DNA from: Aliarcobacter cryaerophilus ATCC 43158
GTDB lineage: Bacteria > Campylobacterota > Campylobacteria > Campylobacterales > Arcobacteraceae
DNA length: 64,000 bases
Reading direction: 5' to 3'
Assembly: GCF_003660105.1 (NCBI RefSeq)
Contig: NZ_CP032823.1
Span: 1,426,001-1,490,000 of the forward strand
This document shows, piece after piece, positions 1 to 64,000 of the stretch; positions within the stretch are counted from its first letter, which is position 1; every line of letters starts with the position of its first letter. The notes beneath the pieces were generated by a model. The model had not been told where the DNA came from, did not search any database, and saw only the letters and a list, made by a program, of their open reading frames with translations. The position numbers and the translations under genes were made by a program.

Positions 1-316
1 ATTCACCAAAAAAGAAAAAATCATCAAATCCTATTTTACTCTCATCAAATAAAGCAACTTGTAGCGCAATTGGTAAATCAAAGTGTGAACCTTTTTTATT
101 TAATTCACTAGGTGATAGATTTATTGTTATTTTTAGTGGTGGAAATTTAAAATTATTTAAAAGTAGTGCTGACTTTACTCTATCTTTTGATTCATTGATA
201 CTAGTACTAACCATCCCAACTATTGTAAAACTTGGCATTCCTTTTGTGAATGTTGCTTCAACATCAATAATTGTGGCTTCAATACTATCAAGTGTGGCAG
301 ATTTTATTACTTTCAT
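1..316 (-). CDS. YifB/ComM-type Mg-chelatase-like ATPase, N-terminal fragment
   Basis: The reverse strand codes from an ATG at 316 to the window edge, so only about 105 N-terminal residues are present. They contain the family pattern of YifB/ComM proteins: a start like MKVIKSATLDS, then FTIVGMVS, then SKDRVKSAL, then ITINLSPSEL and FDLPIAL. The AAA+ ATPase and C-terminal parts lie outside the window. Family members belong to the MCM-like AAA+ group; ComM is a branch-migration helicase in natural transformation. Its neighbour in related genomes is often def; here chemotaxis genes lie between them. Family assignment is firm; the role in this organism is inferred. Confidence 0.85.
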   Translation of the reverse strand, partial: MKVIKSATLDSIEATIIDVEATFTKGMPSFTIVGMVSTSINESKDRVKSALLLNNFKFPPLKITINLSPSELNKKGSHFDLPIALQVALFDESKIGFDDFFFFGE

Positions 317-427
317 ACTCGCTCTTTATCTTTTTTTAAAATAGTACAATAATTTATAATATTATTGCAAAAAACTAAAATAATTATGATAAAATTTAAA
401 CCATGTCTTAATTCGGGGGAGAAATAG

Positions 428-2218
428 ATGTCTACAAGCAAAAAATTATTTTTAACTATGTTTTTTAATGTTATCAGTTTAATCTTTATAATTTTAGTAT
501 CATTTTTTATTGCTAAAAAAAATATTGAAATTTTAATCAATAAAGATTTAGAAAGCTTAGGTTTATCAGTATTTAACTTAAGCTCTTTTTATGCAAAAAG
601 CAATCCTAAGGGATACGAAGAAAAAGAGTTTAAAGATGCAATAAAAGATATTAAAATTGGAAAAAGTGGTTATATATATTTTGTTGATGAATCTGGAAAC
701 ATAATAATTCATCCAACAATAGAGGGTAAGAATCTTGCTTCTTTAGATTTTATACAAAAGATTATCTCAAGCAATGATAAAAGTGGAATAATTGAATACT
801 ACACCGATGTAACAGATCAAGATAAAATAATATACTATAAATATATTCCTGAATGGAAAATGTGGGTTGTTCCAGGAATAAATAAAGAAGATTATGTAAA
901 AGATATATATGTTGAATTCTTCTACAAAATTGTTCTTCTAGGAGTATTAATAATTATTTTACAACTAATCATTTTTTACCTAATTACAAAAGGAATAACA
1001 AAGAGAATAAAAGAGTTTTCTTCTCATTTTAGTGAATTTTTAAGTTTCATTACATATAAACAAAATAGAATTGAAAAGAAAAAACTTGAAGGTAATTGTG
1101 AATTTTCAGTAATGACAAAAGATATAAATAATGCAATTGATGAGTTTGATGATAAATTCAAACATGATATGAGAGTAATAGGAGAGAGTGTTTTAACTTT
1201 TGATAAACTTAAAAAAGGTATTTTCAAATGTAGAGTAAACTCAAATAGCTCAAATCCTATGATAAATACTTTAAAAAACACAATAAATGATGCATTAGAT
1301 GATTTAGAAAATTATATGAGAGAGATAGAAAAAACTCTTACATCTTACACTAGCAATGACTATAAAGGTAGAATTGATATTAATAATAAAATTGCAAATC
1401 CATCAAGACTTTTAAAAGTTATTCAAAGTGTAAACTCTTTGGGTGATACTTTGGCAAGTCAAGCAAAAAATAGTTTGGAAAATGGTAGTTCTTTGGAGAC
1501 TAATTCTAAAACTTTGAAAAGCTCTATTGAAAATCTTACTTCAAAAATTACAAAACAGATTGAAAGTCTTGAAGAGACAACTTTGGCTGTAGAAAAAATA
1601 TCTGAAATAACAAATAACAACTCAAAAAACACTACTTCTATGTCAAATTTAGCAGAAATAGTAAAACAAGCTGTTGAAGATGGTTATAAACTATCAAACA
1701 AAACAACTCAATCTATGGATGATATAAATGAAAAAGTTATAGCTATAAATGAAGCTATAACTATAATAGACCAAATAGCATTTCAGACAAATATTCTTAG
1801 CCTAAATGCAGCTGTAGAAGCTGCAACCGCTGGTGAGGCAGGAAAAGGATTTGCTGTTGTTGCAGGAGAGGTTAGAAACCTTGCAAACAAAAGTGCAGAA
1901 GCAGCAAATGATATAAAAAAGCTTGTAGAAATAGCAAATCAAAAAGCCCATGAAGGGAAAAATATATCAAATGAGATGCAAAATGGATACAAAGATCTTC
2001 ATACACATATTACTCAAACTTTACAAATTATCAAAAATGTAAGCGATGCAGCAAATGAGCAGATGGTTGGAATAAATCAAGTAAGCCAAACAATAGTAAG
2101 CTTAGATCAAATCTCAAAAGATAATCAAAAAGAGACGAATTTAATAAATGATATTTCAAATGTAGTATCATCTATGGCTATAGAAGTTTTAGAAGATGCA
2201 AAAAATAAAAAGTTTTAA
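428..2218 (+). CDS. Methyl-accepting chemotaxis protein with periplasmic Cache domain
   Basis: This is a 596-residue transmembrane chemoreceptor. A first membrane helix (about 8-29) is followed by a periplasmic single Cache domain (about 31-160, with the [13 protein letters not shown] segment typical of sCache_2), a second helix (166-187), a long linker, and the cytoplasmic signalling hairpin. The hairpin tip [17 protein letters not shown] near residue 450-470 is the CheA/CheW contact region and is intact. There is no C-terminal CheR/CheB tether pentapeptide; the protein ends in NKKF. An ATG with GGGGGAG upstream supports the start. A PAS protein follows after 27 bases, an arrangement like CetA/CetB or other split energy-taxis receptors. 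sCache_2 receptors often bind small organic acids, but the ligand here is unknown. Confidence 0.92.
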
Positions 2219-2245
2219 AATATAAAAATATAGGGACATTTATAT

Positions 2246-2647
2246 ATGAATGAAAAAGAGACAATTTTAGATGATTATGCTTTTTTGGTTAGTGAAACCG
2301 ATGAAAAAGGTATTATAAGATTTGCAAATAGAGATTTCTGTAATATAGCTGAATACTCCTTGGAAGAATTAATAGGAAACCCTCATAATGTTGTAAGACA
2401 TAAAGATATGCCAAAAATTGCTTTTAAAGATTTGTGGGAAACTGTTAAAAAAGGTGAGATTTGGACGGGATATGTAAAAAATGCAACAAAAAATGGTGGA
2501 TATTACTGGGTTTTTGCAACTGTTTATCCTTTTTCATCTTGTGATGGAACAAATGGATACTTATCTTGTAGAAGAAAAGCATCAAAAGATGAGATTGAAA
2601 AAATATCAAAACTATATGAAGTTTGGATAAATGAAGAGAAAAAATAA
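2246..2647 (+). CDS. PAS-domain protein, CetB/Aer-like redox sensor
   Basis: This 133-residue soluble protein is essentially one PAS domain. The hallmarks of the Aer/CetB subgroup are visible: SETDEKGIIRFANRDF, then YSLEELIGNPHNVVRHKDMP, then WETVKKGEIWTGYVKN and GGYYWVFATVYP. In Campylobacter jejuni CetB, such a PAS domain binds FAD and signals through a partner membrane chemoreceptor. Here the chemoreceptor gene lies just upstream on the same strand, so the two probably form one unit. It has no output domain of its own. FAD binding is inferred from the subgroup and has not been shown here. Confidence 0.85.
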   Translation: MNEKETILDDYAFLVSETDEKGIIRFANRDFCNIAEYSLEELIGNPHNVVRHKDMPKIAFKDLWETVKKGEIWTGYVKNATKNGGYYWVFATVYPFSSCDGTNGYLSCRRKASKDEIEKISKLYEVWINEEKK

Positions 2648-2690
2648 AAAATTAATTCTCTTAAACTTTTGTTGATTAAAAAATTAACGC

Positions 2691-2696
2691 TATAAT
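2691..2696 (+). promoter_or_regulatory. Candidate -10 element for the zinc-ribbon protein gene
   Basis: A consensus TATAAT lies 24 bases before the ATG at 2720, in a short gap after the PAS gene, with a T-rich TTGTTG 16 bases upstream. It suggests that the small zinc-ribbon gene has its own promoter. Confidence 0.45.
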
Positions 2697-2719
2697 GCAA
2701 CAAAAATTTAGGAATATCT

Positions 2720-3094
2720 ATGTCTGAACTTATTAATTGTCCAACTTGTAATAATAAAATTTTATCAAGAATGGGTACAATTTGCCCAAATTGTAATTAT
2801 ACAGTTGGTTATTTTAATGGAGAGAAAAGAAGAAAAGGGTATGGAAGACTTTTTGCTCTTACTATGTTTTCACCATTTTTATCATTTTTTACACTTGTTT
2901 TTGCTCAAATTAATTTTTATAGTTTTATTTTAGCAATTCTTTTATCAATCTTTTTGGCAATTAAATCTTGTCCTATAAATTTCAAGGCTGTTTTTGCTAC
3001 AAATTTTGAAAGACTGTTTTTTTGGAATATTTGGATTTTTTCAAATATTTTTTTAACTGTAATTATTTTTAATATTATCTCAAAAAGTATATAA
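2720..3094 (+). CDS. Small zinc-ribbon membrane protein of unknown function
   Basis: This 124-residue protein begins with a compact four-cysteine zinc ribbon (CPTC near residue 8 and CPNC near residue 22). A basic stretch and two to three hydrophobic segments follow (about 45-75 and 95-120). The organisation resembles many uncharacterised zinc-ribbon membrane proteins, and I do not recognise a named family. It has its own TATAAT upstream and is separated from the convergent def gene by a bidirectional hairpin. No function can be assigned. Confidence 0.7.
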   Translation: MSELINCPTCNNKILSRMGTICPNCNYTVGYFNGEKRRKGYGRLFALTMFSPFLSFFTLVFAQINFYSFILAILLSIFLAIKSCPINFKAVFATNFERLFFWNIWIFSNIFLTVIIFNIISKSI

Positions 3095-3125
3095 GAAGAA
3101 ATCTATTTTTTGGATTTCTTCTTAT
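3091..3125. terminator. Bidirectional terminator between zinc-ribbon gene and def
   Basis: A perfect 13-base-pair inverted repeat (3091-3103 with 3113-3125) has a 9-base loop and a T-run on the plus-strand side. It sits exactly where two convergent genes meet; the def stop codon lies at the edge of the loop. Confidence 0.8.
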
Positions 3126-3618
3126 TTTTCCACTCTTTTTCAAACTTTTGTCGTTTTGTAAAAGATAGATTCTCTATAAAAACATGTCCATCTAAATGCT
3201 CCATTTCATGTTGCCAAGCAACAGCTAAAAAATCTTCACATTCCATAGTTTGTTTTTCTCCGAATCTATTAAAATACTCTACAACAATATGTTTTGCTCT
3301 TGTAATATCTTCATAAAAACCTGGTAAACTAAGACATCCTTCTTGATATACTAGTTCTCCATCTTTGTGAGTAATTTTTGGATTTATTGCTTCTATTAGA
3401 TCTTTTTTATCTTGAATATCATCTTCATTTACAGCATTTATAATTAAAACATTTAGTGGCACTGCTATTTGAATGGCTGCTAGACCTACTCCAGAAGCCT
3501 CTATCATAGTTTCATACATATCATCCAAAAGAGTGTGAAGTTCGCTATTAAACTCCTCAACATCTTTTGATTTTGTTCGAAGTAATTTGTTTGGATATGT
3601 AATAATCTCTCTAACCAT
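3103..3618 (-). CDS. def: Peptide deformylase
   Basis: Def removes the formyl group from the N-terminal methionine of nascent proteins. All three signature motifs are present: GVGLAAIQ (43-50), EGCLSLP with metal-ligand Cys95, and HEMEH with His137, Glu138 and His141. The length of 171 residues is normal. It lies 8 bases downstream of clpP and is the last gene of a tig-clpP-def run, so the three are probably cotranscribed and serve nascent-protein maturation and quality control. The conserved order supports a Campylobacterota origin. Confidence 0.97.
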   Translation of the reverse strand: MVREIITYPNKLLRTKSKDVEEFNSELHTLLDDMYETMIEASGVGLAAIQIAVPLNVLIINAVNEDDIQDKKDLIEAINPKITHKDGELVYQEGCLSLPGFYEDITRAKHIVVEYFNRFGEKQTMECEDFLAVAWQHEMEHLDGHVFIENLSFTKRQKFEKEWKNKKKSKK

Positions 3619-3626
3619 GGTTCTTC

Positions 3627-4211
3627 TTATTTATGTTTTTCAATAACTTCATCTATAAGACCATATTTGCAAGCTTCAGCTGCACTCATAAAGTTATCTC
3701 TATCAGTATCTTTTTCAATAGTTTTTGCATCTTGTCCAGTTTGAGATGCCAAAATACTATTTAAAGTATCTTTTAATCTTTGAATCTCTTTTGCTTGAAT
3801 TTGAATATCTGTTGCTTGACCTCTAGCACCGCCTAAAGGTTGATGAATCATAATTCTAGAGTTTGGAAGAGAATATCTCTTACCTTTTGTACCTGAACTA
3901 AGTAAAAAAGCACCCATTGATGCAGCTTGACCAATACAAATAGTACAAACATCTGGTTTTATATAGTTCATAGTATCAAAAATTGACATCCCTGAAGTTA
4001 CAACTCCACCTGGAGAGTTTATATACAAATAGATATCTTTTTCAGGATCTTCAGCTTCTAAAAATAGAAGTTGAGCCACCACAGTTGAAGCAACTGCATC
4101 GTTGATTTCACCACTTAACATGATAATTCTATCTTTTAAAAGTCTTGAATAAATATCGTAACTTCTCTCTCCTCGACCTGTTTTTTCAACTACATATGGT
4201 ATATAACTCAT
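3627..4211 (-). CDS. clpP: ATP-dependent Clp protease proteolytic subunit
   Basis: ClpP forms the tetradecameric serine-protease chamber used by ClpX/ClpA. The catalytic triad is visible: Ser98 in GQAASMG, His123 in MIHQP, and Asp172 in TDRDNFM. The length of 194 residues is standard and there is no long propeptide. It lies 14 bases downstream of tig and 8 bases upstream of def. No Clp ATPase gene is adjacent, so the chaperone partner is encoded elsewhere. Confidence 0.97.
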
Positions 4212-4225
4212 TTTCTATCCTAAAA

Positions 4226-5527
4226 TTATTTTTCTAATTTCTCATCAAATAGTTTAGAGATAACTTTCTCTTCAATAATTGACATTTTAATTGCAGGTAA
4301 ATATCCAGCTTCTTGGTATTGCTTAATAACATTTTGCGGATTTTGACCCATTTGAAGTGCTTCAAAATATAAAAGTTGAGTAACTTCTTGATCATTAACT
4401 TCAATACTCTCAGCTTTTGCTAAAGCATCAATAATAAATGTAGCTTTTACAGAGTTTGTAGCATCTGCTTTTAACTCTTCTTTAATCTCTTCTACTTTAG
4501 AAGGATTCTCTTTTAATTCATTTATTTCAGCTTCGCTCATAGATCTTATTTTACCATTTAGTGCAAAATTAATCTCTTGTTCAACTACAGTTTTTGGTAA
4601 AGCAAAATTGATTTTTTCAACTAATGTATCCAAAAATGTTGGTTTTAGTTCTTCTCTATAATAAGTTGCTTTTTCATTTGCTACCATTTGTTCTTTTATT
4701 TTTTCTCTTAAAGTATCAATAGTTGCATCTTTTTCATTTGGAAGCATTTGTTTTGCAAATTCATCATTTAATTCACCAGCTTTTCTCTCTTGAATTTCAT
4801 GTAAAGTTACTTTAAATACAGCATCTTTTCCAGCTAAATCTTTTGCTTGATAATCTTTTGGGAATTGAACAGTAATATCTTTTTGCTCTTCATATTTCAT
4901 ACCAATAACTTGCTCTTCAAATCCTGGAATAAATGAACCTGAACCTATTTGAAGTGGGTATTTTTCAGCTTTTCCACCTTCAAATGCTACACCATCAACA
5001 AAACCTTCAAAATCAATCACAGCAAAATCACCATCTTTTGCAGCTCTTTTTCTAGTAATTTTTTCTAATGGTGCTGATTGACTTGCAATTTCAGTAAGTC
5101 TAGCATCGATTTTTTCAATTCCAACTTCAATAGCTTTTACTTTTGGAACTAAAGATTTATAGTCACCTAAATTAATTTGTGGTTTACAAGCTACTGAAAT
5201 CTCTAACTCAACACTTCCATTATCTTTTTTCTCAAATTTAGAGATACTAGGCTCTCCTATTAAATCTTCATTTTTAACATCAAGTTGCTTTAAACCTTCA
5301 TCTAAAACTTTTCTAATAGCTTCACCTTGTGCATCTTCAAGTAGTTTATCTGCATATCTTTGTTTTACAACTGCAACAGGAACTTTTCCTTTTCTAAACC
5401 CTTGAACATTCATAGTTTTTGCAGCCTGAGCAGCTACTTTATCTAAGTTTTTTTCTATTAACTCTTTTGAAATTGTTGCTTTAATCTCAACATTTGCTTC
5501 ATCAACTCTATTTGCTTTAAATTCCAT
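4226..5527 (-). CDS. tig: Trigger factor (ribosome-associated chaperone and prolyl isomerase)
   Basis: Trigger factor binds ribosomal protein L23 at the exit tunnel and helps nascent chains fold. The N-terminal ribosome-binding signature GFRKGKVP is present near residue 45, and an FKBP-like domain (about 150-240, with FIPGFEEQVIGM) and the helical C-terminal chaperone domain follow. I start the gene at the ATG at 5527, giving MEFKANRVD and 433 residues, because GGAG lies at the right distance before it; an upstream in-frame ATG at 5557 adds ten residues without homology or a good ribosome site. It is the first gene of the tig-clpP-def run. Confidence 0.95.
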   Translation of the reverse strand: MEFKANRVDEANVEIKATISKELIEKNLDKVAAQAAKTMNVQGFRKGKVPVAVVKQRYADKLLEDAQGEAIRKVLDEGLKQLDVKNEDLIGEPSISKFEKKDNGSVELEISVACKPQINLGDYKSLVPKVKAIEVGIEKIDARLTEIASQSAPLEKITRKRAAKDGDFAVIDFEGFVDGVAFEGGKAEKYPLQIGSGSFIPGFEEQVIGMKYEEQKDITVQFPKDYQAKDLAGKDAVFKVTLHEIQERKAGELNDEFAKQMLPNEKDATIDTLREKIKEQMVANEKATYYREELKPTFLDTLVEKINFALPKTVVEQEINFALNGKIRSMSEAEINELKENPSKVEEIKEELKADATNSVKATFIIDALAKAESIEVNDQEVTQLLYFEALQMGQNPQNVIKQYQEAGYLPAIKMSIIEEKVISKLFDEKLEK

Positions 5528-5600
5528 CAAATTTACTCCGAATTTTAATTTTAGCAAATATTTTATCTAATTTTTAATAAGGATTTTCTTTAAGTAAGTA

Positions 5601-5638
5601 TTTTGTTTTAAAACAAAAGATTAATAATCTTTTGTTTT
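5601..5638. terminator. Overlapping inverted repeats at the end of the PPK2 operon
   Basis: Two inverted repeats share one arm. One pairs 5601-5609 with 5610-5618; the other pairs 5610-5622 with 5626-5638 (13 pairs, loop of 3) and covers the stop codon of the upstream PPK2 gene. They cannot form together. The longer one is a plausible terminator for minus-strand transcripts, although no separate T-run follows it. Confidence 0.5.
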
Positions 5639-6763
5639 TCTCATTTGAAGTAACTCTCTTTGAACAGAGATGTTTATATCTTCATTTGCTTCAAAATTTA
5701 ATGAGTAGTTTCTACCATCATAATCAACAGAATTTAAAATTATTTTCAAAGCTTCAAAACGAGCAAGCTGTTTATCATCACTTCGTATTATATGCCAAGG
5801 TGCACTTCTAGAAGTTGTTCTTCTTAACATCTCATATTTTTTCTCACTAAACTCATCCCACAAATCTTGAGCTTGCATATCAACTTCAGAAAACTTCCAC
5901 TGTCGAAGTGGATCTTGTATTCTTCTATCAAATCTTCTTTTTTGCTCCTCTTTTGAAACTGAAAAATATAATTTGATTAAAATCATACCTTGCCGTACTA
6001 AATCTTGCTCAAAATTTACAATATCTTCCATAAAAATTTCATGCTCTTCAGGTGTACAAAATCCAAAAATTGGCTCAACCATAGCACGATTATACCAAGA
6101 TCTATCAAACAAAACTATCTCTCCACCTGTTGGGAAATGCTCAATATATCTTTGTAAAAACCACTGATTTCTTTGTGTTTCTGTTGGTTTACCAAGAGCT
6201 ACAACTCTATAATGCTTGTTATTCATATATCTTGTAATTCTTCTTATTGCACCACCTTTTCCAGAAGCATCTCTTCCTTCAAAGATAATAATCATTCTTT
6301 TATTCTCTTTTTCTAACCAATTTTGAAGCTTTATTAATTCAATCTGATATGGTTTTAAAGATTGCAAATCATATATTTTTTGAATACCTTCAGTTAAATC
6401 TTCATGTTTAAGTTTTTTATAATCACCAACAATAGATTTTAAATAAGTATTTTCTTCTTTTAGTTTTTTTAACTCATCAACATCAATATTACTACTTTTA
6501 GAAGTTACTTTATAAATTATCTTTTTATCATCTTTGATTTCAATCTCATTTGAGTTTTTATATATAGAAGATTTAAATTTTTCGATTAAACTAATTGCCT
6601 TACTTAATGTAATTTTATCTCTTTTTTCATAACCCAAAACTTTAACATATCTTTTTTTGTCGTACTGAAATCTAGCAATATATTTTTTTCCAAAAATTGG
6701 ATGCTCATCTTTTGAAATATATAATCCACTATGAGTTGTTATGTCAAAGTCATTTAAATTCAT
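5621..6763 (-). CDS. Polyphosphate kinase 2 with N-terminal extension
   Basis: PPK2 enzymes transfer phosphate between polyphosphate and nucleotides, usually making nucleoside di- or triphosphates. The catalytic domain occupies about residues 125-375. Its Walker A is FEGRDASGKGG (161-171), its Walker B is LFDRSWYNRAMVEP (218-231), and the lid RRFDRRIQDPLRQWK is present. The first 125 residues are extra. Residues 14-66 look like a compact beta-rich module (KKYIARFQYDKKRYVKVLGY) followed by a coiled segment. The gene overlaps the second PPK2 gene by 4 bases and is translationally coupled to it. Nucleotide preference cannot be read from the sequence. Confidence 0.9.
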   Translation of the reverse strand: MNLNDFDITTHSGLYISKDEHPIFGKKYIARFQYDKKRYVKVLGYEKRDKITLSKAISLIEKFKSSIYKNSNEIEIKDDKKIIYKVTSKSSNIDVDELKKLKEENTYLKSIVGDYKKLKHEDLTEGIQKIYDLQSLKPYQIELIKLQNWLEKENKRMIIIFEGRDASGKGGAIRRITRYMNNKHYRVVALGKPTETQRNQWFLQRYIEHFPTGGEIVLFDRSWYNRAMVEPIFGFCTPEEHEIFMEDIVNFEQDLVRQGMILIKLYFSVSKEEQKRRFDRRIQDPLRQWKFSEVDMQAQDLWDEFSEKKYEMLRRTTSRSAPWHIIRSDDKQLARFEALKIILNSVDYDGRNYSLNFEANEDINISVQRELLQMRKTKDY

Positions 6764-7704
6764 TTTGTACTCCTCATTTTCTCGCTTCCTTCTTGCATAT
6801 TTTCTATTTCAACTGCACCATTAATTAAAATCTTTCTATCAATTTTAAATATTGACTCATCTTTTGATTTTCTTCCATAATCTATACCATTTAAAAGATG
6901 TCTAATACAATTTATTCTAGCTTTTTTCTTATTATCACTCTTAACAACAGTCCAAGGAGCTATTGGAGTATGAGAGGCCATAAGCATTGAAAACTTTGCA
7001 TTTGTATACTTATCCCAAACTTTTTGAGCCTCTTTATCTATCGGAGATAACTTATATTGTTTTAAAGGATCATCTTCTCTTTTTTTAAATCTTCTCTCTT
7101 GCTCTTTTTTAGATACAGAAAAATAATATTTAAATAATATAACACCAGTTTCTACAAGCATCTTTTCAAACTCTGGAACATCTCTTAAAAATTGCTCATG
7201 TTGTTCTTTTGTACAAAAGCCCATAACAGGCTCAACTCCAGCCCTATTATACCAACTTCTATCAAATATAACTATCTCACCTGCACTAGGAAAATGACTT
7301 ACATATCTTTGAAAGTACCATTGAGTTTTTTCTTGTTCATTTGGTTTTTCCAATGCAACAATCCTAGCACCCCTTGGATTTAGATGTTCAGTAATTCTCT
7401 TTATAGTTCCACCTTTACCAGCTGCATCTCTTCCTTCAAAAATAATCAAAACTTTCAAACCCTTCTCTTTTACATGATTTTGAAGTTTCAAAAGTTCAAT
7501 TTGAAGTAATGTAAGTCTTTTTTGATACTCTAAAGTCTCTTTTTTAACCCAAATTTGAACTTTTTGTTCACCATCTTCCTCTTTTTCATTTAGCTCTTTT
7601 CTAGGTCTATTTTTATTAACACCATGAGAAATTTCCTCTTGTGTATCTATCTCTGAATTATCATCTTCAAAAGCGTGTCTTACTAAACTTCTATCATGTC
7701 CCAT
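6760..7704 (-). CDS. Polyphosphate kinase 2, single domain
   Basis: This is a second PPK2 of 314 residues, paralogous to its downstream neighbour. Walker A is FEGRDAAGKGG (89-99), Walker B is IFDRSWYNRAGVEP, and the lid RRFKKREDDPLKQYK is present. A charged, low-complexity N-terminus (about 1-55, acidic then Lys/Glu-rich) precedes the catalytic domain. AAGGAT before the ATG at 7704 supports the start. It lies 23 bases downstream of nspC, so polyphosphate and polyamine genes are likely cotranscribed. The two kinases could form hetero-oligomers or have different nucleotide preferences; this is inference. Confidence 0.92.
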   Translation of the reverse strand: MGHDRSLVRHAFEDDNSEIDTQEEISHGVNKNRPRKELNEKEEDGEQKVQIWVKKETLEYQKRLTLLQIELLKLQNHVKEKGLKVLIIFEGRDAAGKGGTIKRITEHLNPRGARIVALEKPNEQEKTQWYFQRYVSHFPSAGEIVIFDRSWYNRAGVEPVMGFCTKEQHEQFLRDVPEFEKMLVETGVILFKYYFSVSKKEQERRFKKREDDPLKQYKLSPIDKEAQKVWDKYTNAKFSMLMASHTPIAPWTVVKSDNKKKARINCIRHLLNGIDYGRKSKDESIFKIDRKILINGAVEIENMQEGSEKMRSTK

Positions 7705-7727
7705 ATACTATCCTTATGTAATTTTTA

Positions 7728-8876
7728 TCAAGATAATTTTGATTTATAATCATTATAACAAAAGTTTTTTATAACTTTAAAAGAATTATCCTTATTTTTT
7801 ATAATAATTGATGGTAATTTTATACCATTAAAAGTTGTTGTTTTTACCATTGTATAATGAATCATATCTTCTAAAATGATTCTATCTCCTACTTTTAAAG
7901 GTTCATCAAAAGAGTAATCTCCAATAATATCACCAGCTAAACAAGTATTTCCACCTAATCTATATGTATATTTTTTCTCAAATGCTACTGCACTATTTCT
8001 TATCATAGCACGATACGGCATTGCAAGAGTATCAGGCATATGAGCTTCTGCACTAGTATCAAGAATTGCTAAATCCATTCCATTATTAACGATATCAAGT
8101 ACAGTCGCCACAAGGTAACCAGTTTGCCAACCAACAGCTTCACCAGGTTCCATATAAACTTCAAGATGAGGATATCTTTCTTTAAAATCTTTTAAAAGTT
8201 TAATCAATCCTTCTACATCATAATCAGCTCTTGTAATATGATGTCCACCACCAAAATTTACCCATTTTAATTTAGAAAAATATTGAGAGAAATTTTTTTC
8301 AAAATTTGCTAAAGCACCTTCAAGAGCATCTACATTTTGTTCACAAAGTGCGTGAAAATGAAAACCCTCTAAATATTGTAGTTGTGATTCATCAAAATTT
8401 CCTTTTGTAATACCAAGTCTTGAATTTGGAGCACACGGATTATATAAATCAACCTCAACACTTGAATATTCAGGATTTAATCTAACTCCCAAAGATACTT
8501 TTTTAAAAGCTTTATCTTTATATCTTTTTAGTTGATTAAATGAGTTAAAAACTAGATGATTTGAGATAGATATAATCTCATCAATCTCTTCATCTTTAAA
8601 TGCTGGACTATAAGTATGAACTTCTCCCCCAAACTCCTCTTTTGCTAAAAGTGCTTCATGAAGACCAGAAGCACAACAACCTTTAAGGTATTTTTTACAT
8701 AAATCAAAAGTTGAATACATAGCAAAACCTTTTAGAGCTAAAAGAATTTTAACTCCAGTTTCATCTTGAACTCTTTTTAAAAGTTTTAAGTTATTTTCTA
8801 AAAGTTCCTCTTCACAAACATATGCTGGACTTGGAAGTCTTTCAAAGCTTTCAACTATTTCATAATTCTTATTCAT
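7728..8876 (-). CDS. nspC: Carboxynorspermidine/carboxyspermidine decarboxylase
   Basis: NspC is a fold-III PLP decarboxylase that converts carboxy(nor)spermidine to (nor)spermidine. The PLP lysine lies in LLALKGF (Lys49), the phosphate-binding glycine run is VNFGGGHH, and the substrate-side motif around Cys307 (GNTCLAGD) is present. The length of 382 residues is typical. It follows the carboxynorspermidine dehydrogenase gene after 2 bases, giving the alternative spermidine pathway that replaces SpeE/SpeD in many Campylobacterota. Confidence 0.95.
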   Translation of the reverse strand: MNKNYEIVESFERLPSPAYVCEEELLENNLKLLKRVQDETGVKILLALKGFAMYSTFDLCKKYLKGCCASGLHEALLAKEEFGGEVHTYSPAFKDEEIDEIISISNHLVFNSFNQLKRYKDKAFKKVSLGVRLNPEYSSVEVDLYNPCAPNSRLGITKGNFDESQLQYLEGFHFHALCEQNVDALEGALANFEKNFSQYFSKLKWVNFGGGHHITRADYDVEGLIKLLKDFKERYPHLEVYMEPGEAVGWQTGYLVATVLDIVNNGMDLAILDTSAEAHMPDTLAMPYRAMIRNSAVAFEKKYTYRLGGNTCLAGDIIGDYSFDEPLKVGDRIILEDMIHYTMVKTTTFNGIKLPSIIIKNKDNSFKVIKNFCYNDYKSKLS

Positions 8877-8878
8877 AA

Positions 8879-10081
8879 CTATTTCACATCAAGTTCTAAA
8901 ATTTTCCAAGGAAGACCTTGAGTCATTAACTCATCCATAAATGGTTTTGCATCAAACTCTTCTATATTAAATACTCCTGTATTTTTCCAAATACCTTTAT
9001 AAAGTAATTTTGAACCAATCATTGCTGGAACTCCTGTTGTATAGCTAACAGCTTGTGCTCCAGTTTCTTTATAACACTCTTGATGGTCACAAACATTGTA
9101 GATATAAACTTTTCTTGGTTTTCCATCTTTAAGCCCTTCAATAATACAACCAATATTTGTTTGCCCAACTGTTCTTGGTCCTAAAGATGCAGGATCTGGT
9201 AAAAGTGTAGTTAAAAACTCTATTGGAGTAATCATAACGCCTTTGTGATTAACAGGCTCAATTCCTAACATTCCAACGTTTTGTAAACAATTCATATGTT
9301 GAATATAAGAGTCTCCAAAAGTCATAAAAAATCTAATTCTTTTTAATCCATTAATATTTTTAGCTAAAGATTCTAACTCTTCGTGATAAAGTAGATATGA
9401 AGCCTTTACTCCAATTTCTGGATAATCATGGTCAACTCTTATTTCAAGAGGTTTTGTTTCAATCCATTGACCATTTTCCCAATATCTTCCATTCGCACTT
9501 ACTTCTCGCAAGTTTATTTCTGGATTAAAGTTTGTTGCAAATTTATATCCATGGTCACCTGCATTACAATCCATAATATCTATATAATTAATCTCATCAA
9601 AAAGATTTTGTTGAGCATAAGCACAAAATACCCCTGTAACACCTGGGTCAAATCCTGAACCTAAAAGTGCCATAATTCCAGCTTCTTTAAATTGAGCATC
9701 TCTTTCCCATTGAAGTTTATACTCAAATTTAGCCTCATCAGGATGTTCATAATTTGCAGTATCTACATAATCAACTTTACATTTTGTACAAGCATCCATA
9801 ATCGTTAAATCTTGATAAGGCAATGCTACATTTAACACTAGCTTTGGATTCACTTTTTCAATTAATTTTACTAATTCATCAACACTATCAGCATCAACTT
9901 GTGCAGTATCAATTTTAACACCTTGATTTTTTAAAATATACTCTGCTATAGAATCACATTTACTAATAGTTCTTGAGGCCAATGTAATTTTTTCAAAAGT
10001 ATCAATATTCATTGCACATTTTACAGTTGCAACTTGACTAACTCCACCTGCACCTATTATTAAAATTCCTTTTTTATTCAT
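8879..10081 (-). CDS. Carboxynorspermidine/carboxyspermidine dehydrogenase (saccharopine dehydrogenase family)
   Basis: This enzyme reductively condenses aspartate semialdehyde with a diamine to give carboxynorspermidine or carboxyspermidine. The N-terminal Rossmann nucleotide-binding motif GAGGVSQVA (7-15) and the saccharopine-dehydrogenase core (YVDTANYEHPDE and GSGFDPGVTGVF) are clear. The length of 400 residues is normal. The tight coupling with nspC decides between this role and lysine saccharopine dehydrogenase. CGGAG precedes the ATG at 10081, and a TATAAT lies about 35 bases upstream. Confidence 0.93.
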   Translation of the reverse strand: MNKKGILIIGAGGVSQVATVKCAMNIDTFEKITLASRTISKCDSIAEYILKNQGVKIDTAQVDADSVDELVKLIEKVNPKLVLNVALPYQDLTIMDACTKCKVDYVDTANYEHPDEAKFEYKLQWERDAQFKEAGIMALLGSGFDPGVTGVFCAYAQQNLFDEINYIDIMDCNAGDHGYKFATNFNPEINLREVSANGRYWENGQWIETKPLEIRVDHDYPEIGVKASYLLYHEELESLAKNINGLKRIRFFMTFGDSYIQHMNCLQNVGMLGIEPVNHKGVMITPIEFLTTLLPDPASLGPRTVGQTNIGCIIEGLKDGKPRKVYIYNVCDHQECYKETGAQAVSYTTGVPAMIGSKLLYKGIWKNTGVFNIEEFDAKPFMDELMTQGLPWKILELDVK

Positions 10082-10115
10082 TTTTAAAACTCCGATATTA
10101 TTATTTTATATCTAG

Positions 10116-10121
10116 ATTATA
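10116..10121 (-). promoter_or_regulatory. Candidate -10 element for the polyamine/PPK2 operon
   Basis: On the minus strand a perfect TATAAT sits 35 bases upstream of the carboxynorspermidine dehydrogenase ATG. It probably drives the four-gene run down to 5621. No convincing -35 box is seen, as is usual in this group. Confidence 0.5.
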
Positions 10122-10177
10122 CAATTTTTAAATAAAAGAATTGATGAAATAAATTAAATATTATATTTAGCAACAAT

Positions 10178-10206
10178 TTGATTACAATTAACATAGTTTT
10201 AATAAT
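10178..10206 (+). promoter_or_regulatory. Candidate promoter of ssrA
   Basis: TTGATT (10178-10183) and AATAAT (10201-10206) are separated by 17 bases and lie about 30 bases before the mature 5' end of tmRNA. The fit to a housekeeping promoter is reasonable but not perfect. Confidence 0.4.
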
Positions 10207-10235
10207 TCCTTATGTAAACTTCCTTTTTAAGTTAT

Positions 10236-10632
10236 GGGGATGACTTGGTATCGATTAGAGCAGTGAGTATAAGTTGCATGTCGGCCTGAACATGCCGTTA
10301 CGCGGTTCATTTTTTTTAGACGCAAATAATACAAATTACGCTCCAGCTTACGCAAAAGCTGCGTAAGTTTAACAACTTACTGACTCGCCTTCGGGCTTGA
10401 GTCTTTGGAGACTGGCACTACAGATTCTATCTATGTAGGTAAATGCTGGTTCACAATAGATAGATTATCTTTGGGGAGTTGATTGAAACTCAAAGAGAAA
10501 TTCCAAATCTTAGCTTTATGATTGCCTGGGGAGTTGAGCTGTTGTAAAGTGAAATTATTCAACTCTGCTAAGCATGTAGACGCTTATATGATCTGTTTTA
10601 AGACTGCGGTTCGATCCCGCACATCTCCACCA
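10236..10632 (+). ncRNA. ssrA: tmRNA (transfer-messenger RNA)
   Basis: tmRNA rescues stalled ribosomes and tags the unfinished protein for proteolysis. The 5' end GGGGATG pairs with CATCTCC before the encoded CCA at 10630-10632, forming the alanine-type acceptor stem, and GGTTCGATCCCGC forms the T arm. The tag reading frame runs from a GCA resume codon at 10322 to TAA at 10364-10366 and encodes ANNTNYAPAYAKAA, very close to Campylobacter tags that end in APAYAKAA. At 397 bases it is one-piece and complete. ClpP and trigger factor are encoded about 5 kb away. Confidence 0.97.
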
Positions 10633-10666
10633 ATAATTATAAATTTGATTTCATAACATTAAAATA

Positions 10667-11425
10667 TTAAATTTCTCCTCTTAAATATGAATAAAAAATA
10701 CCTAAATACTCATGAAATGCTAACTCGACTTTTTTTATATTTGTTCCACTAAAATATGAGGATGGATATGTGCTTGTAAAGTATTTATGATTTGTTGGAC
10801 TTTCTATAATATCTAAACCCTCTTTTTTAAATAACATTGATGCTCTTTTCATATGACTTGCAGTTGTTACAAGAATTAGCTTTTCACTTTCTACTATTTT
10901 TTTACTCTCTATAGCCTCTTCTTTTGTATCTTTTGGAGTATCAAGTGTAATAATATCTGCTTCATTTACACCTAAAGCTATAGCCAATCTTTTTTGCATT
11001 TGGGCGTGAGAGTTTGGGTCATCAAAACTATATCCACTAACTATAAGTTTCGTATTTTCTTGATTATTCTTTAGATTTTTGTAATGTCTTATACCTTCTA
11101 TTAATCTATTTATAGCTGTAGTATTTAACTCAGATGTAATAGCAAAGTTTTCATTTGTTTTATGACCATTTCCCAAAACTAAAATGTACTCTATATCTTT
11201 TGGTGTATGTTTTAAAGATTGATGAGCATTTTCCAAAGGTTGAATTATAATATTTGATATAGTTTGATTTGATATTAATGCAAACCACAAAAAACTTAAA
11301 AATAAAAATATTTTTGCTTTTTTATAAGAATTTTTTAGCAAAAAAATCAAAGATAAGACTAATAAAAAAAGTCCTATTGGCACAGGCATTAAAAAAGCTG
11401 CGATAATTTTTTTTAATACAAACAT
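10667..11425 (-). CDS. ElyC/SanA/YdcF-family envelope protein (DUF218)
   Basis: The 252-residue protein has two N-terminal membrane helices (about 5-30 and 38-55) and a DUF218 domain (about 75-225). The family signatures are YILVLGNG, the TAINRLIEG helix, LIVSGYSFDD, and LVTTASHMKRA. ElyC in E. coli affects peptidoglycan and envelope integrity; the biochemical activity of this family is not settled. It begins directly after the stop of the MEMO-like gene upstream. The envelope location is inferred from the membrane helices. Confidence 0.85.
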   Translation of the reverse strand: MFVLKKIIAAFLMPVPIGLFLLVLSLIFLLKNSYKKAKIFLFLSFLWFALISNQTISNIIIQPLENAHQSLKHTPKDIEYILVLGNGHKTNENFAITSELNTTAINRLIEGIRHYKNLKNNQENTKLIVSGYSFDDPNSHAQMQKRLAIALGVNEADIITLDTPKDTKEEAIESKKIVESEKLILVTTASHMKRASMLFKKEGLDIIESPTNHKYFTSTYPSSYFSGTNIKKVELAFHEYLGIFYSYLRGEI

Positions 11426-12211
11426 CTATTCTCCTATTATTGCTGATGTATATCCAACAACTCTTGTTTTATCATTTGAAATATCAGCACTTGTACAATA
11501 ATGCAAAAGTTTTGTTTGAAGATTATTCTTAATTGAATATTCAATAATAGCTTCTAATCCAACTTTACCACAAGCCTCACAATCTTCAAAAGCTTTTAAA
11601 TCTTTATTTATTATTGCATTTAAACAAATTAAATCTAGTTTAATAGCATCTTGTTGTGAATAAAAATGGCTTAAATCAGTGCTTATAACCAAAAGAGTAT
11701 CTTTAGATTTTAAAATATAATCAAAAACTTTTTCCAAATTCAAATAATCAATATCCCCATAAACAATCTCTGCAAAATCAATATTTCCAAAATAGTATTT
11801 TATAAAAGGAGCTTGAACTTCTGTTGAGTGTTCAAAGCTACACTCATCTTCAAAACTCAAAAAGTCAAATTTATTTAATAACTCTTTGGAATATTCTAAA
11901 TCTATTTTTAGATTTCCAAAAGGAGTTTCATATTCATTATAAAAACAAACACTAGCTCCTCTAAACCAAATTTTATGTGAAGGTCCTACAACAACAACTC
12001 TTTTATAATTATTTAAACTAGCCATTTTGTAAGATTTATTTGCCGTAAATCCACTATAAATATATCCAGCATGAGGAACAATAATGGCATTTATACTTTT
12101 AAAACTATTTTTATCATCTTTTATTTTATTAAATTTTTCAAAATACTCTAATAACTCTTTTTTATTATCTGGATAAAAGCTACCACTTACAACAGATTTT
12201 CTTATGCTCAT
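11426..12211 (-). CDS. AmmeMemoRadiSam system protein B (MEMO1 family)
   Basis: MEMO-family proteins resemble LigB-type extradiol dioxygenases. The 261-residue protein shows the conserved histidine-containing motifs VPHAGYIYSG, VVVGPSHKIWF, FEHSTEVQAPF and STDLSHF. It overlaps the AMMECR1-like gene upstream by 4 bases. The trio with a radical SAM protein is a widely conserved set of unclear function; the radical SAM member is not in this neighbourhood. The N-terminus (RKSVVSGSFYP) is the usual family start. Confidence 0.93.
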   Translation of the reverse strand: MSIRKSVVSGSFYPDNKKELLEYFEKFNKIKDDKNSFKSINAIIVPHAGYIYSGFTANKSYKMASLNNYKRVVVVGPSHKIWFRGASVCFYNEYETPFGNLKIDLEYSKELLNKFDFLSFEDECSFEHSTEVQAPFIKYYFGNIDFAEIVYGDIDYLNLEKVFDYILKSKDTLLVISTDLSHFYSQQDAIKLDLICLNAIINKDLKAFEDCEACGKVGLEAIIEYSIKNNLQTKLLHYCTSADISNDKTRVVGYTSAIIGE

Positions 12212-12750
12212 TTTACTTTTTCTACCTCATATTTATATACTTTTGGTTTAAAATTATCATCTATTTCAAATCCACCTTTATAACATAAATGGGCAAAAAA
12301 ATCATCAAATTTTGGTAACATATCCCAAACTTGTGGCAAAAAAGTACTTCTTTTTCCATCTTGCTCAATAATAACTCCATCTATATATGGTCTTATTTTT
12401 GATTTTAAATCTTCAAAATCTTTATACTCTACTAGAATAGGAGGTGTTAAAATAGATATTTCAATCTCTATTTTCTTAAATTCTTCAAGACTTAACTCTA
12501 AAAATCTTGGATCCTCAAAAGCTGCCATATATGAGTTATTTATTAAATCATCAAACAAAGTTCTATTTGCTTCTAAACTTCCTATACAACCTCTTAACTC
12601 TTTATTTAAAGTGAGAGTTACAAAGCTTGCCCTCTTTTCATTTAAAAAGTTATTATTTTTTAAAAACTCATTTTTATCAATATTTACTTTATTATTAAAT
12701 TTTCTCTCAATTGATTTTTTTGCTATATTTATTAATATATCTTTATCCAT
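12208..12750 (-). CDS. AmmeMemoRadiSam system protein A (AMMECR1 family)
   Basis: This 180-residue AMMECR1-domain protein carries the six-residue family signature LRGCIG near residue 52, followed by AAFEDPRF and IEISILTPP, and DGVIIEQDGKRSTFLPQVW in the C-terminal half. Its molecular function is unknown throughout the family. It heads the minus-strand run A-B-ElyC and diverges from the nor operon. A TATACT at 12789-12794 on the minus strand may be its -10, which places the FNR-type palindrome over its upstream region. Confidence 0.93.
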   Translation of the reverse strand: MDKDILINIAKKSIERKFNNKVNIDKNEFLKNNNFLNEKRASFVTLTLNKELRGCIGSLEANRTLFDDLINNSYMAAFEDPRFLELSLEEFKKIEIEISILTPPILVEYKDFEDLKSKIRPYIDGVIIEQDGKRSTFLPQVWDMLPKFDDFFAHLCYKGGFEIDDNFKPKVYKYEVEKVK

Positions 12751-12801
12751 TGTTATCTCCTATTTTTTTATAAAGCACTTGTAATTTTAGTATAAATATG
12801 A

Positions 12802-12843
12802 TTGATTATAATCAATATAGCAATATTTTTTCTCGTATATAAT
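12802..12843 (+). promoter_or_regulatory. FNR/CRP-type operator and -10 of the nor operon
   Basis: TTGATTATAATCAA (12802-12815) is a perfect palindrome and matches the FNR consensus TTGAT-N4-ATCAA. A perfect TATAAT follows at 12838-12843, which predicts a start near 12850. The palindrome is then centred near -41.5, the classic class II activator position. An FNR, NssR or DNR-like regulator responding to oxygen or NO is the likely binder; which one cannot be told from the site. Confidence 0.8.
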
Positions 12844-12882
12844 GCATTTAGATAAAAATATTTGAAGTAATAGGAGTAGAAA

Positions 12883-13212
12883 ATGTTAGGTGAAGTAGTT
12901 AGGAACAGACCTGAAATTGCCTTGGATGATTTTTTACCTATATTTTTATCATCGTCTTTAGTACTTGTTTTTGGTGCTTTATTTGTAGGTATTTATACTT
13001 TAGTAAAAATGGGTTATTTAAAAAAGTTTTATATGCCACTTGCATATCTTTTTTGGATACTTCAAGCTTACTGTATGTATTTTATGGCTACAAGGCTTCA
13101 AGTAGGAGATTTTGTTGGGAAAGTTTTATTTATCACTATGATAGCTTATCTTACTTTACCTCATCTTTATTACTATTTGAACAGCAAAGCAGAAGAAGAG
13201 TATGAAAATTAA
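12883..13212 (+). CDS. Small membrane protein preceding norC, unknown function
   Basis: This is a 109-residue protein with three predicted hydrophobic helices (about 18-40, 49-68 and 75-98), a short acidic C-terminus (KAEEEYEN) and no cysteines for metal binding apart from one in a helix. It is the first gene after the FNR-controlled promoter and lies 21 bases before norC, so it is part of the NO reductase operon. It may be an assembly or accessory subunit; no characterised family is recognised. Confidence 0.8.
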   Translation: MLGEVVRNRPEIALDDFLPIFLSSSLVLVFGALFVGIYTLVKMGYLKKFYMPLAYLFWILQAYCMYFMATRLQVGDFVGKVLFITMIAYLTLPHLYYYLNSKAEEEYEN

Positions 13213-13233
13213 TAAAAAAGGGGGAAGGTAGCA

Positions 13234-13881
13234 ATGTCTAAAAAAGTGTCTGTATGGACAGATAATCGTTTTTGGCAAAGATCAGCTGCTTGGGTTACTG
13301 GTGTAGCTGCCATGTTACTAATTTGGCTAACTTTTGACAGTATGAGTCAAATTAAAATGGGTTCACAAGATGATCTTAGTAGTGGAATAACAAAAAGAGT
13401 TCCATCTCCAACTGTTATAAATTATAAGGTTTCTTATGAATTTAGCGAAAAAAGAGGTCATGAAGTACCTGTAATTGGAGAAAAAGAGAAATTCTTTGGA
13501 AGAGATGATTACAGCGAGGAAGAAGCTATGGCTTTATTAAACTTGGGTAAATTAGCTTCTCAAACTAAAAACTGTATGAATTGTCATACTTTACTTGGAA
13601 ATGGTGCATATTATGCTCCTGATTTAACTAAAGCTTGGCTTGACCCTATGTGGGATTCATATATACTTAGAATGGGTAAAGCTTCAAAAGAAGAGGCTAT
13701 AGCTGAATTTTTACAACATCCATCTGATAATCCATCAAATGAGAGAATGATGCCAAATCTTGGTATTACAGCAGATGAAGCAAAAGGTTTAGTGGCATTT
13801 TTAAAACATATGTCATCAATAGATACAAATGGTTTCCCTAGAAACTTTGGGAAAATCGAAGGAGGAATTCATGGTAGATAA
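13234..13881 (+). CDS. norC: Nitric oxide reductase cytochrome c subunit
   Basis: NorC passes electrons to NorB for reduction of NO to N2O. The 215-residue protein has one N-terminal membrane anchor (about 15-36) and a periplasmic class I cytochrome c with the heme motif CMNCH (about 110-114) followed by GNGAYYAPDL, which is characteristic of NorC. The axial methionine is probably in RMMPNLG. A GGGGGAAGG site precedes the ATG. The gene overlaps norB by 11 bases. Confidence 0.95.
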   Translation: MSKKVSVWTDNRFWQRSAAWVTGVAAMLLIWLTFDSMSQIKMGSQDDLSSGITKRVPSPTVINYKVSYEFSEKRGHEVPVIGEKEKFFGRDDYSEEEAMALLNLGKLASQTKNCMNCHTLLGNGAYYAPDLTKAWLDPMWDSYILRMGKASKEEAIAEFLQHPSDNPSNERMMPNLGITADEAKGLVAFLKHMSSIDTNGFPRNFGKIEGGIHGR

Positions 13882-15286
13882 TATGAAATCTCAATCTAAA
13901 CAATTAGGAAAAATGTATTTTACAGTTGCAGCAATACTTTTTGGTGCACAAATACTATTTGGTCTAATTGCTGGGACTCAGTTTGTATATAGTGGATTTT
14001 TATTTGAACTATTGGATTTCAATGTTGCTAGAATGGTACATATAAATGCTTTAGTTGTTTGGCTTTTGTATGCAATGATTGGTTCTGTTTACTATTTACT
14101 TCCTGATGAAACAAAAATAGAAACTGTTGGAATTGGTTTAGGAAAATTAGGATTTTATGTATTAACTTTAGCTGTTACAGTTGTAGTTTTAGTATATATT
14201 CTAATACAAGTAGGACCTGCAAATGAGATGTCTATTTGGCTAATTCACGAAGGAAGAGAGTATATTGAAGCTCCTAGATGGGCTGATATTGGTATAGTTG
14301 TTGTTGTTTTAATCTTTTTAGCAAATGTTTATTTAACTGCAATAAAAGGTGAAAGAACAGGAATTATTACAGTTTTAATGGCTGATTTACTTGCTCTTGC
14401 TGGATTATATCTAGCTGGAATGTTTTATACAAATAATATTTCAATTGATCAATACTGGTGGTGGTGGGTTATTCACCTTTGGGTTGAAGCTACTTGGGAA
14501 GTATTTGTTGCATCTGTTATTGGTTGGGCATTAATTAAAATAATTGGTGCAAATAGACAAATTGTTGAAATGTGGTTATGGATTGAAGTATCAATGCTAT
14601 TTGGTTCTGGAATTTTGGGAATCGGTCATCACTATTTCTGGATTGGAACACCTGAATACTGGTGGGAAATTGGAGCACTTTTCTCTGCACTTGAACCTGT
14701 ACCTTTAGTTGCAATGTTCGTACACGTAATGTACGATTGGGGTAAAGAGCAAGGATTACAAAAAGCTCAACATGGAAAAGCTCAAATGAACAATACACCA
14801 GCTTTTTTATGGTTTTGTGCAAGTGCGTTTGGTAACTTTTTAGGTGCTGGTATTTGGGGATTCTTTCACACATTACCACAAATGAATATTTACACTCACG
14901 GTACACAATTTACATCAGCTCACGGTCACTTAGCTTTCTTTGGAGCATTTGCAATGGCAATGATTGCAATGTTTTATATGGGAGTTCAAGGGAATAAAAA
15001 AGAGTTAAAAATGACAAGTCTTACAAAATGGGGATTTGCTTTAATAACTATTGGAGTTGTTGGAATGACAGTAGCTTTAACTATTGCTGGATATGGTCAA
15101 GTTATGATTGAAAGAGCACAGTTTGGTGCGACTTGGGAAGCATATTTTATTGGTCAAAGCAGTGTTTGGTTTAAACAAGCTATGGGTTGGAGATTAGCTA
15201 TGGGTCTTGTTACATTTGTAGGTTTCTTATTTTTAGTAATTGATTTACTAACAATAAAAAATGCAAAAATAAATCAAGAATCATAA
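13871..15286 (+). CDS. norB: Nitric oxide reductase large subunit
   Basis: NorB is the catalytic membrane subunit with heme b, heme b3 and FeB. I use the ATG at 13871, which has GGAGG at the ideal distance inside the end of norC; an upstream in-frame ATG at 13829 lies within norC. The 471-residue protein has about 12 hydrophobic helices and the conserved histidines in RMVHINALVVW, WVIHLWVEATWEVF, GIGHHYFW and TSAHGHLAFFG. The WVEATWE segment contains the glutamates typical of NorB. No norQ/norD activation genes follow; a 53-codon gene does. Confidence 0.95.
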   Translation: MVDNMKSQSKQLGKMYFTVAAILFGAQILFGLIAGTQFVYSGFLFELLDFNVARMVHINALVVWLLYAMIGSVYYLLPDETKIETVGIGLGKLGFYVLTLAVTVVVLVYILIQVGPANEMSIWLIHEGREYIEAPRWADIGIVVVVLIFLANVYLTAIKGERTGIITVLMADLLALAGLYLAGMFYTNNISIDQYWWWWVIHLWVEATWEVFVASVIGWALIKIIGANRQIVEMWLWIEVSMLFGSGILGIGHHYFWIGTPEYWWEIGALFSALEPVPLVAMFVHVMYDWGKEQGLQKAQHGKAQMNNTPAFLWFCASAFGNFLGAGIWGFFHTLPQMNIYTHGTQFTSAHGHLAFFGAFAMAMIAMFYMGVQGNKKELKMTSLTKWGFALITIGVVGMTVALTIAGYGQVMIERAQFGATWEAYFIGQSSVWFKQAMGWRLAMGLVTFVGFLFLVIDLLTIKNAKINQES

Positions 15287-15298
15287 AAGGAGGTAATT

Positions 15299-15460
15299 AT
15301 GTTTACAGAATTTACAGATATTGTTCCAAGTTTTTTTGGATGGTTAAATCAAGGTCCTATGACTTTGACACTATTTTTACACGGTGCAATAGTTCTTCCA
15401 ATGTATTTTATATACAAACAAGAGAAGAAAAGACTAGAGAGTGAAAATAAAGGCAAGTAA
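15299..15460 (+). CDS. 53-residue membrane protein downstream of norB
   Basis: An ATG at 15299, 13 bases after norB and preceded by a very strong AAAGGAGG, opens a 53-codon frame ending at a TAA at 15460. The product has one hydrophobic helix (about 21-40, MTLTLFLHGAIVLPMYFIY) and a charged C-terminal tail (KQEKKRLESENKGK). Its position suggests a small accessory subunit of the NO reductase, analogous to tiny subunits of heme-copper oxidases. A hairpin follows immediately. I know no characterised family for it. Confidence 0.75.
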   Translation: MFTEFTDIVPSFFGWLNQGPMTLTLFLHGAIVLPMYFIYKQEKKRLESENKGK

Positions 15461-15490
15461 AGTTTTATAGTGGTAAAGCACTATAAAACT
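15461..15490 (+). terminator. Hairpin between the nor and nir genes
   Basis: A perfect 12-base-pair stem (15461-15472 with 15479-15490) with a 6-base loop begins directly after the stop codon of the 53-codon gene. There is no T-run after it, so it may stabilise or partly terminate the nor transcript instead of ending it fully. Confidence 0.6.
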
Positions 15491-15541
15491 TACTAAACTA
15501 TTGTTTGGTTGTATATCTATTTTATTAAAAGGGAGAAAAAG

Positions 15542-17194
15542 ATGAAATTAACAAAAGTTTTAAGTATGGTAGCAGTTGCTAGCTTGGGTTTAACAAGTGT
15601 TTCTATGGCTGAAGAGATAAAATTAACTGAAGAGCAGATGAAAGATGCCAATCAAGTATATTTTGATAGATGTGCTGGTTGTCATGGAATGCTAAGAAAA
15701 GGAGCTTTAGGTCCTACACTTGAAGCAAAAGAGATGAAAACTAGAGGTACTGAGTATCTAAAAACAATAATTCATGAAGGAACTCCTGGTGGAATGCCAG
15801 ATTGGGGAAAATCTGGTGAATTAACATCTGCTCAAACTGAATTAATGGCAAAATATATTCAAGTAGAGGCTCAAACTCCACCTGAAAAATCTATTGCTGA
15901 TATGAGAAAATCTCATAAAGTTTTAGTTCCTGTAAAAGACAGACCAACAAAACCAGAAGCTGGTGCTGAAAACTGGAAAGATTATTTCTCAGTAATCTTA
16001 AGAGATGTTGGACAAATTGCTATTATTGATGGAAAAACAAAGGAGATTAAATCTGTTGTTCCATCTGGTTTTGCAACACACATTACAAGAACAAGTGCAT
16101 CTGGAAGATATATGTATGTTATTGGTAGAGATGGAAAAGCATCTATGATTGATATGTGGATGAAAGAACCTAAAAATGTTGCAGAAATTCAAGTATGTAA
16201 CGATGCTAGAGCAATTGATACATCAAAACATAAAGATTATCTTGATAAATATGCCGTTGTTGGTTGTTATTGGCCACCATCAATTGTTACTTTAGAAGCT
16301 GATACACTTGATCCATTAAAAATTGTTTCAACTGCAAGTTATACTTATGATACAAATGAGTACTTAAGAGAAGCTAGAGTTGCTGCAATTATTGCATCTC
16401 ACGATAAACCAGAGTGGATTATTAACATTAAAGAGACAGGTCAAGTTTGGTTATATGACTACTCAAATGTTAAAAATCCAAAAGTTACAATGGTTGAAGC
16501 TGAAAGATTCTTACACGATGGTGGTTGGGATTTATCAAAAAGATATTTCATGACAGCTGCGAATGCTAGAGATATGATCTCTGTTATTGATACAAAAGAT
16601 GGTAAATTAGTTGCTAATATTCCATCTCAAGGAAATAAACCACATCCAGGACGTGGTGCAAATGTTGATCATCCAACTTATGGTCCACTATGGGCATCTG
16701 GACATATTGGTTCAAATGATATAATATTTATTGGAACAGACCCTGTAAAACATCCAAAAAATGCTTGGAAAGTTGTGAAAAAAATTCAACTACCAGGTGA
16801 AGGTGGAGGAAACTTGTTTGTAAAAGGACATCCTAATTCACCATATATCTTTGCTGATAGACCTGTTCATCCTGATAGAAAGATACAAACATCATTTTAT
16901 GTAATTGATAAAAACAAACTTGAAGTTGTAAAAACTATACAAATACCTGAAAAATATCTTCCTTCTGTAAAAGTTGGAGATAAAACAATTGAGTCAAGAG
17001 GACCTGTTCATTTTGAATTCAATGCAGATGGTAGTGAGGTTTGGACAAGTATTTGGGGTAACAAAGAGGTTGCAACTGCTATTTTAGTTTATGATTCAAA
17101 AACATTAGAACTAAAAAAAGTAATTGAAGACCCTAGACTTAAAACACCTACTGGTAAGTTTAATGTTACAAATACTATGAAAGATGTTTACTAA
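15542..17194 (+). CDS. nirS: Cytochrome cd1 nitrite reductase
   Basis: NirS reduces nitrite to NO in the periplasm. The ATG at 15542 with GGGAG upstream gives a 550-residue precursor with a clean signal peptide (cleavage after SMA near residue 22); an in-frame ATG at 15509 would spoil it. The N-terminal domain carries the c-heme motif CAGCH (about 42-46), and the rest is the eight-bladed d1 propeller with VVGCYWPPS, HDGGWDLSKRYF, GRGANVDHP and the C-terminal WTSIWG. It is the key denitrification enzyme of the island. Confidence 0.97.
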   Translation: MKLTKVLSMVAVASLGLTSVSMAEEIKLTEEQMKDANQVYFDRCAGCHGMLRKGALGPTLEAKEMKTRGTEYLKTIIHEGTPGGMPDWGKSGELTSAQTELMAKYIQVEAQTPPEKSIADMRKSHKVLVPVKDRPTKPEAGAENWKDYFSVILRDVGQIAIIDGKTKEIKSVVPSGFATHITRTSASGRYMYVIGRDGKASMIDMWMKEPKNVAEIQVCNDARAIDTSKHKDYLDKYAVVGCYWPPSIVTLEADTLDPLKIVSTASYTYDTNEYLREARVAAIIASHDKPEWIINIKETGQVWLYDYSNVKNPKVTMVEAERFLHDGGWDLSKRYFMTAANARDMISVIDTKDGKLVANIPSQGNKPHPGRGANVDHPTYGPLWASGHIGSNDIIFIGTDPVKHPKNAWKVVKKIQLPGEGGGNLFVKGHPNSPYIFADRPVHPDRKIQTSFYVIDKNKLEVVKTIQIPEKYLPSVKVGDKTIESRGPVHFEFNADGSEVWTSIWGNKEVATAILVYDSKTLELKKVIEDPRLKTPTGKFNVTNTMKDVY

Positions 17195-17198
17195 AAAA

Positions 17199-17228
17199 AC
17201 AGTATCAAGCCCTAGCGCTTGATACTGT
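17199..17228 (+). terminator. Strong hairpin between nirS and the NirN-like gene
   Basis: A perfect 12-base-pair stem (17199-17210 with 17217-17228) with loop CCTAGC lies just after the nirS stop and 27 bases before the next ATG. The T-run behind it is weak and interrupted. It probably lowers expression of downstream heme-d1 genes relative to nirS, or protects the nirS message. Confidence 0.7.
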
Positions 17229-17254
17229 TATATCTATTTTCTTTGGGGGCTTCT

Positions 17255-18835
17255 ATGAAATTTTTATCAAACATATCAAAAGTATCAATTTTTACAATCT
17301 TTTTTTTAAGCAATGTTTTCGCACAAATCGATGGAGCTACAGCACATATGACTGAAGCATTACCTAAAAAAGAGATAGGAAAAGAGTTGTATAATCAATA
17401 TTGTGCAACTTGTCATCATGAAAAAAGAGTTGGAATAGATGGTCCACCACTTCTTCCAAATAATCTAAAAAAGTATGATGAAAAAGATTTGGCTTCAAAA
17501 ATAAAAGATGGTTTTCCACAAACTTTAATGCCAAAGTATGATTTTTTATCTTTATACGAATTACATCAAATAGCAAGATATATAAAATCTCCTATTGATG
17601 GAATTTTTTCTTGGGATTTAAGTGATATAAATAAATCTGTAACATCATTTAAAGACCCTATCAATCGATTAAATATAAAAGACAAAGAGCAAATTTTACC
17701 AGTAGTTGAAAGAGATGGAAACAAAACTTGGATTATGGAAGATACAAGAGTTTTGAGTAAATTTCCACTAAACAATATTCACGGTGGAATAAAATTTACT
17801 ATGGATGCAAAAAATATTTATGTTCCAACAAGAGATGGTTGGATACAAAACTATTCACTTGAAACTGGTCAAAGGATGAATAAAACAAGAGCTTGTATAA
17901 ACCTAAGAAACATATCTTTAAGTCGTGATGAGCAAAACTTATTTGCAACATGTCTTTTACCAGAACAATTAGTTGTGATGAATCCAAAAACTATGGAAGC
18001 AAAAGATATTTTAAAAATAGATGGGAAAATATCTGCTTTATATGAATTATATAGTAAAGATGAGGCTATTTTTACTTTTAGAGATAAGCCATTAATTGGT
18101 AGATTAAATACAAAAACAAATGAAATAAAATATATAGATATTAAAGAACCTATTGAAGATTTTTTTATAGATCCTTTTGATGATTTTTTAATAGGAACTG
18201 CAAGAGGTGGAGATGTTTTAAGAGTTTATAGCTTAAAAGATAATAGTGTAGTTTTTGAACATGAAATGAAAGGTATGCCACATCTTTTTTCTGCAACATA
18301 TTGGTATAAAGATGGAAATTTCTATTTTGCAACTCCACATATAAAAAAATCTTACATAACTATTTGGAAAATGTATGATTGGGAATTTGTAAAAGAAGTA
18401 GATATTAAAGGAGATGGTTTTTTTGTAAAAACACATCCAAATACACCATATTTATGGGCTGATAATGGAAGCGATAAATTAGTTTTAATAGATAAAAATG
18501 ATTATAGTTTAAAAACAATAACTCCAAGAGAGGGAAAAAAATATATTCATACAGAGTATAGTGGAGATGGAAAATATGCATATTTGAGTATTTATGAATC
18601 AAATGGTGAGATAATAGTAATTGATACAAATAGTTTTAAAGAATTAGCAAGTTATGATGCAAATGTACCTGTTGGAAAATATAACTTTATAAATAAAAAT
18701 AGAGAGTTTTATCCAAGACTTTTTGGAATAGATATTTTTAAACAAAACTGTAACTCAAAGTTACCTTGCGATAGTTCAAACTTTAATTATTATGAAAATA
18801 AAAGTTTTGAAGATTTTAAAAAAACTATTAAATAA
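17255..18835 (+). CDS. Cytochrome c with heme d1-binding propeller, NirN/NirF-like
   Basis: This 526-residue exported protein has a signal peptide (about 1-24, cleaved near VFA), a cytochrome c domain with CATCH (about 53-57) and a C-terminal propeller related to NirS/NirF/NirN. That layout matches NirN, a periplasmic c-type cytochrome that oxidises dihydro-heme d1 to heme d1 before transfer to NirS. The start is the ATG at 17255 after GGGGG; an in-frame upstream codon at 17219 lies inside the hairpin. It lacks the NirS C-terminal WTSIWG region, so it is not a second reductase. NirN is the best match but some doubt remains. Confidence 0.8.
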   Translation: MKFLSNISKVSIFTIFFLSNVFAQIDGATAHMTEALPKKEIGKELYNQYCATCHHEKRVGIDGPPLLPNNLKKYDEKDLASKIKDGFPQTLMPKYDFLSLYELHQIARYIKSPIDGIFSWDLSDINKSVTSFKDPINRLNIKDKEQILPVVERDGNKTWIMEDTRVLSKFPLNNIHGGIKFTMDAKNIYVPTRDGWIQNYSLETGQRMNKTRACINLRNISLSRDEQNLFATCLLPEQLVVMNPKTMEAKDILKIDGKISALYELYSKDEAIFTFRDKPLIGRLNTKTNEIKYIDIKEPIEDFFIDPFDDFLIGTARGGDVLRVYSLKDNSVVFEHEMKGMPHLFSATYWYKDGNFYFATPHIKKSYITIWKMYDWEFVKEVDIKGDGFFVKTHPNTPYLWADNGSDKLVLIDKNDYSLKTITPREGKKYIHTEYSGDGKYAYLSIYESNGEIIVIDTNSFKELASYDANVPVGKYNFINKNREFYPRLFGIDIFKQNCNSKLPCDSSNFNYYENKSFEDFKKTIK

Positions 18836-18843
18836 GGAAAAAT

Positions 18844-19644
18844 ATGAAAAAATTTATAACAGCCTCAATATTTCTAGCTATAAGTTTAAATGCTCAAACT
18901 TTAGCAACAGTAAATAATCAAGAGATAAAAGTTGAAGATGTAAACAACTTTTTAAAATCAACAGACCAAGATATGGATTATAATAAACTAGACAATAAAG
19001 CAAAAAATCTAACTCTTCATCAAACAATAGAAAAAACTCTTTTAATTCAAGAGGCACAAAAAGAAAATCTTGATAAAACAAAAGAGTTTAAAGAAGCTAT
19101 TGAGGAGTTTAAAAACTCTTTATTAGTAGAATTTTTTATGAAAAATGAGTTTTCAAAGATAGAAATATCAAAAAATGAAGTTGAAAACTACTATAACTCA
19201 AACTTACATGAATTTCAGCAAGATAAAAAATTGAAAGCTAGACATATTTTAGTTGAAAATATTAAAACAGCTTCGGATATTATAAAAGAGATTGAAAAGT
19301 CAAAAAACAAAGAGCTTACATTTGTAGAACTAGCTAGTAAAAACTCTATTGATGGTTCAAGGCATAGTGGTGGAGAGTTAGGTTGGTTTTCTAAAGGTGA
19401 TATGATAGATGAGTTTTGGGATGCAACTTTGAAGTTAAAACCTAAAGAATTTACAAAAGAGCCTGTAAAATCGATGTTTGGTTACCATATCATATTTTTA
19501 GATGAAATTCAAGAGCCTTTAACAATTAAATTAGACCAAGTTTATAGTAACATTGAAAATCAAATAAGAATGGATAAATTTCAATCTTTAATTGATGAGA
19601 GAATTAAAAATATAAAAAAAGATGCAAATATTATAATTAAATAA
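18844..19644 (+). CDS. Exported parvulin-type peptidyl-prolyl isomerase
   Basis: This 266-residue protein has a signal peptide (about 1-17) and a parvulin domain at about 130-235, with KARHILVENI, FVELASKNSIDGSR and GGELGWFSKGDM, all typical of PpiC/SurA. A helical SurA-N-like region precedes it. It lies 8 bases after the NirN-like gene and 24 before the small cytochrome, so it belongs to the nir operon. A role in folding the periplasmic cytochromes NirS or NirN is inferred from position; the domain call is firm. Confidence 0.9.
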   Translation: MKKFITASIFLAISLNAQTLATVNNQEIKVEDVNNFLKSTDQDMDYNKLDNKAKNLTLHQTIEKTLLIQEAQKENLDKTKEFKEAIEEFKNSLLVEFFMKNEFSKIEISKNEVENYYNSNLHEFQQDKKLKARHILVENIKTASDIIKEIEKSKNKELTFVELASKNSIDGSRHSGGELGWFSKGDMIDEFWDATLKLKPKEFTKEPVKSMFGYHIIFLDEIQEPLTIKLDQVYSNIENQIRMDKFQSLIDERIKNIKKDANIIIK

Positions 19645-19668
19645 ATTTGTATAAAAAAGGGGTTTATT

Positions 19669-19977
19669 GTGAGATATTTTTTTATATTGGTTTTACTATT
19701 TTGTGTCAATCTACAAGCTTTACAAGATGATGGAGAGAAACTTTTTAAAAAGTATTGTTGGGGTTGTCACCATGAAACTTCAATGGCTTTTGGACCATCT
19801 TTTAATCAAATTGCAAACCAAAGAGATAGTGGACAAATTATTGCACATATTGTAAATCCAAAGAGTAACTATCAAACTTTAGGGTATAAAAGAACTGCAA
19901 TGCCTGCATTTCCACAACTAAATGCTAAAGAGCTTCAAGATTTAACTAACTTTATTCTAAGCTTCAAGGATAAATAA
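19669..19977 (+). CDS. Small periplasmic cytochrome c, NirC/NirM-like
   Basis: This 102-residue cytochrome begins at a GTG preceded by AAGGGG. A signal peptide (about 1-17, ending LQA) is followed by the heme motif CWGCH (about 30-34), and the axial methionine is likely in TAMPAFPQL. It overlaps nirJ by one base. In other nir clusters NirC or NirM serves as an electron carrier for NirS or for heme d1 maturation; which of the two this is cannot be decided from sequence. Confidence 0.88.
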   Translation: MRYFFILVLLFCVNLQALQDDGEKLFKKYCWGCHHETSMAFGPSFNQIANQRDSGQIIAHIVNPKSNYQTLGYKRTAMPAFPQLNAKELQDLTNFILSFKDK

Positions 19978-21098
19978 TGTTTAGATTATCAAACCTTATA
20001 AAATCAACTTTACAAGAGCAAAAAAGTAGAAGTTTAGATGGAAGTATTATAATTTGGAATATGACAAATCGTTGCAATTTACTTTGTCACCACTGTTATA
20101 GCAAAGCTAGTGCAAATGAAAAAGAGAGTTTATCATTAGAAGATATTTTAAAAACTATTCCAAAACTTAAAATTGCTAATATAAATTTTGTAATCTTTAG
20201 TGGAGGTGAGCCACTTTTAAGAAAAGATATTTTCGAAATTGCACAATGTATGAAAGATAATAAAATTATGACTTACCTTTCAACAAATGGTACATATATA
20301 ACCCAAAAAAATGCAAAACAAATAGTTGATACATTTAACTATATAGGTATTTCAATAGATGGAATAGGAGAAGTTCACGACTATTTTAGAGGACAAAAAG
20401 GCTCATATGCTAAAAGTATTGAGGCTATAAAAACTATTCAAAAGATAGGTGGAAATGCTGGTATTAGATTTACAATTACAAAAGATACTGAAAGCAGTTT
20501 TTATGATATTTTTACTCTTGCAGAAGAGTTAAATGTAAACAAAATATATATCTCTCATCTTGTATATTCAGGTCGAGGAAAAGAGAACATTGAGATTGAT
20601 ATAAGTAAAGAGAAAAGAAGAGAGTATGTAAATTTTATGATAAATAAAGCATTTGAGTATTATGAAAATGACAAAGATATAGATATTGTTACAGGAAATA
20701 TGGAAATGGATGCCATAATACTTTTAAAAGAGTTTGAAAAAAAATATCCAGATTTTACGAATTCTTTAAAAAATAGATTAAAATCTTGGGGTGGAAATAG
20801 TGCTGGAAAAAGGCTTGGAAATATGGATTGGAATGGTTTTGTAAAACCAGACCCATTTTTCCCTATTACTATTGGAAACTATTTAGAAAAAGATTTTAAT
20901 AAAATTTGGCTAGATGATAACAATGAGCTACTAAATAAACTAAGAGAGTTTCCACGAAATATAAAAGGAAAATGTAGCTCTTGCAAATATATAGATATAT
21001 GTAATGGTGGTTCAAGAAGTAGAGCTTATGCAATAAGTGCTGATTTATGGGATGAAGATCCATCTTGTTATTTGACTTTAGAAGAGATAAAGGGGTAA
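19977..21098 (+). CDS. nirJ: Radical SAM heme d1 biosynthesis protein
   Basis: NirJ removes the propionate side chains of didecarboxysiroheme to install the oxo groups of heme d1. The 373-residue protein has the radical SAM cluster motif CNLLCHHC (Cys33, Cys37, Cys40), the SAM site FSGGEPLLR, and a C-terminal SPASM-like cluster region CSSCKYIDIC. Its place between a small cytochrome and nirF settles the identity over other SPASM enzymes such as AhbC/AhbD. It is one base coupled to the gene before it. Confidence 0.93.
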   Translation: MFRLSNLIKSTLQEQKSRSLDGSIIIWNMTNRCNLLCHHCYSKASANEKESLSLEDILKTIPKLKIANINFVIFSGGEPLLRKDIFEIAQCMKDNKIMTYLSTNGTYITQKNAKQIVDTFNYIGISIDGIGEVHDYFRGQKGSYAKSIEAIKTIQKIGGNAGIRFTITKDTESSFYDIFTLAEELNVNKIYISHLVYSGRGKENIEIDISKEKRREYVNFMINKAFEYYENDKDIDIVTGNMEMDAIILLKEFEKKYPDFTNSLKNRLKSWGGNSAGKRLGNMDWNGFVKPDPFFPITIGNYLEKDFNKIWLDDNNELLNKLREFPRNIKGKCSSCKYIDICNGGSRSRAYAISADLWDEDPSCYLTLEEIKG

Positions 21099-21100
21099 AA

Positions 21101-22186
21101 ATGTTTAAAAAAATAGCTTTAAGTCTAGTATTAGCTAGTAGTTTGTTTGCTAGTGAGAAAATATTTGTAGTTGAAAGAGAGAGTTCTAGTCTAGCTGTTA
21201 TTAAAAATGATAAATTCAAAAATAGAATGGAAAACTTTAGAAATACAAACCACTCTGTTGTAAAATTTTACAAAGATGAAGCTTATGCAATCTCAAGAGA
21301 TGGATATGTTATAAAGTTTGACCCAAAAAAAGAGATTATAGAAGCTGAATACAAAACTAGTAAAAGTGCAATAGGCTTTGAAATATCAGAATACTTCGTA
21401 GCCGTTGCAAACTATGATGATAAAAGTGTTGATGTTTTAACAAAAGATTTAAAACCTCTAAAAAAAATAGTTACAAACTCACGAAATGTAGGGATAAAAC
21501 TATATAAAAACTATATGATTTTTTCTCAAATGGATAGTGACATAATATCTGTTTACAAAGATTTAAATGAAGGAAAAAAAGAGCCAAATTTTGTTTTACA
21601 TAAAGAGTTTAAAAATGCAGGAGAAATGCCTTTTGATGCTATGCTTCAAGAACAAAGTTATATAATGGGCTTTTTTAACTCTCCATTTTTTGGAGTTGTT
21701 GATTTAGAGAAAATGGAGTACAAAAAAATAGATGTTTTTTTAGATGAAAAAAAACAACAAGTTTTAAAAGTACCTCACTTTGGTTTTTGGAGTTTGAGTA
21801 AAGATGAGATTTTTATACCCGCAGTTGGAGATAATAAAGTTTTTGTTTATGATAAAAAATTTAAATTCCTAAAATCCATAGACATAAAAGGAATGCCTGT
21901 ATTCACAAGTCTTAGCCCAAATAAAGATTTTTTAGCAGTAACCTTTTCTGGAGAAGATTTTCCATATTTACAAATTCTTGATACAAAAACTTTTAAAATT
22001 ATAAAAGAGTATAAATTTGATGGTAAAGTATTGCATGTAAGATGGTCAAATGATAAGAATGAACTATATGTAAGTGTAAATGATACAGATAAAATAGAGG
22101 TTTTAGACACAATTACTTGGAAAAATATTAAGACTATAAATGATATTAAAAAACCTTCTGGTATATTTATTTTTGAGGAGAGATAG
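21101..22186 (+). CDS. nirF: Heme d1 biosynthesis protein NirF
   Basis: NirF is a propeller protein that acts late in heme d1 formation and binds heme d1. I start at the ATG at 21101 (AGGGG upstream), giving 361 residues and a signal peptide with cleavage after LFA near residue 17. The NirF/NirS-type blade sequences are visible: YAISRDGYVIKFD, YFVAVANYDDKSVDVL, GMPVFTSLSPN and LHVRWSNDKNELYVSV. There is no heme c motif. It lies 2 bases after nirJ and 3 before nirE. Confidence 0.92.
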   Translation: MFKKIALSLVLASSLFASEKIFVVERESSSLAVIKNDKFKNRMENFRNTNHSVVKFYKDEAYAISRDGYVIKFDPKKEIIEAEYKTSKSAIGFEISEYFVAVANYDDKSVDVLTKDLKPLKKIVTNSRNVGIKLYKNYMIFSQMDSDIISVYKDLNEGKKEPNFVLHKEFKNAGEMPFDAMLQEQSYIMGFFNSPFFGVVDLEKMEYKKIDVFLDEKKQQVLKVPHFGFWSLSKDEIFIPAVGDNKVFVYDKKFKFLKSIDIKGMPVFTSLSPNKDFLAVTFSGEDFPYLQILDTKTFKIIKEYKFDGKVLHVRWSNDKNELYVSVNDTDKIEVLDTITWKNIKTINDIKKPSGIFIFEER

Positions 22187-22189
22187 AGT

Positions 22190-22924
22190 ATGAAAAAAGT
22201 ATATTTAACTGGTGCTGGTCCTGGAGATATTGAGCTTATGACTTTAAAAGCAGCAAGAGTTATAAAAGAGGCAGATGTAATTATATATGATAAACTTGCT
22301 AACCCTGACATATTAGAGATGGCAAAAGATGGGACTGAGTTTATATTTGTAGGTAAAGAGTTTGGAAAACACTTAATACCACAAGATGAGATAAATGAGA
22401 TAATATATCAAGCTTCTCTTAAATACAATCTTGTAGTAAGACTAAAAGGTGGTGACCCTTTTGTATTTGGTAGAGGTGGAGAAGAAGCTCTTTATTTAAA
22501 AGAGCGTGGAGTTAAATTTGAGATAATTCCTGGAATTACATCAAGTATTAGCGTTCCGGCATATGCAGGAATTCCTGTAACTCATAGAGGAGTTACTTGC
22601 TCTTTTAGAGTAGTAACTGGTCATGAAGCACCAAATAAAAAAGATACTCAAATAAATTGGGATAGTTTTATTGCCGATGAAACAATAGTCTTCTTAATGG
22701 GAATTCATAATATAAAATTAATATCAAAAAAACTAATCAAAATTGGAAAACCATCTACAACTCCTTGTGCTGTTATATCAAAAGGTACAACAAAGGAACA
22801 AAAAGTGGTTGTTGGAACACTTGAAGATATTGTAGATAAAGCAAAAGAGATTCCAACACCTGCGATAATCGTTGTTGGAGAAGTTGTAAAATTAAGAGAA
22901 GAGTTAAAGTGGTTTGAAGAGTAG
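22190..22924 (+). CDS. nirE: Uroporphyrinogen-III C-methyltransferase
   Basis: This SAM-dependent enzyme makes precorrin-2, the entry point to siroheme and heme d1. The 244-residue protein has the CobA/NirE motifs GAGPGDIELMT (8-18), RLKGGDPFVFGRGGEE and GVTCSFRVVTGHE. It is a stand-alone methyltransferase, without the CysG dehydrogenase part, which is encoded on the opposite strand at 23312-23893. Position in the nir operon argues for nirE over a general cobA, but the product also serves siroheme. Confidence 0.93.
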   Translation: MKKVYLTGAGPGDIELMTLKAARVIKEADVIIYDKLANPDILEMAKDGTEFIFVGKEFGKHLIPQDEINEIIYQASLKYNLVVRLKGGDPFVFGRGGEEALYLKERGVKFEIIPGITSSISVPAYAGIPVTHRGVTCSFRVVTGHEAPNKKDTQINWDSFIADETIVFLMGIHNIKLISKKLIKIGKPSTTPCAVISKGTTKEQKVVVGTLEDIVDKAKEIPTPAIIVVGEVVKLREELKWFEE

Positions 22925-22938
22925 GAAGCCCTACTTTT
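22920..22938. terminator. Short terminator hairpin after nirE
   Basis: A 6-base-pair stem (AGTAGG, 22920-22925, with CCTACT, 22930-22935) with a 4-base loop and a TTTT tail overlaps the nirE stop codon. It lies between convergent genes. Confidence 0.5.
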
Positions 22939-22944
22939 CTAATC

Positions 22945-23325
22945 TTAAATTCCGAAAAAATCTTTAACCCAAACTAGTTCTTGACTGTTTAAATCTACTC
23001 TTTTAAGCTCTTGTTTATCTTTATTTAAAACTATCAAAATATTTCCATCTAGTCTTAAGTTCTCTTTTCCCCACTCTTTATCAAGTTTATCAGTTATATG
23101 AAAAATCTGAGAGTTTTTTGGTTTCTCTTTTTCCCTTCCATCTTTATAAACTATTGCCAAACCACCTGTTCTTTTCTCTATTTTATATGGAAGATACTCT
23201 TGCAAAATACTATATACTCTTTCATTTTTATTTTCAGGTAATGAATCTTTAAATCCGATAAAACCAACCACAAAAAATATAACAACTAGTAATATTAATA
23301 AAATATTTTTCTTATTTTTGTCCAT
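22945..23325 (-). CDS. Small membrane-anchored protein of unknown function
   Basis: This 126-residue protein has one N-terminal membrane helix (about 8-26) and a soluble, lysine- and glutamate-rich remainder that probably lies outside the membrane (EKRTGGLAIVYKDGREKEK, LDGNILIVLNKD). It overlaps the siroheme synthase gene by 14 bases and is coupled to it. No known domain is recognised. Confidence 0.75.
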   Translation of the reverse strand: MDKNKKNILLILLVVIFFVVGFIGFKDSLPENKNERVYSILQEYLPYKIEKRTGGLAIVYKDGREKEKPKNSQIFHITDKLDKEWGKENLRLDGNILIVLNKDKQELKRVDLNSQELVWVKDFFGI

Positions 23326-23893
23326 TTTTTTTCTCCCATGAATTTATATAATCTTTTACTTTATTGTCAAAAAATTGCATTCTTTCTCTTCCTTTTGGAA
23401 TTGTGCTTCTCAAATCTTTTAACTCTTTTAAAAAATCTTCAACTCCTTCTGGAATTAAATTAGAAAGAAATATTTTAAAATTTTTCGCAAAAGCAGGAGA
23501 ACTTCCACTTGTAGAAATTGCAAGAGTTAAATCCCCTCTTTTTATATATGAAGGAAAAATAAAATCGCAATATTGCTGTAAATCTACACAGTTACAAAGA
23601 ATTTTATACTCTCTTGTTTCAAAATAGATATCCTCTTGTAACAAAAAATCATCTACAGCAACAATAACTATATCATAACCTTTAGCATCGCCCTTTTCAT
23701 ACTCTTTTTGAAAAATTTTAAGACTATTTTTATCTATTAAAGCTTCTATTTCTTCATTAAAGTTTTTTGAAATCAAAGTAATATTTGAAGAAAAATTCAA
23801 AAGATGTTCTAACTTTTCTAAAGCTATATTACCACCACCAACTATCAAAATAGTTTTATCATCAAATTTTAAAAAAGCTGGAAAATATGTCAC
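23312..23893 (-). CDS. Precorrin-2 dehydrogenase/sirohydrochlorin ferrochelatase (CysG N-terminal type)
   Basis: This Met8p/CysG-N-like protein of 193 residues would oxidise precorrin-2 and insert iron to give siroheme. The Rossmann motif VGGGNIALEKL lies at about residue 17-27, the substrate-site stretch STSGSSPAFAKN is present, and the C-terminal helical region matches the family. Together with nirE it closes the step from uroporphyrinogen III to siroheme, the precursor for the decarboxylase encoded at 24018. Confidence 0.9.
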   Translation of the reverse strand: MTYFPAFLKFDDKTILIVGGGNIALEKLEHLLNFSSNITLISKNFNEEIEALIDKNSLKIFQKEYEKGDAKGYDIVIVAVDDFLLQEDIYFETREYKILCNCVDLQQYCDFIFPSYIKRGDLTLAISTSGSSPAFAKNFKIFLSNLIPEGVEDFLKELKDLRSTIPKGRERMQFFDNKVKDYINSWEKKNGQK

Positions 23894-24017
23894 TAAAAAT
23901 CCTTTTATTATGTATTTTATTCTAGCAAAGATTAGGGTATTCTATCTTAATTTAAGTCAATCTATAAAAAATATTATTAAGTTAAAATTTTTTTAATTTC
24001 AAATAGGAGAGAAAGAT

Positions 24018-25040
24018 ATGACACAAATTCCACAACTAGAACTAAAAAATGAAGTTCTACTTAGAATCCAGAAAAATTTTCCACTTGCAAAAAAACCTTT
24101 TCTTTACATTGCAAACGAACTTCATACAACAGAAGAGAGAGTTTTAGAAATTTTAAATGAAGCAAAAAGAGATGGTATCATAAGACAAACATCTGCTATT
24201 TTTGATACAAAAAAACTAGGATATAAATCATCCTTGGTAGCATTTGAAATTGAAGAGGAAGATATACCTACTGCTGTAAAAATCTTAAACTCTCACCCTG
24301 GAATTTCGCACAACTACGAAAGAAATCACTCTTTTAATATTTGGTTTACTATTGCTGTAGCTCCAAATTCTAATTTGGGATTAGAAAAAAGTATTGAAAG
24401 TTTGGCTAAGAGAACAAATGCAAAAAATTATATAATACTTCCAACTTTAAAATTATTTAAAATTTCAGTAAAACTTGATACAACAAATAAAGAGGAAAAA
24501 CAAGAAGAGTTTATTCAAAAGAGTTTTACAAATCTTGATTTATCAGAATATCACTATACATTTATCAAACTTTTGCAACAAGATATTGAGTTTAAAAGTG
24601 AGCCTTTTAAATTTATAGTTGATGAACTAAATATCAGCTATGATGAACTATTTAAAATTATTCAAGAATTTATAAACTCTGGTGTTATGCGAAGATTTGC
24701 CTCAATTTTAAATCATAGAAAGGCTGGATTTAGTGCAAATGCTATGGTTGTTTGGGATATTGATGAAAAAAATTCTCAAAGTATAGGAGAAATAGCAGCA
24801 TCTTTTAGTGCTGTAAGTCACTGTTATTTAAGACCTCAATATCCAAACTGGAAATATAATCTTTTTACAATGATTCATGGAAAAACCAAAGATGATACTC
24901 AAAAAACAATAGATGCCATAGCCGATAAAATTCAATATAGAGATAAAATGGCACTATACTCAAGTAAAGAGTTTAAAAAAGTAAGAATTATTTACTTTAG
25001 TGAGGAGTTTGAAGATTGGGAAAAAGAGAATAATAATTAA
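24018..25040 (+). CDS. Siroheme decarboxylase, fused NirD/NirL-type (two AsnC/Lrp-like halves)
   Basis: Siroheme decarboxylases convert siroheme to 12,18-didecarboxysiroheme for heme d1 (NirDLGH) or alternative heme synthesis (AhbAB). This 340-residue protein contains two tandem AsnC/Lrp-like units. Each has a winged helix (first about 15-60, with DGIIRQTSAIFD; second about 180-230, with SGVMRRFASILNHRKAGF) followed by a RAM-like ferredoxin fold (HPGISHNYERNHSFNIWFT and VSHCYLRPQYPNWKYNLFTMIHG). The second half carries the His/Arg-rich active-site pattern. It is the only such gene in the island. Transcription-factor function is unlikely in this context. Confidence 0.9.
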   Translation: MTQIPQLELKNEVLLRIQKNFPLAKKPFLYIANELHTTEERVLEILNEAKRDGIIRQTSAIFDTKKLGYKSSLVAFEIEEEDIPTAVKILNSHPGISHNYERNHSFNIWFTIAVAPNSNLGLEKSIESLAKRTNAKNYIILPTLKLFKISVKLDTTNKEEKQEEFIQKSFTNLDLSEYHYTFIKLLQQDIEFKSEPFKFIVDELNISYDELFKIIQEFINSGVMRRFASILNHRKAGFSANAMVVWDIDEKNSQSIGEIAASFSAVSHCYLRPQYPNWKYNLFTMIHGKTKDDTQKTIDAIADKIQYRDKMALYSSKEFKKVRIIYFSEEFEDWEKENNN

Positions 25041-25055
25041 AAAATGGAGTATAAA

Positions 25056-25451
25056 ATGAAACTTTTTTTTGAACTTGAAATTGCTTATATTTTTATAGCT
25101 ATATTTTTTCTTATTGTAACAACTGTTGTAACAACAAGAAGTTTTTCTCCAGCAAATAGCTTTAAAAAAGTTTTTCCACTGGTTTTAATATTTCTAATTA
25201 TTGCAATTTTTTCTCATTTTAAAGTTACAACTTCAAGAATGGCTGAAGTTGAAAATGAGTTTTTAAAAGGTGAAACGGTTCTTTGTGAAAATAGAACAAA
25301 AAGAGAAGTTTCAAAATCAATTATGATAAACGATAAATTAGGTTGGAATTTAAAAGATAATATATTTTCAAATCCTGAATATTTTAAAAGTTTTCATAGT
25401 GCAAGATGTGTAAAAATGCTTGATAGTATGAAAAAAGAGGAGATAAAATAA
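25056..25451 (+). CDS. Membrane protein at the end of the nir block, unknown function
   Basis: The ATG at 25056 has GGAG 6 bases upstream, so I prefer it to the in-frame ATG at 25044. The 131-residue product has two hydrophobic helices (about 3-26 and 37-56) and a C-terminal soluble part with two cysteines (LCENRTKREV and SARCVKML), which could form a disulfide or bind heme non-covalently. It follows the decarboxylase on the same strand and ends in a terminator. A role in denitrification is only suggested by position. Confidence 0.7.
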   Translation: MKLFFELEIAYIFIAIFFLIVTTVVTTRSFSPANSFKKVFPLVLIFLIIAIFSHFKVTTSRMAEVENEFLKGETVLCENRTKREVSKSIMINDKLGWNLKDNIFSNPEYFKSFHSARCVKMLDSMKKEEIK

Positions 25452-25471
25452 GCAATTAAATTGCTTATTTT
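25445..25471. terminator. Bidirectional terminator at the end of the nir block
   Basis: An 11-base-pair stem (25445-25455 with 25461-25471), A-rich on one side and T-rich on the other, separates the convergent plus-strand nir genes from the PsiE-like gene. Confidence 0.75.
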
Positions 25472-25485
25472 ATTAAAATGTTATT

Positions 25486-25977
25486 TTAGTTAGACTCTTT
25501 TTGCCACTTTCTTTTTAGATTATGAATATAAATTATTAGAATAAAAAATATAGATGATGTTATTCCCAAAGCTACAAGTAAACTAGTTTCACTAGGTATT
25601 GTTTCAAGCAAAATAAGCTTTCTAATAATAACAACAAAAGCGATTTCCAAAAATGTCAAAGAGTAATCAAATCCATTTTTAATAAAAAGAGTTTTTACAA
25701 TCGCAATTACAATCAAAGTAAAAAGACCATCTGTTAAAATAGTTTTTATAGAAGAGAAATCCAAAGCTCCTTGCTCTATAGTAAAAGATATTAGTTTATA
25801 TCCCAAGCTTAATAAACAAACTGCTAAATATATAATCATTATTAATATAAAAATATATTTCAGCATATTTATAACTCTTAAAAGTATTGTATCTACTCTA
25901 TTTTCCAAAACTTTATCTATACTATTTACTTTTAAAAAGATTCTCTCTATAAAGCTCTTTTTTTCTTTTTCATCCAT
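25486..25977 (-). CDS. PsiE-family (phosphate-starvation-inducible) membrane protein
   Basis: This 163-residue protein has four hydrophobic helices (about 32-57, 75-95, 98-118 and 128-152) and the PsiE-family layout with polar, charged termini. In E. coli PsiE is induced by phosphate limitation and its function is unknown. The family call rests on overall pattern and length, not on a catalytic motif. It is a single gene between hemH and the nir block. Confidence 0.65.
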   Translation of the reverse strand: MDEKEKKSFIERIFLKVNSIDKVLENRVDTILLRVINMLKYIFILIMIIYLAVCLLSLGYKLISFTIEQGALDFSSIKTILTDGLFTLIVIAIVKTLFIKNGFDYSLTFLEIAFVVIIRKLILLETIPSETSLLVALGITSSIFFILIIYIHNLKRKWQKESN

Positions 25978-26039
25978 TTTCGACCTTTTTAATACTCACA
26001 AATTTTTTGCGAATATTATCAAAAAAAAACATAAAAAAA

Positions 26040-26975
26040 TTAATTTTTATCTATTATATCTTTTATAGCATCTATAAAATCATCATTATAATTCACGCAT
26101 TTACAAACTTTATAATCTAATATCCCTAAATCTTTTGCAATATGTCTATATTCAATATCAAGTTCAAAATCTGTTTCAGAGTTATCAACTATAAAAGATA
26201 GTGGATAAATAATCACTTTTTCACCTTTGAAATTTTTCAACATATCTTCAAGCGATGGTTCAAGCCACTTCAAAGGACCAACTTTTGATTGATATGCAAG
26301 ATTTATTGATTTGAAGTTTATATTTTTATTTTGTAATTTTTTACTTAAAATCTGAACATGCTCAATCATCTGTTTTTGATAAGGATCACCATTGTCCACA
26401 ATTTTTTGAGGTAAGCCATGAGCTGAGAATATTAGATTAAAATCAACTTTTCCCTCTTGAATTCTTTCTATTTCATCTACAATACAACTATTAAATTTAT
26501 CATTTCTATAAAAATCATATATAGATTTTATTTTAAAACTATTTTTTGCAAACTTAATAAAATCTTCCAAAGATGATTTTGTAGTTGTTGTAGAGTATTG
26601 AGGATATAAAGGAAAAAGTAACACTTCATCTACATCATCTTTTTTTAAAGTTTCAATCACATCTTTTGCAAAAGGCGGAGTATATCTCATTACTTGATAT
26701 GTTTTAAAATCTTCTATTTTTTCATTACATTTTTCTACTAATTTTTCAGTTAAGGGGTTTATAGGAGAACAATTTCCAATAAGCTCATAGTTTTTCCAAG
26801 CTTCATTTAACCTTTTATTTACAATCAAAGCAGCTATTATTTTTCTTATAAATGAACTTTTTATAGTCAAAATATTTTCATCATTAAACATATTTGTTAA
26901 AAACATTTTTAACTCATTTTTATTTCTAGCTCCACCCATATTTAGGAGTATCAAAGCTTTTTTTTTATTTTCCAT
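26040..26975 (-). CDS. hemH: Ferrochelatase
   Basis: HemH inserts Fe2+ into protoporphyrin (or coproporphyrin) in the last steps of heme synthesis. The 311-residue protein has the catalytic histidine motif FSAHGLPQ and the conserved acidic motif DNSETDFEL, plus LLNMGGARN at the N-terminus. It overlaps the upstream ABC ATPase gene by 11 bases, so the pair is cotranscribed. Heme demand is high here, with many cytochromes encoded nearby. Confidence 0.95.
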   Translation of the reverse strand: MENKKKALILLNMGGARNKNELKMFLTNMFNDENILTIKSSFIRKIIAALIVNKRLNEAWKNYELIGNCSPINPLTEKLVEKCNEKIEDFKTYQVMRYTPPFAKDVIETLKKDDVDEVLLFPLYPQYSTTTTKSSLEDFIKFAKNSFKIKSIYDFYRNDKFNSCIVDEIERIQEGKVDFNLIFSAHGLPQKIVDNGDPYQKQMIEHVQILSKKLQNKNINFKSINLAYQSKVGPLKWLEPSLEDMLKNFKGEKVIIYPLSFIVDNSETDFELDIEYRHIAKDLGILDYKVCKCVNYNDDFIDAIKDIIDKN

Positions 26976-27549
26976 TTTCCAACCTTATTATTTCATTACT
27001 ACACCAAGAAGCCATATCTATATCGTGAGTCACAAGCAAAATTGCACAATCACTTAGAAGATTTACTATTAATTTCATTGTATCATAAGCAATTATATTA
27101 TCTAGAGCAGATGTTGGCTCATCTATTAAAAGTAAATCTGGTTTTAACAAAATTGCTCTTAAAATAGAGCATCTTTGAAGCTGCCCACCACTTAATTCAT
27201 ATGGTTTTTTATACAAAAGTTCTGCTTCTAAGCTTAATTTAGACAAAATACTATCAACTTCATCTTTAAAATCTCTATTTACTACATCTTTTATCTGTTC
27301 AAAAATTGTATATGTTGGATGAAAAGATGAAAAAGGATCTTGAAAAATCATAGCTGTTTTACTTTTTTTTATCTCTCCACTTTGTTGTTTTAAGTTTCCT
27401 AAAATAAGCTCAAAAAGTGTAGTTTTACCACTTCCACTCTTTCCAAAAATTGTTTTTAATTCACCTTTTTTAAGCTCTAAATCAAAATTTTCAAATATAA
27501 AGTTATTTTTTTTGTATCCAAATGTTAATTTTTTTATCTCTAATACCAA
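26965..27549 (-). CDS. Orphan ABC transporter ATP-binding protein
   Basis: This is a compact 194-residue ABC ATPase with Walker A GKSGSGKTT, Q-loop IFQDPFSSFHPTY, signature LSGGQLQR, Walker B LLIDEP and the H-loop THD. The Q-loop resembles peptide/nickel importer ATPases of the DppF/NikE type, but no permease gene is adjacent. The gene starts at TTG (27549), preceded by GAGG at 7 bases, with a TATAAT at 27582-27587 on the same strand. It overlaps hemH. Its substrate and partner are unknown. Confidence 0.85.
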   Translation of the reverse strand: MVLEIKKLTFGYKKNNFIFENFDLELKKGELKTIFGKSGSGKTTLFELILGNLKQQSGEIKKSKTAMIFQDPFSSFHPTYTIFEQIKDVVNRDFKDEVDSILSKLSLEAELLYKKPYELSGGQLQRCSILRAILLKPDLLLIDEPTSALDNIIAYDTMKLIVNLLSDCAILLVTHDIDMASWCSNEIIRLENGK

Positions 27550-27725
27550 AGTAAAACCTCTAATTTTTATTTTTTGAAAACATTATACAATAAATAAAAT
27601 AGGTAATTTGGAAAACTTGAAAAAGATATTTTGTGGGGAAACTATATTTTTATAACAGAGTTAAAGGATCTTAAGTGAAACTTTAAAACTATTTAACACT
27701 AAAATTTTGATTTTATTAAATAAAT

Positions 27726-27866
27726 TTATTTATTTTGTAGATATTCTTTTGCAATTTTAATACATAAACCAGATTTTGAACTTGCATCTATTAGACTTTC
27801 ACCATTGCTTATAAGTCTTAGCAGTACTAACTGTTTTATTTGCATACTAATATTCGTTATTGACAT
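27726..27866 (-). CDS. 46-residue small protein, possible helix-turn-helix
   Basis: An ATG at 27866 with a strong AAAGGAG upstream opens a 46-codon frame ending in TAA at 27726. The product starts MSITNISMQIKQL, is not hydrophobic, and has a pattern that could form a short helix-turn-helix (GESLIDASSKSGLCIKIAKEY). It follows cspA on the same strand after about 60 bases. No family is recognised; the ribosome site is the main evidence that it is real. Confidence 0.5.
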   Translation of the reverse strand: MSITNISMQIKQLVLLRLISNGESLIDASSKSGLCIKIAKEYLQNK

Positions 27867-27898
27867 TTTTCTCCTTTGTAATATTTATCATTATGTGG

Positions 27899-27922
27899 AT
27901 ATGGTTTATAAATAAACCATAT
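27899..27922 (-). terminator. Hairpin after cspA
   Basis: A 10-base-pair stem (27899-27908 with 27913-27922) with a TAAA loop lies directly after the cspA stop. There is no clear T-run in the direction of cspA. Confidence 0.5.
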
Positions 27923-27926
27923 TTCA

Positions 27927-28145
27927 CTAGATAGCAGCAACATTTTTTGCTTGAGGACCTTTTTCATTTCTACCAATTTCAAAAGATACTTTTTGACCTT
28001 CAATCAAGTTAACTCTTCCATAACCTGAAGAGTTAACTTCACTATGATGAACAAAAAACTCATCATTTTCATTTTCTAATTGGATAAATCCAAAACCTTT
28101 TTCTGTGTTGAACCATTTTACTGTTCCAATATTTTGAGTTGCCAT
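27927..28145 (-). CDS. Cold-shock-domain RNA-binding protein
   Basis: This 72-residue CspA-family protein has the two RNP motifs KGFGFI and DEFFVHH and the family start GTVKWFN. It binds single-stranded RNA/DNA and melts secondary structures. The upstream 348 bases are free of genes, which leaves room for a cold-responsive leader, but I see no conserved cold-box with certainty. AAGGA precedes the ATG. Confidence 0.95.
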
Positions 28146-28493
28146 TGCAATTCCTTGAATTTAATTTACTTCTTAATTGAAGTATGTGGTGTTTATATAA
28201 TGAGGAGTTATATTTTTAATAGATGTTTGTATTAACTTTGTAAGTATCAATAAAAGCAAACTAAAGATGTCGTAAAACTCTAAATCATCTTTAACAAAAC
28301 AATTCTATCTGAAAAAATAAATAATTGCAAATTATTATATTAAATTTCTAAAATTATTGTAGTTAAGCTTCACAAATAATATACAATAATAAGTAAAACT
28401 TTTAATTGTAATAACTTTAGTTTTAATGTTATTAAGCATAAAAAAAAGAAAAAATAGCTAATATTTCTTTCTTAAAATTTAAAAGGAGAAAAA
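28146..28493. other. Divergent intergenic region between cspA and cytochrome c553
   Basis: This gene-free stretch of 348 bases is extremely AT-rich. It must hold the divergent promoters of cspA and the cytochrome gene. I see several AT-rich -10-like strings but none that stands out, no FNR-type palindrome and no open frame of note. Confidence 0.6.
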
Positions 28494-28784
28494 ATGAAAA
28501 AAGTAGTTCTTGCAACAGTAGCACTAGTAGGTTTTGCATTTGCAGATGCTCCAGCATCTTATGCAACTTGTAAAGCATGTCACGGAGTTAAAGGTGAAAT
28601 TAATATCACTACTCAAAGCAAATCTCATGTTCCAGCTAATTTAACAAAAGCTGATATTGTAAAAGCTTTAAATGGTTATAAAGATGGTTCTTACGGTGGA
28701 GCGATGAAAGGTCTTATGAAAGGTCAAGTTGCTAAATTAACTGATACTGATATTAAAGCATTAGCTGATTATATGGGTAAATAA
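28494..28784 (+). CDS. Periplasmic cytochrome c (c553 type)
   Basis: This 96-residue monoheme cytochrome c has a signal peptide (about 1-18, cleaved after AFA), heme motif CKACH (about 25-29) and a distal methionine in the MKGLMKGQ region. Such proteins carry electrons from the bc1 complex to cbb3 oxidase or peroxidases in Campylobacterota. AAAGGAG precedes the ATG. Genes for cbb3 oxidase assembly (ccoS, ccoI) lie convergently next to it. Confidence 0.93.
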   Translation: MKKVVLATVALVGFAFADAPASYATCKACHGVKGEINITTQSKSHVPANLTKADIVKALNGYKDGSYGGAMKGLMKGQVAKLTDTDIKALADYMGK

Positions 28785-28803
28785 TTGGTTTTACCAAAAC
28801 TTT

Positions 28804-28832
28804 AAAGAGGATGAGTTTTACTTATCCTCTTT
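28804..28832. terminator. Bidirectional terminator between cytochrome c553 and ccoS
   Basis: A 12-base-pair stem with one G-T pair (28804-28815 with 28821-28832) and a T-run follows the cytochrome gene. The ccoS stop codon lies inside it. Confidence 0.8.
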
Positions 28833-29039
28833 TTTTATCTCTTTTTTAGCCTCTTTTATAGATTTTTCTTTTTTTATAGCATCATTTAAATCTTCAACAC
28901 TATCAAAAAGCATTCCATTTGTCATTTTTGAAGCATCATCAAATTGTCCTGATTTTGCAGCCCAAATAAATAAAAATAGCATTCCTGCTGAAATTACAAG
29001 CCCAACTACTAACATAAAAAATAGTGTATCATCTATCAT
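28818..29039 (-). CDS. ccoS: cbb3-type cytochrome oxidase assembly protein CcoS
   Basis: CcoS is a small membrane protein needed for heme and copper assembly of cbb3 oxidase. The 73-residue protein has one membrane helix (about 7-27) followed by WAAKSGQFDD, the typical CcoS signature, and a lysine/glutamate-rich tail. It lies 16 bases downstream of ccoI, the normal order. Confidence 0.93.
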   Translation of the reverse strand: MIDDTLFFMLVVGLVISAGMLFLFIWAAKSGQFDDASKMTNGMLFDSVEDLNDAIKKEKSIKEAKKEIKKEDK

Positions 29040-29055
29040 AATATAAATTTCCCCT

Positions 29056-31485
29056 TTATTTAAGTTTTATTCTAAGAGAGTTTAAAACAACTACCAAAGA
29101 ACTTAAACTCATAGATAATGCAGCAAAAAGTGGAATTATAAATCCAGCTGCTGCAATTGGAATTGTAATTGTATTATAAATTAAAGAGAAAGCTAAATTT
29201 TGTTTTATATGTTTATATGTTTTTTTAGATATTATAAAAGCATCTTTTAATGATTTTAGCTTTGAATTTAGCATTACTACATCAGAAACCATCATAGAAA
29301 TATCAGCAGAATTTCCCATAGCAATTGCAACATCGCTTGAAGCTAGGGCAACACTATCATTTACACCATCTCCAACCATAACAACTATTTTACCACTATT
29401 TTTCAAATCTTTTATAAAATCTGCTTTATCTTTTGGAGTTAAATTTGCTTTATAGTTTGATATTTCTAACTCTTTTGCAATACTTGAAGCTACAAAATTA
29501 TTATCACCTGTTAACATTATAGATTCTATATTTTGTTCTTTTAAATATTCTATAAGATCTTTTGCATCTTCTTTTAACTCATCTTTTAATTCAAAATTTG
29601 CAATAATTTTTTTATTTACACAAAACAAATATTGAGTAAATTTTGAGTTTAACTCAATATTTAGATTTATCTCAAACTCTTTTAAAAGTGCCTCATTCCC
29701 ACCTAATATTTCAACATTTTCATATATTGCACTTAAACCTTTTGCTTCTATATTTTTTATATTTTCTAAACTTAAATTAGAAACTTCAAAATTTTCTTTA
29801 ATATATCTTTTAACAGCAATACTCACTGGATGATTTGAGCTATCAAGCAAAGAGTAAAGAAGATTTATATTTTTTTCATCTTTATTGAAAAACTCTACAA
29901 AACTAACTTCTAACTCTCCTTTTGTCAAAGTTCCTGTTTTATCAAAAACAACAGTTGTAGCATTTGCAATAGTTTCTATAAATTTTGCTTCTTTAAATAG
30001 TAATGATTTTTTTGCCAACTCACTAATTCCAACTAAGCTAGCCATTGGCGTTGCAAGTGCTAAAGCACAAGGACAAGCAATCACAACAACAGAAATAGCA
30101 GTTATAAATGACCTTTCAAACTGATTAACACCTTCAAAGTAAAATCCTAAATCAAGACCTAAATAGTACCAAACTAAAAATGTAACAAAGGCAATACTTA
30201 AAATTATTAAACTAAAACCTCTTGAAATTTTATTTGCCAAAGTTTGAATTTTAGGTTTTGAGTTTAGTGAATCTTCAAGCAAGGTTACAATAGAAGAAAA
30301 AGTTGAATTTTTAAAATCTTTTACAACTTCAAAAAGTATTGTAGAGTCTAAAATAACAGTTCCACTAAAAATATTATCTCCAGTTTTTTTATAAACTGGA
30401 ATTGACTCACCAGTTAAGCTTGCTTCATCAAAAGATGCATTTCCACTTATAATTTTTCCATCAACTGGAACTTTTTCTCCAATCTTAAGCTCAATTAAAT
30501 CACCAACTTTTACTAAATTTAAAGCTTTTGTCTCTTTTTTTCCATCTTTTACAACAACTGCTTCAAGAGGAAGAGTCGATTTTATTTTATCCAAAGTATC
30601 AATAGCTGATTTTTTACCAATTACTTCAAGATATTTTCCAACTAAAACAAAAGTTATAATCATAGCAACTGAATCAAAATAGCTCTCACCTTTTGCCCCA
30701 AACAAAACAAATAAAGAGTAAACATAAGTCATTGTTGCACCAGAACTTACAAGCAAATCCATATTTACAATACGATTTTTTAAACCAAAATATGCACCTT
30801 TATAAAATACAAATCCACTAAAAAATAAAACTGGAGTTGTAAGAATAAACTCTGCTAGATGTATCATATTTTTTACTTCAAGACTCATTCCTGTAAAAAA
30901 GCCTGTATATTTTGCAACACTTAACATCATTATATTCATAGTACAAACAACAGCAACCATAATTCTTACAAAATAATCTTGCTTGGCTTTACTAGCTTCT
31001 TTGTCTGCTATATTTGAGTCATAAGCATAAGCGTTGTAACCAACACTTCTAATTTTTTTTATAATATCACTGAGTTTTAAAATATCACTGTTAAAAACAA
31101 CTCTTGCTTTATTTGTTGTAAAATTTATATTTGCTTCAATAACACCTTTTGTATCATATAAAACTTTTTCATTTAGCCAAACACAAGCTGCACAATGAAT
31201 TCCTTCAAGTATTAAATCAATTTGTACAAACCCATCTTTTGTAATTGTTGTATAACTATTTAAGAAGTTTTCTGAGTCAAATTTTGATAAGTCATCATTT
31301 GAGACTTGCAAAGGAGCTTTTATAGTTTTATTTCCAAGTTTTTCATAAAAAGAGTCTAAATTTTCACTTTTTAAAATATGATAAACACTTTGGCAACCAC
31401 CACAACAAAAATTTAAATCATTCTCTTTTATCATTATTTTTTCATCAAATGATAAATGACAATGATTACACTCTATTTTTAGCAA
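29056..31485 (-). CDS. ccoI: Copper-translocating P-type ATPase for cbb3 oxidase assembly
   Basis: CcoI (FixI) exports Cu+ to the periplasm for cbb3 oxidase. The 809-residue protein has an N-terminal cysteine-rich metal-binding region (CNHC and CCGGC), an HMA domain with GIHCAACVW, the transport motif CPCALALATP, the phosphorylation motif DKTGTLTKG, TGES in the actuator domain and MVGDGVNDSVAL in the hinge. The extra N-terminal zinc-ribbon-like part and the ccoS neighbour distinguish it from the detoxifying CopA. Confidence 0.95.
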   Translation of the reverse strand: MLKIECNHCHLSFDEKIMIKENDLNFCCGGCQSVYHILKSENLDSFYEKLGNKTIKAPLQVSNDDLSKFDSENFLNSYTTITKDGFVQIDLILEGIHCAACVWLNEKVLYDTKGVIEANINFTTNKARVVFNSDILKLSDIIKKIRSVGYNAYAYDSNIADKEASKAKQDYFVRIMVAVVCTMNIMMLSVAKYTGFFTGMSLEVKNMIHLAEFILTTPVLFFSGFVFYKGAYFGLKNRIVNMDLLVSSGATMTYVYSLFVLFGAKGESYFDSVAMIITFVLVGKYLEVIGKKSAIDTLDKIKSTLPLEAVVVKDGKKETKALNLVKVGDLIELKIGEKVPVDGKIISGNASFDEASLTGESIPVYKKTGDNIFSGTVILDSTILFEVVKDFKNSTFSSIVTLLEDSLNSKPKIQTLANKISRGFSLIILSIAFVTFLVWYYLGLDLGFYFEGVNQFERSFITAISVVVIACPCALALATPMASLVGISELAKKSLLFKEAKFIETIANATTVVFDKTGTLTKGELEVSFVEFFNKDEKNINLLYSLLDSSNHPVSIAVKRYIKENFEVSNLSLENIKNIEAKGLSAIYENVEILGGNEALLKEFEINLNIELNSKFTQYLFCVNKKIIANFELKDELKEDAKDLIEYLKEQNIESIMLTGDNNFVASSIAKELEISNYKANLTPKDKADFIKDLKNSGKIVVMVGDGVNDSVALASSDVAIAMGNSADISMMVSDVVMLNSKLKSLKDAFIISKKTYKHIKQNLAFSLIYNTITIPIAAAGFIIPLFAALSMSLSSLVVVLNSLRIKLK

Positions 31486-31567
31486 AAAAACATCCCCTTT
31501 TTTTAAAATTAAACTTTATATTAAGATTTTTGTGTATTATATCTTATTAATTTCAAAGAGTGGTTTA

Positions 31568-33187
31568 ATGAACAACGATATATCAAATCTAAAAAGTATT
31601 ACAGTACTATATGTTGAAGATGAAAAAGATTTAAGAGAAGTTACATCTTCTATTTTAAAATCATTTACAAAGAATCAGTATGTTGCAACAAATGGTCAAG
31701 AAGGGTATGAACTTTTTTTAAAACATGATAGTGATATTGATTTAATTATCTCAGATATAAATATGCCAATTTTGAATGGTTTGGAGATGATTAAAAAAAT
31801 CAAAGATATAAATAAAAATGTTCCAATCATTGTAACAACAGCTTTTTCAAACAAAGAATATCTACTAGAAGCAATTGATATTGGTGTTGATAAATATGTT
31901 TTAAAACCTGTAGATGTTTCAAAACTACTTCAAGCTATGTCACAATCATTAAATTATCATGAACTAAAAGATTTGTATTTGGATAGCTTAACAAACCTTT
32001 CAAATAGAAATAAACTAAAAAAAGATTTAAAAGATTCAAATAGTGAACTTATGGCTTTATTCGATATTGATGAATTTATTGCAACAAATGATCTTTTTGG
32101 GGAAACTATTGGTGATAAAATCTTAAAAGAGTTTGCTTCAAAAATGAGAAATTATTTTGATGGAAATGACTCCTTACTATATAGGATAGAATCAGATAAA
32201 TTTGCAGTAGTACCAAAAAATAAGATGGAGACAAAAGATTTTTTCAATATTTGTAAAGATTTCTTAGAAAAAGTAGAAAATGAACCATTTTTAATAGATG
32301 ATAATGAAATAGATGTAAATATTACTGTAGGAATAGCCCAAGGGGATGGTTCAGAAGCTTACAAATATACAAAAAGAATTATATCTTATGCTAGAAAAAC
32401 TTTCCAAAAAATTATGATTTATGATGATTCTTACAATATTCACATATCTTTTGAAGAGAATATAAAATGGATAAAACAACTAAAACAAGGATTTAAAGAC
32501 AATTTACTAAAAGCATATTTTCAACCAATTGTTGATACACAAACAAAAGAGGTTATAAAATATGAAGCATTAATTAGATACATAGACCATGATGGTAAAG
32601 AATTTAGCCCATATAGTTTTTTACATATTGCAAAAAAAACGAAGCTTTACTCAAATATTATTAAAGTTATTTTAGAAGACTCTTTAAAACTTATTAAAAA
32701 TAAAAATAAAAGAGTATCTATAAATATATCTTATGATGATATTTTAAATGAAAAAACTACAAAATATATCTATAACTATTTAGATGAAAATATAGATTTT
32801 GCTTCAAATATTGAGTTTGAAATACTAGAGAGCGAAGAGATTTCGGATTTTGACTTAGTTGATGCATTTATAGATAATGTTTCAAGATATGGTTGTAAAG
32901 TTGGAATTGATGATTTTGGTAGCGGATACTCAAATTTTCATCTTTTATCAAGATTGGATATAGACTTCATAAAAATAGATGGTTCTTTAATAAAAAATAT
33001 TCATCAGTCAAAAGATTTAGAGATAATTGTAAAAACAATATCAAATATTGCAAAAGAATTCAATATAAAAACTGTTGCAGAATTTGTGGCAAATGAATAT
33101 ATTTATAATAAAGTAAAAGAGTTAAATATAGATTATTCTCAAGGATACTTTTTTGATAAACCTTTAAAATTCGAGGATATAGTTTAA
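31568..33187 (+). CDS. Response regulator with degenerate GGDEF and intact EAL domains
   Basis: This 539-residue protein has a receiver domain (about 10-122; Asp63 phospho-site, Lys113), a GGDEF-like domain (about 135-285) and an EAL domain (about 300-535). The GGDEF signature is replaced by RIESDKF, so cyclase activity is unlikely. The EAL domain keeps YEALIR (333-335), NIS, EILE, IDDFGSGYS, FIKIDG, AEFV and QGY, so it should hydrolyse cyclic-di-GMP. I use the ATG at 31568. No sensor kinase is adjacent. Its end overlaps the convergent gmk stop by 4 bases. Confidence 0.9.
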   Translation: MNNDISNLKSITVLYVEDEKDLREVTSSILKSFTKNQYVATNGQEGYELFLKHDSDIDLIISDINMPILNGLEMIKKIKDINKNVPIIVTTAFSNKEYLLEAIDIGVDKYVLKPVDVSKLLQAMSQSLNYHELKDLYLDSLTNLSNRNKLKKDLKDSNSELMALFDIDEFIATNDLFGETIGDKILKEFASKMRNYFDGNDSLLYRIESDKFAVVPKNKMETKDFFNICKDFLEKVENEPFLIDDNEIDVNITVGIAQGDGSEAYKYTKRIISYARKTFQKIMIYDDSYNIHISFEENIKWIKQLKQGFKDNLLKAYFQPIVDTQTKEVIKYEALIRYIDHDGKEFSPYSFLHIAKKTKLYSNIIKVILEDSLKLIKNKNKRVSINISYDDILNEKTTKYIYNYLDENIDFASNIEFEILESEEISDFDLVDAFIDNVSRYGCKVGIDDFGSGYSNFHLLSRLDIDFIKIDGSLIKNIHQSKDLEIIVKTISNIAKEFNIKTVAEFVANEYIYNKVKELNIDYSQGYFFDKPLKFEDIV

Positions 33188-33807
33188 CTGTTTATCCAGT
33201 TGTCAACTATACTTTTTTTATCAAAAATCTTTGTTTTTGCCCTTGCTATATTTGCAATAGCTAAAATCTCTTTAGTAGCTTTATGAATATTATCATTTAC
33301 AATCAAGTAGTCATAATCAGTAAATGATTCAATCTCTACCCTAGCATTTTGAACTCTTTTTTGAATCATTTCAGCTGTATCTGTATCTCTAGCTATCAAT
33401 CTTTGCTCTAATATTTTTAAAGTTGGTGTTGTAATAAAAACAGAAGTAATTAAATTGTCCAATTTTTTTCTCAAAATCTTATGTCCTTGAACATCTATAT
33501 CAAAAATTACAAGTTTTCCATCATTTAAAGCTTTTGTAATTGGTTCTAGCATAGTTCCATAATAGTTATTATGAACTTTTGCATACTCCAAAAATTTATC
33601 ATCTTCTATATTCTTTTCGAACTCTTCTTGACTTACAAAATTGTAATCAACACCATCTTCTTCTTCGCCTCTTAAAGCTCTAGTTGTTGTTGAAATAGAA
33701 AAATAGTAGTTTGGTATATTTTTATATATCTCTTTTAAAAGTGTAGATTTTCCACATCCACTAGGTCCTGAAATAATTAAAATTGCACCTTTTAATTCTT
33801 TTATCAT
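33184..33807 (-). CDS. gmk: Guanylate kinase
   Basis: Gmk phosphorylates GMP to GDP. The 207-residue protein shows the P-loop GPSGCGKST (14-22), the GMP-binding STTTRALRGEEEDGVDY segment and VFITTP with the lid RLIARDTD. It lies 1 base after the acidic protein gene upstream, so the two are coupled, an association also found in Helicobacter and Campylobacter. Confidence 0.96.
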   Translation of the reverse strand: MIKELKGAILIISGPSGCGKSTLLKEIYKNIPNYYFSISTTTRALRGEEEDGVDYNFVSQEEFEKNIEDDKFLEYAKVHNNYYGTMLEPITKALNDGKLVIFDIDVQGHKILRKKLDNLITSVFITTPTLKILEQRLIARDTDTAEMIQKRVQNARVEIESFTDYDYLIVNDNIHKATKEILAIANIARAKTKIFDKKSIVDNWINS

Positions 33808-33808
33808 C

Positions 33809-34612
33809 TTATTCCTTTATCGATATACTTATATCAACAGACTCACCACTTGCTAATCTGTTTATTAGGTTTTGATCAAGTTTTGCAAGAAGTGGTTTTA
33901 GCTCATCAATTTTAAATCTATTTAAAACTAAATGATACTTGTTATTATCCAAAGAGAATTCATAATCTTTTACTTCATCTAAAGCTTCATCAATAATTTC
34001 GCTTATATCTTTCCAATCAGCTTCTGTGTCTATTTGTTTTTTATCATCTTTTAAAATAGTATTGATTTTAGTTAATTCAAGATTATCTAAAACTCCACCT
34101 TTTTGTAATGCACTTAAGCTAATAATACTCTCATCTTCATTTTCATTTTCATCAAGCAAATCATCAACAAAACTCAAATCATCGTAATTATCAAAATCTT
34201 CGCTATCATCCAAACTGTCATTTATAAAATCAACTACAGGAAGCACGAGTTCTTCCTCTTCTGCAGAAATAAATTTTGATAAATTTTTACTATCTTTTTT
34301 TTCACTTGACAAAAGCTCTATTTGCTCTTTTAAGATTGCTTCTAATTTTGTAGGAAGAAATGGTCTTGGAATCAAAAAATCTCTCTGCTTCTCAAAACTT
34401 AGTTCTTCTGAACTAATTGCTCCTAATCTAGCTGTTAATGTCTTTATTTTATTAAATTTATTATCAATGAATGGTTGATCTACTATTATCAAATCATATT
34501 TTTTATCAACACTAGCTGTTTTTTGAACTATTAAATCAACTTTTATTCTTTTACAAACAAGTATAAAGATATGTTCAATTATTGCTGTATCGCAAATAAG
34601 AAGGATTCTCAC
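33809..34612 (-). CDS. Acidic protein adjacent to gmk, unknown function
   Basis: The 267-residue protein has an N-terminal receiver-like alpha/beta region (about 1-95) without a convincing phospho-acceptor pocket, a very acidic central region (about 105-165, many Asp/Glu) and a C-terminal helical region (about 170-265). Highly acidic proteins next to gmk are known in Helicobacter and Campylobacter, and this looks like the same group. It overlaps the LolD-like gene by 4 bases. The molecular function is not known to me. Confidence 0.7.
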   Translation of the reverse strand: MRILLICDTAIIEHIFILVCKRIKVDLIVQKTASVDKKYDLIIVDQPFIDNKFNKIKTLTARLGAISSEELSFEKQRDFLIPRPFLPTKLEAILKEQIELLSSEKKDSKNLSKFISAEEEELVLPVVDFINDSLDDSEDFDNYDDLSFVDDLLDENENEDESIISLSALQKGGVLDNLELTKINTILKDDKKQIDTEADWKDISEIIDEALDEVKDYEFSLDNNKYHLVLNRFKIDELKPLLAKLDQNLINRLASGESVDISISIKE

Positions 34613-35292
34613 TTTTTTATCTCCTTTAAACTTAGCTCTTCTAATTTAAAAACTTTATCACATCTAAAAGCTAAATCCTCTTCATGAGTTACCAAAATAA
34701 GTCCAGCATCATTCTCTTTTATATAGTTAAAAAGAGTATTCATAACTACATTTGCCGTATCTTTATCTAAATTTCCTGTTGGCTCATCAGCAAAAATTAT
34801 TTTTGGTTTTTTCATAAGAATTCTTGCAATTGACAAACGTTGTTGTTGTCCACCACTTAGTTCTCCAACACCTTGATTTAGAACATGTGAAATATTTAAA
34901 TCATTTAAAAGTTTATAATCAATGTCTTGATGACTTAAAAGTGTAGCAATATTTAGGTTTTCCAAGGCACTAAATCCACGAAATAAATAGTGTGCTTGAA
35001 ATACAATTCCAAAATCATCTCTTCTAATTTTTAATAGTTCATTTTGTTTTAAAGAGTATAAATCTTTACTTTTAAAAACAACATTTCCATTTGTTGGCTT
35101 TAAAAGTGAAGATAATATATTTAAAAGAGTTGATTTTCCACTACCACTAGTTCCTATAATAGCTATTGACTCTTTTTTTTCTAAACTAAGATTAATATTT
35201 TTAAAAAGTTCATAATCAAAATTATGAGATAGGGTTTTTGCTTCAAGAAGTATGGATGCAAGGAGTGGTTTAATATTATTTTTTTCACTCAT
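34609..35292 (-). CDS. ABC transporter ATP-binding protein, LolD-like
   Basis: This 227-residue ABC ATPase belongs to the LolD/MacB/FtsE group: Walker A GTSGSGKST, signature LSGGQQQR, Walker B IIFADEPTGNLD, H-loop THE. In this group the protein works with a FtsX-type permease (LolCE for lipoprotein release), but no permease lies nearby. It is between tsf and the acidic protein gene. LolD is likely on resemblance, but FtsE- or MacB-type function is not excluded. Confidence 0.8.
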   Translation of the reverse strand: MSEKNNIKPLLASILLEAKTLSHNFDYELFKNINLSLEKKESIAIIGTSGSGKSTLLNILSSLLKPTNGNVVFKSKDLYSLKQNELLKIRRDDFGIVFQAHYLFRGFSALENLNIATLLSHQDIDYKLLNDLNISHVLNQGVGELSGGQQQRLSIARILMKKPKIIFADEPTGNLDKDTANVVMNTLFNYIKENDAGLILVTHEEDLAFRCDKVFKLEELSLKEIKK

Positions 35293-35330
35293 TGCATATC
35301 CTTTTATAATAGTTGTTTTAAACTATTTTA

Positions 35331-36374
35331 TTATTTACCCATTTGTTTTGCAACTTCAGCTGCAAAATCTTCTTCTTTTTTCTCAATTCCTTCACCTAGT
35401 TCAAATCTAATGTAACCAGTAATTTTAATTGATGCATCAACTTCTGCAATTGCTTGCTCAACAGTTTGTTTGTCATTCATTACATAAGCTTGAGATAAAA
35501 GTGCAAATCTTCCATCTAATTGAGTATTATCAGTTATAAATCTCTCAATTTGCCCAGGAATAATATTTGCCCAAATTTTTTCAGGTTTACCAGCAGCTCT
35601 TAACTCATCTTCAAATCTTGCTTTTGCTTCAGCAATTGCAGCATCTGTTAATTGAGATTTAGAAACAAAATCTGGAATTTTTTTAAGAGGTTTTTTTAAT
35701 CTTACTAACTCTTCATTTTCAGCTTCAATTTCAGCTCTAATTGCTCTATTTTCACTCTCAACAAAAGCTGGATCTAAATCTTTGTATGAAATAACTGTTG
35801 GCTTCATAGCACTTGCATGCATTGCAATATTTCTTAAAAGTGCTGCTGCTTTATCTTTTACACCAGCATCACAAGAAGCTGCTAGAATAACTCCTGTTCT
35901 TCCATTTACATGAACATAACCATTAACAACTTGACCTTCAACACTTTGTAATTTTCTAGCAACTAAATTTTCACCAATAGTTGCAATTTTTTCTGCTAAA
36001 TATGTTGCAAAATCTTTACCATTTATAGTTGAACTATTAAGAGTTTCAGCATCATTTATATTATTTGAAAATGCATGAGCTGTAATTTCTTTTGTAATGT
36101 TAATAAAATTTTCATTTTTTGCAACAAAGTCTGTTTGAGAATTTAACTCTAAAATTACTGCTTTTGTTTTATCACTATTTACTTCAATAGCAATTAAACC
36201 TTCAGCCGCAACATTTCCAGCTTTTTTTGCAGCTTTTCCAAGACCAGCTTCTCTAAGTGCTTGAACAGCTTTTTCTAAATCTCCACCAGTTTCATTTAAT
36301 GCATTCTTACAATCCATCATCCCAGCACCAGTTAGCTCTCTTAACTCTTTGATTAATTGCGGAGTTGCTGCCAT
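35331..36374 (-). CDS. tsf: Elongation factor Ts
   Basis: EF-Ts is the nucleotide exchange factor of EF-Tu. The 347-residue protein has the N-terminal UBA-like region (LRELTGAGMMDCKNAL), the conserved TDFVAKN, and the C-terminal core. It overlaps the stop of rpsB by one base (TAATG) on the minus strand, so translation is coupled. The rpsB-tsf order is universal in bacteria. Confidence 0.97.
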   Translation of the reverse strand: MAATPQLIKELRELTGAGMMDCKNALNETGGDLEKAVQALREAGLGKAAKKAGNVAAEGLIAIEVNSDKTKAVILELNSQTDFVAKNENFINITKEITAHAFSNNINDAETLNSSTINGKDFATYLAEKIATIGENLVARKLQSVEGQVVNGYVHVNGRTGVILAASCDAGVKDKAAALLRNIAMHASAMKPTVISYKDLDPAFVESENRAIRAEIEAENEELVRLKKPLKKIPDFVSKSQLTDAAIAEAKARFEDELRAAGKPEKIWANIIPGQIERFITDNTQLDGRFALLSQAYVMNDKQTVEQAIAEVDASIKITGYIRFELGEGIEKKEEDFAAEVAKQMGK

Positions 36375-37171
36375 TATGCTTCTTCTCCTTCACCAAAGTT
36401 AATTTCTCCACCTTCTGCAACTGCTTCAGCTATAAGTTCATCTTGCTCTGCTTGAGAAATAGGCTCACCTGAAGTTTCAGCACCACTTTCAGCTAATACA
36501 GCTTTTCCTTCGTTCATAGCTGCTGCCATTTCGTTACAAAATAAATGAATACTTCTAATAGCATCATCATTTCCTGGAATTGGTAAATCTACAACATCTG
36601 GATCACAGTTTGTATCAAGTGGAGCAACAACAGTTATTCCTAATCTTCTAGCTTCAGCAATAGCAATTTTTTCTTTAACTGCATCAAGAACAAACATCAT
36701 ATCTGGAAGTTTGTGCATATCTTTAATTCCACCAAGGTATAGCTCTAGTTTTTCTTCTTTTCTTGAAAGCATTAAAGCTTCTTTTTTAGTTAAAAGGTCT
36801 AATTGCCCTTCTTCTCTCATTTTTTTAATAATTTCTAATTTTCTAATTGATTTTTTGATTGTTCCAAAGTTTGTAAGCATTCCACCTAACCATCTGTGGT
36901 TTACGTATGGCATTCCACAATCTTGAGCAGCTTTTTTAATAGTTTCACTAGCTTGTTTTTTAGTACCAACAAAAATCATTGTTTGACCTTCAGCAGCTCT
37001 GTCTCTTACAACATTATATGTATATCTAAAGTATCTTAATGTTTTTTGTAAATCTATAATATAGATATTTTTTCTAACACCGAAAATGAATTTTTTCATT
37101 TTTGGATTCCATCTTCTTGTTTGGTGTCCGAAGTGTACACCACACTCTAATAGGTCTTTCATTGTAACCAT
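36374..37171 (-). CDS. rpsB: 30S ribosomal protein S2
   Basis: S2 binds the 30S head-body junction. The 265-residue protein shows the family motifs [20 protein letters not shown] and [13 protein letters not shown], and the zinc-free C-terminal DTNCDPD region. The C-terminal 30 residues are acidic, a usual extension. AAGGAG precedes the ATG. The gene is preceded by a transcribed leader of about 140 bases with notable secondary structure. Confidence 0.97.
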
Positions 37172-37326
37172 GTTAATTCTCCTTGAATTATGTTTGTTTT
37201 TATTTTTTTCTAGGGTTTAGCCTCTGTATCCCTTAATGCTAGTTTTTAAACTAACACAACCCGAGCAAGGATTGATACATGTGAGGTACTAAGTTTCAAA
37301 ATTTGAAAAATAGAACTGCGATTATA
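37172..37326 (-). promoter_or_regulatory. Promoter and structured leader of rpsB-tsf
   Basis: On the minus strand a perfect TATAAT at 37321-37326 predicts a start near 37314 and a leader of about 143 bases. Inside it, nested helices can form between 37283-37286 and 37221-37224, 37274-37278 and 37226-37230, 37267-37270 and 37231-37234, topped by a stem 37249-37255 with 37238-37244. A further pairing (37258-37262 with 37213-37217) would form a pseudoknot. This fits an autoregulatory ribosomal-protein leader, but function is inferred. Confidence 0.6.
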
Positions 37327-37422
37327 CCTAAAATTTATTAAGATTTGTTTAATTTTGAAAAGGGACTTTTTGAGCTTATAAAAACTTCTATTTTAGAAAA
37401 TATTTAAAAAAAGTTTGATATA

Positions 37423-37445
37423 AAGCTAGAACTAAAGTCTAGCTT
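37423..37445 (-). terminator. Hairpin at the end of murE
   Basis: An 8-base-pair stem (37423-37430 with 37438-37445) covers the murE stop codon; a T-run follows in the direction of murE after about 10 bases. It probably ends the murE transcript. Confidence 0.5.
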
Positions 37446-38721
37446 CTAAAATCTTTAAAATCTCATCTTTATCATTAAACTCAAACTTTTTATCACCAAT
37501 TATTTGTGCTGATTCATCACCTTTTCCAAGAATTAGAATAACACTTTTATCATTTGCCAAATTTATAGCTTTTTTCAAAGCCTCTTTTCTATCTTCAATT
37601 ACTATAACATTTGATTTGTCATTTATTCCATTTAAAATATCTTCAATTATTTTTTTTGGTTCTTCAAACCTTGGATTATCACTAGTTACAACTATATGCT
37701 TTGAATATTTACTTGCAACTTCTCCCATAAGTGGTCGTTTCAAAGAATCTCTATTCCCACCTGCTCCAAAAACAGAAATTATCTCTTTATTTGGGAAACT
37801 TTTTAAAACTTCATCCATACCATCTGGAGTATGAGCAAAATCTACAATTATAAGAGGTTTTGTTGAAACAATCTCCATTCTTCCACTTATTGAACTGAAT
37901 TTTTCTACAACTTTACAAATATTTTCTAATTTTTCATTTGTAGTAATATAAACTGCTGCTATTGCTGCTAAAAGGTTGTAAATATTAAAAATTCCCATCA
38001 TATTTGTAGAGAATTTATAGTTTTTATTTTCATATAAGAACTCTACATTCATGCTATCTTTTAATTCATATTTTAGAACTTTAAAGTTTGAGTTATTTTC
38101 TAGCGAATAAGTAAATGCATTTGTTGGATTAAATTTCACAACCTTGTCATCTATATTTATTAATTTTTTACTTTCATCACTCAAAAATAGATTTTTTACT
38201 CTTATATACTCCTCAATAGTTTTATGATAATCAAGATGATCTCTTGTAATATTTGTATGAATTTTTAAAGCAAAATCTAAACCTTCAATTCTATTTTGTT
38301 CAATTGCATGTGAGCTTACTTCCATTATAAAAAATTGACATGAATTTTGTATAGCTTTTTGAATATTTGTAAAATTTCCTAACTGTACAGGAGTTGTAAG
38401 TGAATAATCTTCTACACAATGCTCATTTATAAAAAACCCTCTTGTACCTTGAAGAGCTACTTTATATCCCAAATTTAAAAGAATCTTATATATCGTTGAA
38501 GCTGTTGTCGTTTTACCGTTTGTACCTGTAACTCCAATAATTTTTATAGAACTCATATCCAAATAGTTTTTAAGCTCGTTTGAATTTAATAGTTCAAAAC
38601 CACTATTTGTTGCTTTATCTTTAAACTTTTCATTTTGCTTTGATACTACAAAAATAGTATTATCTTTTTCTAACTCATTTGTATTGTCTGTAAATATTTT
38701 ATTGTTTATGCTTAGTTTCAT
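37432..38721 (-). CDS. murE: UDP-MurNAc-tripeptide synthetase (diaminopimelate-adding)
   Basis: MurE adds meso-diaminopimelate to the peptidoglycan precursor. The 429-residue protein has the ATP-binding motif GVTGTNGKTTT and the DNPR motif in VTSDNPRFEEP that identifies the meso-diaminopimelate-specific type. It is shorter than E. coli MurE, as is common in Campylobacterota, because the N-terminal domain is reduced. It overlaps the upstream hypothetical gene by 23 bases. Confidence 0.95.
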   Translation of the reverse strand: MKLSINNKIFTDNTNELEKDNTIFVVSKQNEKFKDKATNSGFELLNSNELKNYLDMSSIKIIGVTGTNGKTTTASTIYKILLNLGYKVALQGTRGFFINEHCVEDYSLTTPVQLGNFTNIQKAIQNSCQFFIMEVSSHAIEQNRIEGLDFALKIHTNITRDHLDYHKTIEEYIRVKNLFLSDESKKLINIDDKVVKFNPTNAFTYSLENNSNFKVLKYELKDSMNVEFLYENKNYKFSTNMMGIFNIYNLLAAIAAVYITTNEKLENICKVVEKFSSISGRMEIVSTKPLIIVDFAHTPDGMDEVLKSFPNKEIISVFGAGGNRDSLKRPLMGEVASKYSKHIVVTSDNPRFEEPKKIIEDILNGINDKSNVIVIEDRKEALKKAINLANDKSVILILGKGDESAQIIGDKKFEFNDKDEILKILEARL

Positions 38722-39295
38722 TTTGTTTTTCTTCCAATCTTTTATAAAGTTTTACTATCTCTTTATCTTGAAAAAAGTAGTCTTGAAATCCCTCAAGATA
38801 GTTATAAGCCATATTATTAAAACCATTATCTATAAGTTTTGTAACAAAATCATAAAAATCTTCTTTTTTTTCAATAGCTACTTTTGTTGAAAACATAATA
38901 TCTTCAAAAGCTACTTTAAAAGAGCCTCTTTGTTTTATTAAAAGTTGAAAATCTTCATAATTGATAGCTTCTAATTGATTTACTGTTGTCAAATTTAGCT
39001 CTTTTAATAAATCCATCATCTTCTCAATATCACCATCATAAGCATTTATTACATTTTTTATGTAACTTATTGCCTCTTTTGGGTCATCTTTTTTTAGAAG
39101 AAAAAAATAATCAAACAGAGCTATTGCCTTGTTTTCATCTTCAATTGAAATATCACATAAAATTGCATATATAGGATATTCTTCATTGTTTGGAAAATTT
39201 GAAATCAGCAATGAGTATAAAAAAAGTGCTTTATCAAATTTTCTTTGAGTAAAAAGTGAATTTGCCTCGTTTAAAACTCTATTTTCTTTTATCAT
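38699..39295 (-). CDS. Helical protein between nfu and murE, unknown function
   Basis: This 198-residue protein is predicted to be largely alpha-helical. Its start (NEANSLFTQRKFDKALFLYSLLI) looks like a tetratricopeptide repeat, and similar helices follow. It has no signal peptide or membrane segment. The order nfu-this gene-murE is conserved in Campylobacter, which supports a real and related function, but none is known to me. Seven bases separate it from the NifU-like gene. Confidence 0.75.
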   Translation of the reverse strand: MIKENRVLNEANSLFTQRKFDKALFLYSLLISNFPNNEEYPIYAILCDISIEDENKAIALFDYFFLLKKDDPKEAISYIKNVINAYDGDIEKMMDLLKELNLTTVNQLEAINYEDFQLLIKQRGSFKVAFEDIMFSTKVAIEKKEDFYDFVTKLIDNGFNNMAYNYLEGFQDYFFQDKEIVKLYKRLEEKQNETKHKQ

Positions 39296-39301
39296 TTATA
39301 T

Positions 39302-39577
39302 TTAATCCTCTAAATAGTTTTCTTTTCCTATTGGAACATTAATTATTTTTAAATCTGGATGTATAGCACTTTTTAGCTCTTTTTCAACAACATATTTTAG
39401 TGTACTTCCACTTGCACTACATCCAACACAAGCACCTTTTAACTGAATATAAACTTTCGCATTTTTTATATCTAGCAACTCAATTGCTCCACCATCACGT
39501 GCAAGCATAGGAGAAATTTTTTTTTCTATTATATTGTTTACAGGCTCTTGTAAATCTTCATCTGTAAATGGAAACAT
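39302..39577 (-). CDS. NifU-like iron-sulfur scaffold protein
   Basis: This 91-residue protein is a stand-alone NifU C-terminal domain. The two cysteines CVGC (about 58-61) that hold a bridging Fe-S cluster are present, and the MLARDGGAIELLDI start is typical. It probably carries Fe-S clusters to client enzymes. It follows a 37-codon gene on the same strand and uses AAGGA located within the end of that gene. Confidence 0.92.
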   Translation of the reverse strand: MFPFTDEDLQEPVNNIIEKKISPMLARDGGAIELLDIKNAKVYIQLKGACVGCSASGSTLKYVVEKELKSAIHPDLKIINVPIGKENYLED

Positions 39578-39580
39578 TTT

Positions 39581-39694
39581 TTAATCCTTCTTTTTTTCAT
39601 ACCTTTTTACAAAAAATATTCCAATAGCTGTAAGAGCTAAAACAGCTCCTATAGTTTGAAATACAAATGTAAGTGTAACTTCACTTTCAAACAT
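39581..39694 (-). CDS. 37-residue single-helix membrane protein between ileS and nfu
   Basis: An ATG at 39694 overlaps the ileS stop by one base (TAATG) and opens a 37-codon frame ending in TAA at 39581, 3 bases before the nfu start. The product has one membrane helix (about 8-29, VTLTFVFQTIGAVLALTAIG) and a KRYEKKKD tail, so its C-terminus is probably cytoplasmic. Exact coupling at both ends makes it a real gene. No family is recognised. Confidence 0.65.
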   Translation of the reverse strand: MFESEVTLTFVFQTIGAVLALTAIGIFFVKRYEKKKD

Positions 39695-42423
39695 TATTTA
39701 GCTACTTTTTCACATCTAGAACATAGCTCATCTTCTTTTGTTGAAGTATATTTCCAACATCTAGGGCATTTATGTCCACTTGCTTTATATACTTTAAACT
39801 CACTATCTTCTACTTTGAAACTTCCTAACTCTTTTTCTTCTAAACTATTATTTGAAACCTTACTAACTAAAAACCAATCACTTGATTCTACCTCATCTAA
39901 AGCTAAAAACTCTTTATTATCTGTAACAATTTCTAACTCTAAAGTCGATTTTATAACTTTATCTTTACTCAAACTATCTTTTATTTCTGAAAATTTCTCT
40001 TTTACTTCTATAAACAAAGTATCATTTATATTTGACTCAACTTTTGGTAAATCATATTTTACAAAATCAAAAATATCTTTTGCATCACCTTTTATTATTT
40101 TAGGTGCATAATCTAAAAATTCATCCATAGTATAAGTCAAAATACAAGCTAGTGTAGAAATCAGTTTTTTTGTAATCATAGCCATAGCAGTTTGTGATGC
40201 CGTTCTATGAATATCGTTTTTATCATCACAATATAATCTATCTTTACAAACATCAAGATAAATACCTGATAAATCTACAACTAAAAAGTTGTTTAGTTTA
40301 TTTAAACCTTTTGAAAACTCATATACTTTAAAACTAGATTCTATTTCATCAAAAACTTTTTTTGCTTTATTTAAAATCCATTTATCCAAAACTCCAAGCT
40401 TAGAAACTTCTACTAGTGAGTCAAGCCCATCAATATTTGCCAATAAAAATCTTGCTGTATTTCTTATTTTTCTATAAAGTTCACCATTTTGTTTTAATAT
40501 ATTATCAGAAATTTTTAAATCACTTTGATAATCACTCATAGCAACCCAAAGTCTTAGTATTTCACTTCCATACTCTTTTAAAACTTTATCAGGAGCAACA
40601 ACATTTCCTTTAGATTTACTCATTTTTTCACCTTTTTCATCAACAGTGAAACCATGAGTTAAAATTGATTTATAAGGAGCAATTTCACTTGAAGCAAGTG
40701 TTGTTAAAAGTGAAGATTGGAACCAACCTCTATGTTGGTCGCTTCCTTCAAGATACATATCTGCAGGAAATGTTCCAGCATCGTAGTTTCCACTTCTTAA
40801 AACTGCATTTTGTGTACTTCCACTATCAAACCAAACATCCAAAATATCCAGAGTCTTTTCTAAATCATCAGGATTTAATCCACTTCCAGGATATAGTAAA
40901 TCTTTAATTTCCATATCATACCAAGCATCACAACCATGTTGTTCAAAAATCATTGCAGTAAAATTTAATACTTTCTCATCAAAAACTATCTCATCAGTTT
41001 TTTTATTCCTAAAAAATGCTATTGGAACTCCCCAGTCTCTTTGTCTTGAAATACACCAATCAGGACGTCCATCAAGCATCGCTTTTAATCTATTTCTTCC
41101 CCACTCTGGATAAAATTTTAGATTTTCAACAACATCAAGAGCATTTTGTCTTAGAGTTTGATTCTTTTGACCGTACTCATCATCAATAGAGATAAACCAT
41201 TGTTTTGTAGCTCTAAAAATAATTGGTGTATGAGTTCTCCAACAGTGTGGATATGAGTGTCTAATATCACTTTTTTTAAGTAGTGCAGATCCTAACTCTT
41301 CAAGTATTAAATCATTTGCTTTAAATACATTTAATCCTAAATATTTATCACAATCTTTAAAAAGTTTTTCTCTAACAATTGTTTCATCATATTTTCCATA
41401 AGCATCAACTGGCATAATTACTTCAATACCGTATTTAAGTGATACTTTATAGTCATCTTCTCCATGCCCTGGAGCTGTATGAACAGCACCACTTCCAGCA
41501 CTCATTTCAACATGTTCTCCAAAAATTATTCTTGAATTTCTACCATTTAATGGGTTTGTAGCATTTGTATTTTCTAGTTTTAAAATATCTATTGATTCAA
41601 CAACATTTCCTGATATAACACCTTGCTCTATTAAAGAGTTATATAGTTTTTTTGCCACTATAAATTTATCACTTGTAAGAACATATTCCTCTTCTTTATT
41701 TAAAGCAATTGCTTGATTTGCTGGAAGAGTCCATGGTGTTGTTGTCCAAATAATTAAACTTGCATCTATATCTTGATGTTTAAATGCTACATAAATAGAA
41801 GGTGAAGTCTTATCTTCATATTCAACTTCAGCTTCTGCAAGTGCTGTTTGAGCAGCCCAAGACCAATAAACAGGTTTGCTTCTTTGAACTAAAAGCCCTT
41901 GTTTTGCAATAGCACAAAGTTCTCTATATATGTTTGCTTCAAATTTAAAATCCATTGTTAAATATGGATTTTCCCAATCAGCAATAACTCCCAAAGCTTT
42001 AAATTCATCTTTTTGAATATTTACAAATTTTGTTGCATGTTCACGACATAGTTCTCTTAATTTTGATTTTGCTATAGTTTTTTTCTTTTCGCTACCAATT
42101 TTTTCTTCAACTTTTTGTTCAATTGGTAAACCATGACAATCCCAACCTGGAGTATATCGTATAGATTTTCCATCAAAATAGTGAAATTTGTTTATAATAT
42201 CTTTTAAAATTTTATTTAAAGCATGACCAATATGAATATTACCATTTGCATAAGGAGGTCCATCGTGAAGTGTAAAACTTTCACATCCTACTCTGTTTTT
42301 CTTCATTTTTTCATAAACAGCTTTTTCATCCCACTGTTTATATCTTATTGGTTCGTTTTGTGGCAAACCACCTCTCATTGGAAAATCAGTTTTTGGAAGC
42401 AACAAACTCTCTTTATAATCCAT
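39694..42423 (-). CDS. ileS: Isoleucyl-tRNA synthetase
   Basis: IleS charges tRNA-Ile. The 909-residue protein has the HIGH-type motif [11 protein letters not shown], the KMSKS motif [10 protein letters not shown], the editing-domain segment [14 protein letters not shown] and a C-terminal zinc-binding motif pair CPRC/CSRC. Length and layout are those of the bacterial type. A TATAAT on the minus strand at 42469-42474 lies about 46 bases before the ATG. Confidence 0.97.
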
Positions 42424-42609
42424 ATTTCACCTCTAGTTTAAATAATTTTCTATTTTGTTAAATCGAAGATTATATCTAAATATATTTAAAATAAAATTTT
42501 ATTATCTTTACTTGAAAATTTAATAATTTAACAAAATCTTTATGTGAAATAAAAAAATTATATGATAGAATATTTCCCAAATTTTGACAAAATAAATATA
42601 GGATAGAAA

Positions 42610-43968
42610 ATGAGCGCAAAACACTATGAAGTAATTGTTGTTGGTGGTGGAATTTCTGGAGCTGCTTTATTCTTTGAGTTAGCAAAATATTCGGATATAA
42701 ATAATATTTGTTTACTTGAAAAGTATGATGCTCTTGCTACACTTAATTCTAAAGGTACAAGTAACTCTCAAACAATACATGTTGGAGATATTGAAACAAA
42801 CTATACTTTTGATAAAGCAAAAATTACAAAAAGAACAGCAAAGATGATTGAAAAATTTAATCTTATGTATAACTTACAAGATAAAATTATGTTTAAGCAT
42901 CAAAAAATGGCTCTTGGAGTAGGTGAAAAAGAGGTTGAATTCATAACAAAAAGATATGAACAATTCAAAGAAATTTTTCCATATTTAGAGCTTTGGGATA
43001 AAGAAATTTTAAGAGAAAAAGAGCCTTTATTGGTTTATACAGACAAAGAAAGAACAAAAGATAGACCAGAACCAATAATAGCTATGGGAACAAATGACCA
43101 ATACACAACTGTAGATTTTGGAGCTATGACAAAAGAACTTGTAAAAGCTGCACAAGAAGCAGATAGTTCTAAAACAACTGATGTATTTTTTAATCAAGAA
43201 GTAGATGAAGTAGAAAAAATTGGTGATAAATTCAAAGTAACAATTACAGATGGAACTGTTTATACAGCTGACTTTGTTGTTGTAAATGCGGGAGCACATT
43301 CACTTTATTTGGCTCATAAAATGGGTCATGGAAAACATATGGGTTCATTATCTATGGCTGGTTCATTTTATATTACAAATGGAACATATTTAAATGGTAA
43401 AGTATATATGGTACAAAATGACAAGCTTCCATTTGCTGCACTTCATGGAGATCCAGATATTCTATGTGATGGGAAAACAAGATTTGGACCAACAGCATTG
43501 GCTCTTTTAGTGCTTGAAAGATACAAAGGCGGAAAATCTTTCTTCCAATGTTTAAAAACTCTAAACTTTGATGGAAGCATCATGAAAATTTTCTGGGATT
43601 TACTAAAAGATAGCGATATTAGAAATTATGTGTTTAAAAACTTCTTATTTGAAGTTCCTGGAATTAATAAAAAACTTTTTGTTCAAGATGCAAAAAAAAT
43701 TGTTCCATCTTTAAGTGTAGATGATATTGAATATGCAAAAGGTTTTGGAGGAGTTAGACCTCAAGTTTTAAATAAAACAGAGAAAAAACTAATGTTAGGT
43801 GAAGCTTCTATAACTGAAGAAAAAGGTATTATTTATAATATGACTCCATCTCCAGGAGCAACTTCTTGTTTAGGAAATGCAGAAAGAGATATAAAAATAG
43901 TTTGTGAATATTTAGGTAAAAAATTCAACGAAGAACAATTCTTAGCTGATTTTACAGATAATAACTAA
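42610..43968 (+). CDS. mqo: Malate:quinone oxidoreductase
   Basis: Mqo oxidises malate to oxaloacetate and passes electrons to the quinone pool, replacing NAD-linked malate dehydrogenase. The 452-residue peripheral membrane flavoprotein has the FAD-binding motif VVGGGISGAALF near the N-terminus, the GTSNSQTIHVGDIE segment with TNDQYTTVDF, and YAKGFGGVRPQ. Context gives no operon partners; a hairpin terminator follows. The FAD-dependent oxidoreductase call is certain, and the malate specificity is likely from family resemblance. Confidence 0.88.
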   Translation: MSAKHYEVIVVGGGISGAALFFELAKYSDINNICLLEKYDALATLNSKGTSNSQTIHVGDIETNYTFDKAKITKRTAKMIEKFNLMYNLQDKIMFKHQKMALGVGEKEVEFITKRYEQFKEIFPYLELWDKEILREKEPLLVYTDKERTKDRPEPIIAMGTNDQYTTVDFGAMTKELVKAAQEADSSKTTDVFFNQEVDEVEKIGDKFKVTITDGTVYTADFVVVNAGAHSLYLAHKMGHGKHMGSLSMAGSFYITNGTYLNGKVYMVQNDKLPFAALHGDPDILCDGKTRFGPTALALLVLERYKGGKSFFQCLKTLNFDGSIMKIFWDLLKDSDIRNYVFKNFLFEVPGINKKLFVQDAKKIVPSLSVDDIEYAKGFGGVRPQVLNKTEKKLMLGEASITEEKGIIYNMTPSPGATSCLGNAERDIKIVCEYLGKKFNEEQFLADFTDNN

Positions 43969-43970
43969 TA

Positions 43971-43990
43971 AAAAGGGCTTTTGCCCTTTT
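43971..43990 (+). terminator. Intrinsic terminator of mqo
   Basis: AAAAGGGC (43971-43978) pairs with GCCCTTTT (43983-43990) with a 4-base loop, followed by T. It lies just after the mqo stop codon. Confidence 0.8.
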
Positions 43991-44006
43991 TGATACAAGG
44001 CTTTTT

Positions 44007-44510
44007 ATGGCAACAAACTTCTCAAAGAAAGATATGATAAAACTTCAAAATCTTTTAAGAAAATCAAAAAAAACAATTACAACTGCAGAATCTTGTACAG
44101 GTGGACTAGTTGCAAGTATGATTACTAAAATATCTGGTTCTAGTGATATATTTAATGGTAGCATAGTTACTTATTCTAATACTATTAAAAATCAAGAACT
44201 GGGTGTTTTAAATGAAAGCTTAGATAAATTTGGAGCAGTAAGTAAACAAGTTGTATCTGAAATGCTAGATGGTGTTTTAAAAAAATTTGAAGCACATTTT
44301 GCTATTGCAATTTCAGGAGTTGCTGGACCAAATGGTGGAACAAAAAATAAACCTGTAGGAACTATTGTAATAGGCATTGCTTCAGATAAAAAAATAAAAA
44401 AAATAAAAAAATATCATCTAAAAGGTAGTAGAATTTCAATTCAAAAACAATCGGCAAATATAGCTCTTTCAAAAATTTTAAAATTTGTCGCAAAAACTAT
44501 TGACAATTAA
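44007..44510 (+). CDS. CinA C-terminal family nicotinamide-nucleotide amidase
   Basis: The 167-residue protein is a stand-alone CinA-C (PncC) domain that deamidates nicotinamide mononucleotide to nicotinate mononucleotide. The family motifs TAESCTGGLVASMIT, SNTIKNQELGV and AISGVAGPNGGT are all clear. It lacks the N-terminal CinA/MoaB-like part. The ribosome site is weak (AAGGC). The -35 of the downstream tRNA operon lies inside the last codons. Confidence 0.9.
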   Translation: MATNFSKKDMIKLQNLLRKSKKTITTAESCTGGLVASMITKISGSSDIFNGSIVTYSNTIKNQELGVLNESLDKFGAVSKQVVSEMLDGVLKKFEAHFAIAISGVAGPNGGTKNKPVGTIVIGIASDKKIKKIKKYHLKGSRISIQKQSANIALSKILKFVAKTIDN

Positions 44511-44528
44511 TTTAATTTGCACTATAAT
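44500..44528 (+). promoter_or_regulatory. Consensus promoter of the tRNA array
   Basis: TTGACA (44500-44505) and TATAAT (44523-44528) are exact housekeeping hexamers separated by 17 bases, with the -35 inside the end of the CinA-family gene. They predict a start near 44535, about 30 bases before the first tRNA-Lys. This is by far the best consensus promoter in the window, as expected for a stable-RNA operon. Confidence 0.85.
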
Positions 44529-44564
44529 TCCAGTCCATTTTAAGTAAAAGCTTAAAATTAAAAT

Positions 44565-44640
44565 GACTCGTTAGCTCAGTCGGTAGAGCATCTCACTTTT
44601 AATGAGGAGGCCGATGGTTCGAATCCATCACGGGTCACCA
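44565..44640 (+). tRNA. tRNA-Lys (UUU), first copy
   Basis: The sequence folds into a complete tRNA with acceptor stem GACTCGT/ACGGGTC, anticodon TTT in a CTTTTAA loop, T-arm GGTTCGAATCC and an encoded CCA. It is the first gene of the array. Confidence 0.97.
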
Positions 44641-44645
44641 TTTTA

Positions 44646-44752
44646 TTGTTGCATAATCTTGGCCCCTTCATCTAACGGTTAGGATTCATGGTTTTCATCC
44701 ATGCCACAGGGGTTCGAATCCCCTAGGGGTCACCAAGTACAATATGCAACAA
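44646..44752 (+). repeat. Inverted repeat flanking the first tRNA-Glu
   Basis: TTGTTGCATA (44646-44655) and TATGCAACAA (44743-44752) are exact reverse complements on the two sides of tRNA-Glu. They can pair in the primary transcript and present the tRNA on a stalk, as RNase III/RNase P processing stems do. Confidence 0.7.
44661..44735 (+). tRNA. tRNA-Glu (UUC), first copy
   Basis: Acceptor stem GGCCCCT pairs with AGGGGTC before an encoded CCA; the anticodon loop TTTTCAT gives TTC; the T arm is GGGGTTCGAATCCCC. Complete. Confidence 0.97.
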
Positions 44753-44754
44753 AT

Positions 44755-44830
44755 GGTCGATTAGCTCAGTTGGTAGAGCGCTACCCTTACAAGGTAGATG
44801 TCATAAGTTCGAGTCTTATATCGACCACCA
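44755..44830 (+). tRNA. tRNA-Val (UAC), first copy
   Basis: Acceptor stem GGTCGAT pairs with ATCGACC before an encoded CCA; the anticodon loop CTTACAA gives TAC; the D arm has AGCTCAGTTGGTAGAGC. Complete. Confidence 0.97.
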
Positions 44831-44843
44831 TTACTTAAAAGGT

Positions 44844-44920
44844 GCGGCCATAGTTTAGTTGGTTAGAATGCCTGCCTGTCACGCAGGAGGTCGCGAGTTC
44901 GAGTCTCGTTGGCCGCGCCA
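44844..44920 (+). tRNA. tRNA-Asp (GUC), first copy
   Basis: Acceptor stem GCGGCCA pairs with TGGCCGC; the discriminator is G and CCA is encoded; the anticodon loop CTGTCAC gives GTC. Complete. Confidence 0.97.
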
Positions 44921-44936
44921 TTTTATTTATTTTTTT

Positions 44937-45012
44937 GACTCGTTAGCTCAGTCGGTAGAGCATCTCACTTTTAATGAGGAGGCCGATGGTTCGAATCCAT
45001 CACGGGTCACCA
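44937..45012 (+). tRNA. tRNA-Lys (UUU), second copy
   Basis: Identical in sequence to the first tRNA-Lys, with anticodon TTT and encoded CCA. Confidence 0.97.
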
Positions 45013-45018
45013 TTTCTT

Positions 45019-45124
45019 TTGTTATATATCTTGGCCCCTTCATCTAACGGTTAGGATTCATGGTTTTCATCCATGCCACAGGGGTTCGAATCCCCTAGGG
45101 GTCACCAAGACTAATATATAACAA
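45019..45124 (+). repeat. Inverted repeat flanking the second tRNA-Glu
   Basis: TTGTTATATAT (45019-45029) and ATATATAACAA (45114-45124) are exact reverse complements around tRNA-Glu. Relative to copy one, a GC in the left arm has become AT, and the right arm shows the matching change, so pairing is kept. Confidence 0.7.
45033..45107 (+). tRNA. tRNA-Glu (UUC), second copy
   Basis: Identical in sequence to the first tRNA-Glu, with anticodon TTC and encoded CCA. Confidence 0.97.
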
Positions 45125-45137
45125 ATCCCCTATTTTC

Positions 45138-45213
45138 GGTCGATTAGCTCAGTTGGTAGAGCGCTACCCTTACAAGGTAGATGTCATAAGTTCGAGTCTT
45201 ATATCGACCACCA
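45138..45213 (+). tRNA. tRNA-Val (UAC), second copy
   Basis: Identical in sequence to the first tRNA-Val, with anticodon TAC and encoded CCA. The spacer before it is 11 bases longer than in copy one. Confidence 0.97.
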
Positions 45214-45226
45214 TTACTTAAAAGGT

Positions 45227-45303
45227 GCGGCCATAGTTTAGTTGGTTAGAATGCCTGCCTGTCACGCAGGAGGTCGCGAGTTCGAGTCTCGTTGGCCGCG
45301 CCA
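45227..45303 (+). tRNA. tRNA-Asp (GUC), second copy
   Basis: Identical in sequence to the first tRNA-Asp, with anticodon GTC and encoded CCA. The T-rich bases after it are partly shared with the first copy. Confidence 0.97.
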
Positions 45304-45377
45304 TTTTATTTATTTTTTAACTATCCCTTAATTCAAATCTAGCTATTATTAATTTTTATATTTTAAGGTTGAAAAAA

Positions 45378-46961
45378 TTGCTAAAAGCTAAAAGTCTATA
45401 TCATTTAATTGTTTACAGTATATTTTTTATTATTATTTTAATATCTTTTTTTACTTTTATTATTATAAACAATGCACATGAAGAACTTCAAGAAAAGATA
45501 ACTACACTAAAAGAAGATTATACTAGTAATCAAAAAGCTTTACTTAAAAACCATGTAAACTATGTTATTAAATTTATTGATTACTACTATTTAGAAAATA
45601 AAGATAAATTTGATGAAAAAACTATACAAAAAAATCTTATTTTGGCTTTAAATCACTTAAATCTTAGCTCAAATCCAAATGAGTACATCTTTATTTTTGA
45701 TTTCAACGGAACTTTAATAGATAATTCAAATGACAAGCAAGAAATTGGTAAAAACTTTTTAAATCATCAAGACTTTAAAGGTAAAAATGTTTTAAAAGAG
45801 CTAATAGAAGTTTCAAAAATTAGTGATGGAGGATTTGTAAACTATTTTTGGTCCAAACCTAGTTTAACAAAAGAGACAAACAAAATATCTTATGTTCAAT
45901 CCTATGATAAATGGAACTGGACAATTGGAAAAGGAGTATATTTAGATGAGATTGATAGATTAATTAAACAAAAGGAAGAAGAGTACAGTAGCAAAATATC
46001 AAACTATACATTACAAATAACTTCTTTAACTATTTTACTTATTTTATACTCTATATTTATCTATAAAAATGCTACTATATTAATAGTAAATGATGTAAAA
46101 GAGATAGGTAAATATTTTAAAGAATCAGAAGAAAAAAATGAGCCAATCAATCAAAATAGAATTATTTTGGGAGAGTTTAAAATTATTGCAAATTATGCAA
46201 ATGACACTATGACAAGTATAAAATTGAAAAGCTCTATGCTTGAAGAGCTAAACAAAAATCTAGAAATAAAAGTAAATGAAAAAACAAAAGAATTATCAAA
46301 CTTAGTAGAATCTCAAAAGCAGTTTCTAAAAAATTCCGTACATGAAATAAACACTCCTTTAGCAATTATACGAACAAATATTGATCTGCTTAAAATGAAA
46401 ATTCCTGAAAATAAATATATCACAAATATTGAATCTGGATCAAAAACTATTCAATATATTTATGATGATTTATCTTATCTTATAAAAAAAGATAGGGTTT
46501 TATATGAGAAAGAGTATTTAGAATTTTCAGAAATTCTAAAAAGTAGATTAGATTTTTTTGAAGAGATTGTAAAATCAAACTCTTTATATTTTATAAAAAA
46601 TATTGAAGATGATGTTTATTTAAAATTTAACTCTGTAGAGCTTCAAAGAGTAATAGACAACAATATATCAAATGCTGTAAAATACTCATTTAGCAAATCA
46701 GCAATTCATATAAAATTATATTATCTAAACGACAATGAAATAGAGTTTAGTGTAACAACAAACTCAAAAATAATAGAAGATACAAATAAGATATTTGAAG
46801 ATTTTTATAGAGAAAATAAAGCTCGAGGTGGCTTTGGATTAGGATTGAAAATTGTAAAAGAGATTTGTGATAAAAATTTAGTTACAATAGAAATTTTATC
46901 AGACAAAAAAGAGACAAAATTTACTTACAGGTTTAAAATAAATGAAAATACTACTTCTTGA
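45378..46961 (+). CDS. Sensor histidine kinase with Cache domain
   Basis: The protein has a membrane helix (about 10-33), a periplasmic Cache domain (about 40-200, with NEYIFIFDFNGTLIDN and KWNWTIGKGVYLDEID), a second helix (about 210-230), a coiled linker, a phospho-acceptor His in NSVHEINTPLA (about residue 322) and an ATPase domain with NNISNAVKYS and GGFGLGLKIV. There is no ATG: TTG at 45378 has AAGG 9 bases upstream, while TTG at 45369 abuts it, so I prefer 45378 (527 residues). Its end overlaps the response regulator by 20 bases. It faces a symporter cluster and probably senses a small organic acid. Confidence 0.9.
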   Translation: MLKAKSLYHLIVYSIFFIIILISFFTFIIINNAHEELQEKITTLKEDYTSNQKALLKNHVNYVIKFIDYYYLENKDKFDEKTIQKNLILALNHLNLSSNPNEYIFIFDFNGTLIDNSNDKQEIGKNFLNHQDFKGKNVLKELIEVSKISDGGFVNYFWSKPSLTKETNKISYVQSYDKWNWTIGKGVYLDEIDRLIKQKEEEYSSKISNYTLQITSLTILLILYSIFIYKNATILIVNDVKEIGKYFKESEEKNEPINQNRIILGEFKIIANYANDTMTSIKLKSSMLEELNKNLEIKVNEKTKELSNLVESQKQFLKNSVHEINTPLAIIRTNIDLLKMKIPENKYITNIESGSKTIQYIYDDLSYLIKKDRVLYEKEYLEFSEILKSRLDFFEEIVKSNSLYFIKNIEDDVYLKFNSVELQRVIDNNISNAVKYSFSKSAIHIKLYYLNDNEIEFSVTTNSKIIEDTNKIFEDFYRENKARGGFGLGLKIVKEICDKNLVTIEILSDKKETKFTYRFKINENTTS

Positions 46962-47604
46962 AGATGAATTGATGCTAAATAGCGCTATTAGCGAATATTT
47001 AAAGAATATTGGTCATATGGTTGAAAGTTTTTTTGATGGTGCTGAAGTTTTAAAAAGTATTGAAAATGGGTATGATTTATTAATTCTTGATGTAAATGTA
47101 CCAAGTATGGATGGATTTTCTATTTTAAATGAGCTAAACAATAGAAAAATTCATATTCCTACAATTTTTATATCCGCACAAATAGATATTGAAGATATTA
47201 CAAGAGCTTATAATCTAGGGGCTAGAGAATATCTTAAAAAACCTTTTCATCTAGGAGAATTAGGAATAAAAATAAATCAAATTTTAAAAAAAGAGCAAAA
47301 TAATACAACGCATATTAGATTCTCAGAAAACTACTCTTATTCAAAAGACAAACAAACAGTATATTTCAATGGAGAACCTCAAAATCTTACAAAAAAACAG
47401 TTAGAAATTATTCATATTCTAGCTTTAAACATAAATATGATTGTAGATTTTGAAAGATTTAGAGTAGATGTTTGGGATGCTGAAAATATTGACAATCCAA
47501 CAATAAGAGCTGAAATTTCAAGATTAAAAAAATCACTAAAAGAGGATTTTATAAAAAATATTCGTGGTCTTGGATATAAAATAGATAGATATTACTCAGT
47601 ATAA
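46942..47604 (+). CDS. OmpR/PhoB-type response regulator
   Basis: This 220-residue regulator has a receiver domain (about 1-112; acidic pair Glu7/Asp8, phospho-acceptor Asp50 in LILDVNVP, Lys98 in YLKKPFH) and a C-terminal winged-helix DNA-binding domain (about 125-218, with LTKKQLEIIHIL and IRGLGYKID). It is the partner of the Cache kinase, whose gene it overlaps. A pair of 10-base direct repeats with 11-base period upstream of the next gene is a good candidate binding site. Confidence 0.93.
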   Translation: MKILLLEDELMLNSAISEYLKNIGHMVESFFDGAEVLKSIENGYDLLILDVNVPSMDGFSILNELNNRKIHIPTIFISAQIDIEDITRAYNLGAREYLKKPFHLGELGIKINQILKKEQNNTTHIRFSENYSYSKDKQTVYFNGEPQNLTKKQLEIIHILALNINMIVDFERFRVDVWDAENIDNPTIRAEISRLKKSLKEDFIKNIRGLGYKIDRYYSV

Positions 47605-47616
47605 AAATTTTAATAG

Positions 47617-47654
47617 TTTTTTGCTACTTTTTTGCTATTAAATATGATTATAAT
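47617..47654 (+). promoter_or_regulatory. Direct-repeat operator and -10 before the DUF4212 gene
   Basis: TTTTTTGCTA occurs at 47617-47626 and again at 47628-47637, one helical turn apart, and a perfect TATAAT follows at 47649-47654. PhoB/OmpR-class regulators bind such 11-base-period direct repeats in place of a -35 box. The regulator encoded just upstream is the obvious candidate. Confidence 0.6.
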
Positions 47655-47677
47655 TCGCCTTGTTTACAAGGAGAATT

Positions 47678-47935
47678 ATGAAAATCGAAGAACCTAATAT
47701 TAAATTTTTTAGAGAAAAAATAACTCTTATTTTTACTCTTATTTTTTTACTATCAATTTTCTCTTTTGGATTTGGAATAGTTCTTTTTGGCTACTTAAAT
47801 AATTTCAATATTTTTGGAGCTAAATTATCATATTTTATATCTGGACAATTTACAATTTACTTATCTATTTTATTAATATTTATATATCAAAAACAGGTTT
47901 TAAAATTAGAAAAAAAATATGAGAATACCTATTAA
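47678..47935 (+). CDS. DUF4212 small subunit of a sodium:solute symporter
   Basis: The ATG at 47678 has AAGGAG upstream; an upstream in-frame ATG-like start at 47660 lies over the promoter. The 85-residue product has two membrane helices (about 15-38 and 52-75) with the family pattern FGFGIVLFGYLN and FYFISGQ-like FISGQFTIYLSIL. DUF4212 proteins accompany a distinct set of SSS-family symporters (VC_2705 type). It is directly followed by its partner. Confidence 0.9.
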   Translation: MKIEEPNIKFFREKITLIFTLIFLLSIFSFGFGIVLFGYLNNFNIFGAKLSYFISGQFTIYLSILLIFIYQKQVLKLEKKYENTY

Positions 47936-49609
47936 ATGGAACTTCAATCTTTAATATACCTTTTTGTAGGTGTATCATTTACAATATACTTTGGTTTGGC
48001 TCTTTGGACGAAAGCTAGTTCTACAAAAGATTTTTATGTTGCAAATAAATCATTTAATCCAATTTTTAATGGAATTTCTATTGCTGTTGATTTTATTAGT
48101 GCTGCAACATTTATATCTTTGTGTGGAGCTTTTTTAAGTTTTGGATATGATAGTTTTGCTTACATTATTGGGATTACTTCTGGTTTTGTTTTTCTTACAA
48201 TTCTTATAGTTCCTTATCTAAGAAAAATGGAGTGCTTATCTATTCCACTTTTTTTTGAAAAAAAATTTAACTCTAAATTACTCAAAATAACTGCAATACT
48301 TATTGTTGTTTTGGTATCATTTATATATATTTCGGCACAACTAAAAGGCGTAGGAATAATATTTTCAAGAATTTTTCAAATTGATTTATCAACTGCTCTT
48401 CTAATAGGAATGTGCATAACTCTTTTTTATGCTTTTATTGGTGGTATGAAAAATATAGCTTATACACAAATTGCTCAATATATTATTATACTTTTTTCAT
48501 TTATGACACCTATTTTTTTCTTAACTATTGAATTTACGAACTCTTATCTTCCACAATTAGCTATTTTTTCAAAATCCTCAATATATGAAGAGAGATACTT
48601 AATTGAAGTTTTTGAACAAACTTTAAATGATATTGGTTTTAAATCTTTTTCTGACTTTAATATTTTAAATAGTTTATTAATTGCAATATCTTTGAGTTTA
48701 GGGGTTGCTTCTTTACCACATATTCTAATCAAATTTTTCTCAAGTCCTACAGTAAATGATGCAAGAAAATCATCATTTTGGGCATTAGTTTTTATATCTG
48801 TTATTTATACTTCTATCTCATCTTTATTTATTCTTTCTACTTTAAATTTAGTAAAAAATACAAATGGTGTAGAATATGATGCTTTTATAAATAATGAAAT
48901 AGATCAAAATGAGGGGAAATGGTTAAAAACTTGGGAAAAAACGGGTTTAGTAAAATTTGAAGATTTGAATAAAAATAATAAAATAGATTTAAAATATGAA
49001 AATAATATAAGTGAATTATCAATCAATCCAGATGCACTAACACTCTTAACTACAGAAATTGCAAACTTACCAAATTGGGTTATATCTTTAGTTTTAGCAG
49101 GTGCATTAGCCGCAACTTTATCAACAATAACTGGTTTGATTCTAATAATAAAAACCACAATATCTTATGAATTACTAAAAGAAAATTTTAGTAAAAATAG
49201 TATTGTTACTAGAGTTATATTTTCAAAGTTATTGATAGTCTTAATTATAGTTTTAGCAACTTTATTTTATATTCCAAACTATACAATTTTACAAACCGTA
49301 GCTATAGCTTTTACGATATGCACAGCCACACTATTTCCAACTTTAATTTTAGGAATCTTTTATAAAAAAGTAAATAAAATTGGAGCAATTTTTGGTATAG
49401 CTGTTGGACTAATTTTTACACTATCTTATAGTATTTATTTTTTATATATTGATAGTTCAAATAATTACTTTTTTGGTATTAGTAGTGAAGGAATTGGCTC
49501 TATTGGTGCAATTTTGAATATTATCATTACAGTTATAGTTTCAAAAATAACACCAAAAAAAGAAAAAAATATAGAAGAATCAATTGATTTTGTTAAAGTT
49601 TTAAAATAA
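47936..49609 (+). CDS. Sodium:solute symporter, VC_2705-type large subunit
   Basis: This 557-residue member of the SSS (SLC5-like) family has about 13 membrane helices. Characteristic segments include DFYVANKSFNPIFNGISIAVDFISAATF cut into the usual sodium-site pattern, FYAFIGGMKNIAYTQIAQY, LGVASLPHILIKFF and GALAATLSTITGL. A soluble loop (about 305-355) with charged DLNKNNKIDLKYEN is a family insert. The partner is the DUF4212 protein. Acetate or a related carboxylate is the probable substrate by association with ackA/pta, not by sequence proof. Confidence 0.88.
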   Translation: MELQSLIYLFVGVSFTIYFGLALWTKASSTKDFYVANKSFNPIFNGISIAVDFISAATFISLCGAFLSFGYDSFAYIIGITSGFVFLTILIVPYLRKMECLSIPLFFEKKFNSKLLKITAILIVVLVSFIYISAQLKGVGIIFSRIFQIDLSTALLIGMCITLFYAFIGGMKNIAYTQIAQYIIILFSFMTPIFFLTIEFTNSYLPQLAIFSKSSIYEERYLIEVFEQTLNDIGFKSFSDFNILNSLLIAISLSLGVASLPHILIKFFSSPTVNDARKSSFWALVFISVIYTSISSLFILSTLNLVKNTNGVEYDAFINNEIDQNEGKWLKTWEKTGLVKFEDLNKNNKIDLKYENNISELSINPDALTLLTTEIANLPNWVISLVLAGALAATLSTITGLILIIKTTISYELLKENFSKNSIVTRVIFSKLLIVLIIVLATLFYIPNYTILQTVAIAFTICTATLFPTLILGIFYKKVNKIGAIFGIAVGLIFTLSYSIYFLYIDSSNNYFFGISSEGIGSIGAILNIIITVIVSKITPKKEKNIEESIDFVKVLK

Positions 49610-49651
49610 ATTTAAAAATTATATTAATTTTACGCAATATAAGGAGTAAAA

Positions 49652-51469
49652 ATGAGTATTCAAGATCAAGAGAGTTTTTTATCAAAAACTCACCCATTTG
49701 AGGTTTTAACACCAAGTCAAATGGCCATGTGTATTGAACATATGGATATAGCTTACTATCCAAAAGATACAGTTTTAATAGGTCCAGAAAAAATACCAAA
49801 ATATTTTTTTATTATTATTAAAGGTTCAGTTTTTGAATATTCTCCTGAAAATGTCGTAGTTATGGATTATCAAAGCGAAGATACTTTTGATTCAAATTCA
49901 TTAATTTATGGAAAATGTGAAAATAGTTTTAGAGTAAATGAAGAGCTCATATGCTACGAAATAGAAAAAAAGATTTTTTTAGAGCTAATTGATAAAAATC
50001 AAAAATTTAAAGATTTTTTCTTAAAAGATTTGGTAAATAAAATACGAACTCTTAAAGATAAAGAGAACACTTCTCAATTATCATCTTTTATGATAGCAAA
50101 AGTAAGCGATACTTTAATACACGAAGCTTGTATCGTGAAAAAAGATACAAAATTAATAGATGCTATTGATAAATCAATGAAATATAAAACTTCAACTATT
50201 ATAATAGAAGGTGAAAATAAAGAATATGGAATTATTACAGATTCACTACTTAAAGTAAAAGTTCTTTTAGAAGGGAGAGATTTATCTATCCCTGTTAGCG
50301 ATATTGCTATTTTTCCACTTTTGACTATTAAACAAGATGACTATTTATTTGAAGCTTTGACAATTTTAGTAAAAAGAAATATTAAAAGAGTTGGTGTAGT
50401 TGATAATGATGGAAACATGGTTGGAATTATTGAACAAATAGATATTTTATCGCATTTTGCAAATCATACATATGTTATTGAATCAAAGATAAAAAATGCG
50501 AAAAATATTGAAGATTTAAAAGATGCTAGTAAAGATTTTATAGATATTATTACAAGTCTTCAAACAAAAGGGGTGAAATTACACCATATTTCAAATCTTA
50601 TTGGACAACTAAATACAAAAGTTTATCAAAAAATATTCTCACTAATTCTTCCTTTAGAGTTACAAAAAGATGCTTGTTTATTTGTAATGGGAAGTGAAGG
50701 AAGAAATGAACAAATTATAAAAACAGATCAGGATAATGCTCTAATTGTAAGAGATGGTGTTGATGTTGAACAATACAGACCTTATATGCAAAAAATTACA
50801 GATGCTCTTGTATTTTTAGGTTATCCTCCTTGTGAAGGAAATATAATGGTTTCTAATCCTGATTGGTGTAAATCATATCTAAATTTTAAAAATGATATAT
50901 CAAGATGGGTCGGCACTCAAGATATGAAAAACTTTTTAGATTTAGCTATATTTACAGACTCATTTTCGGTTGCTGGTGATAAACAGATGCTGATTGATTT
51001 AAAAGAGTTTTTATACTCAAAAGTACAAAATGATATTTTTATGGCATATTTTGCAAAATCAACAACAGCATTCGAAACTCCAACAACAATATCTAGTTTT
51101 ATTGGTAAAGAGAATTTTATAAATATTAAAAAAGCTGCAATTTTTCCAATAGTTCATGGAATTAGAAGTTTAGCTTTAAAAGAAAAAATAAAAGAGACAA
51201 CAACCATAAAAAGAATCCAAATTTTAGAGCAAAGAAAAATTTTGGATAAAGATAGAGCTGCTGAATTATTAGAAGCACTTGAAATAGCAAATACTTTAAG
51301 ATTGAGACATCAAATGGAGTTATTACAACAAAACAAACCACTTTCAAATGAGATAGAAACAAATAGCTTAGGAAAAATTGAGAGAGATTTACTAAAAGAA
51401 TCATTTAAAATTGTAAATGATTTCAAAAAAATAATAAGTTATATATTTAAACTAGATAAGATTTATTAA
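49652..51469 (+). CDS. CNMP-CBS-DUF294 nucleotidyltransferase-like regulator, copy 1
   Basis: The 605-residue soluble protein has an N-terminal cyclic-nucleotide-binding-like domain (about 10-120), two CBS domains (about 150-280), a DUF294 nucleotidyltransferase domain with MGSEGRNEQIIKTDQDNAL (about 345-363) and a DUF294 C-terminal helical domain (about 440-600). The GSEGR and DQDNA pattern is that of GlnD-like nucleotidyltransferases. It follows the DUF4212/SSS pair and is followed after one base by an exonuclease. Its target is unknown. Confidence 0.88.
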   Translation: MSIQDQESFLSKTHPFEVLTPSQMAMCIEHMDIAYYPKDTVLIGPEKIPKYFFIIIKGSVFEYSPENVVVMDYQSEDTFDSNSLIYGKCENSFRVNEELICYEIEKKIFLELIDKNQKFKDFFLKDLVNKIRTLKDKENTSQLSSFMIAKVSDTLIHEACIVKKDTKLIDAIDKSMKYKTSTIIIEGENKEYGIITDSLLKVKVLLEGRDLSIPVSDIAIFPLLTIKQDDYLFEALTILVKRNIKRVGVVDNDGNMVGIIEQIDILSHFANHTYVIESKIKNAKNIEDLKDASKDFIDIITSLQTKGVKLHHISNLIGQLNTKVYQKIFSLILPLELQKDACLFVMGSEGRNEQIIKTDQDNALIVRDGVDVEQYRPYMQKITDALVFLGYPPCEGNIMVSNPDWCKSYLNFKNDISRWVGTQDMKNFLDLAIFTDSFSVAGDKQMLIDLKEFLYSKVQNDIFMAYFAKSTTAFETPTTISSFIGKENFINIKKAAIFPIVHGIRSLALKEKIKETTTIKRIQILEQRKILDKDRAAELLEALEIANTLRLRHQMELLQQNKPLSNEIETNSLGKIERDLLKESFKIVNDFKKIISYIFKLDKIY

Positions 51470-51470
51470 G

Positions 51471-52097
51471 ATGTTTAAAAATATTATAAAACAGTGGCAA
51501 AGGAAAAGACTTTTAAATAAAAAATTTGATTTTTTATTTGATGAATATCCACAAGGAGAATATATAAGTTTAGACTGTGAAACTACAGGTTTAAACCCTA
51601 AAAAAGATGAGATTTTATCTATTGGTGCAGTTTTAATAAAAGATAATAAAATTTTAATGAGAAAAACATTTAATATATTTGTAAAACCATCAAAAAATAT
51701 AAATCCTGAATCTATAAAAATTCATCTTCTAAGAGAGATAGATTTACAAAATGCTATTGAACCTGATGTTGCCATATATAAACTTCTTGATTTTATTGGT
51801 TCAAGACCAATAGTTGGCTACTATATAGATTTTGATATGGAAATGATTTCAAAATATACAAAAAAATTAATAGGTATAAAACTTCCAAATGAAAGAGTTG
51901 AAGTATCATCAATATATTACGATATAAAAAAGACAAAAGACAACTACGGATTTATAGATTTAAAGTTTGATACTATTATGACTTTTCTTGATATTCCAGT
52001 TTTGGGAAAACATGATGCTTTAAATGATGCAATAATGACTTCTATGATATTCTTAAAACTAAAAAATCTCGCAAAACAGAAAAAAATTAACTTTTAG
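51471..52097 (+). CDS. DEDD-type 3'-5' exonuclease, copy 1
   Basis: This 208-residue protein is a DnaQ-family exonuclease. Exo I motif LDCETTGLNP (about 33-42), Exo II VGYYIDFDMEMI, and Exo III GKHDALNDAIMT with His and Asp give the DEDDh catalytic set. The N-terminus resembles a short basic helix. It lies 1 base after the DUF294 gene and ends in a strong hairpin. Its nucleic-acid target is unknown; it is not the DNA polymerase epsilon subunit by context. Confidence 0.88.
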   Translation: MFKNIIKQWQRKRLLNKKFDFLFDEYPQGEYISLDCETTGLNPKKDEILSIGAVLIKDNKILMRKTFNIFVKPSKNINPESIKIHLLREIDLQNAIEPDVAIYKLLDFIGSRPIVGYYIDFDMEMISKYTKKLIGIKLPNERVEVSSIYYDIKKTKDNYGFIDLKFDTIMTFLDIPVLGKHDALNDAIMTSMIFLKLKNLAKQKKINF

Positions 52098-52122
52098 AAA
52101 TGCTATAAAATAGTATTTCTAA
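52094..52122 (+). terminator. Terminator after the first exonuclease gene
   Basis: A 13-base-pair stem with one G-T pair (52094-52106 with 52110-52122) has a 3-base loop and is followed by TCTTTTTA. It overlaps the exonuclease stop codon. Confidence 0.75.
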
Positions 52123-52218
52123 TCTTTTTAAACCTTTTTTTCAAATCTTTTTTTAAATGCTATGCTTTTGCAACTAAAATATTTTACTATTTCAACTAAT
52201 CTTATTTTAGGAGAAAAA

Positions 52219-52530
52219 ATGGATAACAAATTAGTAGAAAGGATTAAAGCTAATCCTAAATACCATGAACTTGTTTCAAAAAGAAGTTCATTCGCTATTA
52301 AATTAGCTATTTTCATGCTAGTAGTTTACTATGGTTTCATATTAACTATTGCATTTAACAAAGAGTTTTTTGCTACAAAAATAGGTGAAACTATGACAGT
52401 TGCATTCCCTATAGGCTTTGCAATTATTGTAATAGCATTTATAACAACTTTAATTTATGTTGTTAGAGCAAATGGTGAGTTTGAGAACTTAACTAATGAT
52501 ATTAAAAATGATGTGAAGGATATATTATAA
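52219..52530 (+). CDS. DUF485 small membrane partner of ActP, copy 1
   Basis: The ATG at 52219 has AGGAG upstream; the upstream in-frame codon at 52162 has no support. The 103-residue product has two membrane helices (about 23-46 and 60-85) in the DUF485/YjcH pattern ([41 protein letters not shown]). YjcH partners ActP in E. coli. It overlaps the symporter gene by one base (TAATG). It is about 65 percent identical, by eye, to the second copy at 54405. Confidence 0.9.
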
Positions 52531-54176
52531 TGTTGAAAATAATTACTTTATTAGGTTTATCATCATTAGCACTATTTGCAGATGATGCTAAAAGTAGTAT
52601 AAATATGGAAGCTATGTTAATGTTCTTTGCATTTATTATAGGTACTATGGGTATTACAAAATGGGCTGCTAGTAAAACAAAATCTGCTTCAGATTTCTAT
52701 ACAGCAGGTGGAGGAATTACAGGTTTCCAAAATGGTCTAGCAATTGCTGGAGATTATATGTCTGCTGCTTCTTTCATTGGTATTTCGGGTATGATTTATC
52801 TAAATGGTTTTGATGGTATTATTTATGCTATCGGATTTTTAGTTGGTTGGCCAATCATTCTTTTCTTAATGGCTGAAAAATTAAGAAACTTAGGTAAGTT
52901 TAACTTTACTGATATTGCTGCTTACAGACTTGATGAAAAAAGAATAAGAATTCTTGCTGCTTGTGGTTCTTTAACAGTTGTTACTTTCTACTTAATTGCT
53001 CAAATGGTTGGAGCTGGAAAACTAATCGAAGTTTTATTCCATATTCCATATCACTTTGCAGTTGTAATTGTTGGTGCATTAATGATTATATATGTAACAT
53101 TTGGTGGTATGCTTGCTACTACTTGGGTACAAATTATTAAAGCTGTACTTTTACTAGGTGGAGTTACAATTATGGCTCTTTTAGTTCTAGCTACAACTGG
53201 GATTAACTTCTCTTTTGCAAACTTAGCTGAAACTGCTGTTAATTTACATGCTAAAAAAGATGCTATTTTGGCACCAGGTTCATTTGTATCTGATCCAATT
53301 GCTTCTATTTCACTAGGACTTGCTTTAATGCTTGGAACTGCTGGATTACCTCATATTCTTATGAGATTCTTTACAGTTGGAAATGCAAAAGAAGCTAGAA
53401 AATCTGTTGTTTATGCAACTGGATTTATTGGTTACTTCTATTTATTAATAGCTGTTGTTGGTCTTGGTGGAATTGTTTACCTAATGGATCCAAATGTTAA
53501 TAGTGCTTATTTAGATGCTGCTGGTAAATTAATCGGTGGAAATAATATGGCTGCTGTTCACTTAGCTCAAGCTACTGGTGGATCTATTTTCTTAGGATTT
53601 ATATCTGCTGTTGCATTTGCTACAATTCTAGCGGTTGTTGCTGGTCTTGCACTTGCTGCTTCTAATTTAATTGCACATGATTTATATGCAATCGTTATTA
53701 GAAAAGGTCAAGCTACTGATGCTGAAGAGATGAAAGTTTCAAAAAGAACAGTTATTGTAATTGGTATAGTTGCAGTTCTTTTAGGATTTGCATTTGAAAA
53801 TCAAAATATTGCGTTTATGGTTGGACTTGCGTTTGCTGTTGCAGCATCTGCAAACTTCCCAATATTAATTTTATCAATCTATTGGTCAAAATTAACAACA
53901 AGAGGTGCATTTATAGGTGGATTTATAGGTTTACTAACAGCTGTTATTCTAGTTGTACTAAGTAAAACTGTATGGGTTGATATATTTGGATTTGGAAGTG
54001 CGATATTCCCATGGACACATCCTGCACTATTCTCTGTATCTGCTGCATTTATTGGTATTTGGTTCTTCTCAATTACTGATAGCTCAGAAAGAGCAAGTGA
54101 AGACAAATCAGGATTTGAAGCTCAACAAATTAGAGGTGAAACTGGTATTGGTTCTGACGGAGCTGTTTCTCACTAA
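52530..54176 (+). CDS. actP: Cation/acetate symporter ActP-like, copy 1
   Basis: This 548-residue SSS-family symporter has about 13 membrane helices and an N-terminal cleavable-type segment (LFA-DD). Typical ActP stretches are present: [21 protein letters not shown] cut in two by helices, [30 protein letters not shown] and [13 protein letters not shown]. It imports acetate and glycolate in E. coli. It pairs with DUF485 upstream and ends in a hairpin. The next genes encode a second such pair. Confidence 0.92.
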
Positions 54177-54180
54177 AACA

Positions 54181-54210
54181 ATTACTAAAGAGAGAAATCT
54201 CTTTAGTAAT
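54181..54210 (+). terminator. Hairpin after the first ActP gene
   Basis: A perfect 13-base-pair stem (54181-54193 with 54198-54210) with GAAA loop follows the stop by 4 bases. There is no T-run after it, so it may be a processing or stabilising element. Confidence 0.6.
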
Positions 54211-54299
54211 AACTTAATAATGACTTAATAATTATAATTAATTGTAATAATTAATATATTGTTTTTTGTTACAATTCTACATTTATTCTGAAATTTCTA

Positions 54300-54348
54300 T
54301 ATAATTTCTATCAACAAATCAATCAAAATATAAATTTATTTGTATAAT
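54300..54348 (+). promoter_or_regulatory. Candidate promoters before the second DUF485-ActP pair
   Basis: Two exact TATAAT boxes lie at 54300-54305 and 54343-54348 in the 228-base gap before the DUF485 gene at 54405. A TTTTTTGTTAC at 54262-54272 resembles one copy of the direct repeat upstream of the DUF4212 gene, though the second copy is missing. The second ActP pair probably has its own transcript. Confidence 0.45.
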
Positions 54349-54404
54349 CCATTACTTTATCTATCATTTAGATAAAAAATAAAAAAGTCGCAGGAGAATA
54401 AGGT

Positions 54405-54722
54405 ATGGATGAAAAATTGGTTGCAAAAATAGAAGCCAATCCTAAATATCAAGAGCTAGTTTCAAAAAGAAACTCTTTAGCTTTAAAATTAGGAATATTT
54501 GTTTTGATAATGTTTTACTCATTTATCACAATAGTTGCATTTAACAAAGATTTGTTTGCAATAAAAGTAGCGGAAGGTTATATAACAACTATTGCATTTC
54601 CTATTGCATTAGCAATTTTAGTTATTAGCTTTTTAACAACACTAGTTTATGTTAGAAAAGCAAATGGTGAATTTGATGATCTTACAAATCAGATTAAAAG
54701 AGATGTAAGGGAGTTTTTATGA
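54405..54722 (+). CDS. DUF485 small membrane partner of ActP, copy 2
   Basis: The 105-residue product is a paralogue of the DUF485 protein at 52219, with the same start ([13 protein letters not shown]), two helices and end ([16 protein letters not shown]). AGGAG precedes the ATG. It overlaps the next symporter by 4 bases (ATGA). Confidence 0.9.
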
Positions 54723-56365
54723 TTAGAGTATTAACTTTATTATTTTTTACTTCACTTACACTTTTTGCTGCTGGTGATGCAACATTTGAAGGAAAAAGAG
54801 AACTTAATATACCTGCAGTTGCTATGTTTATGGTATTTATACTTGGCACACTAGGAATTACATATTGGGCGGCTAAAAGAACAAAATCTGCTAGTGATTT
54901 TTACACTGCGGGTGGAGGAATAACTGGTTTCCAAAATGGTTTAGCAATTGCTGGTGATTATATGAGTGCAGCAGCATTTTTGGGAGTTTCTGGGCTTATT
55001 TATATGAATGGATATGATGGAATTATATATGCTGTATCTTTCTTAGTTGGTTGGCCTGTAATTTTGTTTTTTATGGCTGAAAAATTAAGAAACTTAGGTA
55101 AATTTACATTTGCTGATATTGCTGCATATAGATTGGCACAAAAAGAGATTAGAACTTTGGCTGCATTTGGTTCTTTATCTGTTGTTATTTTATATCTAAT
55201 TGCACAGATGGTTGGTGCTGGAAAACTTATTCAAATACTATTTGGTATGGAATATGAATATGCTGTATTTATGGTTGGAGCACTAATGATTATTTATGTA
55301 ACATTTGGTGGAATGCTTGCAACTACTTGGGTACAAATTATTAAAGCAGTTCTTCTTCTATCTGGTGTTTCATTTATGGCTATTATGGTTTTATGGCACT
55401 TTGGTTTTAATTTTGAATCATTAGCTCAAACTGCTGTAAATAATCATGCAAAAGGTGAAGAGATTTTAAAACCAGGTGGTTTTTTAAGTGATCCAGTATC
55501 TGCTATCTCTTTAGGTATGGCTTTAATGCTTGGAACTGCAGGTCTTCCTCACGTTTTAATGAGATTCTTTACAGTTGGAAATGCAAAAGAAGCTAGAAAA
55601 TCTGTTGTTTATGCTACTGGATTTGTTGCATACTTTTGGGTAATTATTTCTATCGTTGGACTTGGAGCAATTGCATTTTTAAATAGTGCAGAAGGTGCTC
55701 AATATTTTGTAGATGGAAAACTATTTGGTGGATCTAATATGGCATCAGTTCACCTTTCACACATGCTTGGTGGAAATGCTTTCTTAGGATTTATTTCAGC
55801 TGTTGCATTTGCTACTATTTTGGCCGTTGTTTCTGGACTTACTCTTGCAGGTGCTAGTGCAATTTCACATGACATTTATGCAAATGTTATAAATCCAAAT
55901 GCAAGTGATGAAAAAGTTGTAAAAATTTCAAAAATAACTGTTATAATTGTAGGTATTATTGGAGTTACACTTGGAATTGCATTTGAGTCTCAAAATATTG
56001 CATATATGGTTGGACTTGCTTTTGGAATCGCTGCAAGTGCAAATTTCCCAATACTATTTTTATCAATTTATTGGTCAAAATTAACAACAAGAGGTGCATT
56101 TATTGGTGGATTTATGGGATTAATTACAGCAGTTTCTCTAGTAATTTTAGGTCCAAATGTTTGGGTACAAATTTTAGGAAATGAAAAAGCTATTTTCCCT
56201 TATGCTCACCCTGCACTATTCTCTGTTACAGTTGCGTTTATATCAATTTGGTTTTTCTCTATTATTGATAACTCAAAAAGAGCTACTCAAGAAAGAGCTA
56301 TGTTTAGAGCTCAAAATGTTAGAGCAAATACTGGAATTGGTTCAGCTGGAGCGGTTTCACACTAA
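54719..56365 (+). CDS. actP: Cation/acetate symporter ActP-like, copy 2
   Basis: This 548-residue symporter is the same length as copy 1 and highly similar to it, with long identical stretches even at the DNA level (for example around 55570-55610). Family motifs [30 protein letters not shown] and the end IGSAGAVSH are present. The pair with its DUF485 partner is a tandem duplication of the first set; sequence differences in loops suggest it has had time to diverge. Substrate differences are not visible. Confidence 0.92.
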
Positions 56366-56369
56366 AAAT

Positions 56370-56399
56370 ATCAAAAAGAGAATCTCTTCTCTTTTTGAT
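56370..56399 (+). terminator. Hairpin after the second ActP gene
   Basis: A 12-base-pair stem (56370-56381 with 56388-56399), with A-rich left and T-rich right arms, follows the stop codon. It can work as a terminator or attenuator ahead of the second DUF294 gene. Confidence 0.7.
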
Positions 56400-56425
56400 T
56401 TTGCACTACTTTAAATATAGGAGAG

Positions 56426-58267
56426 ATGAGTATGCAAGAGCAAAAAAAATTTATTTCAAATATTCACCCATTTAATAATTTAAATACTTTTGAATTGGAT
56501 GATTTAGTTGAATCTTTAGACATTGTTTATTTCAAAGCAAACTCTATAGTTCAGGCACAAGATAGTAATCCCGAGTTTTTATATTTTGTTTTAAAAGGTT
56601 TAATTCAAGAAATAAATGACGATGAAGTTTTAAGTGTATATTCAAAAGGTGAGATATTTGACTCAGTCTCTTTAATAAAAAATTATAGTAAGAATAGTTT
56701 TGTGGCTATTGAAGAGAGTATCTGTTATGTACTAAAAAAAGATATATTTATGCAGATTTTAAGCTCAAATCAACAACTAGAAAACTATTTTTTTCAATCC
56801 ATTTCAGATAAGTTAAACAATAATATCTTAAATGAAAAAAACAAAGATATGGCAAATATTATGGTTGCAAAAGTTAAAGATGCAAAAGTTCATAAAGCTG
56901 TAATTGTTGATACAAACAAAACAATATTTGAAGCAGCAAAAATAATAAAACAAGAGAAAATACCAACCCTTTTATTAAAAGATGAAAATGGTGAAATGTA
57001 TATTGTAACTGATTCAGATTTTAGACAAAAAGTTATTTTAAATAGAATGGATTATGATGATTTGGTTGTAAAAATTGCTTCTAAAGGATTAATTTATATA
57101 AACGAAGATGATTTTTTATTTAATGCTCAACTTCAAATGGCAAAACATGGATTAAAAAGAGTTGTAGTAAAAAATGATTATGATGAGATTGTTGGAATAC
57201 TTGATCAAATATCTCTTTCATCATTTTTTGCAACAAATACTTTTGCTGTTTCAAATCAAATCATTAATGCCGAAACTTTAGATGAGCTAAAAGAGGCTTC
57301 ACTATCATTTATAAAAATTATTAAATCACTAAATGCAAAAGGTGTAAAAATAGAGTTTATATCAAAATTAATAAATCAATTAAATAAAAAACTACTTGAT
57401 AAACTATATAAACTTTTAGCTCCAAAAGAGCTTATTGGAAAATCTTGTTTAGTTGTAATGGGAAGTGAAGGAAGAGCTGAACAGATTTTAAGAACCGACC
57501 AAGACAATGCACTTATTATTTCAGATGATTGTAAAATTAGTGAAGAAAAACTTAGGGAGTTTACTCATCTTTTTACTGAAACTTTAGTTACTTTTGGATT
57601 TCCTAGATGTGAAGGAAATATAATGGTTTCAAATCCATATTGGTGCAGATCTCAAAGTGATTTTAAAGAGCTTATTTATGAATGGGTAAATAATCCAAGT
57701 GGTGATAACTTTATGAATATTGCAATATTTTATGATGCTCTTTGTGTATCTGGTGATATTGAGATGATTAAAGAGTTGAAAAATTACCTATTTAAAATCT
57801 CTTCAAACTCTCAAAGCTTTTATACAAATTTTGCAAGAATCATAAATAGTTTTGATGTACCTTTAGGATTTTTTGATGGTTTTGTTTTTAATAGTAAAGA
57901 TGAAAAACATAAAGATGAAATTGATATAAAAAGAGGTGGAATTTTTATAATTGTTCAAGGAATTAGGTCTCTAAGTATTCAAAATAGAGTTCTAAATACA
58001 AATACAATAAAAAGGATAAATAGTTTAAAAGAGTTAAAAATTTTAGATGATGAGAGTGCAAAAGAGTTAATTATGGCATTTAATATTTTAAATAGTCTAA
58101 AACTAAAAGCTAGTTTAGAAAAACTTGATAAAAAAGAGAAGATTGATAATTTTGTAAATCCAAATAGATTAACCATTATGGAAAAGGATTTACTAAAAGA
58201 GTCTTTTAAAATAGTAAATAAGCTAAAGAAAAAGTTAGAAAATCACTTTAAGCTTAACTATGTTTAA
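56426..58267 (+). CDS. CNMP-CBS-DUF294 nucleotidyltransferase-like regulator, copy 2
   Basis: The 613-residue protein repeats the layout of copy 1: CNMP-like domain (about 10-125), CBS pair (about 150-285), nucleotidyltransferase motif MGSEGRAEQILRTDQDNAL (about 350-368) and the DUF294 C-terminal region. ATGs at 56426 and 56432 are both possible: GGAG spacing favours 56432, alignment with copy 1 (MSIQDQ/MSMQEQ) favours 56426. It overlaps the exonuclease gene by 8 bases. It is a diverged paralogue, not a recent copy. Confidence 0.88.
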   Translation: MSMQEQKKFISNIHPFNNLNTFELDDLVESLDIVYFKANSIVQAQDSNPEFLYFVLKGLIQEINDDEVLSVYSKGEIFDSVSLIKNYSKNSFVAIEESICYVLKKDIFMQILSSNQQLENYFFQSISDKLNNNILNEKNKDMANIMVAKVKDAKVHKAVIVDTNKTIFEAAKIIKQEKIPTLLLKDENGEMYIVTDSDFRQKVILNRMDYDDLVVKIASKGLIYINEDDFLFNAQLQMAKHGLKRVVVKNDYDEIVGILDQISLSSFFATNTFAVSNQIINAETLDELKEASLSFIKIIKSLNAKGVKIEFISKLINQLNKKLLDKLYKLLAPKELIGKSCLVVMGSEGRAEQILRTDQDNALIISDDCKISEEKLREFTHLFTETLVTFGFPRCEGNIMVSNPYWCRSQSDFKELIYEWVNNPSGDNFMNIAIFYDALCVSGDIEMIKELKNYLFKISSNSQSFYTNFARIINSFDVPLGFFDGFVFNSKDEKHKDEIDIKRGGIFIIVQGIRSLSIQNRVLNTNTIKRINSLKELKILDDESAKELIMAFNILNSLKLKASLEKLDKKEKIDNFVNPNRLTIMEKDLLKESFKIVNKLKKKLENHFKLNYV

Positions 58268-58883
58268 AAATATTTCAAATTACTTTAATAAAAAAAGTTT
58301 AAAAGACAAAAAATATAGTTTTTTGTTTGATAAAACTATACAAAATGAGTATGTATGTTTTGATTGTGAAACAACTGGATTAAATCCGAAAATCGATGAT
58401 ATTATATCTATTGGTGCTGTTATTATAAAAAACAACACAATAGTTTCAAGCAAAAAATTTGTAAGATATATAAAACCAAAAAACTCATCTTTAGATGAAA
58501 AATCAATAAAAATACATCACATAAGAGAGTGTGATTTAAAAAATGCTTGTGAAATTGAAGATGTGATTTTAGAGTTCTTAGAGTTTATTGAAAACAGAAC
58601 TTTAGTTGGATATTTTTTAAATTTTGATAAAAATATGATAAATAAATATCTAAAACCAATGATTGGAGTAACTTTACCAAATAGAAGTATAGAAGTATCA
58701 GAAATTTATCATGATTTTAAAATTGAATTAATTCCTCAAAGTTTTGTGGATTTAAAATTCAATTCTATATTAAAAGATTTAGAAATACCACAATTTGGAA
58801 ATCACGACTCATTTAATGATGCAATTATGACAGCTATGATATTTTTAAAATTAAAAAATCATCCATCTGTAAAAATTAAATAA
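58260..58883 (+). CDS. DEDD-type 3'-5' exonuclease, copy 2
   Basis: The 207-residue DnaQ-family exonuclease parallels copy 1: Exo I FDCETTGLNP, Exo II VGYFLNFDKNMI and Exo III GNHDSFNDAIMT. All DEDDh residues are kept. It overlaps the DUF294 gene by 8 bases and lies 3 bases before the CDF gene, so it is coupled on both sides. The fact that the exonuclease follows the DUF294 gene in both copies suggests a functional pair. Confidence 0.88.
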   Translation: MFKNISNYFNKKSLKDKKYSFLFDKTIQNEYVCFDCETTGLNPKIDDIISIGAVIIKNNTIVSSKKFVRYIKPKNSSLDEKSIKIHHIRECDLKNACEIEDVILEFLEFIENRTLVGYFLNFDKNMINKYLKPMIGVTLPNRSIEVSEIYHDFKIELIPQSFVDLKFNSILKDLEIPQFGNHDSFNDAIMTAMIFLKLKNHPSVKIK

Positions 58884-58886
58884 TTT

Positions 58887-59828
58887 ATGAATTTATCAAA
58901 ATTTAAATCAGAAAAAGAGATATTAAAACTATCTATATTTAGCACAATTTTTTTAGCAATTCTTGGTTTAATTTTTGGTTTACTAGCAAGTTCTGCAACT
59001 ATTATTTTTGATAGTATTTATGGAATGATAGATGCTTTAATGACTATTTTAGCACTTGTTGTTGCAAAATTAATTACATCTTCAACATCAAAAGATATTG
59101 TCTCAAATAGACTTGAAAAACATTTTACAATGGGCTTTTGGCATCTTGAACCAATTGTTTTAGGGGTAAATGGAATACTATTAATTGGTGCTTCAATTTA
59201 TGCTTTTATAAATGCAATTGATAGTATTTTGCTTGGAGGAAGAGAAATAATCTTTTCATATGCAATCATTATCACTGCAATATCTATTATAGTTGAGATT
59301 GCTTTGGGAGTTTTTATTCAAAAGGCAAATAAAGATATAAACTCTGAATTTTTAAAACTAGACTCTATTAGTTGGTTAATCTCAGCTTCAATGTCTTTTG
59401 CATATCTTATTGCATTTAGTTTTGGATATTTTGTAAAAGATGGTGAACTTTCTTGGATAACGCCATTTATTGACCCATTTATTCTAATTTTTGTATCAAT
59501 TTTAGTAATTCCAATGCCTTTTAAAACTGTTAAACAAGCACTTTCTGATATTTTACTTGTAACACCCTCTTCTTTAAAAAATCATGTTGATATTGTTGCT
59601 AAAAATATTGTAAATAAATATGGCTTTGACTCTTTTAGAGCTTATGTTGCAAGAGTTGGAAGAGGAAGACAGATTGAACTTTATTTTATAGTTCCAAAAA
59701 GTTGGCCAGCAAAAAAACTTGAAGAGTGGGATATGTTAAGAGATGAGATAGAAAGAGATTTAGGAAAAGAGGATCCAAATCTTTGGCTTACTATTGTATT
59801 TACAACGGATTTTGAATGGGCTGAATAA
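58887..59828 (+). CDS. Cation diffusion facilitator family transporter
   Basis: The 313-residue protein has about six membrane helices. The first part (FGLLASSATIIFDSIYGMIDALM) matches the CDF family, in which a divalent metal is exported in exchange for protons, although the usual HxxxD metal site is partly replaced here by D and S/D residues. The C-terminal cytoplasmic domain (about 220-310) carries YFIVP and a W-rich end. It is coupled to the exonuclease gene by a 3-base gap. Metal preference cannot be read. Confidence 0.85.
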   Translation: MNLSKFKSEKEILKLSIFSTIFLAILGLIFGLLASSATIIFDSIYGMIDALMTILALVVAKLITSSTSKDIVSNRLEKHFTMGFWHLEPIVLGVNGILLIGASIYAFINAIDSILLGGREIIFSYAIIITAISIIVEIALGVFIQKANKDINSEFLKLDSISWLISASMSFAYLIAFSFGYFVKDGELSWITPFIDPFILIFVSILVIPMPFKTVKQALSDILLVTPSSLKNHVDIVAKNIVNKYGFDSFRAYVARVGRGRQIELYFIVPKSWPAKKLEEWDMLRDEIERDLGKEDPNLWLTIVFTTDFEWAE

Positions 59829-59909
59829 AAACTTATTTAAGTTTTAATTTGATATTATTCAAAAAAATTAATTGTAAATTTTAATATAAAATTAAGTAAA
59901 AGGATACAA

Positions 59910-61100
59910 ATGTTAGTTTTCGTTTTAAATGCTGGTTCATCATCTCTTAAATATCAGCTAATCGATATAAAATCAAAAGAGCTAAAAGCTAGTGGTTTAG
60001 TTGAAAGAATTGGGATTGATGGGATTTTAAAACATGAAATTGGAGAGAATAAAAAGATTACTTTTGAACTTCCAATTCCTACACACAAAGAAGCAATTGA
60101 ATTGGTTCTTAGAATTCTTACAAATGATGAAACAAAAGTTATAAACTCTATTGATGAGATAAAAGCCATTGGACATAGAGTTGTTCACGGTGGTGAGCAT
60201 TTTAAAGGCTCTGTTATTGTTGATGATGAAGTAATTAGAAAAATAGAGGAGTTAATTCCTCTGGCTCCTTTACACAATCCTGCAAATATTATGGGTGTAA
60301 AAATTTGTAAAGATTTAATGCCAAAAGTTCCAAATGTTGTAACTTTTGATACAGCATTTCATCAAACAATGCCTATGGAAAACTTCTTATATGCCGTTCC
60401 TTATGCTGATTATACAGAACATCACTTAAGAAAATATGGATTTCATGGAACAAGCCACTACTATGTTTCTCAAGAAGCTATTAAGCTTTTAAACAAAAAA
60501 GATAGCAAAGTTATCGTTTGTCACCTTGGAAATGGTTCATCTGTTTGTGCGGTTAAAGATGGAAAATCAATTAGCACTTCTATGGGGCTTACTCCTCTTG
60601 AAGGCTTAGTAATGGGTACAAGAAGTGGTGATATAGATGCTGGTGTTATTCCTTACTTAATGGAGAAAAAAGGTTTAAATCATATTCAAATTCTTGATTA
60701 CCTAAATAAAAAATCAGGAATTCTGGGAGTTTCTGGAGTTAGCTCAGATTTAAGAGAGGTAATAAAAGCTTCTAATGATGGAGATAAAAGATCTAAAATA
60801 GCAATTACAATGCTATGTGATAGAATTAAAAAATATCTTTGCTCTTATGCAGGACTTATGCACGGTGTTGATGCTATTTGCTTTACTGCTGGAATTGGAG
60901 AAAATTCTGATTTAATTAGAGAAAAAGTTTGTGAAGGTCTAGAGTTTATGGGAATTGAAATTGATAAAGATAAAAACTCAAAAAGAGAGAAAGGAAATAG
61001 AGAGATAAATACAAAAAACTCTAAAACTAAAATCTTTGTTATTCCTACAAATGAAGAATTAGTGATTGCAACAGATACTTATAATCTACTAAAAAAGTAA
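59910..61100 (+). CDS. ackA: Acetate kinase, first copy
   Basis: AckA interconverts acetate plus ATP and acetyl phosphate. The 396-residue protein has LNAGSSSLKYQL at the N-terminus, HRVVHGG, FDTAFHQTMP, KYGFHGTSH, HLGNGSS and FTAGIGENS, all typical. AAAGGA precedes the ATG. A terminator follows, so it is probably a separate transcript from pta. A second acetate kinase lies after pta. Confidence 0.96.
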   Translation: MLVFVLNAGSSSLKYQLIDIKSKELKASGLVERIGIDGILKHEIGENKKITFELPIPTHKEAIELVLRILTNDETKVINSIDEIKAIGHRVVHGGEHFKGSVIVDDEVIRKIEELIPLAPLHNPANIMGVKICKDLMPKVPNVVTFDTAFHQTMPMENFLYAVPYADYTEHHLRKYGFHGTSHYYVSQEAIKLLNKKDSKVIVCHLGNGSSVCAVKDGKSISTSMGLTPLEGLVMGTRSGDIDAGVIPYLMEKKGLNHIQILDYLNKKSGILGVSGVSSDLREVIKASNDGDKRSKIAITMLCDRIKKYLCSYAGLMHGVDAICFTAGIGENSDLIREKVCEGLEFMGIEIDKDKNSKREKGNREINTKNSKTKIFVIPTNEELVIATDTYNLLKK

Positions 61101-61114
61101 AAATTTATAAAAAT

Positions 61115-61157
61115 AAAAAGAGCAGACTTGTAGAATTTACTCAAAAATGCTCTTTTT
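61115..61157 (+). terminator. Intrinsic terminator after the first ackA
   Basis: AAAAAGAGCA (61115-61124) pairs with TGCTCTTTTT (61148-61157), followed by GTTTTATTTTTTC. The 23-base loop is long but the T-rich tail is good. Confidence 0.75.
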
Positions 61158-61284
61158 GTTTTATTTTTTCACTTTTTTAAACACTCTCAAAGCCCTCAAA
61201 TATCGCTTTTATTTGCTACTTTAATGCTATTTTTTTTCATTATAGTTTTCGTTATATTTGAAAAAAGAAAGGATTGGTTACATT

Positions 61285-62280
61285 ATGGGTTTAATTGATA
61301 ATATCAAAGAAAAAGCTAAACAAAATTTAAGAACTATAGTTCTTCCTGAATCTGAGGATGAGAGAGTTTTAAAAGCAACTGAAATAGTTTTAAAAGATAA
61401 AACTGCAAAAATTATCCTTATTGGAAATGAAGAAACAATAAAAGCTGATGCTTCAAAATATGGTGCAAATATTTCTGGAGCAACTATTGTTGATCCTTCA
61501 AAATGTGCAAATCTTGATAAATATGTTGATGAATTAGTTGAACTTAGAAAAAGTAAAAATCTTTCAAAAGATGAAGCTAAAAAACTAATGCTTACAGAAC
61601 CTAGATTTTTTGGTTGTATGATGGTAAGACTAGGAGATGCAGATGGATTAGTTGCTGGTTCAAACTCTCCAACTTCTGATGTTTTAAGAGCTGCTATTCA
61701 AGTAATCAAAACAGCACCTGGTATAAATACAGTTTCATCTGCATTTATTATGGAAACAGCTGATGGTAAATTTGGAGATAATGGTCTAATTTTATTTGCA
61801 GATTGTGCTGTTATTCCAGACCCAAATGCTGAACAGTTAGCTGATATTGCTAGTGCAACTGCTGCAACTGCTGCTAGTGTTGTTGGTCTTGAGCCTCGAG
61901 TTGCTATGTTATCTTTTTCTACAAAAGGTAGTGCATCACACCCAATGGTAGATAAAGTTACAACTGCTTGCCAAATACTAAAAGATAGAGATGTAAAATT
62001 TGCATTTGATGGAGAACTTCAAGCTGATGCTGCAATCGTTGCAAGTGTTGGTATTAAAAAAGCTCCTGATTCAAAAGTCGCTGGACATGCAAATATTTTG
62101 GTATTCCCTGATTTACAAGCTGGAAATATTGGATATAAACTTGTACAAAGATTTGCAGGAGCTGAAGCTCATGGACCAATTATTCAAGGTTTAAATAAAC
62201 CTGTAAATGACCTATCAAGAGGTTGTTCAGTTGAAGATATTTCAAACTTAGTAGCTATCACAGCAACTCAAATTAAATAA
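61285..62280 (+). CDS. pta: Phosphate acetyltransferase
   Basis: Pta interconverts acetyl phosphate and acetyl-CoA. I start at the ATG at 61285 (331 residues, the short-form length) and not at the in-frame TTG at 61258. The PTA-domain motifs LPESEDERVLKAT, GLVAGSNSPTSDVLRAA, MLSFSTKGSA and NILVFPDLQAGNIGYKL are present. It lacks the N-terminal DRTGG regulatory region of the long form. It lies 29 bases before the second ackA and is probably cotranscribed with it. Confidence 0.96.
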   Translation: MGLIDNIKEKAKQNLRTIVLPESEDERVLKATEIVLKDKTAKIILIGNEETIKADASKYGANISGATIVDPSKCANLDKYVDELVELRKSKNLSKDEAKKLMLTEPRFFGCMMVRLGDADGLVAGSNSPTSDVLRAAIQVIKTAPGINTVSSAFIMETADGKFGDNGLILFADCAVIPDPNAEQLADIASATAATAASVVGLEPRVAMLSFSTKGSASHPMVDKVTTACQILKDRDVKFAFDGELQADAAIVASVGIKKAPDSKVAGHANILVFPDLQAGNIGYKLVQRFAGAEAHGPIIQGLNKPVNDLSRGCSVEDISNLVAITATQIK

Positions 62281-62309
62281 TAAATTAAATTTCAAAAAAG
62301 GATTAGTAA

Positions 62310-63509
62310 ATGTTAGTTTTCGTATTAAATGCAGGAAGTTCATCTTTAAAATATCAATTAATGAACCCAGTTACAAAAAAAATCTTGGCAAGTGGTATTT
62401 GCGAAAGAATAGGAATTGATGGTGTTTTAAAACATGAATATAATGATGGGAAAAAATTAGTTTTAAATGAAGCAATGCCTACACATAGAGAGGCTATAAA
62501 TGCTGTTTTAACAACACTTACAACTGGTGAGGGAAAAGTTATTGAATCTACAAATGATATTGAAGCTATTGGACATAGAACAGTTCATGGAGGAGAAGAG
62601 TTTGCAAGTTCTGTTTTAATTACTCCAGATGTTGTTGAAACTATGAAAAGATTATCTCCATTAGCACCTTTACATAATCCTGCAAATATTTTAGGAATTG
62701 AAATTTGTCAAGAGTTAATGCCAGGAAAACCAAATGTTGGTGTATTTGATACTGCATTCCATCAAACAATGCCTGATTATGCTTATATGTATGCTCTACC
62801 ATATGAAATGTACACAAAACATGGAATTAGGAAATATGGTTTCCATGGAACTAGCCACTATTTTGTTTCAAATGAAGCAAGAACAATGTTAGAGAAAAAA
62901 CACAACACTAGAATTATTGTTTGTCACTTAGGAAATGGTTCATCTGTAAGTGCAGTTTTTGATGGAAAATGTATTGATACATCAATGGGATTAACTCCTA
63001 TTCAAGGTCTTATGATGGGTACGAGAGTTGGAGATATTGGTGCTGGAGCTATTCAGTATATGATGAAACAAGAGAATAAAGATATTGATGAAGTTCTTGA
63101 TATTATGAATAAAAAATCTGGAATTTTAGGAATTTCAGGAAAATCATCTGATTTAAGAGAAGTTTTAGATGGTATGGCAAATGGTGATGATAGATGTAGA
63201 CTTGCTATTGATATGGTTGCATATAAAATTAAATCTTATGTTGGAGCTTATGTTGCAGCATTAAATGGTATTGATGCACTTTGTTTTACAGGTGGAATTG
63301 GTGAAAATGCAGCTTTAATTAGAGAGAAAGTTTGTGCAGGTCTAGATTCTATGGGACTAGTAATTGATCCAACTAAAAATAATAAAAGATTAAGTGAAGC
63401 AAGAGATATCTCTACAAATGCATCACCTGCTAGAATATTCGTAATTCCAACTCAAGAAGAGTATGTAATTGCAAATGATACTTACAATATAGTTTCTAAA
63501 GGTAGATAA
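62310..63509 (+). CDS. ackA: Acetate kinase, second copy
   Basis: The 399-residue acetate kinase follows pta. It shares LNAGSSSLKYQL, HRTVHGG, FDTAFHQTMP, KYGFHGTSH, HLGNGSS and FTGGIGENA with the first copy, but differs in many other positions, so the duplication is old. AAAAGG precedes the ATG. All family motifs are intact in both copies, so both are expected to be active. A bidirectional terminator follows. Confidence 0.96.
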   Translation: MLVFVLNAGSSSLKYQLMNPVTKKILASGICERIGIDGVLKHEYNDGKKLVLNEAMPTHREAINAVLTTLTTGEGKVIESTNDIEAIGHRTVHGGEEFASSVLITPDVVETMKRLSPLAPLHNPANILGIEICQELMPGKPNVGVFDTAFHQTMPDYAYMYALPYEMYTKHGIRKYGFHGTSHYFVSNEARTMLEKKHNTRIIVCHLGNGSSVSAVFDGKCIDTSMGLTPIQGLMMGTRVGDIGAGAIQYMMKQENKDIDEVLDIMNKKSGILGISGKSSDLREVLDGMANGDDRCRLAIDMVAYKIKSYVGAYVAALNGIDALCFTGGIGENAALIREKVCAGLDSMGLVIDPTKNNKRLSEARDISTNASPARIFVIPTQEEYVIANDTYNIVSKGR

Positions 63510-63510
63510 G

Positions 63511-63537
63511 TTAAAAGGCGAAAATATCGCCTTTTAA
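63511..63537. terminator. Bidirectional terminator between ackA and sppA-like gene
   Basis: A perfect 11-base-pair stem (63511-63521 with 63527-63537) and AAATA loop lie between the convergent genes, with A/T tails on both sides. Confidence 0.8.
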
Positions 63538-63544
63538 TAAAATT

Positions 63545-64000
63545 CTAATATGCTTTTAAACTGCTAGAAAAATTAATAAGAACTTTTGAAATAGCTTGAC
63601 TCATAAGTTTATCCATAAATTTTTCAAACTTATCCTCTTTTTTCCAAATAGGTTTTTCAACCTTTGATAACTCTATTAAACTATGTTTTGCAAAATTAAG
63701 TGTTGCAACTTCATCTACAAGTCCAACATCTTTTGCTTGATGTGCTGTAAAAATTTTTGCATCTGCAAAACTTGTATGTTTTTTTATATCTAGTTTTCTA
63801 GCATCTGCAACATCACTTATAAACATATTATATGTACTATTTATAACACCTTGAAGCTCTTGCTCTTCATCATTTGTCCATTTTCTTGTAAATGTTCCTG
63901 ACTCTTTATATTTTCCAGCTTTTATTGTTTGAGAACTAATTCCAAGATTTTCTAAAAGTTTACTAGCTTCAAACCCTTGCATAATAACACCAATTGAACC
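63545..64000 (-). CDS. SppA-type signal peptide peptidase, C-terminal fragment
   Basis: The frame runs from a TAG-equivalent stop at 63545 to the window edge, with no start inside, and begins GSIGVIMQGFEA, so the N-terminal part is outside. GSIGV, AGKYKESGTFTRKW, LDGVINSTYNMF-like GVINSTYNMF, and HQAKDVGLVDEV are the SppA (peptidase S49) signatures after the catalytic serine. The protease degrades signal peptides in the membrane. The C-terminal tail is rich in Lys and Ser. Confidence 0.88.
   Translation of the reverse strand, partial: GSIGVIMQGFEASKLLENLGISSQTIKAGKYKESGTFTRKWTNDEEQELQGVINSTYNMFISDVADARKLDIKKHTSFADAKIFTAHQAKDVGLVDEVATLNFAKHSLIELSKVEKPIWKKEDKFEKFMDKLMSQAISKVLINFSSSLKAY

Follow-up and report, generated by a model that had tools for sequence, protein, structure and literature searches.

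Why should a single locus carry twice over a DUF294 nucleotidyltransferase (NTase) gene coupled to a DEDDh exonuclease gene, each time beside symporter genes? The two pairs lie in a 64,000-nucleotide stretch of the Aliarcobacter cryaerophilus ATCC 43158 chromosome (the window; Table 1), for which a sequence-only reading had described the order symporter pair, DUF294 protein, exonuclease as occurring twice. The ORF coordinates and both NTase-exonuclease pairs bear this out, but the symporter counts differ: what had been taken for a symporter pair before copy A is really one VC_2705-type symporter with a DUF4212 small subunit, and copy B is preceded by two DUF485-ActP units. The ORFs lie exactly where that reading placed them, with NTase and exonuclease separated by a 1-base gap in copy A and overlapping by 8 bases in copy B; the 8-base overlap is kept in the nine loci listed. 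The two ActP copies are 68% identical, and these three symporters are the only SSF proteins that a genome-wide profile search finds at E 0.001. The start of DUF485 subunit a was inferred from a preceding GGAG, the longest ORF beginning at 52162. Behind copy B lies ackA-pta-ackA, which the sequence-only reading had left out.

Table 1. Features of the symporter locus, in window coordinates.
Feature	Coordinates	Strand	Evidence
Cache-domain histidine kinase, possible locus regulator	45369..46961	+	
OmpR-type response regulator	46942..47604	+	
DUF4212 small symporter subunit, TTG start	47660..47935	+	PF13937 2.3e-15; TIGR03647 above cut-off
VC_2705-type sodium/solute symporter	47936..49609	+	TIGR03648 518 bits vs cut-off 320.75
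NTase copy A: cNMP-like, CBS, DUF294, DUF294_C; 605 aa	49652..51469	+	Pfam; GSEGR and DQD conserved
DEDDh exonuclease copy A, 208 aa	51471..52097	+	NF006601 270.5 bits; D/E/D/H/D invariant
DUF485 small subunit a	52219..52530	+	PF04341 1.1e-30
ActP-type symporter a	52530..54176	+	NF006903 above cut-off
DUF485 small subunit b	54405..54722	+	PF04341 1.8e-26
ActP-type symporter b	54719..56365	+	NF006903 above cut-off
NTase copy B: cNMP-like, CBS, DUF294, DUF294_C; 613 aa	56426..58267	+	Pfam; AlphaFold model; tree
DEDDh exonuclease copy B, 207 aa	58260..58883	+	NF006601 258.8 bits; DnaQ-type fold of model
ackA, pta, ackA: acetate activation genes, downstream	59910..63509	+	TIGR00016, TIGR00651 above cut-off

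Both NTases match PF00027, PF00571, PF03445 and PF10335, in that order and above the Pfam cut-offs. The active site, GSxxR plus DxD (G346, S347, R350, D358 and D360), is present in all 61 aligned rows (the window's two and 59 of 80 gathered sequences), so that the motif first seen in the two copies proves invariant; among gammaproteobacterial ORFs, 80 of 84 carry a looser form of it, and one of the misses is a fragment. An AlphaFold model of copy B (pLDDT 87.4) was compared by fold search; the best NTase folds among the matches listed are those of GlnE (1v4a: Z 26.5, 320 aligned, rmsd 4.1; 3k7d: Z 25.8, 298 aligned, rmsd 2.9) and DrrA (6yx5: Z 24.5, 298 aligned, rmsd 3.7). The NTase module is predicted to share this protein adenylyltransferase fold, which agrees with the nucleotidyltransferase nature proposed for the DUF294 protein. 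Functional cyclic-nucleotide-binding domains carry a Glu and Arg motif in their phosphate-binding cassette. The canonical Glu and Arg are not conserved in the CNMP domain of the 61 aligned rows, where column 80 is mostly A, P, S or T, and R occupies column 90 in only 5 rows and column 91 in only 14; the nucleotide sensing earlier proposed for the domain is thus not supported, and cAMP sensing by it was rejected for lack of these residues.

The exonucleases both match RNase_T (Pfam) and exceed the 189-bit cut-off of NF006601 (PRK09145), a model whose name gives no role and whose family is here tied to an NTase and a symporter. Residues D35, E37, D123, H182 and D187 are invariant in 51 of 51 aligned rows (the window's two and 49 of 67 gathered sequences), extending the DEDDh set that had been recognised in both copies, and the model of copy B (pLDDT 93.6) has a DnaQ-type fold. 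Genomic context disfavours a DNA repair role. The two copies have indeed diverged strongly, with 39% identity between the NTases and 53% between the exonucleases.

The cassette of small subunit, SSS symporter, DUF294 NTase and DEDDh exonuclease is conserved in Campylobacterota and Pseudomonadota, and is found on plasmids too. Strong DUF294 matches and NF006601 proteins above cut-off are found in the same 17 of 121 Campylobacterota genomes, with 21 copies of each (Fisher p 5e-21, for genomes that are related and hence non-independent), and coordinates place the exonuclease next to the NTase in all 21; weak DUF294 matches in frames of about 810–875 aa, which we read as GlnD, were dropped, and sub-cut-off exonucleases were excluded from the pair counts. 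In a wider genome-contig set of 79 loci, the exonuclease lies directly behind 77 of the 83 NTases with room for it, and of the 80 with room on the other side 64 are immediately preceded by an SSF symporter. Among 229 gammaproteobacterial genomes, 49 have the exonuclease (E 1e-25), 65 have DUF294 (E 1e-12) and 48 have both; only 8 of the 49 exceed the NF006601 cut-off and 41 fall below it, so that "exonuclease" here denotes a wider DEDDh group. One genome counted as having the exonuclease without DUF294 (G339) has a DUF294 fragment at a contig end. The exonuclease is directly downstream of 49 of 81 gammaproteobacterial NTases, as counted on stop positions (long GC-rich exonuclease ORFs overlap the NTase), and 43 of 67 have an SSS gene no more than 5 kb away. 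Pairs are found far beyond close relatives, which had been set beforehand as one of the tests, and the neighbour counts support both a widespread unit and its frequent symporter neighbour.

Neither association is universal. Thirty-two of the 81 gammaproteobacterial NTases have no directly downstream exonuclease, for 11 of 67 both an exonuclease and an SSS gene are missing from the neighbourhood, and three Campylobacterota pairs have no adjoining ActP or VC_2705-type gene. Symporters also occur without the pair, in 83 of 100 SSF-bearing Campylobacterota genomes and in the acs-yjcH-actP operon of E. coli K-12. We counted NTases without exonuclease, and symporters without the pair, against a nucleotidylation switch. 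Five ActP-linked NTases (L036, L040, L041, L046 and L048) are in genomes with no NF006601 protein above cut-off; these are MAGs and may be incomplete, four from Competibacteraceae or Contendobacter and one unclassified. The L041 genome has one sub-cut-off NF006601 match, in a 787-aa frame; a sub-cut-off exonuclease match for L020, in an 823-aa frame whose N-terminus looks helicase-like by eye, was dropped.

Phylogenetic comparison shows how the two copies are related. The trees exclude NTases shorter than 560 aa and pairs lacking either an exonuclease or a directly upstream symporter, leaving 103 of 180 rows, including the window's two; record origin identifies 59 of these as Campylobacterota. 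In the DUF294 tree of those 59 rows the type of symporter beside the pair changes once (minimum 12 in 200 shuffles), and on the exonuclease tree twice (shuffled minimum 13); NTase and exonuclease distances are correlated with r 0.907 (n=103; maximum of 999 permutations, 0.233). NTase copy A sits in a clade of VC_2705-linked pairs, and copy B among ActP-linked rows. Copies A and B represent old lineages with separate inheritance and are no recent repeat; local duplication of the pair is ruled out by the symporter-type tree.

Seven natural fusions join exonuclease, CBS and NTase with both active sites intact, and four of them adjoin a DUF4212-SSS symporter. PAS-type exonucleases have SLC5-like histidine kinases as neighbours. 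Relatives of the NTase have PAS, Cache or exonuclease domains in place of the CNMP-like and CBS sensors. The fusions, like the lineages tied to a symporter type, point to a joint function of NTase and exonuclease.

We have good confidence that the NTase and exonuclease are paired regulators of SSS uptake, and the unit is probably an on/off switch. The known systems that come closest are GlnE and GlnD, in which metabolic sensing steers reversible protein nucleotidylation. Like GlnE, the window NTase combines an NTase with an alpha-helical domain; unlike GlnE it has a single NTase module, and unlike GlnD it lacks the HD hydrolase, neither a second NTase domain nor an HD hydrolase being present in either copy by Pfam. 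The exonuclease stands in that place and would replace GlnD's HD hydrolase or GlnE's second NTase domain, and the CNMP-like and CBS sensors are a further difference from both. The AMPylase DrrA/SidM has a similar fold, but the window NTase belongs to a bacterial metabolic locus and no Rab target is expected. In the scheme that we propose, the sensor domains would drive the NTase to put AMP or UMP on the symporter, the small subunit or a nearby protein, and this transfer would turn uptake off; the exonuclease would counteract the NTase, most simply by removing the nucleotide, so that uptake returns. Protein nucleotidylation by the NTase is somewhat favoured, its action on the symporter is an inference, and the exonuclease as direct eraser is a tentative step; we know of no DEDDh exonuclease that takes a nucleotide off a protein. 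The chances are about even that the gene cluster serves monocarboxylate (acetate/pyruvate) uptake, with a separate writer-eraser-like control pair for each type of symporter. The full scheme, with the DEDDh exonuclease as protein de-nucleotidylase opposing a GlnE-like NTase, and SLC5-family monocarboxylate symporters reversibly nucleotidylated in Pseudomonadota and Campylobacterota by distinct writer-eraser lineages, one for the ActP type and one for the VC_2705 type, is speculative and somewhat unlikely to hold in every part.

The NTase-exonuclease pair and its acetate regulon are already known. The window NTases have the identical domain architecture to the cNMP-CBS-nucleotidyltransferase signalling proteins, whose number we take to be COG2905. 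These were described by Aravind and Koonin (1999, as cited in PMC5715377); the available part of the PMC5715377 account describes no exonuclease partner, fusions or symporter-linked lineages. The acetate regulon governed by MxtR/ErdR (CrbS/R) includes PP_0354 and PFLU5625 (PMC5715377, PMC8402216). The two-component system at the window locus consists of a Cache histidine kinase and an OmpR-type regulator; in 10 of 16 Campylobacterota loci the pair has a similar kinase and regulator close by. In Pseudomonas putida KT2440 the PP_0354/PP_0353 operon, an MxtR/ErdR target, encodes a CBS protein and then an RNase_T-family exonuclease, and at PA3232-PA3235 of P. aeruginosa PAO1 the homologs adjoin actP and yjcH (PMC9927547); the available text treats the genes singly and proposes no writer-eraser switch. 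From their architecture, rather than their sequences, we take PP_0354 to be the NTase and the two genes to be kin to the window pair. Deletion of PP_0353 slows growth on pyruvate, as deletion of actP-I does, while the upstream PP_0354 deletion leaves it unaffected and has no phenotype; growth on 20 mM acetate is unchanged in either, and transposon data cited there give both actP-I and PP_0353 a role at 5 mM acetate (available text of PMC9927547). A phenotype for PP_0353 like that of actP-I, with none for PP_0354, fits an NTase that acts as off and an exonuclease that acts as on. Counting against the scheme are the unchanged growth of both mutants on 20 mM acetate, the absent phenotype of the PP_0354 deletion and, in the available text of PMC9765439, two observations in P. 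aeruginosa: deletion of the actP homologue gives no defect on propionate, and PA3233-PA3235 fall 2-fold after propionate addition.

The exonuclease might instead be an RNase that degrades uptake or TCA-cycle mRNAs, with the NTase regulating it or acting separately, a speculation raised by Henriquez et al. (in the available text of PMC9927547) and compatible with the DnaQ/RNase T-type fold of the exonuclease model. We consider this unlikely, though the strongest competitor, as it leaves the adenylyltransferase fold, the symporter-linked lineages and the fusion to an NTase unexplained. Slightly less probable is a real switch with its target elsewhere: the modified protein could be acetyl-CoA synthetase, an SLC5-like histidine kinase or part of the acetate kinase pathway. 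Of 67 gammaproteobacterial NTases, 27 have an acetyl-CoA synthetase gene no more than 6 kb away (NCBIfam-checked for two), ackA-pta-ackA is at the window locus, and in Paracoccus denitrificans PD1222 a histidine kinase that matches SSF weakly lies between the NTase and the exonuclease, no separate SSF symporter being annotated in the 13 kb covered; but a directly upstream symporter is common, and the pair lineages track symporter type.

Some CBASS systems combine an NTase with a DEDDh accessory enzyme, the role of Cap18. The exonuclease model matches Cap18 (7t2s, E 1.2e-9) and oligoribonuclease (6rk6, E 6.8e-8), the Cap18 fold being the only CBASS feature seen, and the NTase could make a small cyclic or oligonucleotide messenger that the exonuclease destroys. 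We hold this to be improbable, given that GlnE and DrrA head the NTase folds listed and that no obvious receiver gene is seen among the 25 largest neighbour clusters. Mere co-inheritance in the acetate regulon, with no joint function, is a little less probable still: regulon membership of PP_0354 and PFLU5625 (available parts of PMC5715377 and PMC8402216) is consistent with it, and linkage alone gives linked genes a common tree, but the seven fusions and the single-gene phenotype of PP_0353 matching actP-I (PMC9927547) argue against it. Adjacency of NTase and exonuclease, moreover, holds even where no symporter stands beside the pair. RNA tailing usually employs an NTase plus a 3'-5' exonuclease. 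That logic fits the pair, but an NTase that tails RNA 3' ends (of tRNA, for example) for the exonuclease to trim is the least probable reading, since DUF294_C groups with GlnD/GlnE-type domains (available text of PMC3710099) and the tie to one transporter family would go unexplained.

Should a nucleotidylation switch act on the symporters, membrane transporters would join the targets of protein nucleotidylation, which is known from GlnD/GlnE and the effector AMPylases, and this nuclease family would have a substrate of a novel sort. In the open literature searched, which included few subscription journals, we found neither such a switch nor the exonuclease-NTase fusions, symporter-linked lineages and sensor swaps. 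As a candidate modified site we considered the C-terminal symporter tail, which ends G-x-G...H in most of the ActP and VC_2705-type proteins compared; it was rejected because the ActP proteins of E. coli and of pair-less Campylobacterota share the tail and the window's VC_2705-type symporter does not have it.

The 2.1 Mb genome, whose nearest named relatives are Aliarcobacter, contains two full-length DUF294 proteins, both predicted nucleotidyltransferases (NTases) of this locus and each followed by a DEDDh exonuclease (NCBIfam NF006601, PRK09145), and no SSF proteins were found in it beyond the three symporters of the locus. A third, weak DUF294 match lies in an 831-aa frame that we infer is probably GlnD. 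The gene order is given in the table, together with features of comparison loci (L numbers) from other genomes.

Features of the NTase-exonuclease locus (window positions) and of comparison loci
Feature	Strand	Position	Remark
Cache-domain histidine kinase, OmpR-type regulator	+	45369-47604	upstream; 10 of 16 Campylobacterota loci have similar genes close to the pair
DUF4212, VC_2705-type symporter	+		
NTase A, exonuclease A	+	49652-52097	copy A
DUF485-ActP, DUF485-ActP	+		
Two alike 13-pair stem-loops	flagged on -	54181-54210; 56370-56399	just past each actP
NTase B, exonuclease B	+	56426-58883	copy B
Cation efflux protein	+		
ackA, pta, ackA	+	59910-63509	single phosphotransacetylase gene between two acetate kinase genes, directly behind the cluster
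PAS-type DEDDh exonuclease fusions		L112:4974-13422; L156:16141-19901; L227:5668-12568	beside putatively SLC5-like histidine kinases; include Paracoccus denitrificans PD1222
Second NTase of genome G237		L141:11304-12335	no sensor domains and no exonuclease behind it

The DUF294-DEDD pairing noted in the sequence-only reading is borne out well beyond this genome. Among 121 Campylobacterota genomes there are 21 strong DUF294 matches (open frames of 585-652 aa) in 17; the same 17 hold 21 exonucleases above the NF006601 cut-off, and by coordinates every one of these adjoins an NTase. A profile search of genome contigs, in which the best 80 of at least 590 candidates were kept and which is thus biased toward near relatives, gave 79 loci that by record title belong to Campylobacterota, Gamma- (including former Beta-) and Alphaproteobacteria, with an exonuclease directly behind 77 of the 83 NTases having room. 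Of 229 gammaproteobacterial genomes, a sample with less bias, 65 have DUF294 (E 1e-12), 49 have an NF006601-type exonuclease (E 1e-25) and 48 have both (Fisher p 1e-33, the genomes being related and hence not independent); because only eight of the 49 exceed the family cut-off, the remainder are assigned to a wider DEDDh group. A same-strand DUF294 gene lies within 1.5 kb of 38 of the 51 exonuclease copies in this sample, and by our own profiles an exonuclease is directly downstream of 49 of 81 NTases with room, while 11 of the 67 NTases with 5 kb available on both sides have neither an exonuclease nor an SSS protein nearby. Eleven genomes with no exonuclease behind the NTase were examined, and five of them hold one above the NF006601 cut-off at another place; none above this cut-off was found in the genomes of L036, L040, L041, L042, L046 and L048. 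In nine Arcobacteraceae-type loci examined the two genes overlap by 8 bases in every B copy and by 1 base in every A copy; window copy A has a 1-base gap, as do L006, L009 and L011. The pairing is genuine, ancient and widespread; part of it was already known from Pseudomonas.

The earlier reading had also proposed counting symporter neighbours across bacteria, and this count shows the association to be common. An ActP or VC_2705-type symporter lies directly upstream of 16 of 19 pairs in 16 pair-bearing Campylobacterota genomes besides that of the window; the exceptions are L004, L008 and L012, and the genomes of the latter two have DUF485-ActP elsewhere (L204, L205). In the 79 genome-contig loci, which come from the best 80 of at least 590 candidates, such a symporter is directly upstream of 64 of the 80 NTases with room (43 ActP, 21 VC_2705). 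Among the 67 gammaproteobacterial NTases with 5 kb available to either side, an SSS protein is encoded within 5 kb of 43, and an acetyl-CoA synthetase within 6 kb of 27. All 17 pair-bearing Campylobacterota genomes encode an SSF protein (E 1e-30 or better), yet 83 genomes lacking the pair do too, and in E. coli K-12 no pair was found beside the acs-yjcH-actP operon. In six gammaproteobacterial loci (L115, L130, L134, L147, L149, L182) a DUF4212-symporter unit lies between two NTases and is followed by the exonuclease and acetyl-CoA synthetase. Four of 41 matching plasmid records were examined, and a DUF485-ActP-NTase-exonuclease cassette is carried by plasmids of Methylocella tundrae, Rhodovulum sp. 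P5 and, with acs added, Microvirga ossetica.

The phylogeny places the two copies in the window in two separate old lineages and speaks against a local repeat. When 59 Campylobacterota NTases whose upstream symporter is known are put on a tree, the 22 linked to VC_2705 all fall in one clade (SH-aLRT 99). This clade unites Arcobacteraceae copy A with Sulfurospirillum and Sulfurovum and excludes Arcobacteraceae copy B, so that symporter type changes only once (minimum in 200 shuffles 12, mean 17.9). It changes twice on the exonuclease tree (shuffled minimum 13), and three and four times on the NTase and exonuclease trees of a 103-row set, in which the distances among NTases correlate with those among exonucleases (r 0.907). 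This agreement shows inheritance as a symporter-linked cassette and not contact, since linkage alone would give the same agreement.

Further associations come from single-chain proteins. Seven (L136, L178, L219-L223) combine RNase_T, CBS, DUF294 and DUF294_C, with the exonuclease in the place held by the CNMP domain in the window NTases; both active sites are intact (L136 and L178 by reading, L219-L223 by motif), and four of the seven (L136, L220, L221, L223) adjoin a DUF4212-SSS symporter. A match across the whole fusion occurs in at least six of 349 Pseudomonadota genomes, a lower bound with three candidates scored per genome, and L109 is by reading a fusion with a degenerate exonuclease part. 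The two fused exonucleases run against NCBIfam match PRK07883, another DnaQ-type family, best and not NF006601, suggesting that the same NTase acquired an exonuclease on a second occasion.

The sensory parts are exchanged as well. In L139, L140 and L181 the NTases carry Cache and PAS sensors in place of CNMP (Cache-PAS-CBS-DUF294), and the NTase looks like a receptor output domain. Long PAS-type exonucleases have a Pfam PAS match in L156 and L227 and RNase_T only in L110 and L112; those of L129, L184 and L185 are their kin by phmmer, and the N-terminus is hydrophobic-looking in the four examined. In L110, L112, L129, L156 and L185 (five of the six found in the set) they adjoin histidine kinases of one family, which score about 30-46 bits against our symporter profile in L112, L109 and L156; the Paracoccus kinase matches SSF at E 4.2e-4, below the Pfam cut-off, and Pfam gave no SSF match in the L112 or L129 kinase. 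These weak matches hint that the kinase may be SLC5-like. The order in L112 is kinase, PAS-type exonuclease, NTase without CNMP and CBS, DUF4212 and symporter, and in P. denitrificans PD1222 it is CBS-NTase, small protein, kinase, response regulator and PAS-exonuclease.

Both window copies keep the nucleotidyltransferase motif and the DEDDh residues, as previously noted, and these are invariant in alignments of the two window proteins with gathered rows hand-picked to thin near-duplicates: NTase G346, S347, R350, D358, D360 and D437 in 61/61 (59 of 80 rows), and exonuclease D35, E37, D123, H182 and D187 in 51/51 (49 of 67 rows). Sequence searches matched the NTase domain to no solved structure at E 0.1. 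NTase B as modelled by AlphaFold (pLDDT 87.4) matches, over residues about 259-613, the GlnE deadenylylation and adenylylation domains and DrrA (Z 24.5-26.5), a predicted likeness of fold; DUF294_C and the GlnD/GlnE-type domains have been placed together in a Pfam clan related to HEPN (PMC3710099). For the exonuclease (model pLDDT 93.6), the structural matches include DnaQ-type exonucleases as well as CBASS Cap18 and an oligoribonuclease.

If the NTase were to inactivate the symporter and the exonuclease to reverse the inactivation, an exonuclease mutant should mimic a symporter mutant and an NTase mutant should look wild type. According to Henriquez et al. 2022 (PMC9927547), P. putida PP_0354 (a CBS protein) and PP_0353 (an exonuclease) form an operon under MxtR/ErdR; on 20 mM pyruvate, deletion of PP_0353 impairs growth (delayed, with the same final density), as does deletion of actP-I, mxtR or erdR, and deletion of PP_0354 does not. 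Neither PP_0353 nor PP_0354 matters on 20 mM acetate, and at 5 mM acetate actP-I and PP_0353 are both important according to transposon data cited there. Those authors speculate that the exonuclease acts in mRNA decay; in our own reading, the pyruvate phenotypes fit the expectation for an NTase-exonuclease switch, the kinship of PP_0353/PP_0354 to the window pair being inferred from published architecture and neighbourhood. Sepulveda and Lupas (PMC5715377) place the Pseudomonas fluorescens NTase in the CrbS/R regulon, report no growth phenotype for it, and cite a predicted regulatory role of nucleotidylation. For P. aeruginosa, PMC9765439 reports that PA3232-PA3235 are up about 16-fold in propionate-grown cells, PA3233-PA3235 are down 2-fold after propionate addition, and an actP-homologue mutant grows normally on propionate. 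New here are the symporter-linked lineages, the natural fusions, the sensor swaps, the predicted adenylyltransferase fold and this reading of the published genetics.

The Cache kinase and OmpR-type regulator suggest an alternative to CrbS/R in Campylobacterota loci. The ActP and VC_2705-type symporters of the window are just 22% identical; a C-terminal tail ending G-x-G...H is common to most symporters of both types examined (L126, L144, L169 and VC_2705-type loci), and the VC_2705-type symporter of the window is without it. The stem-loops after both actP genes have an AAAGAGA/TCTCTTT-like core and may act as transcriptional attenuators between the symporter and the genes that follow.
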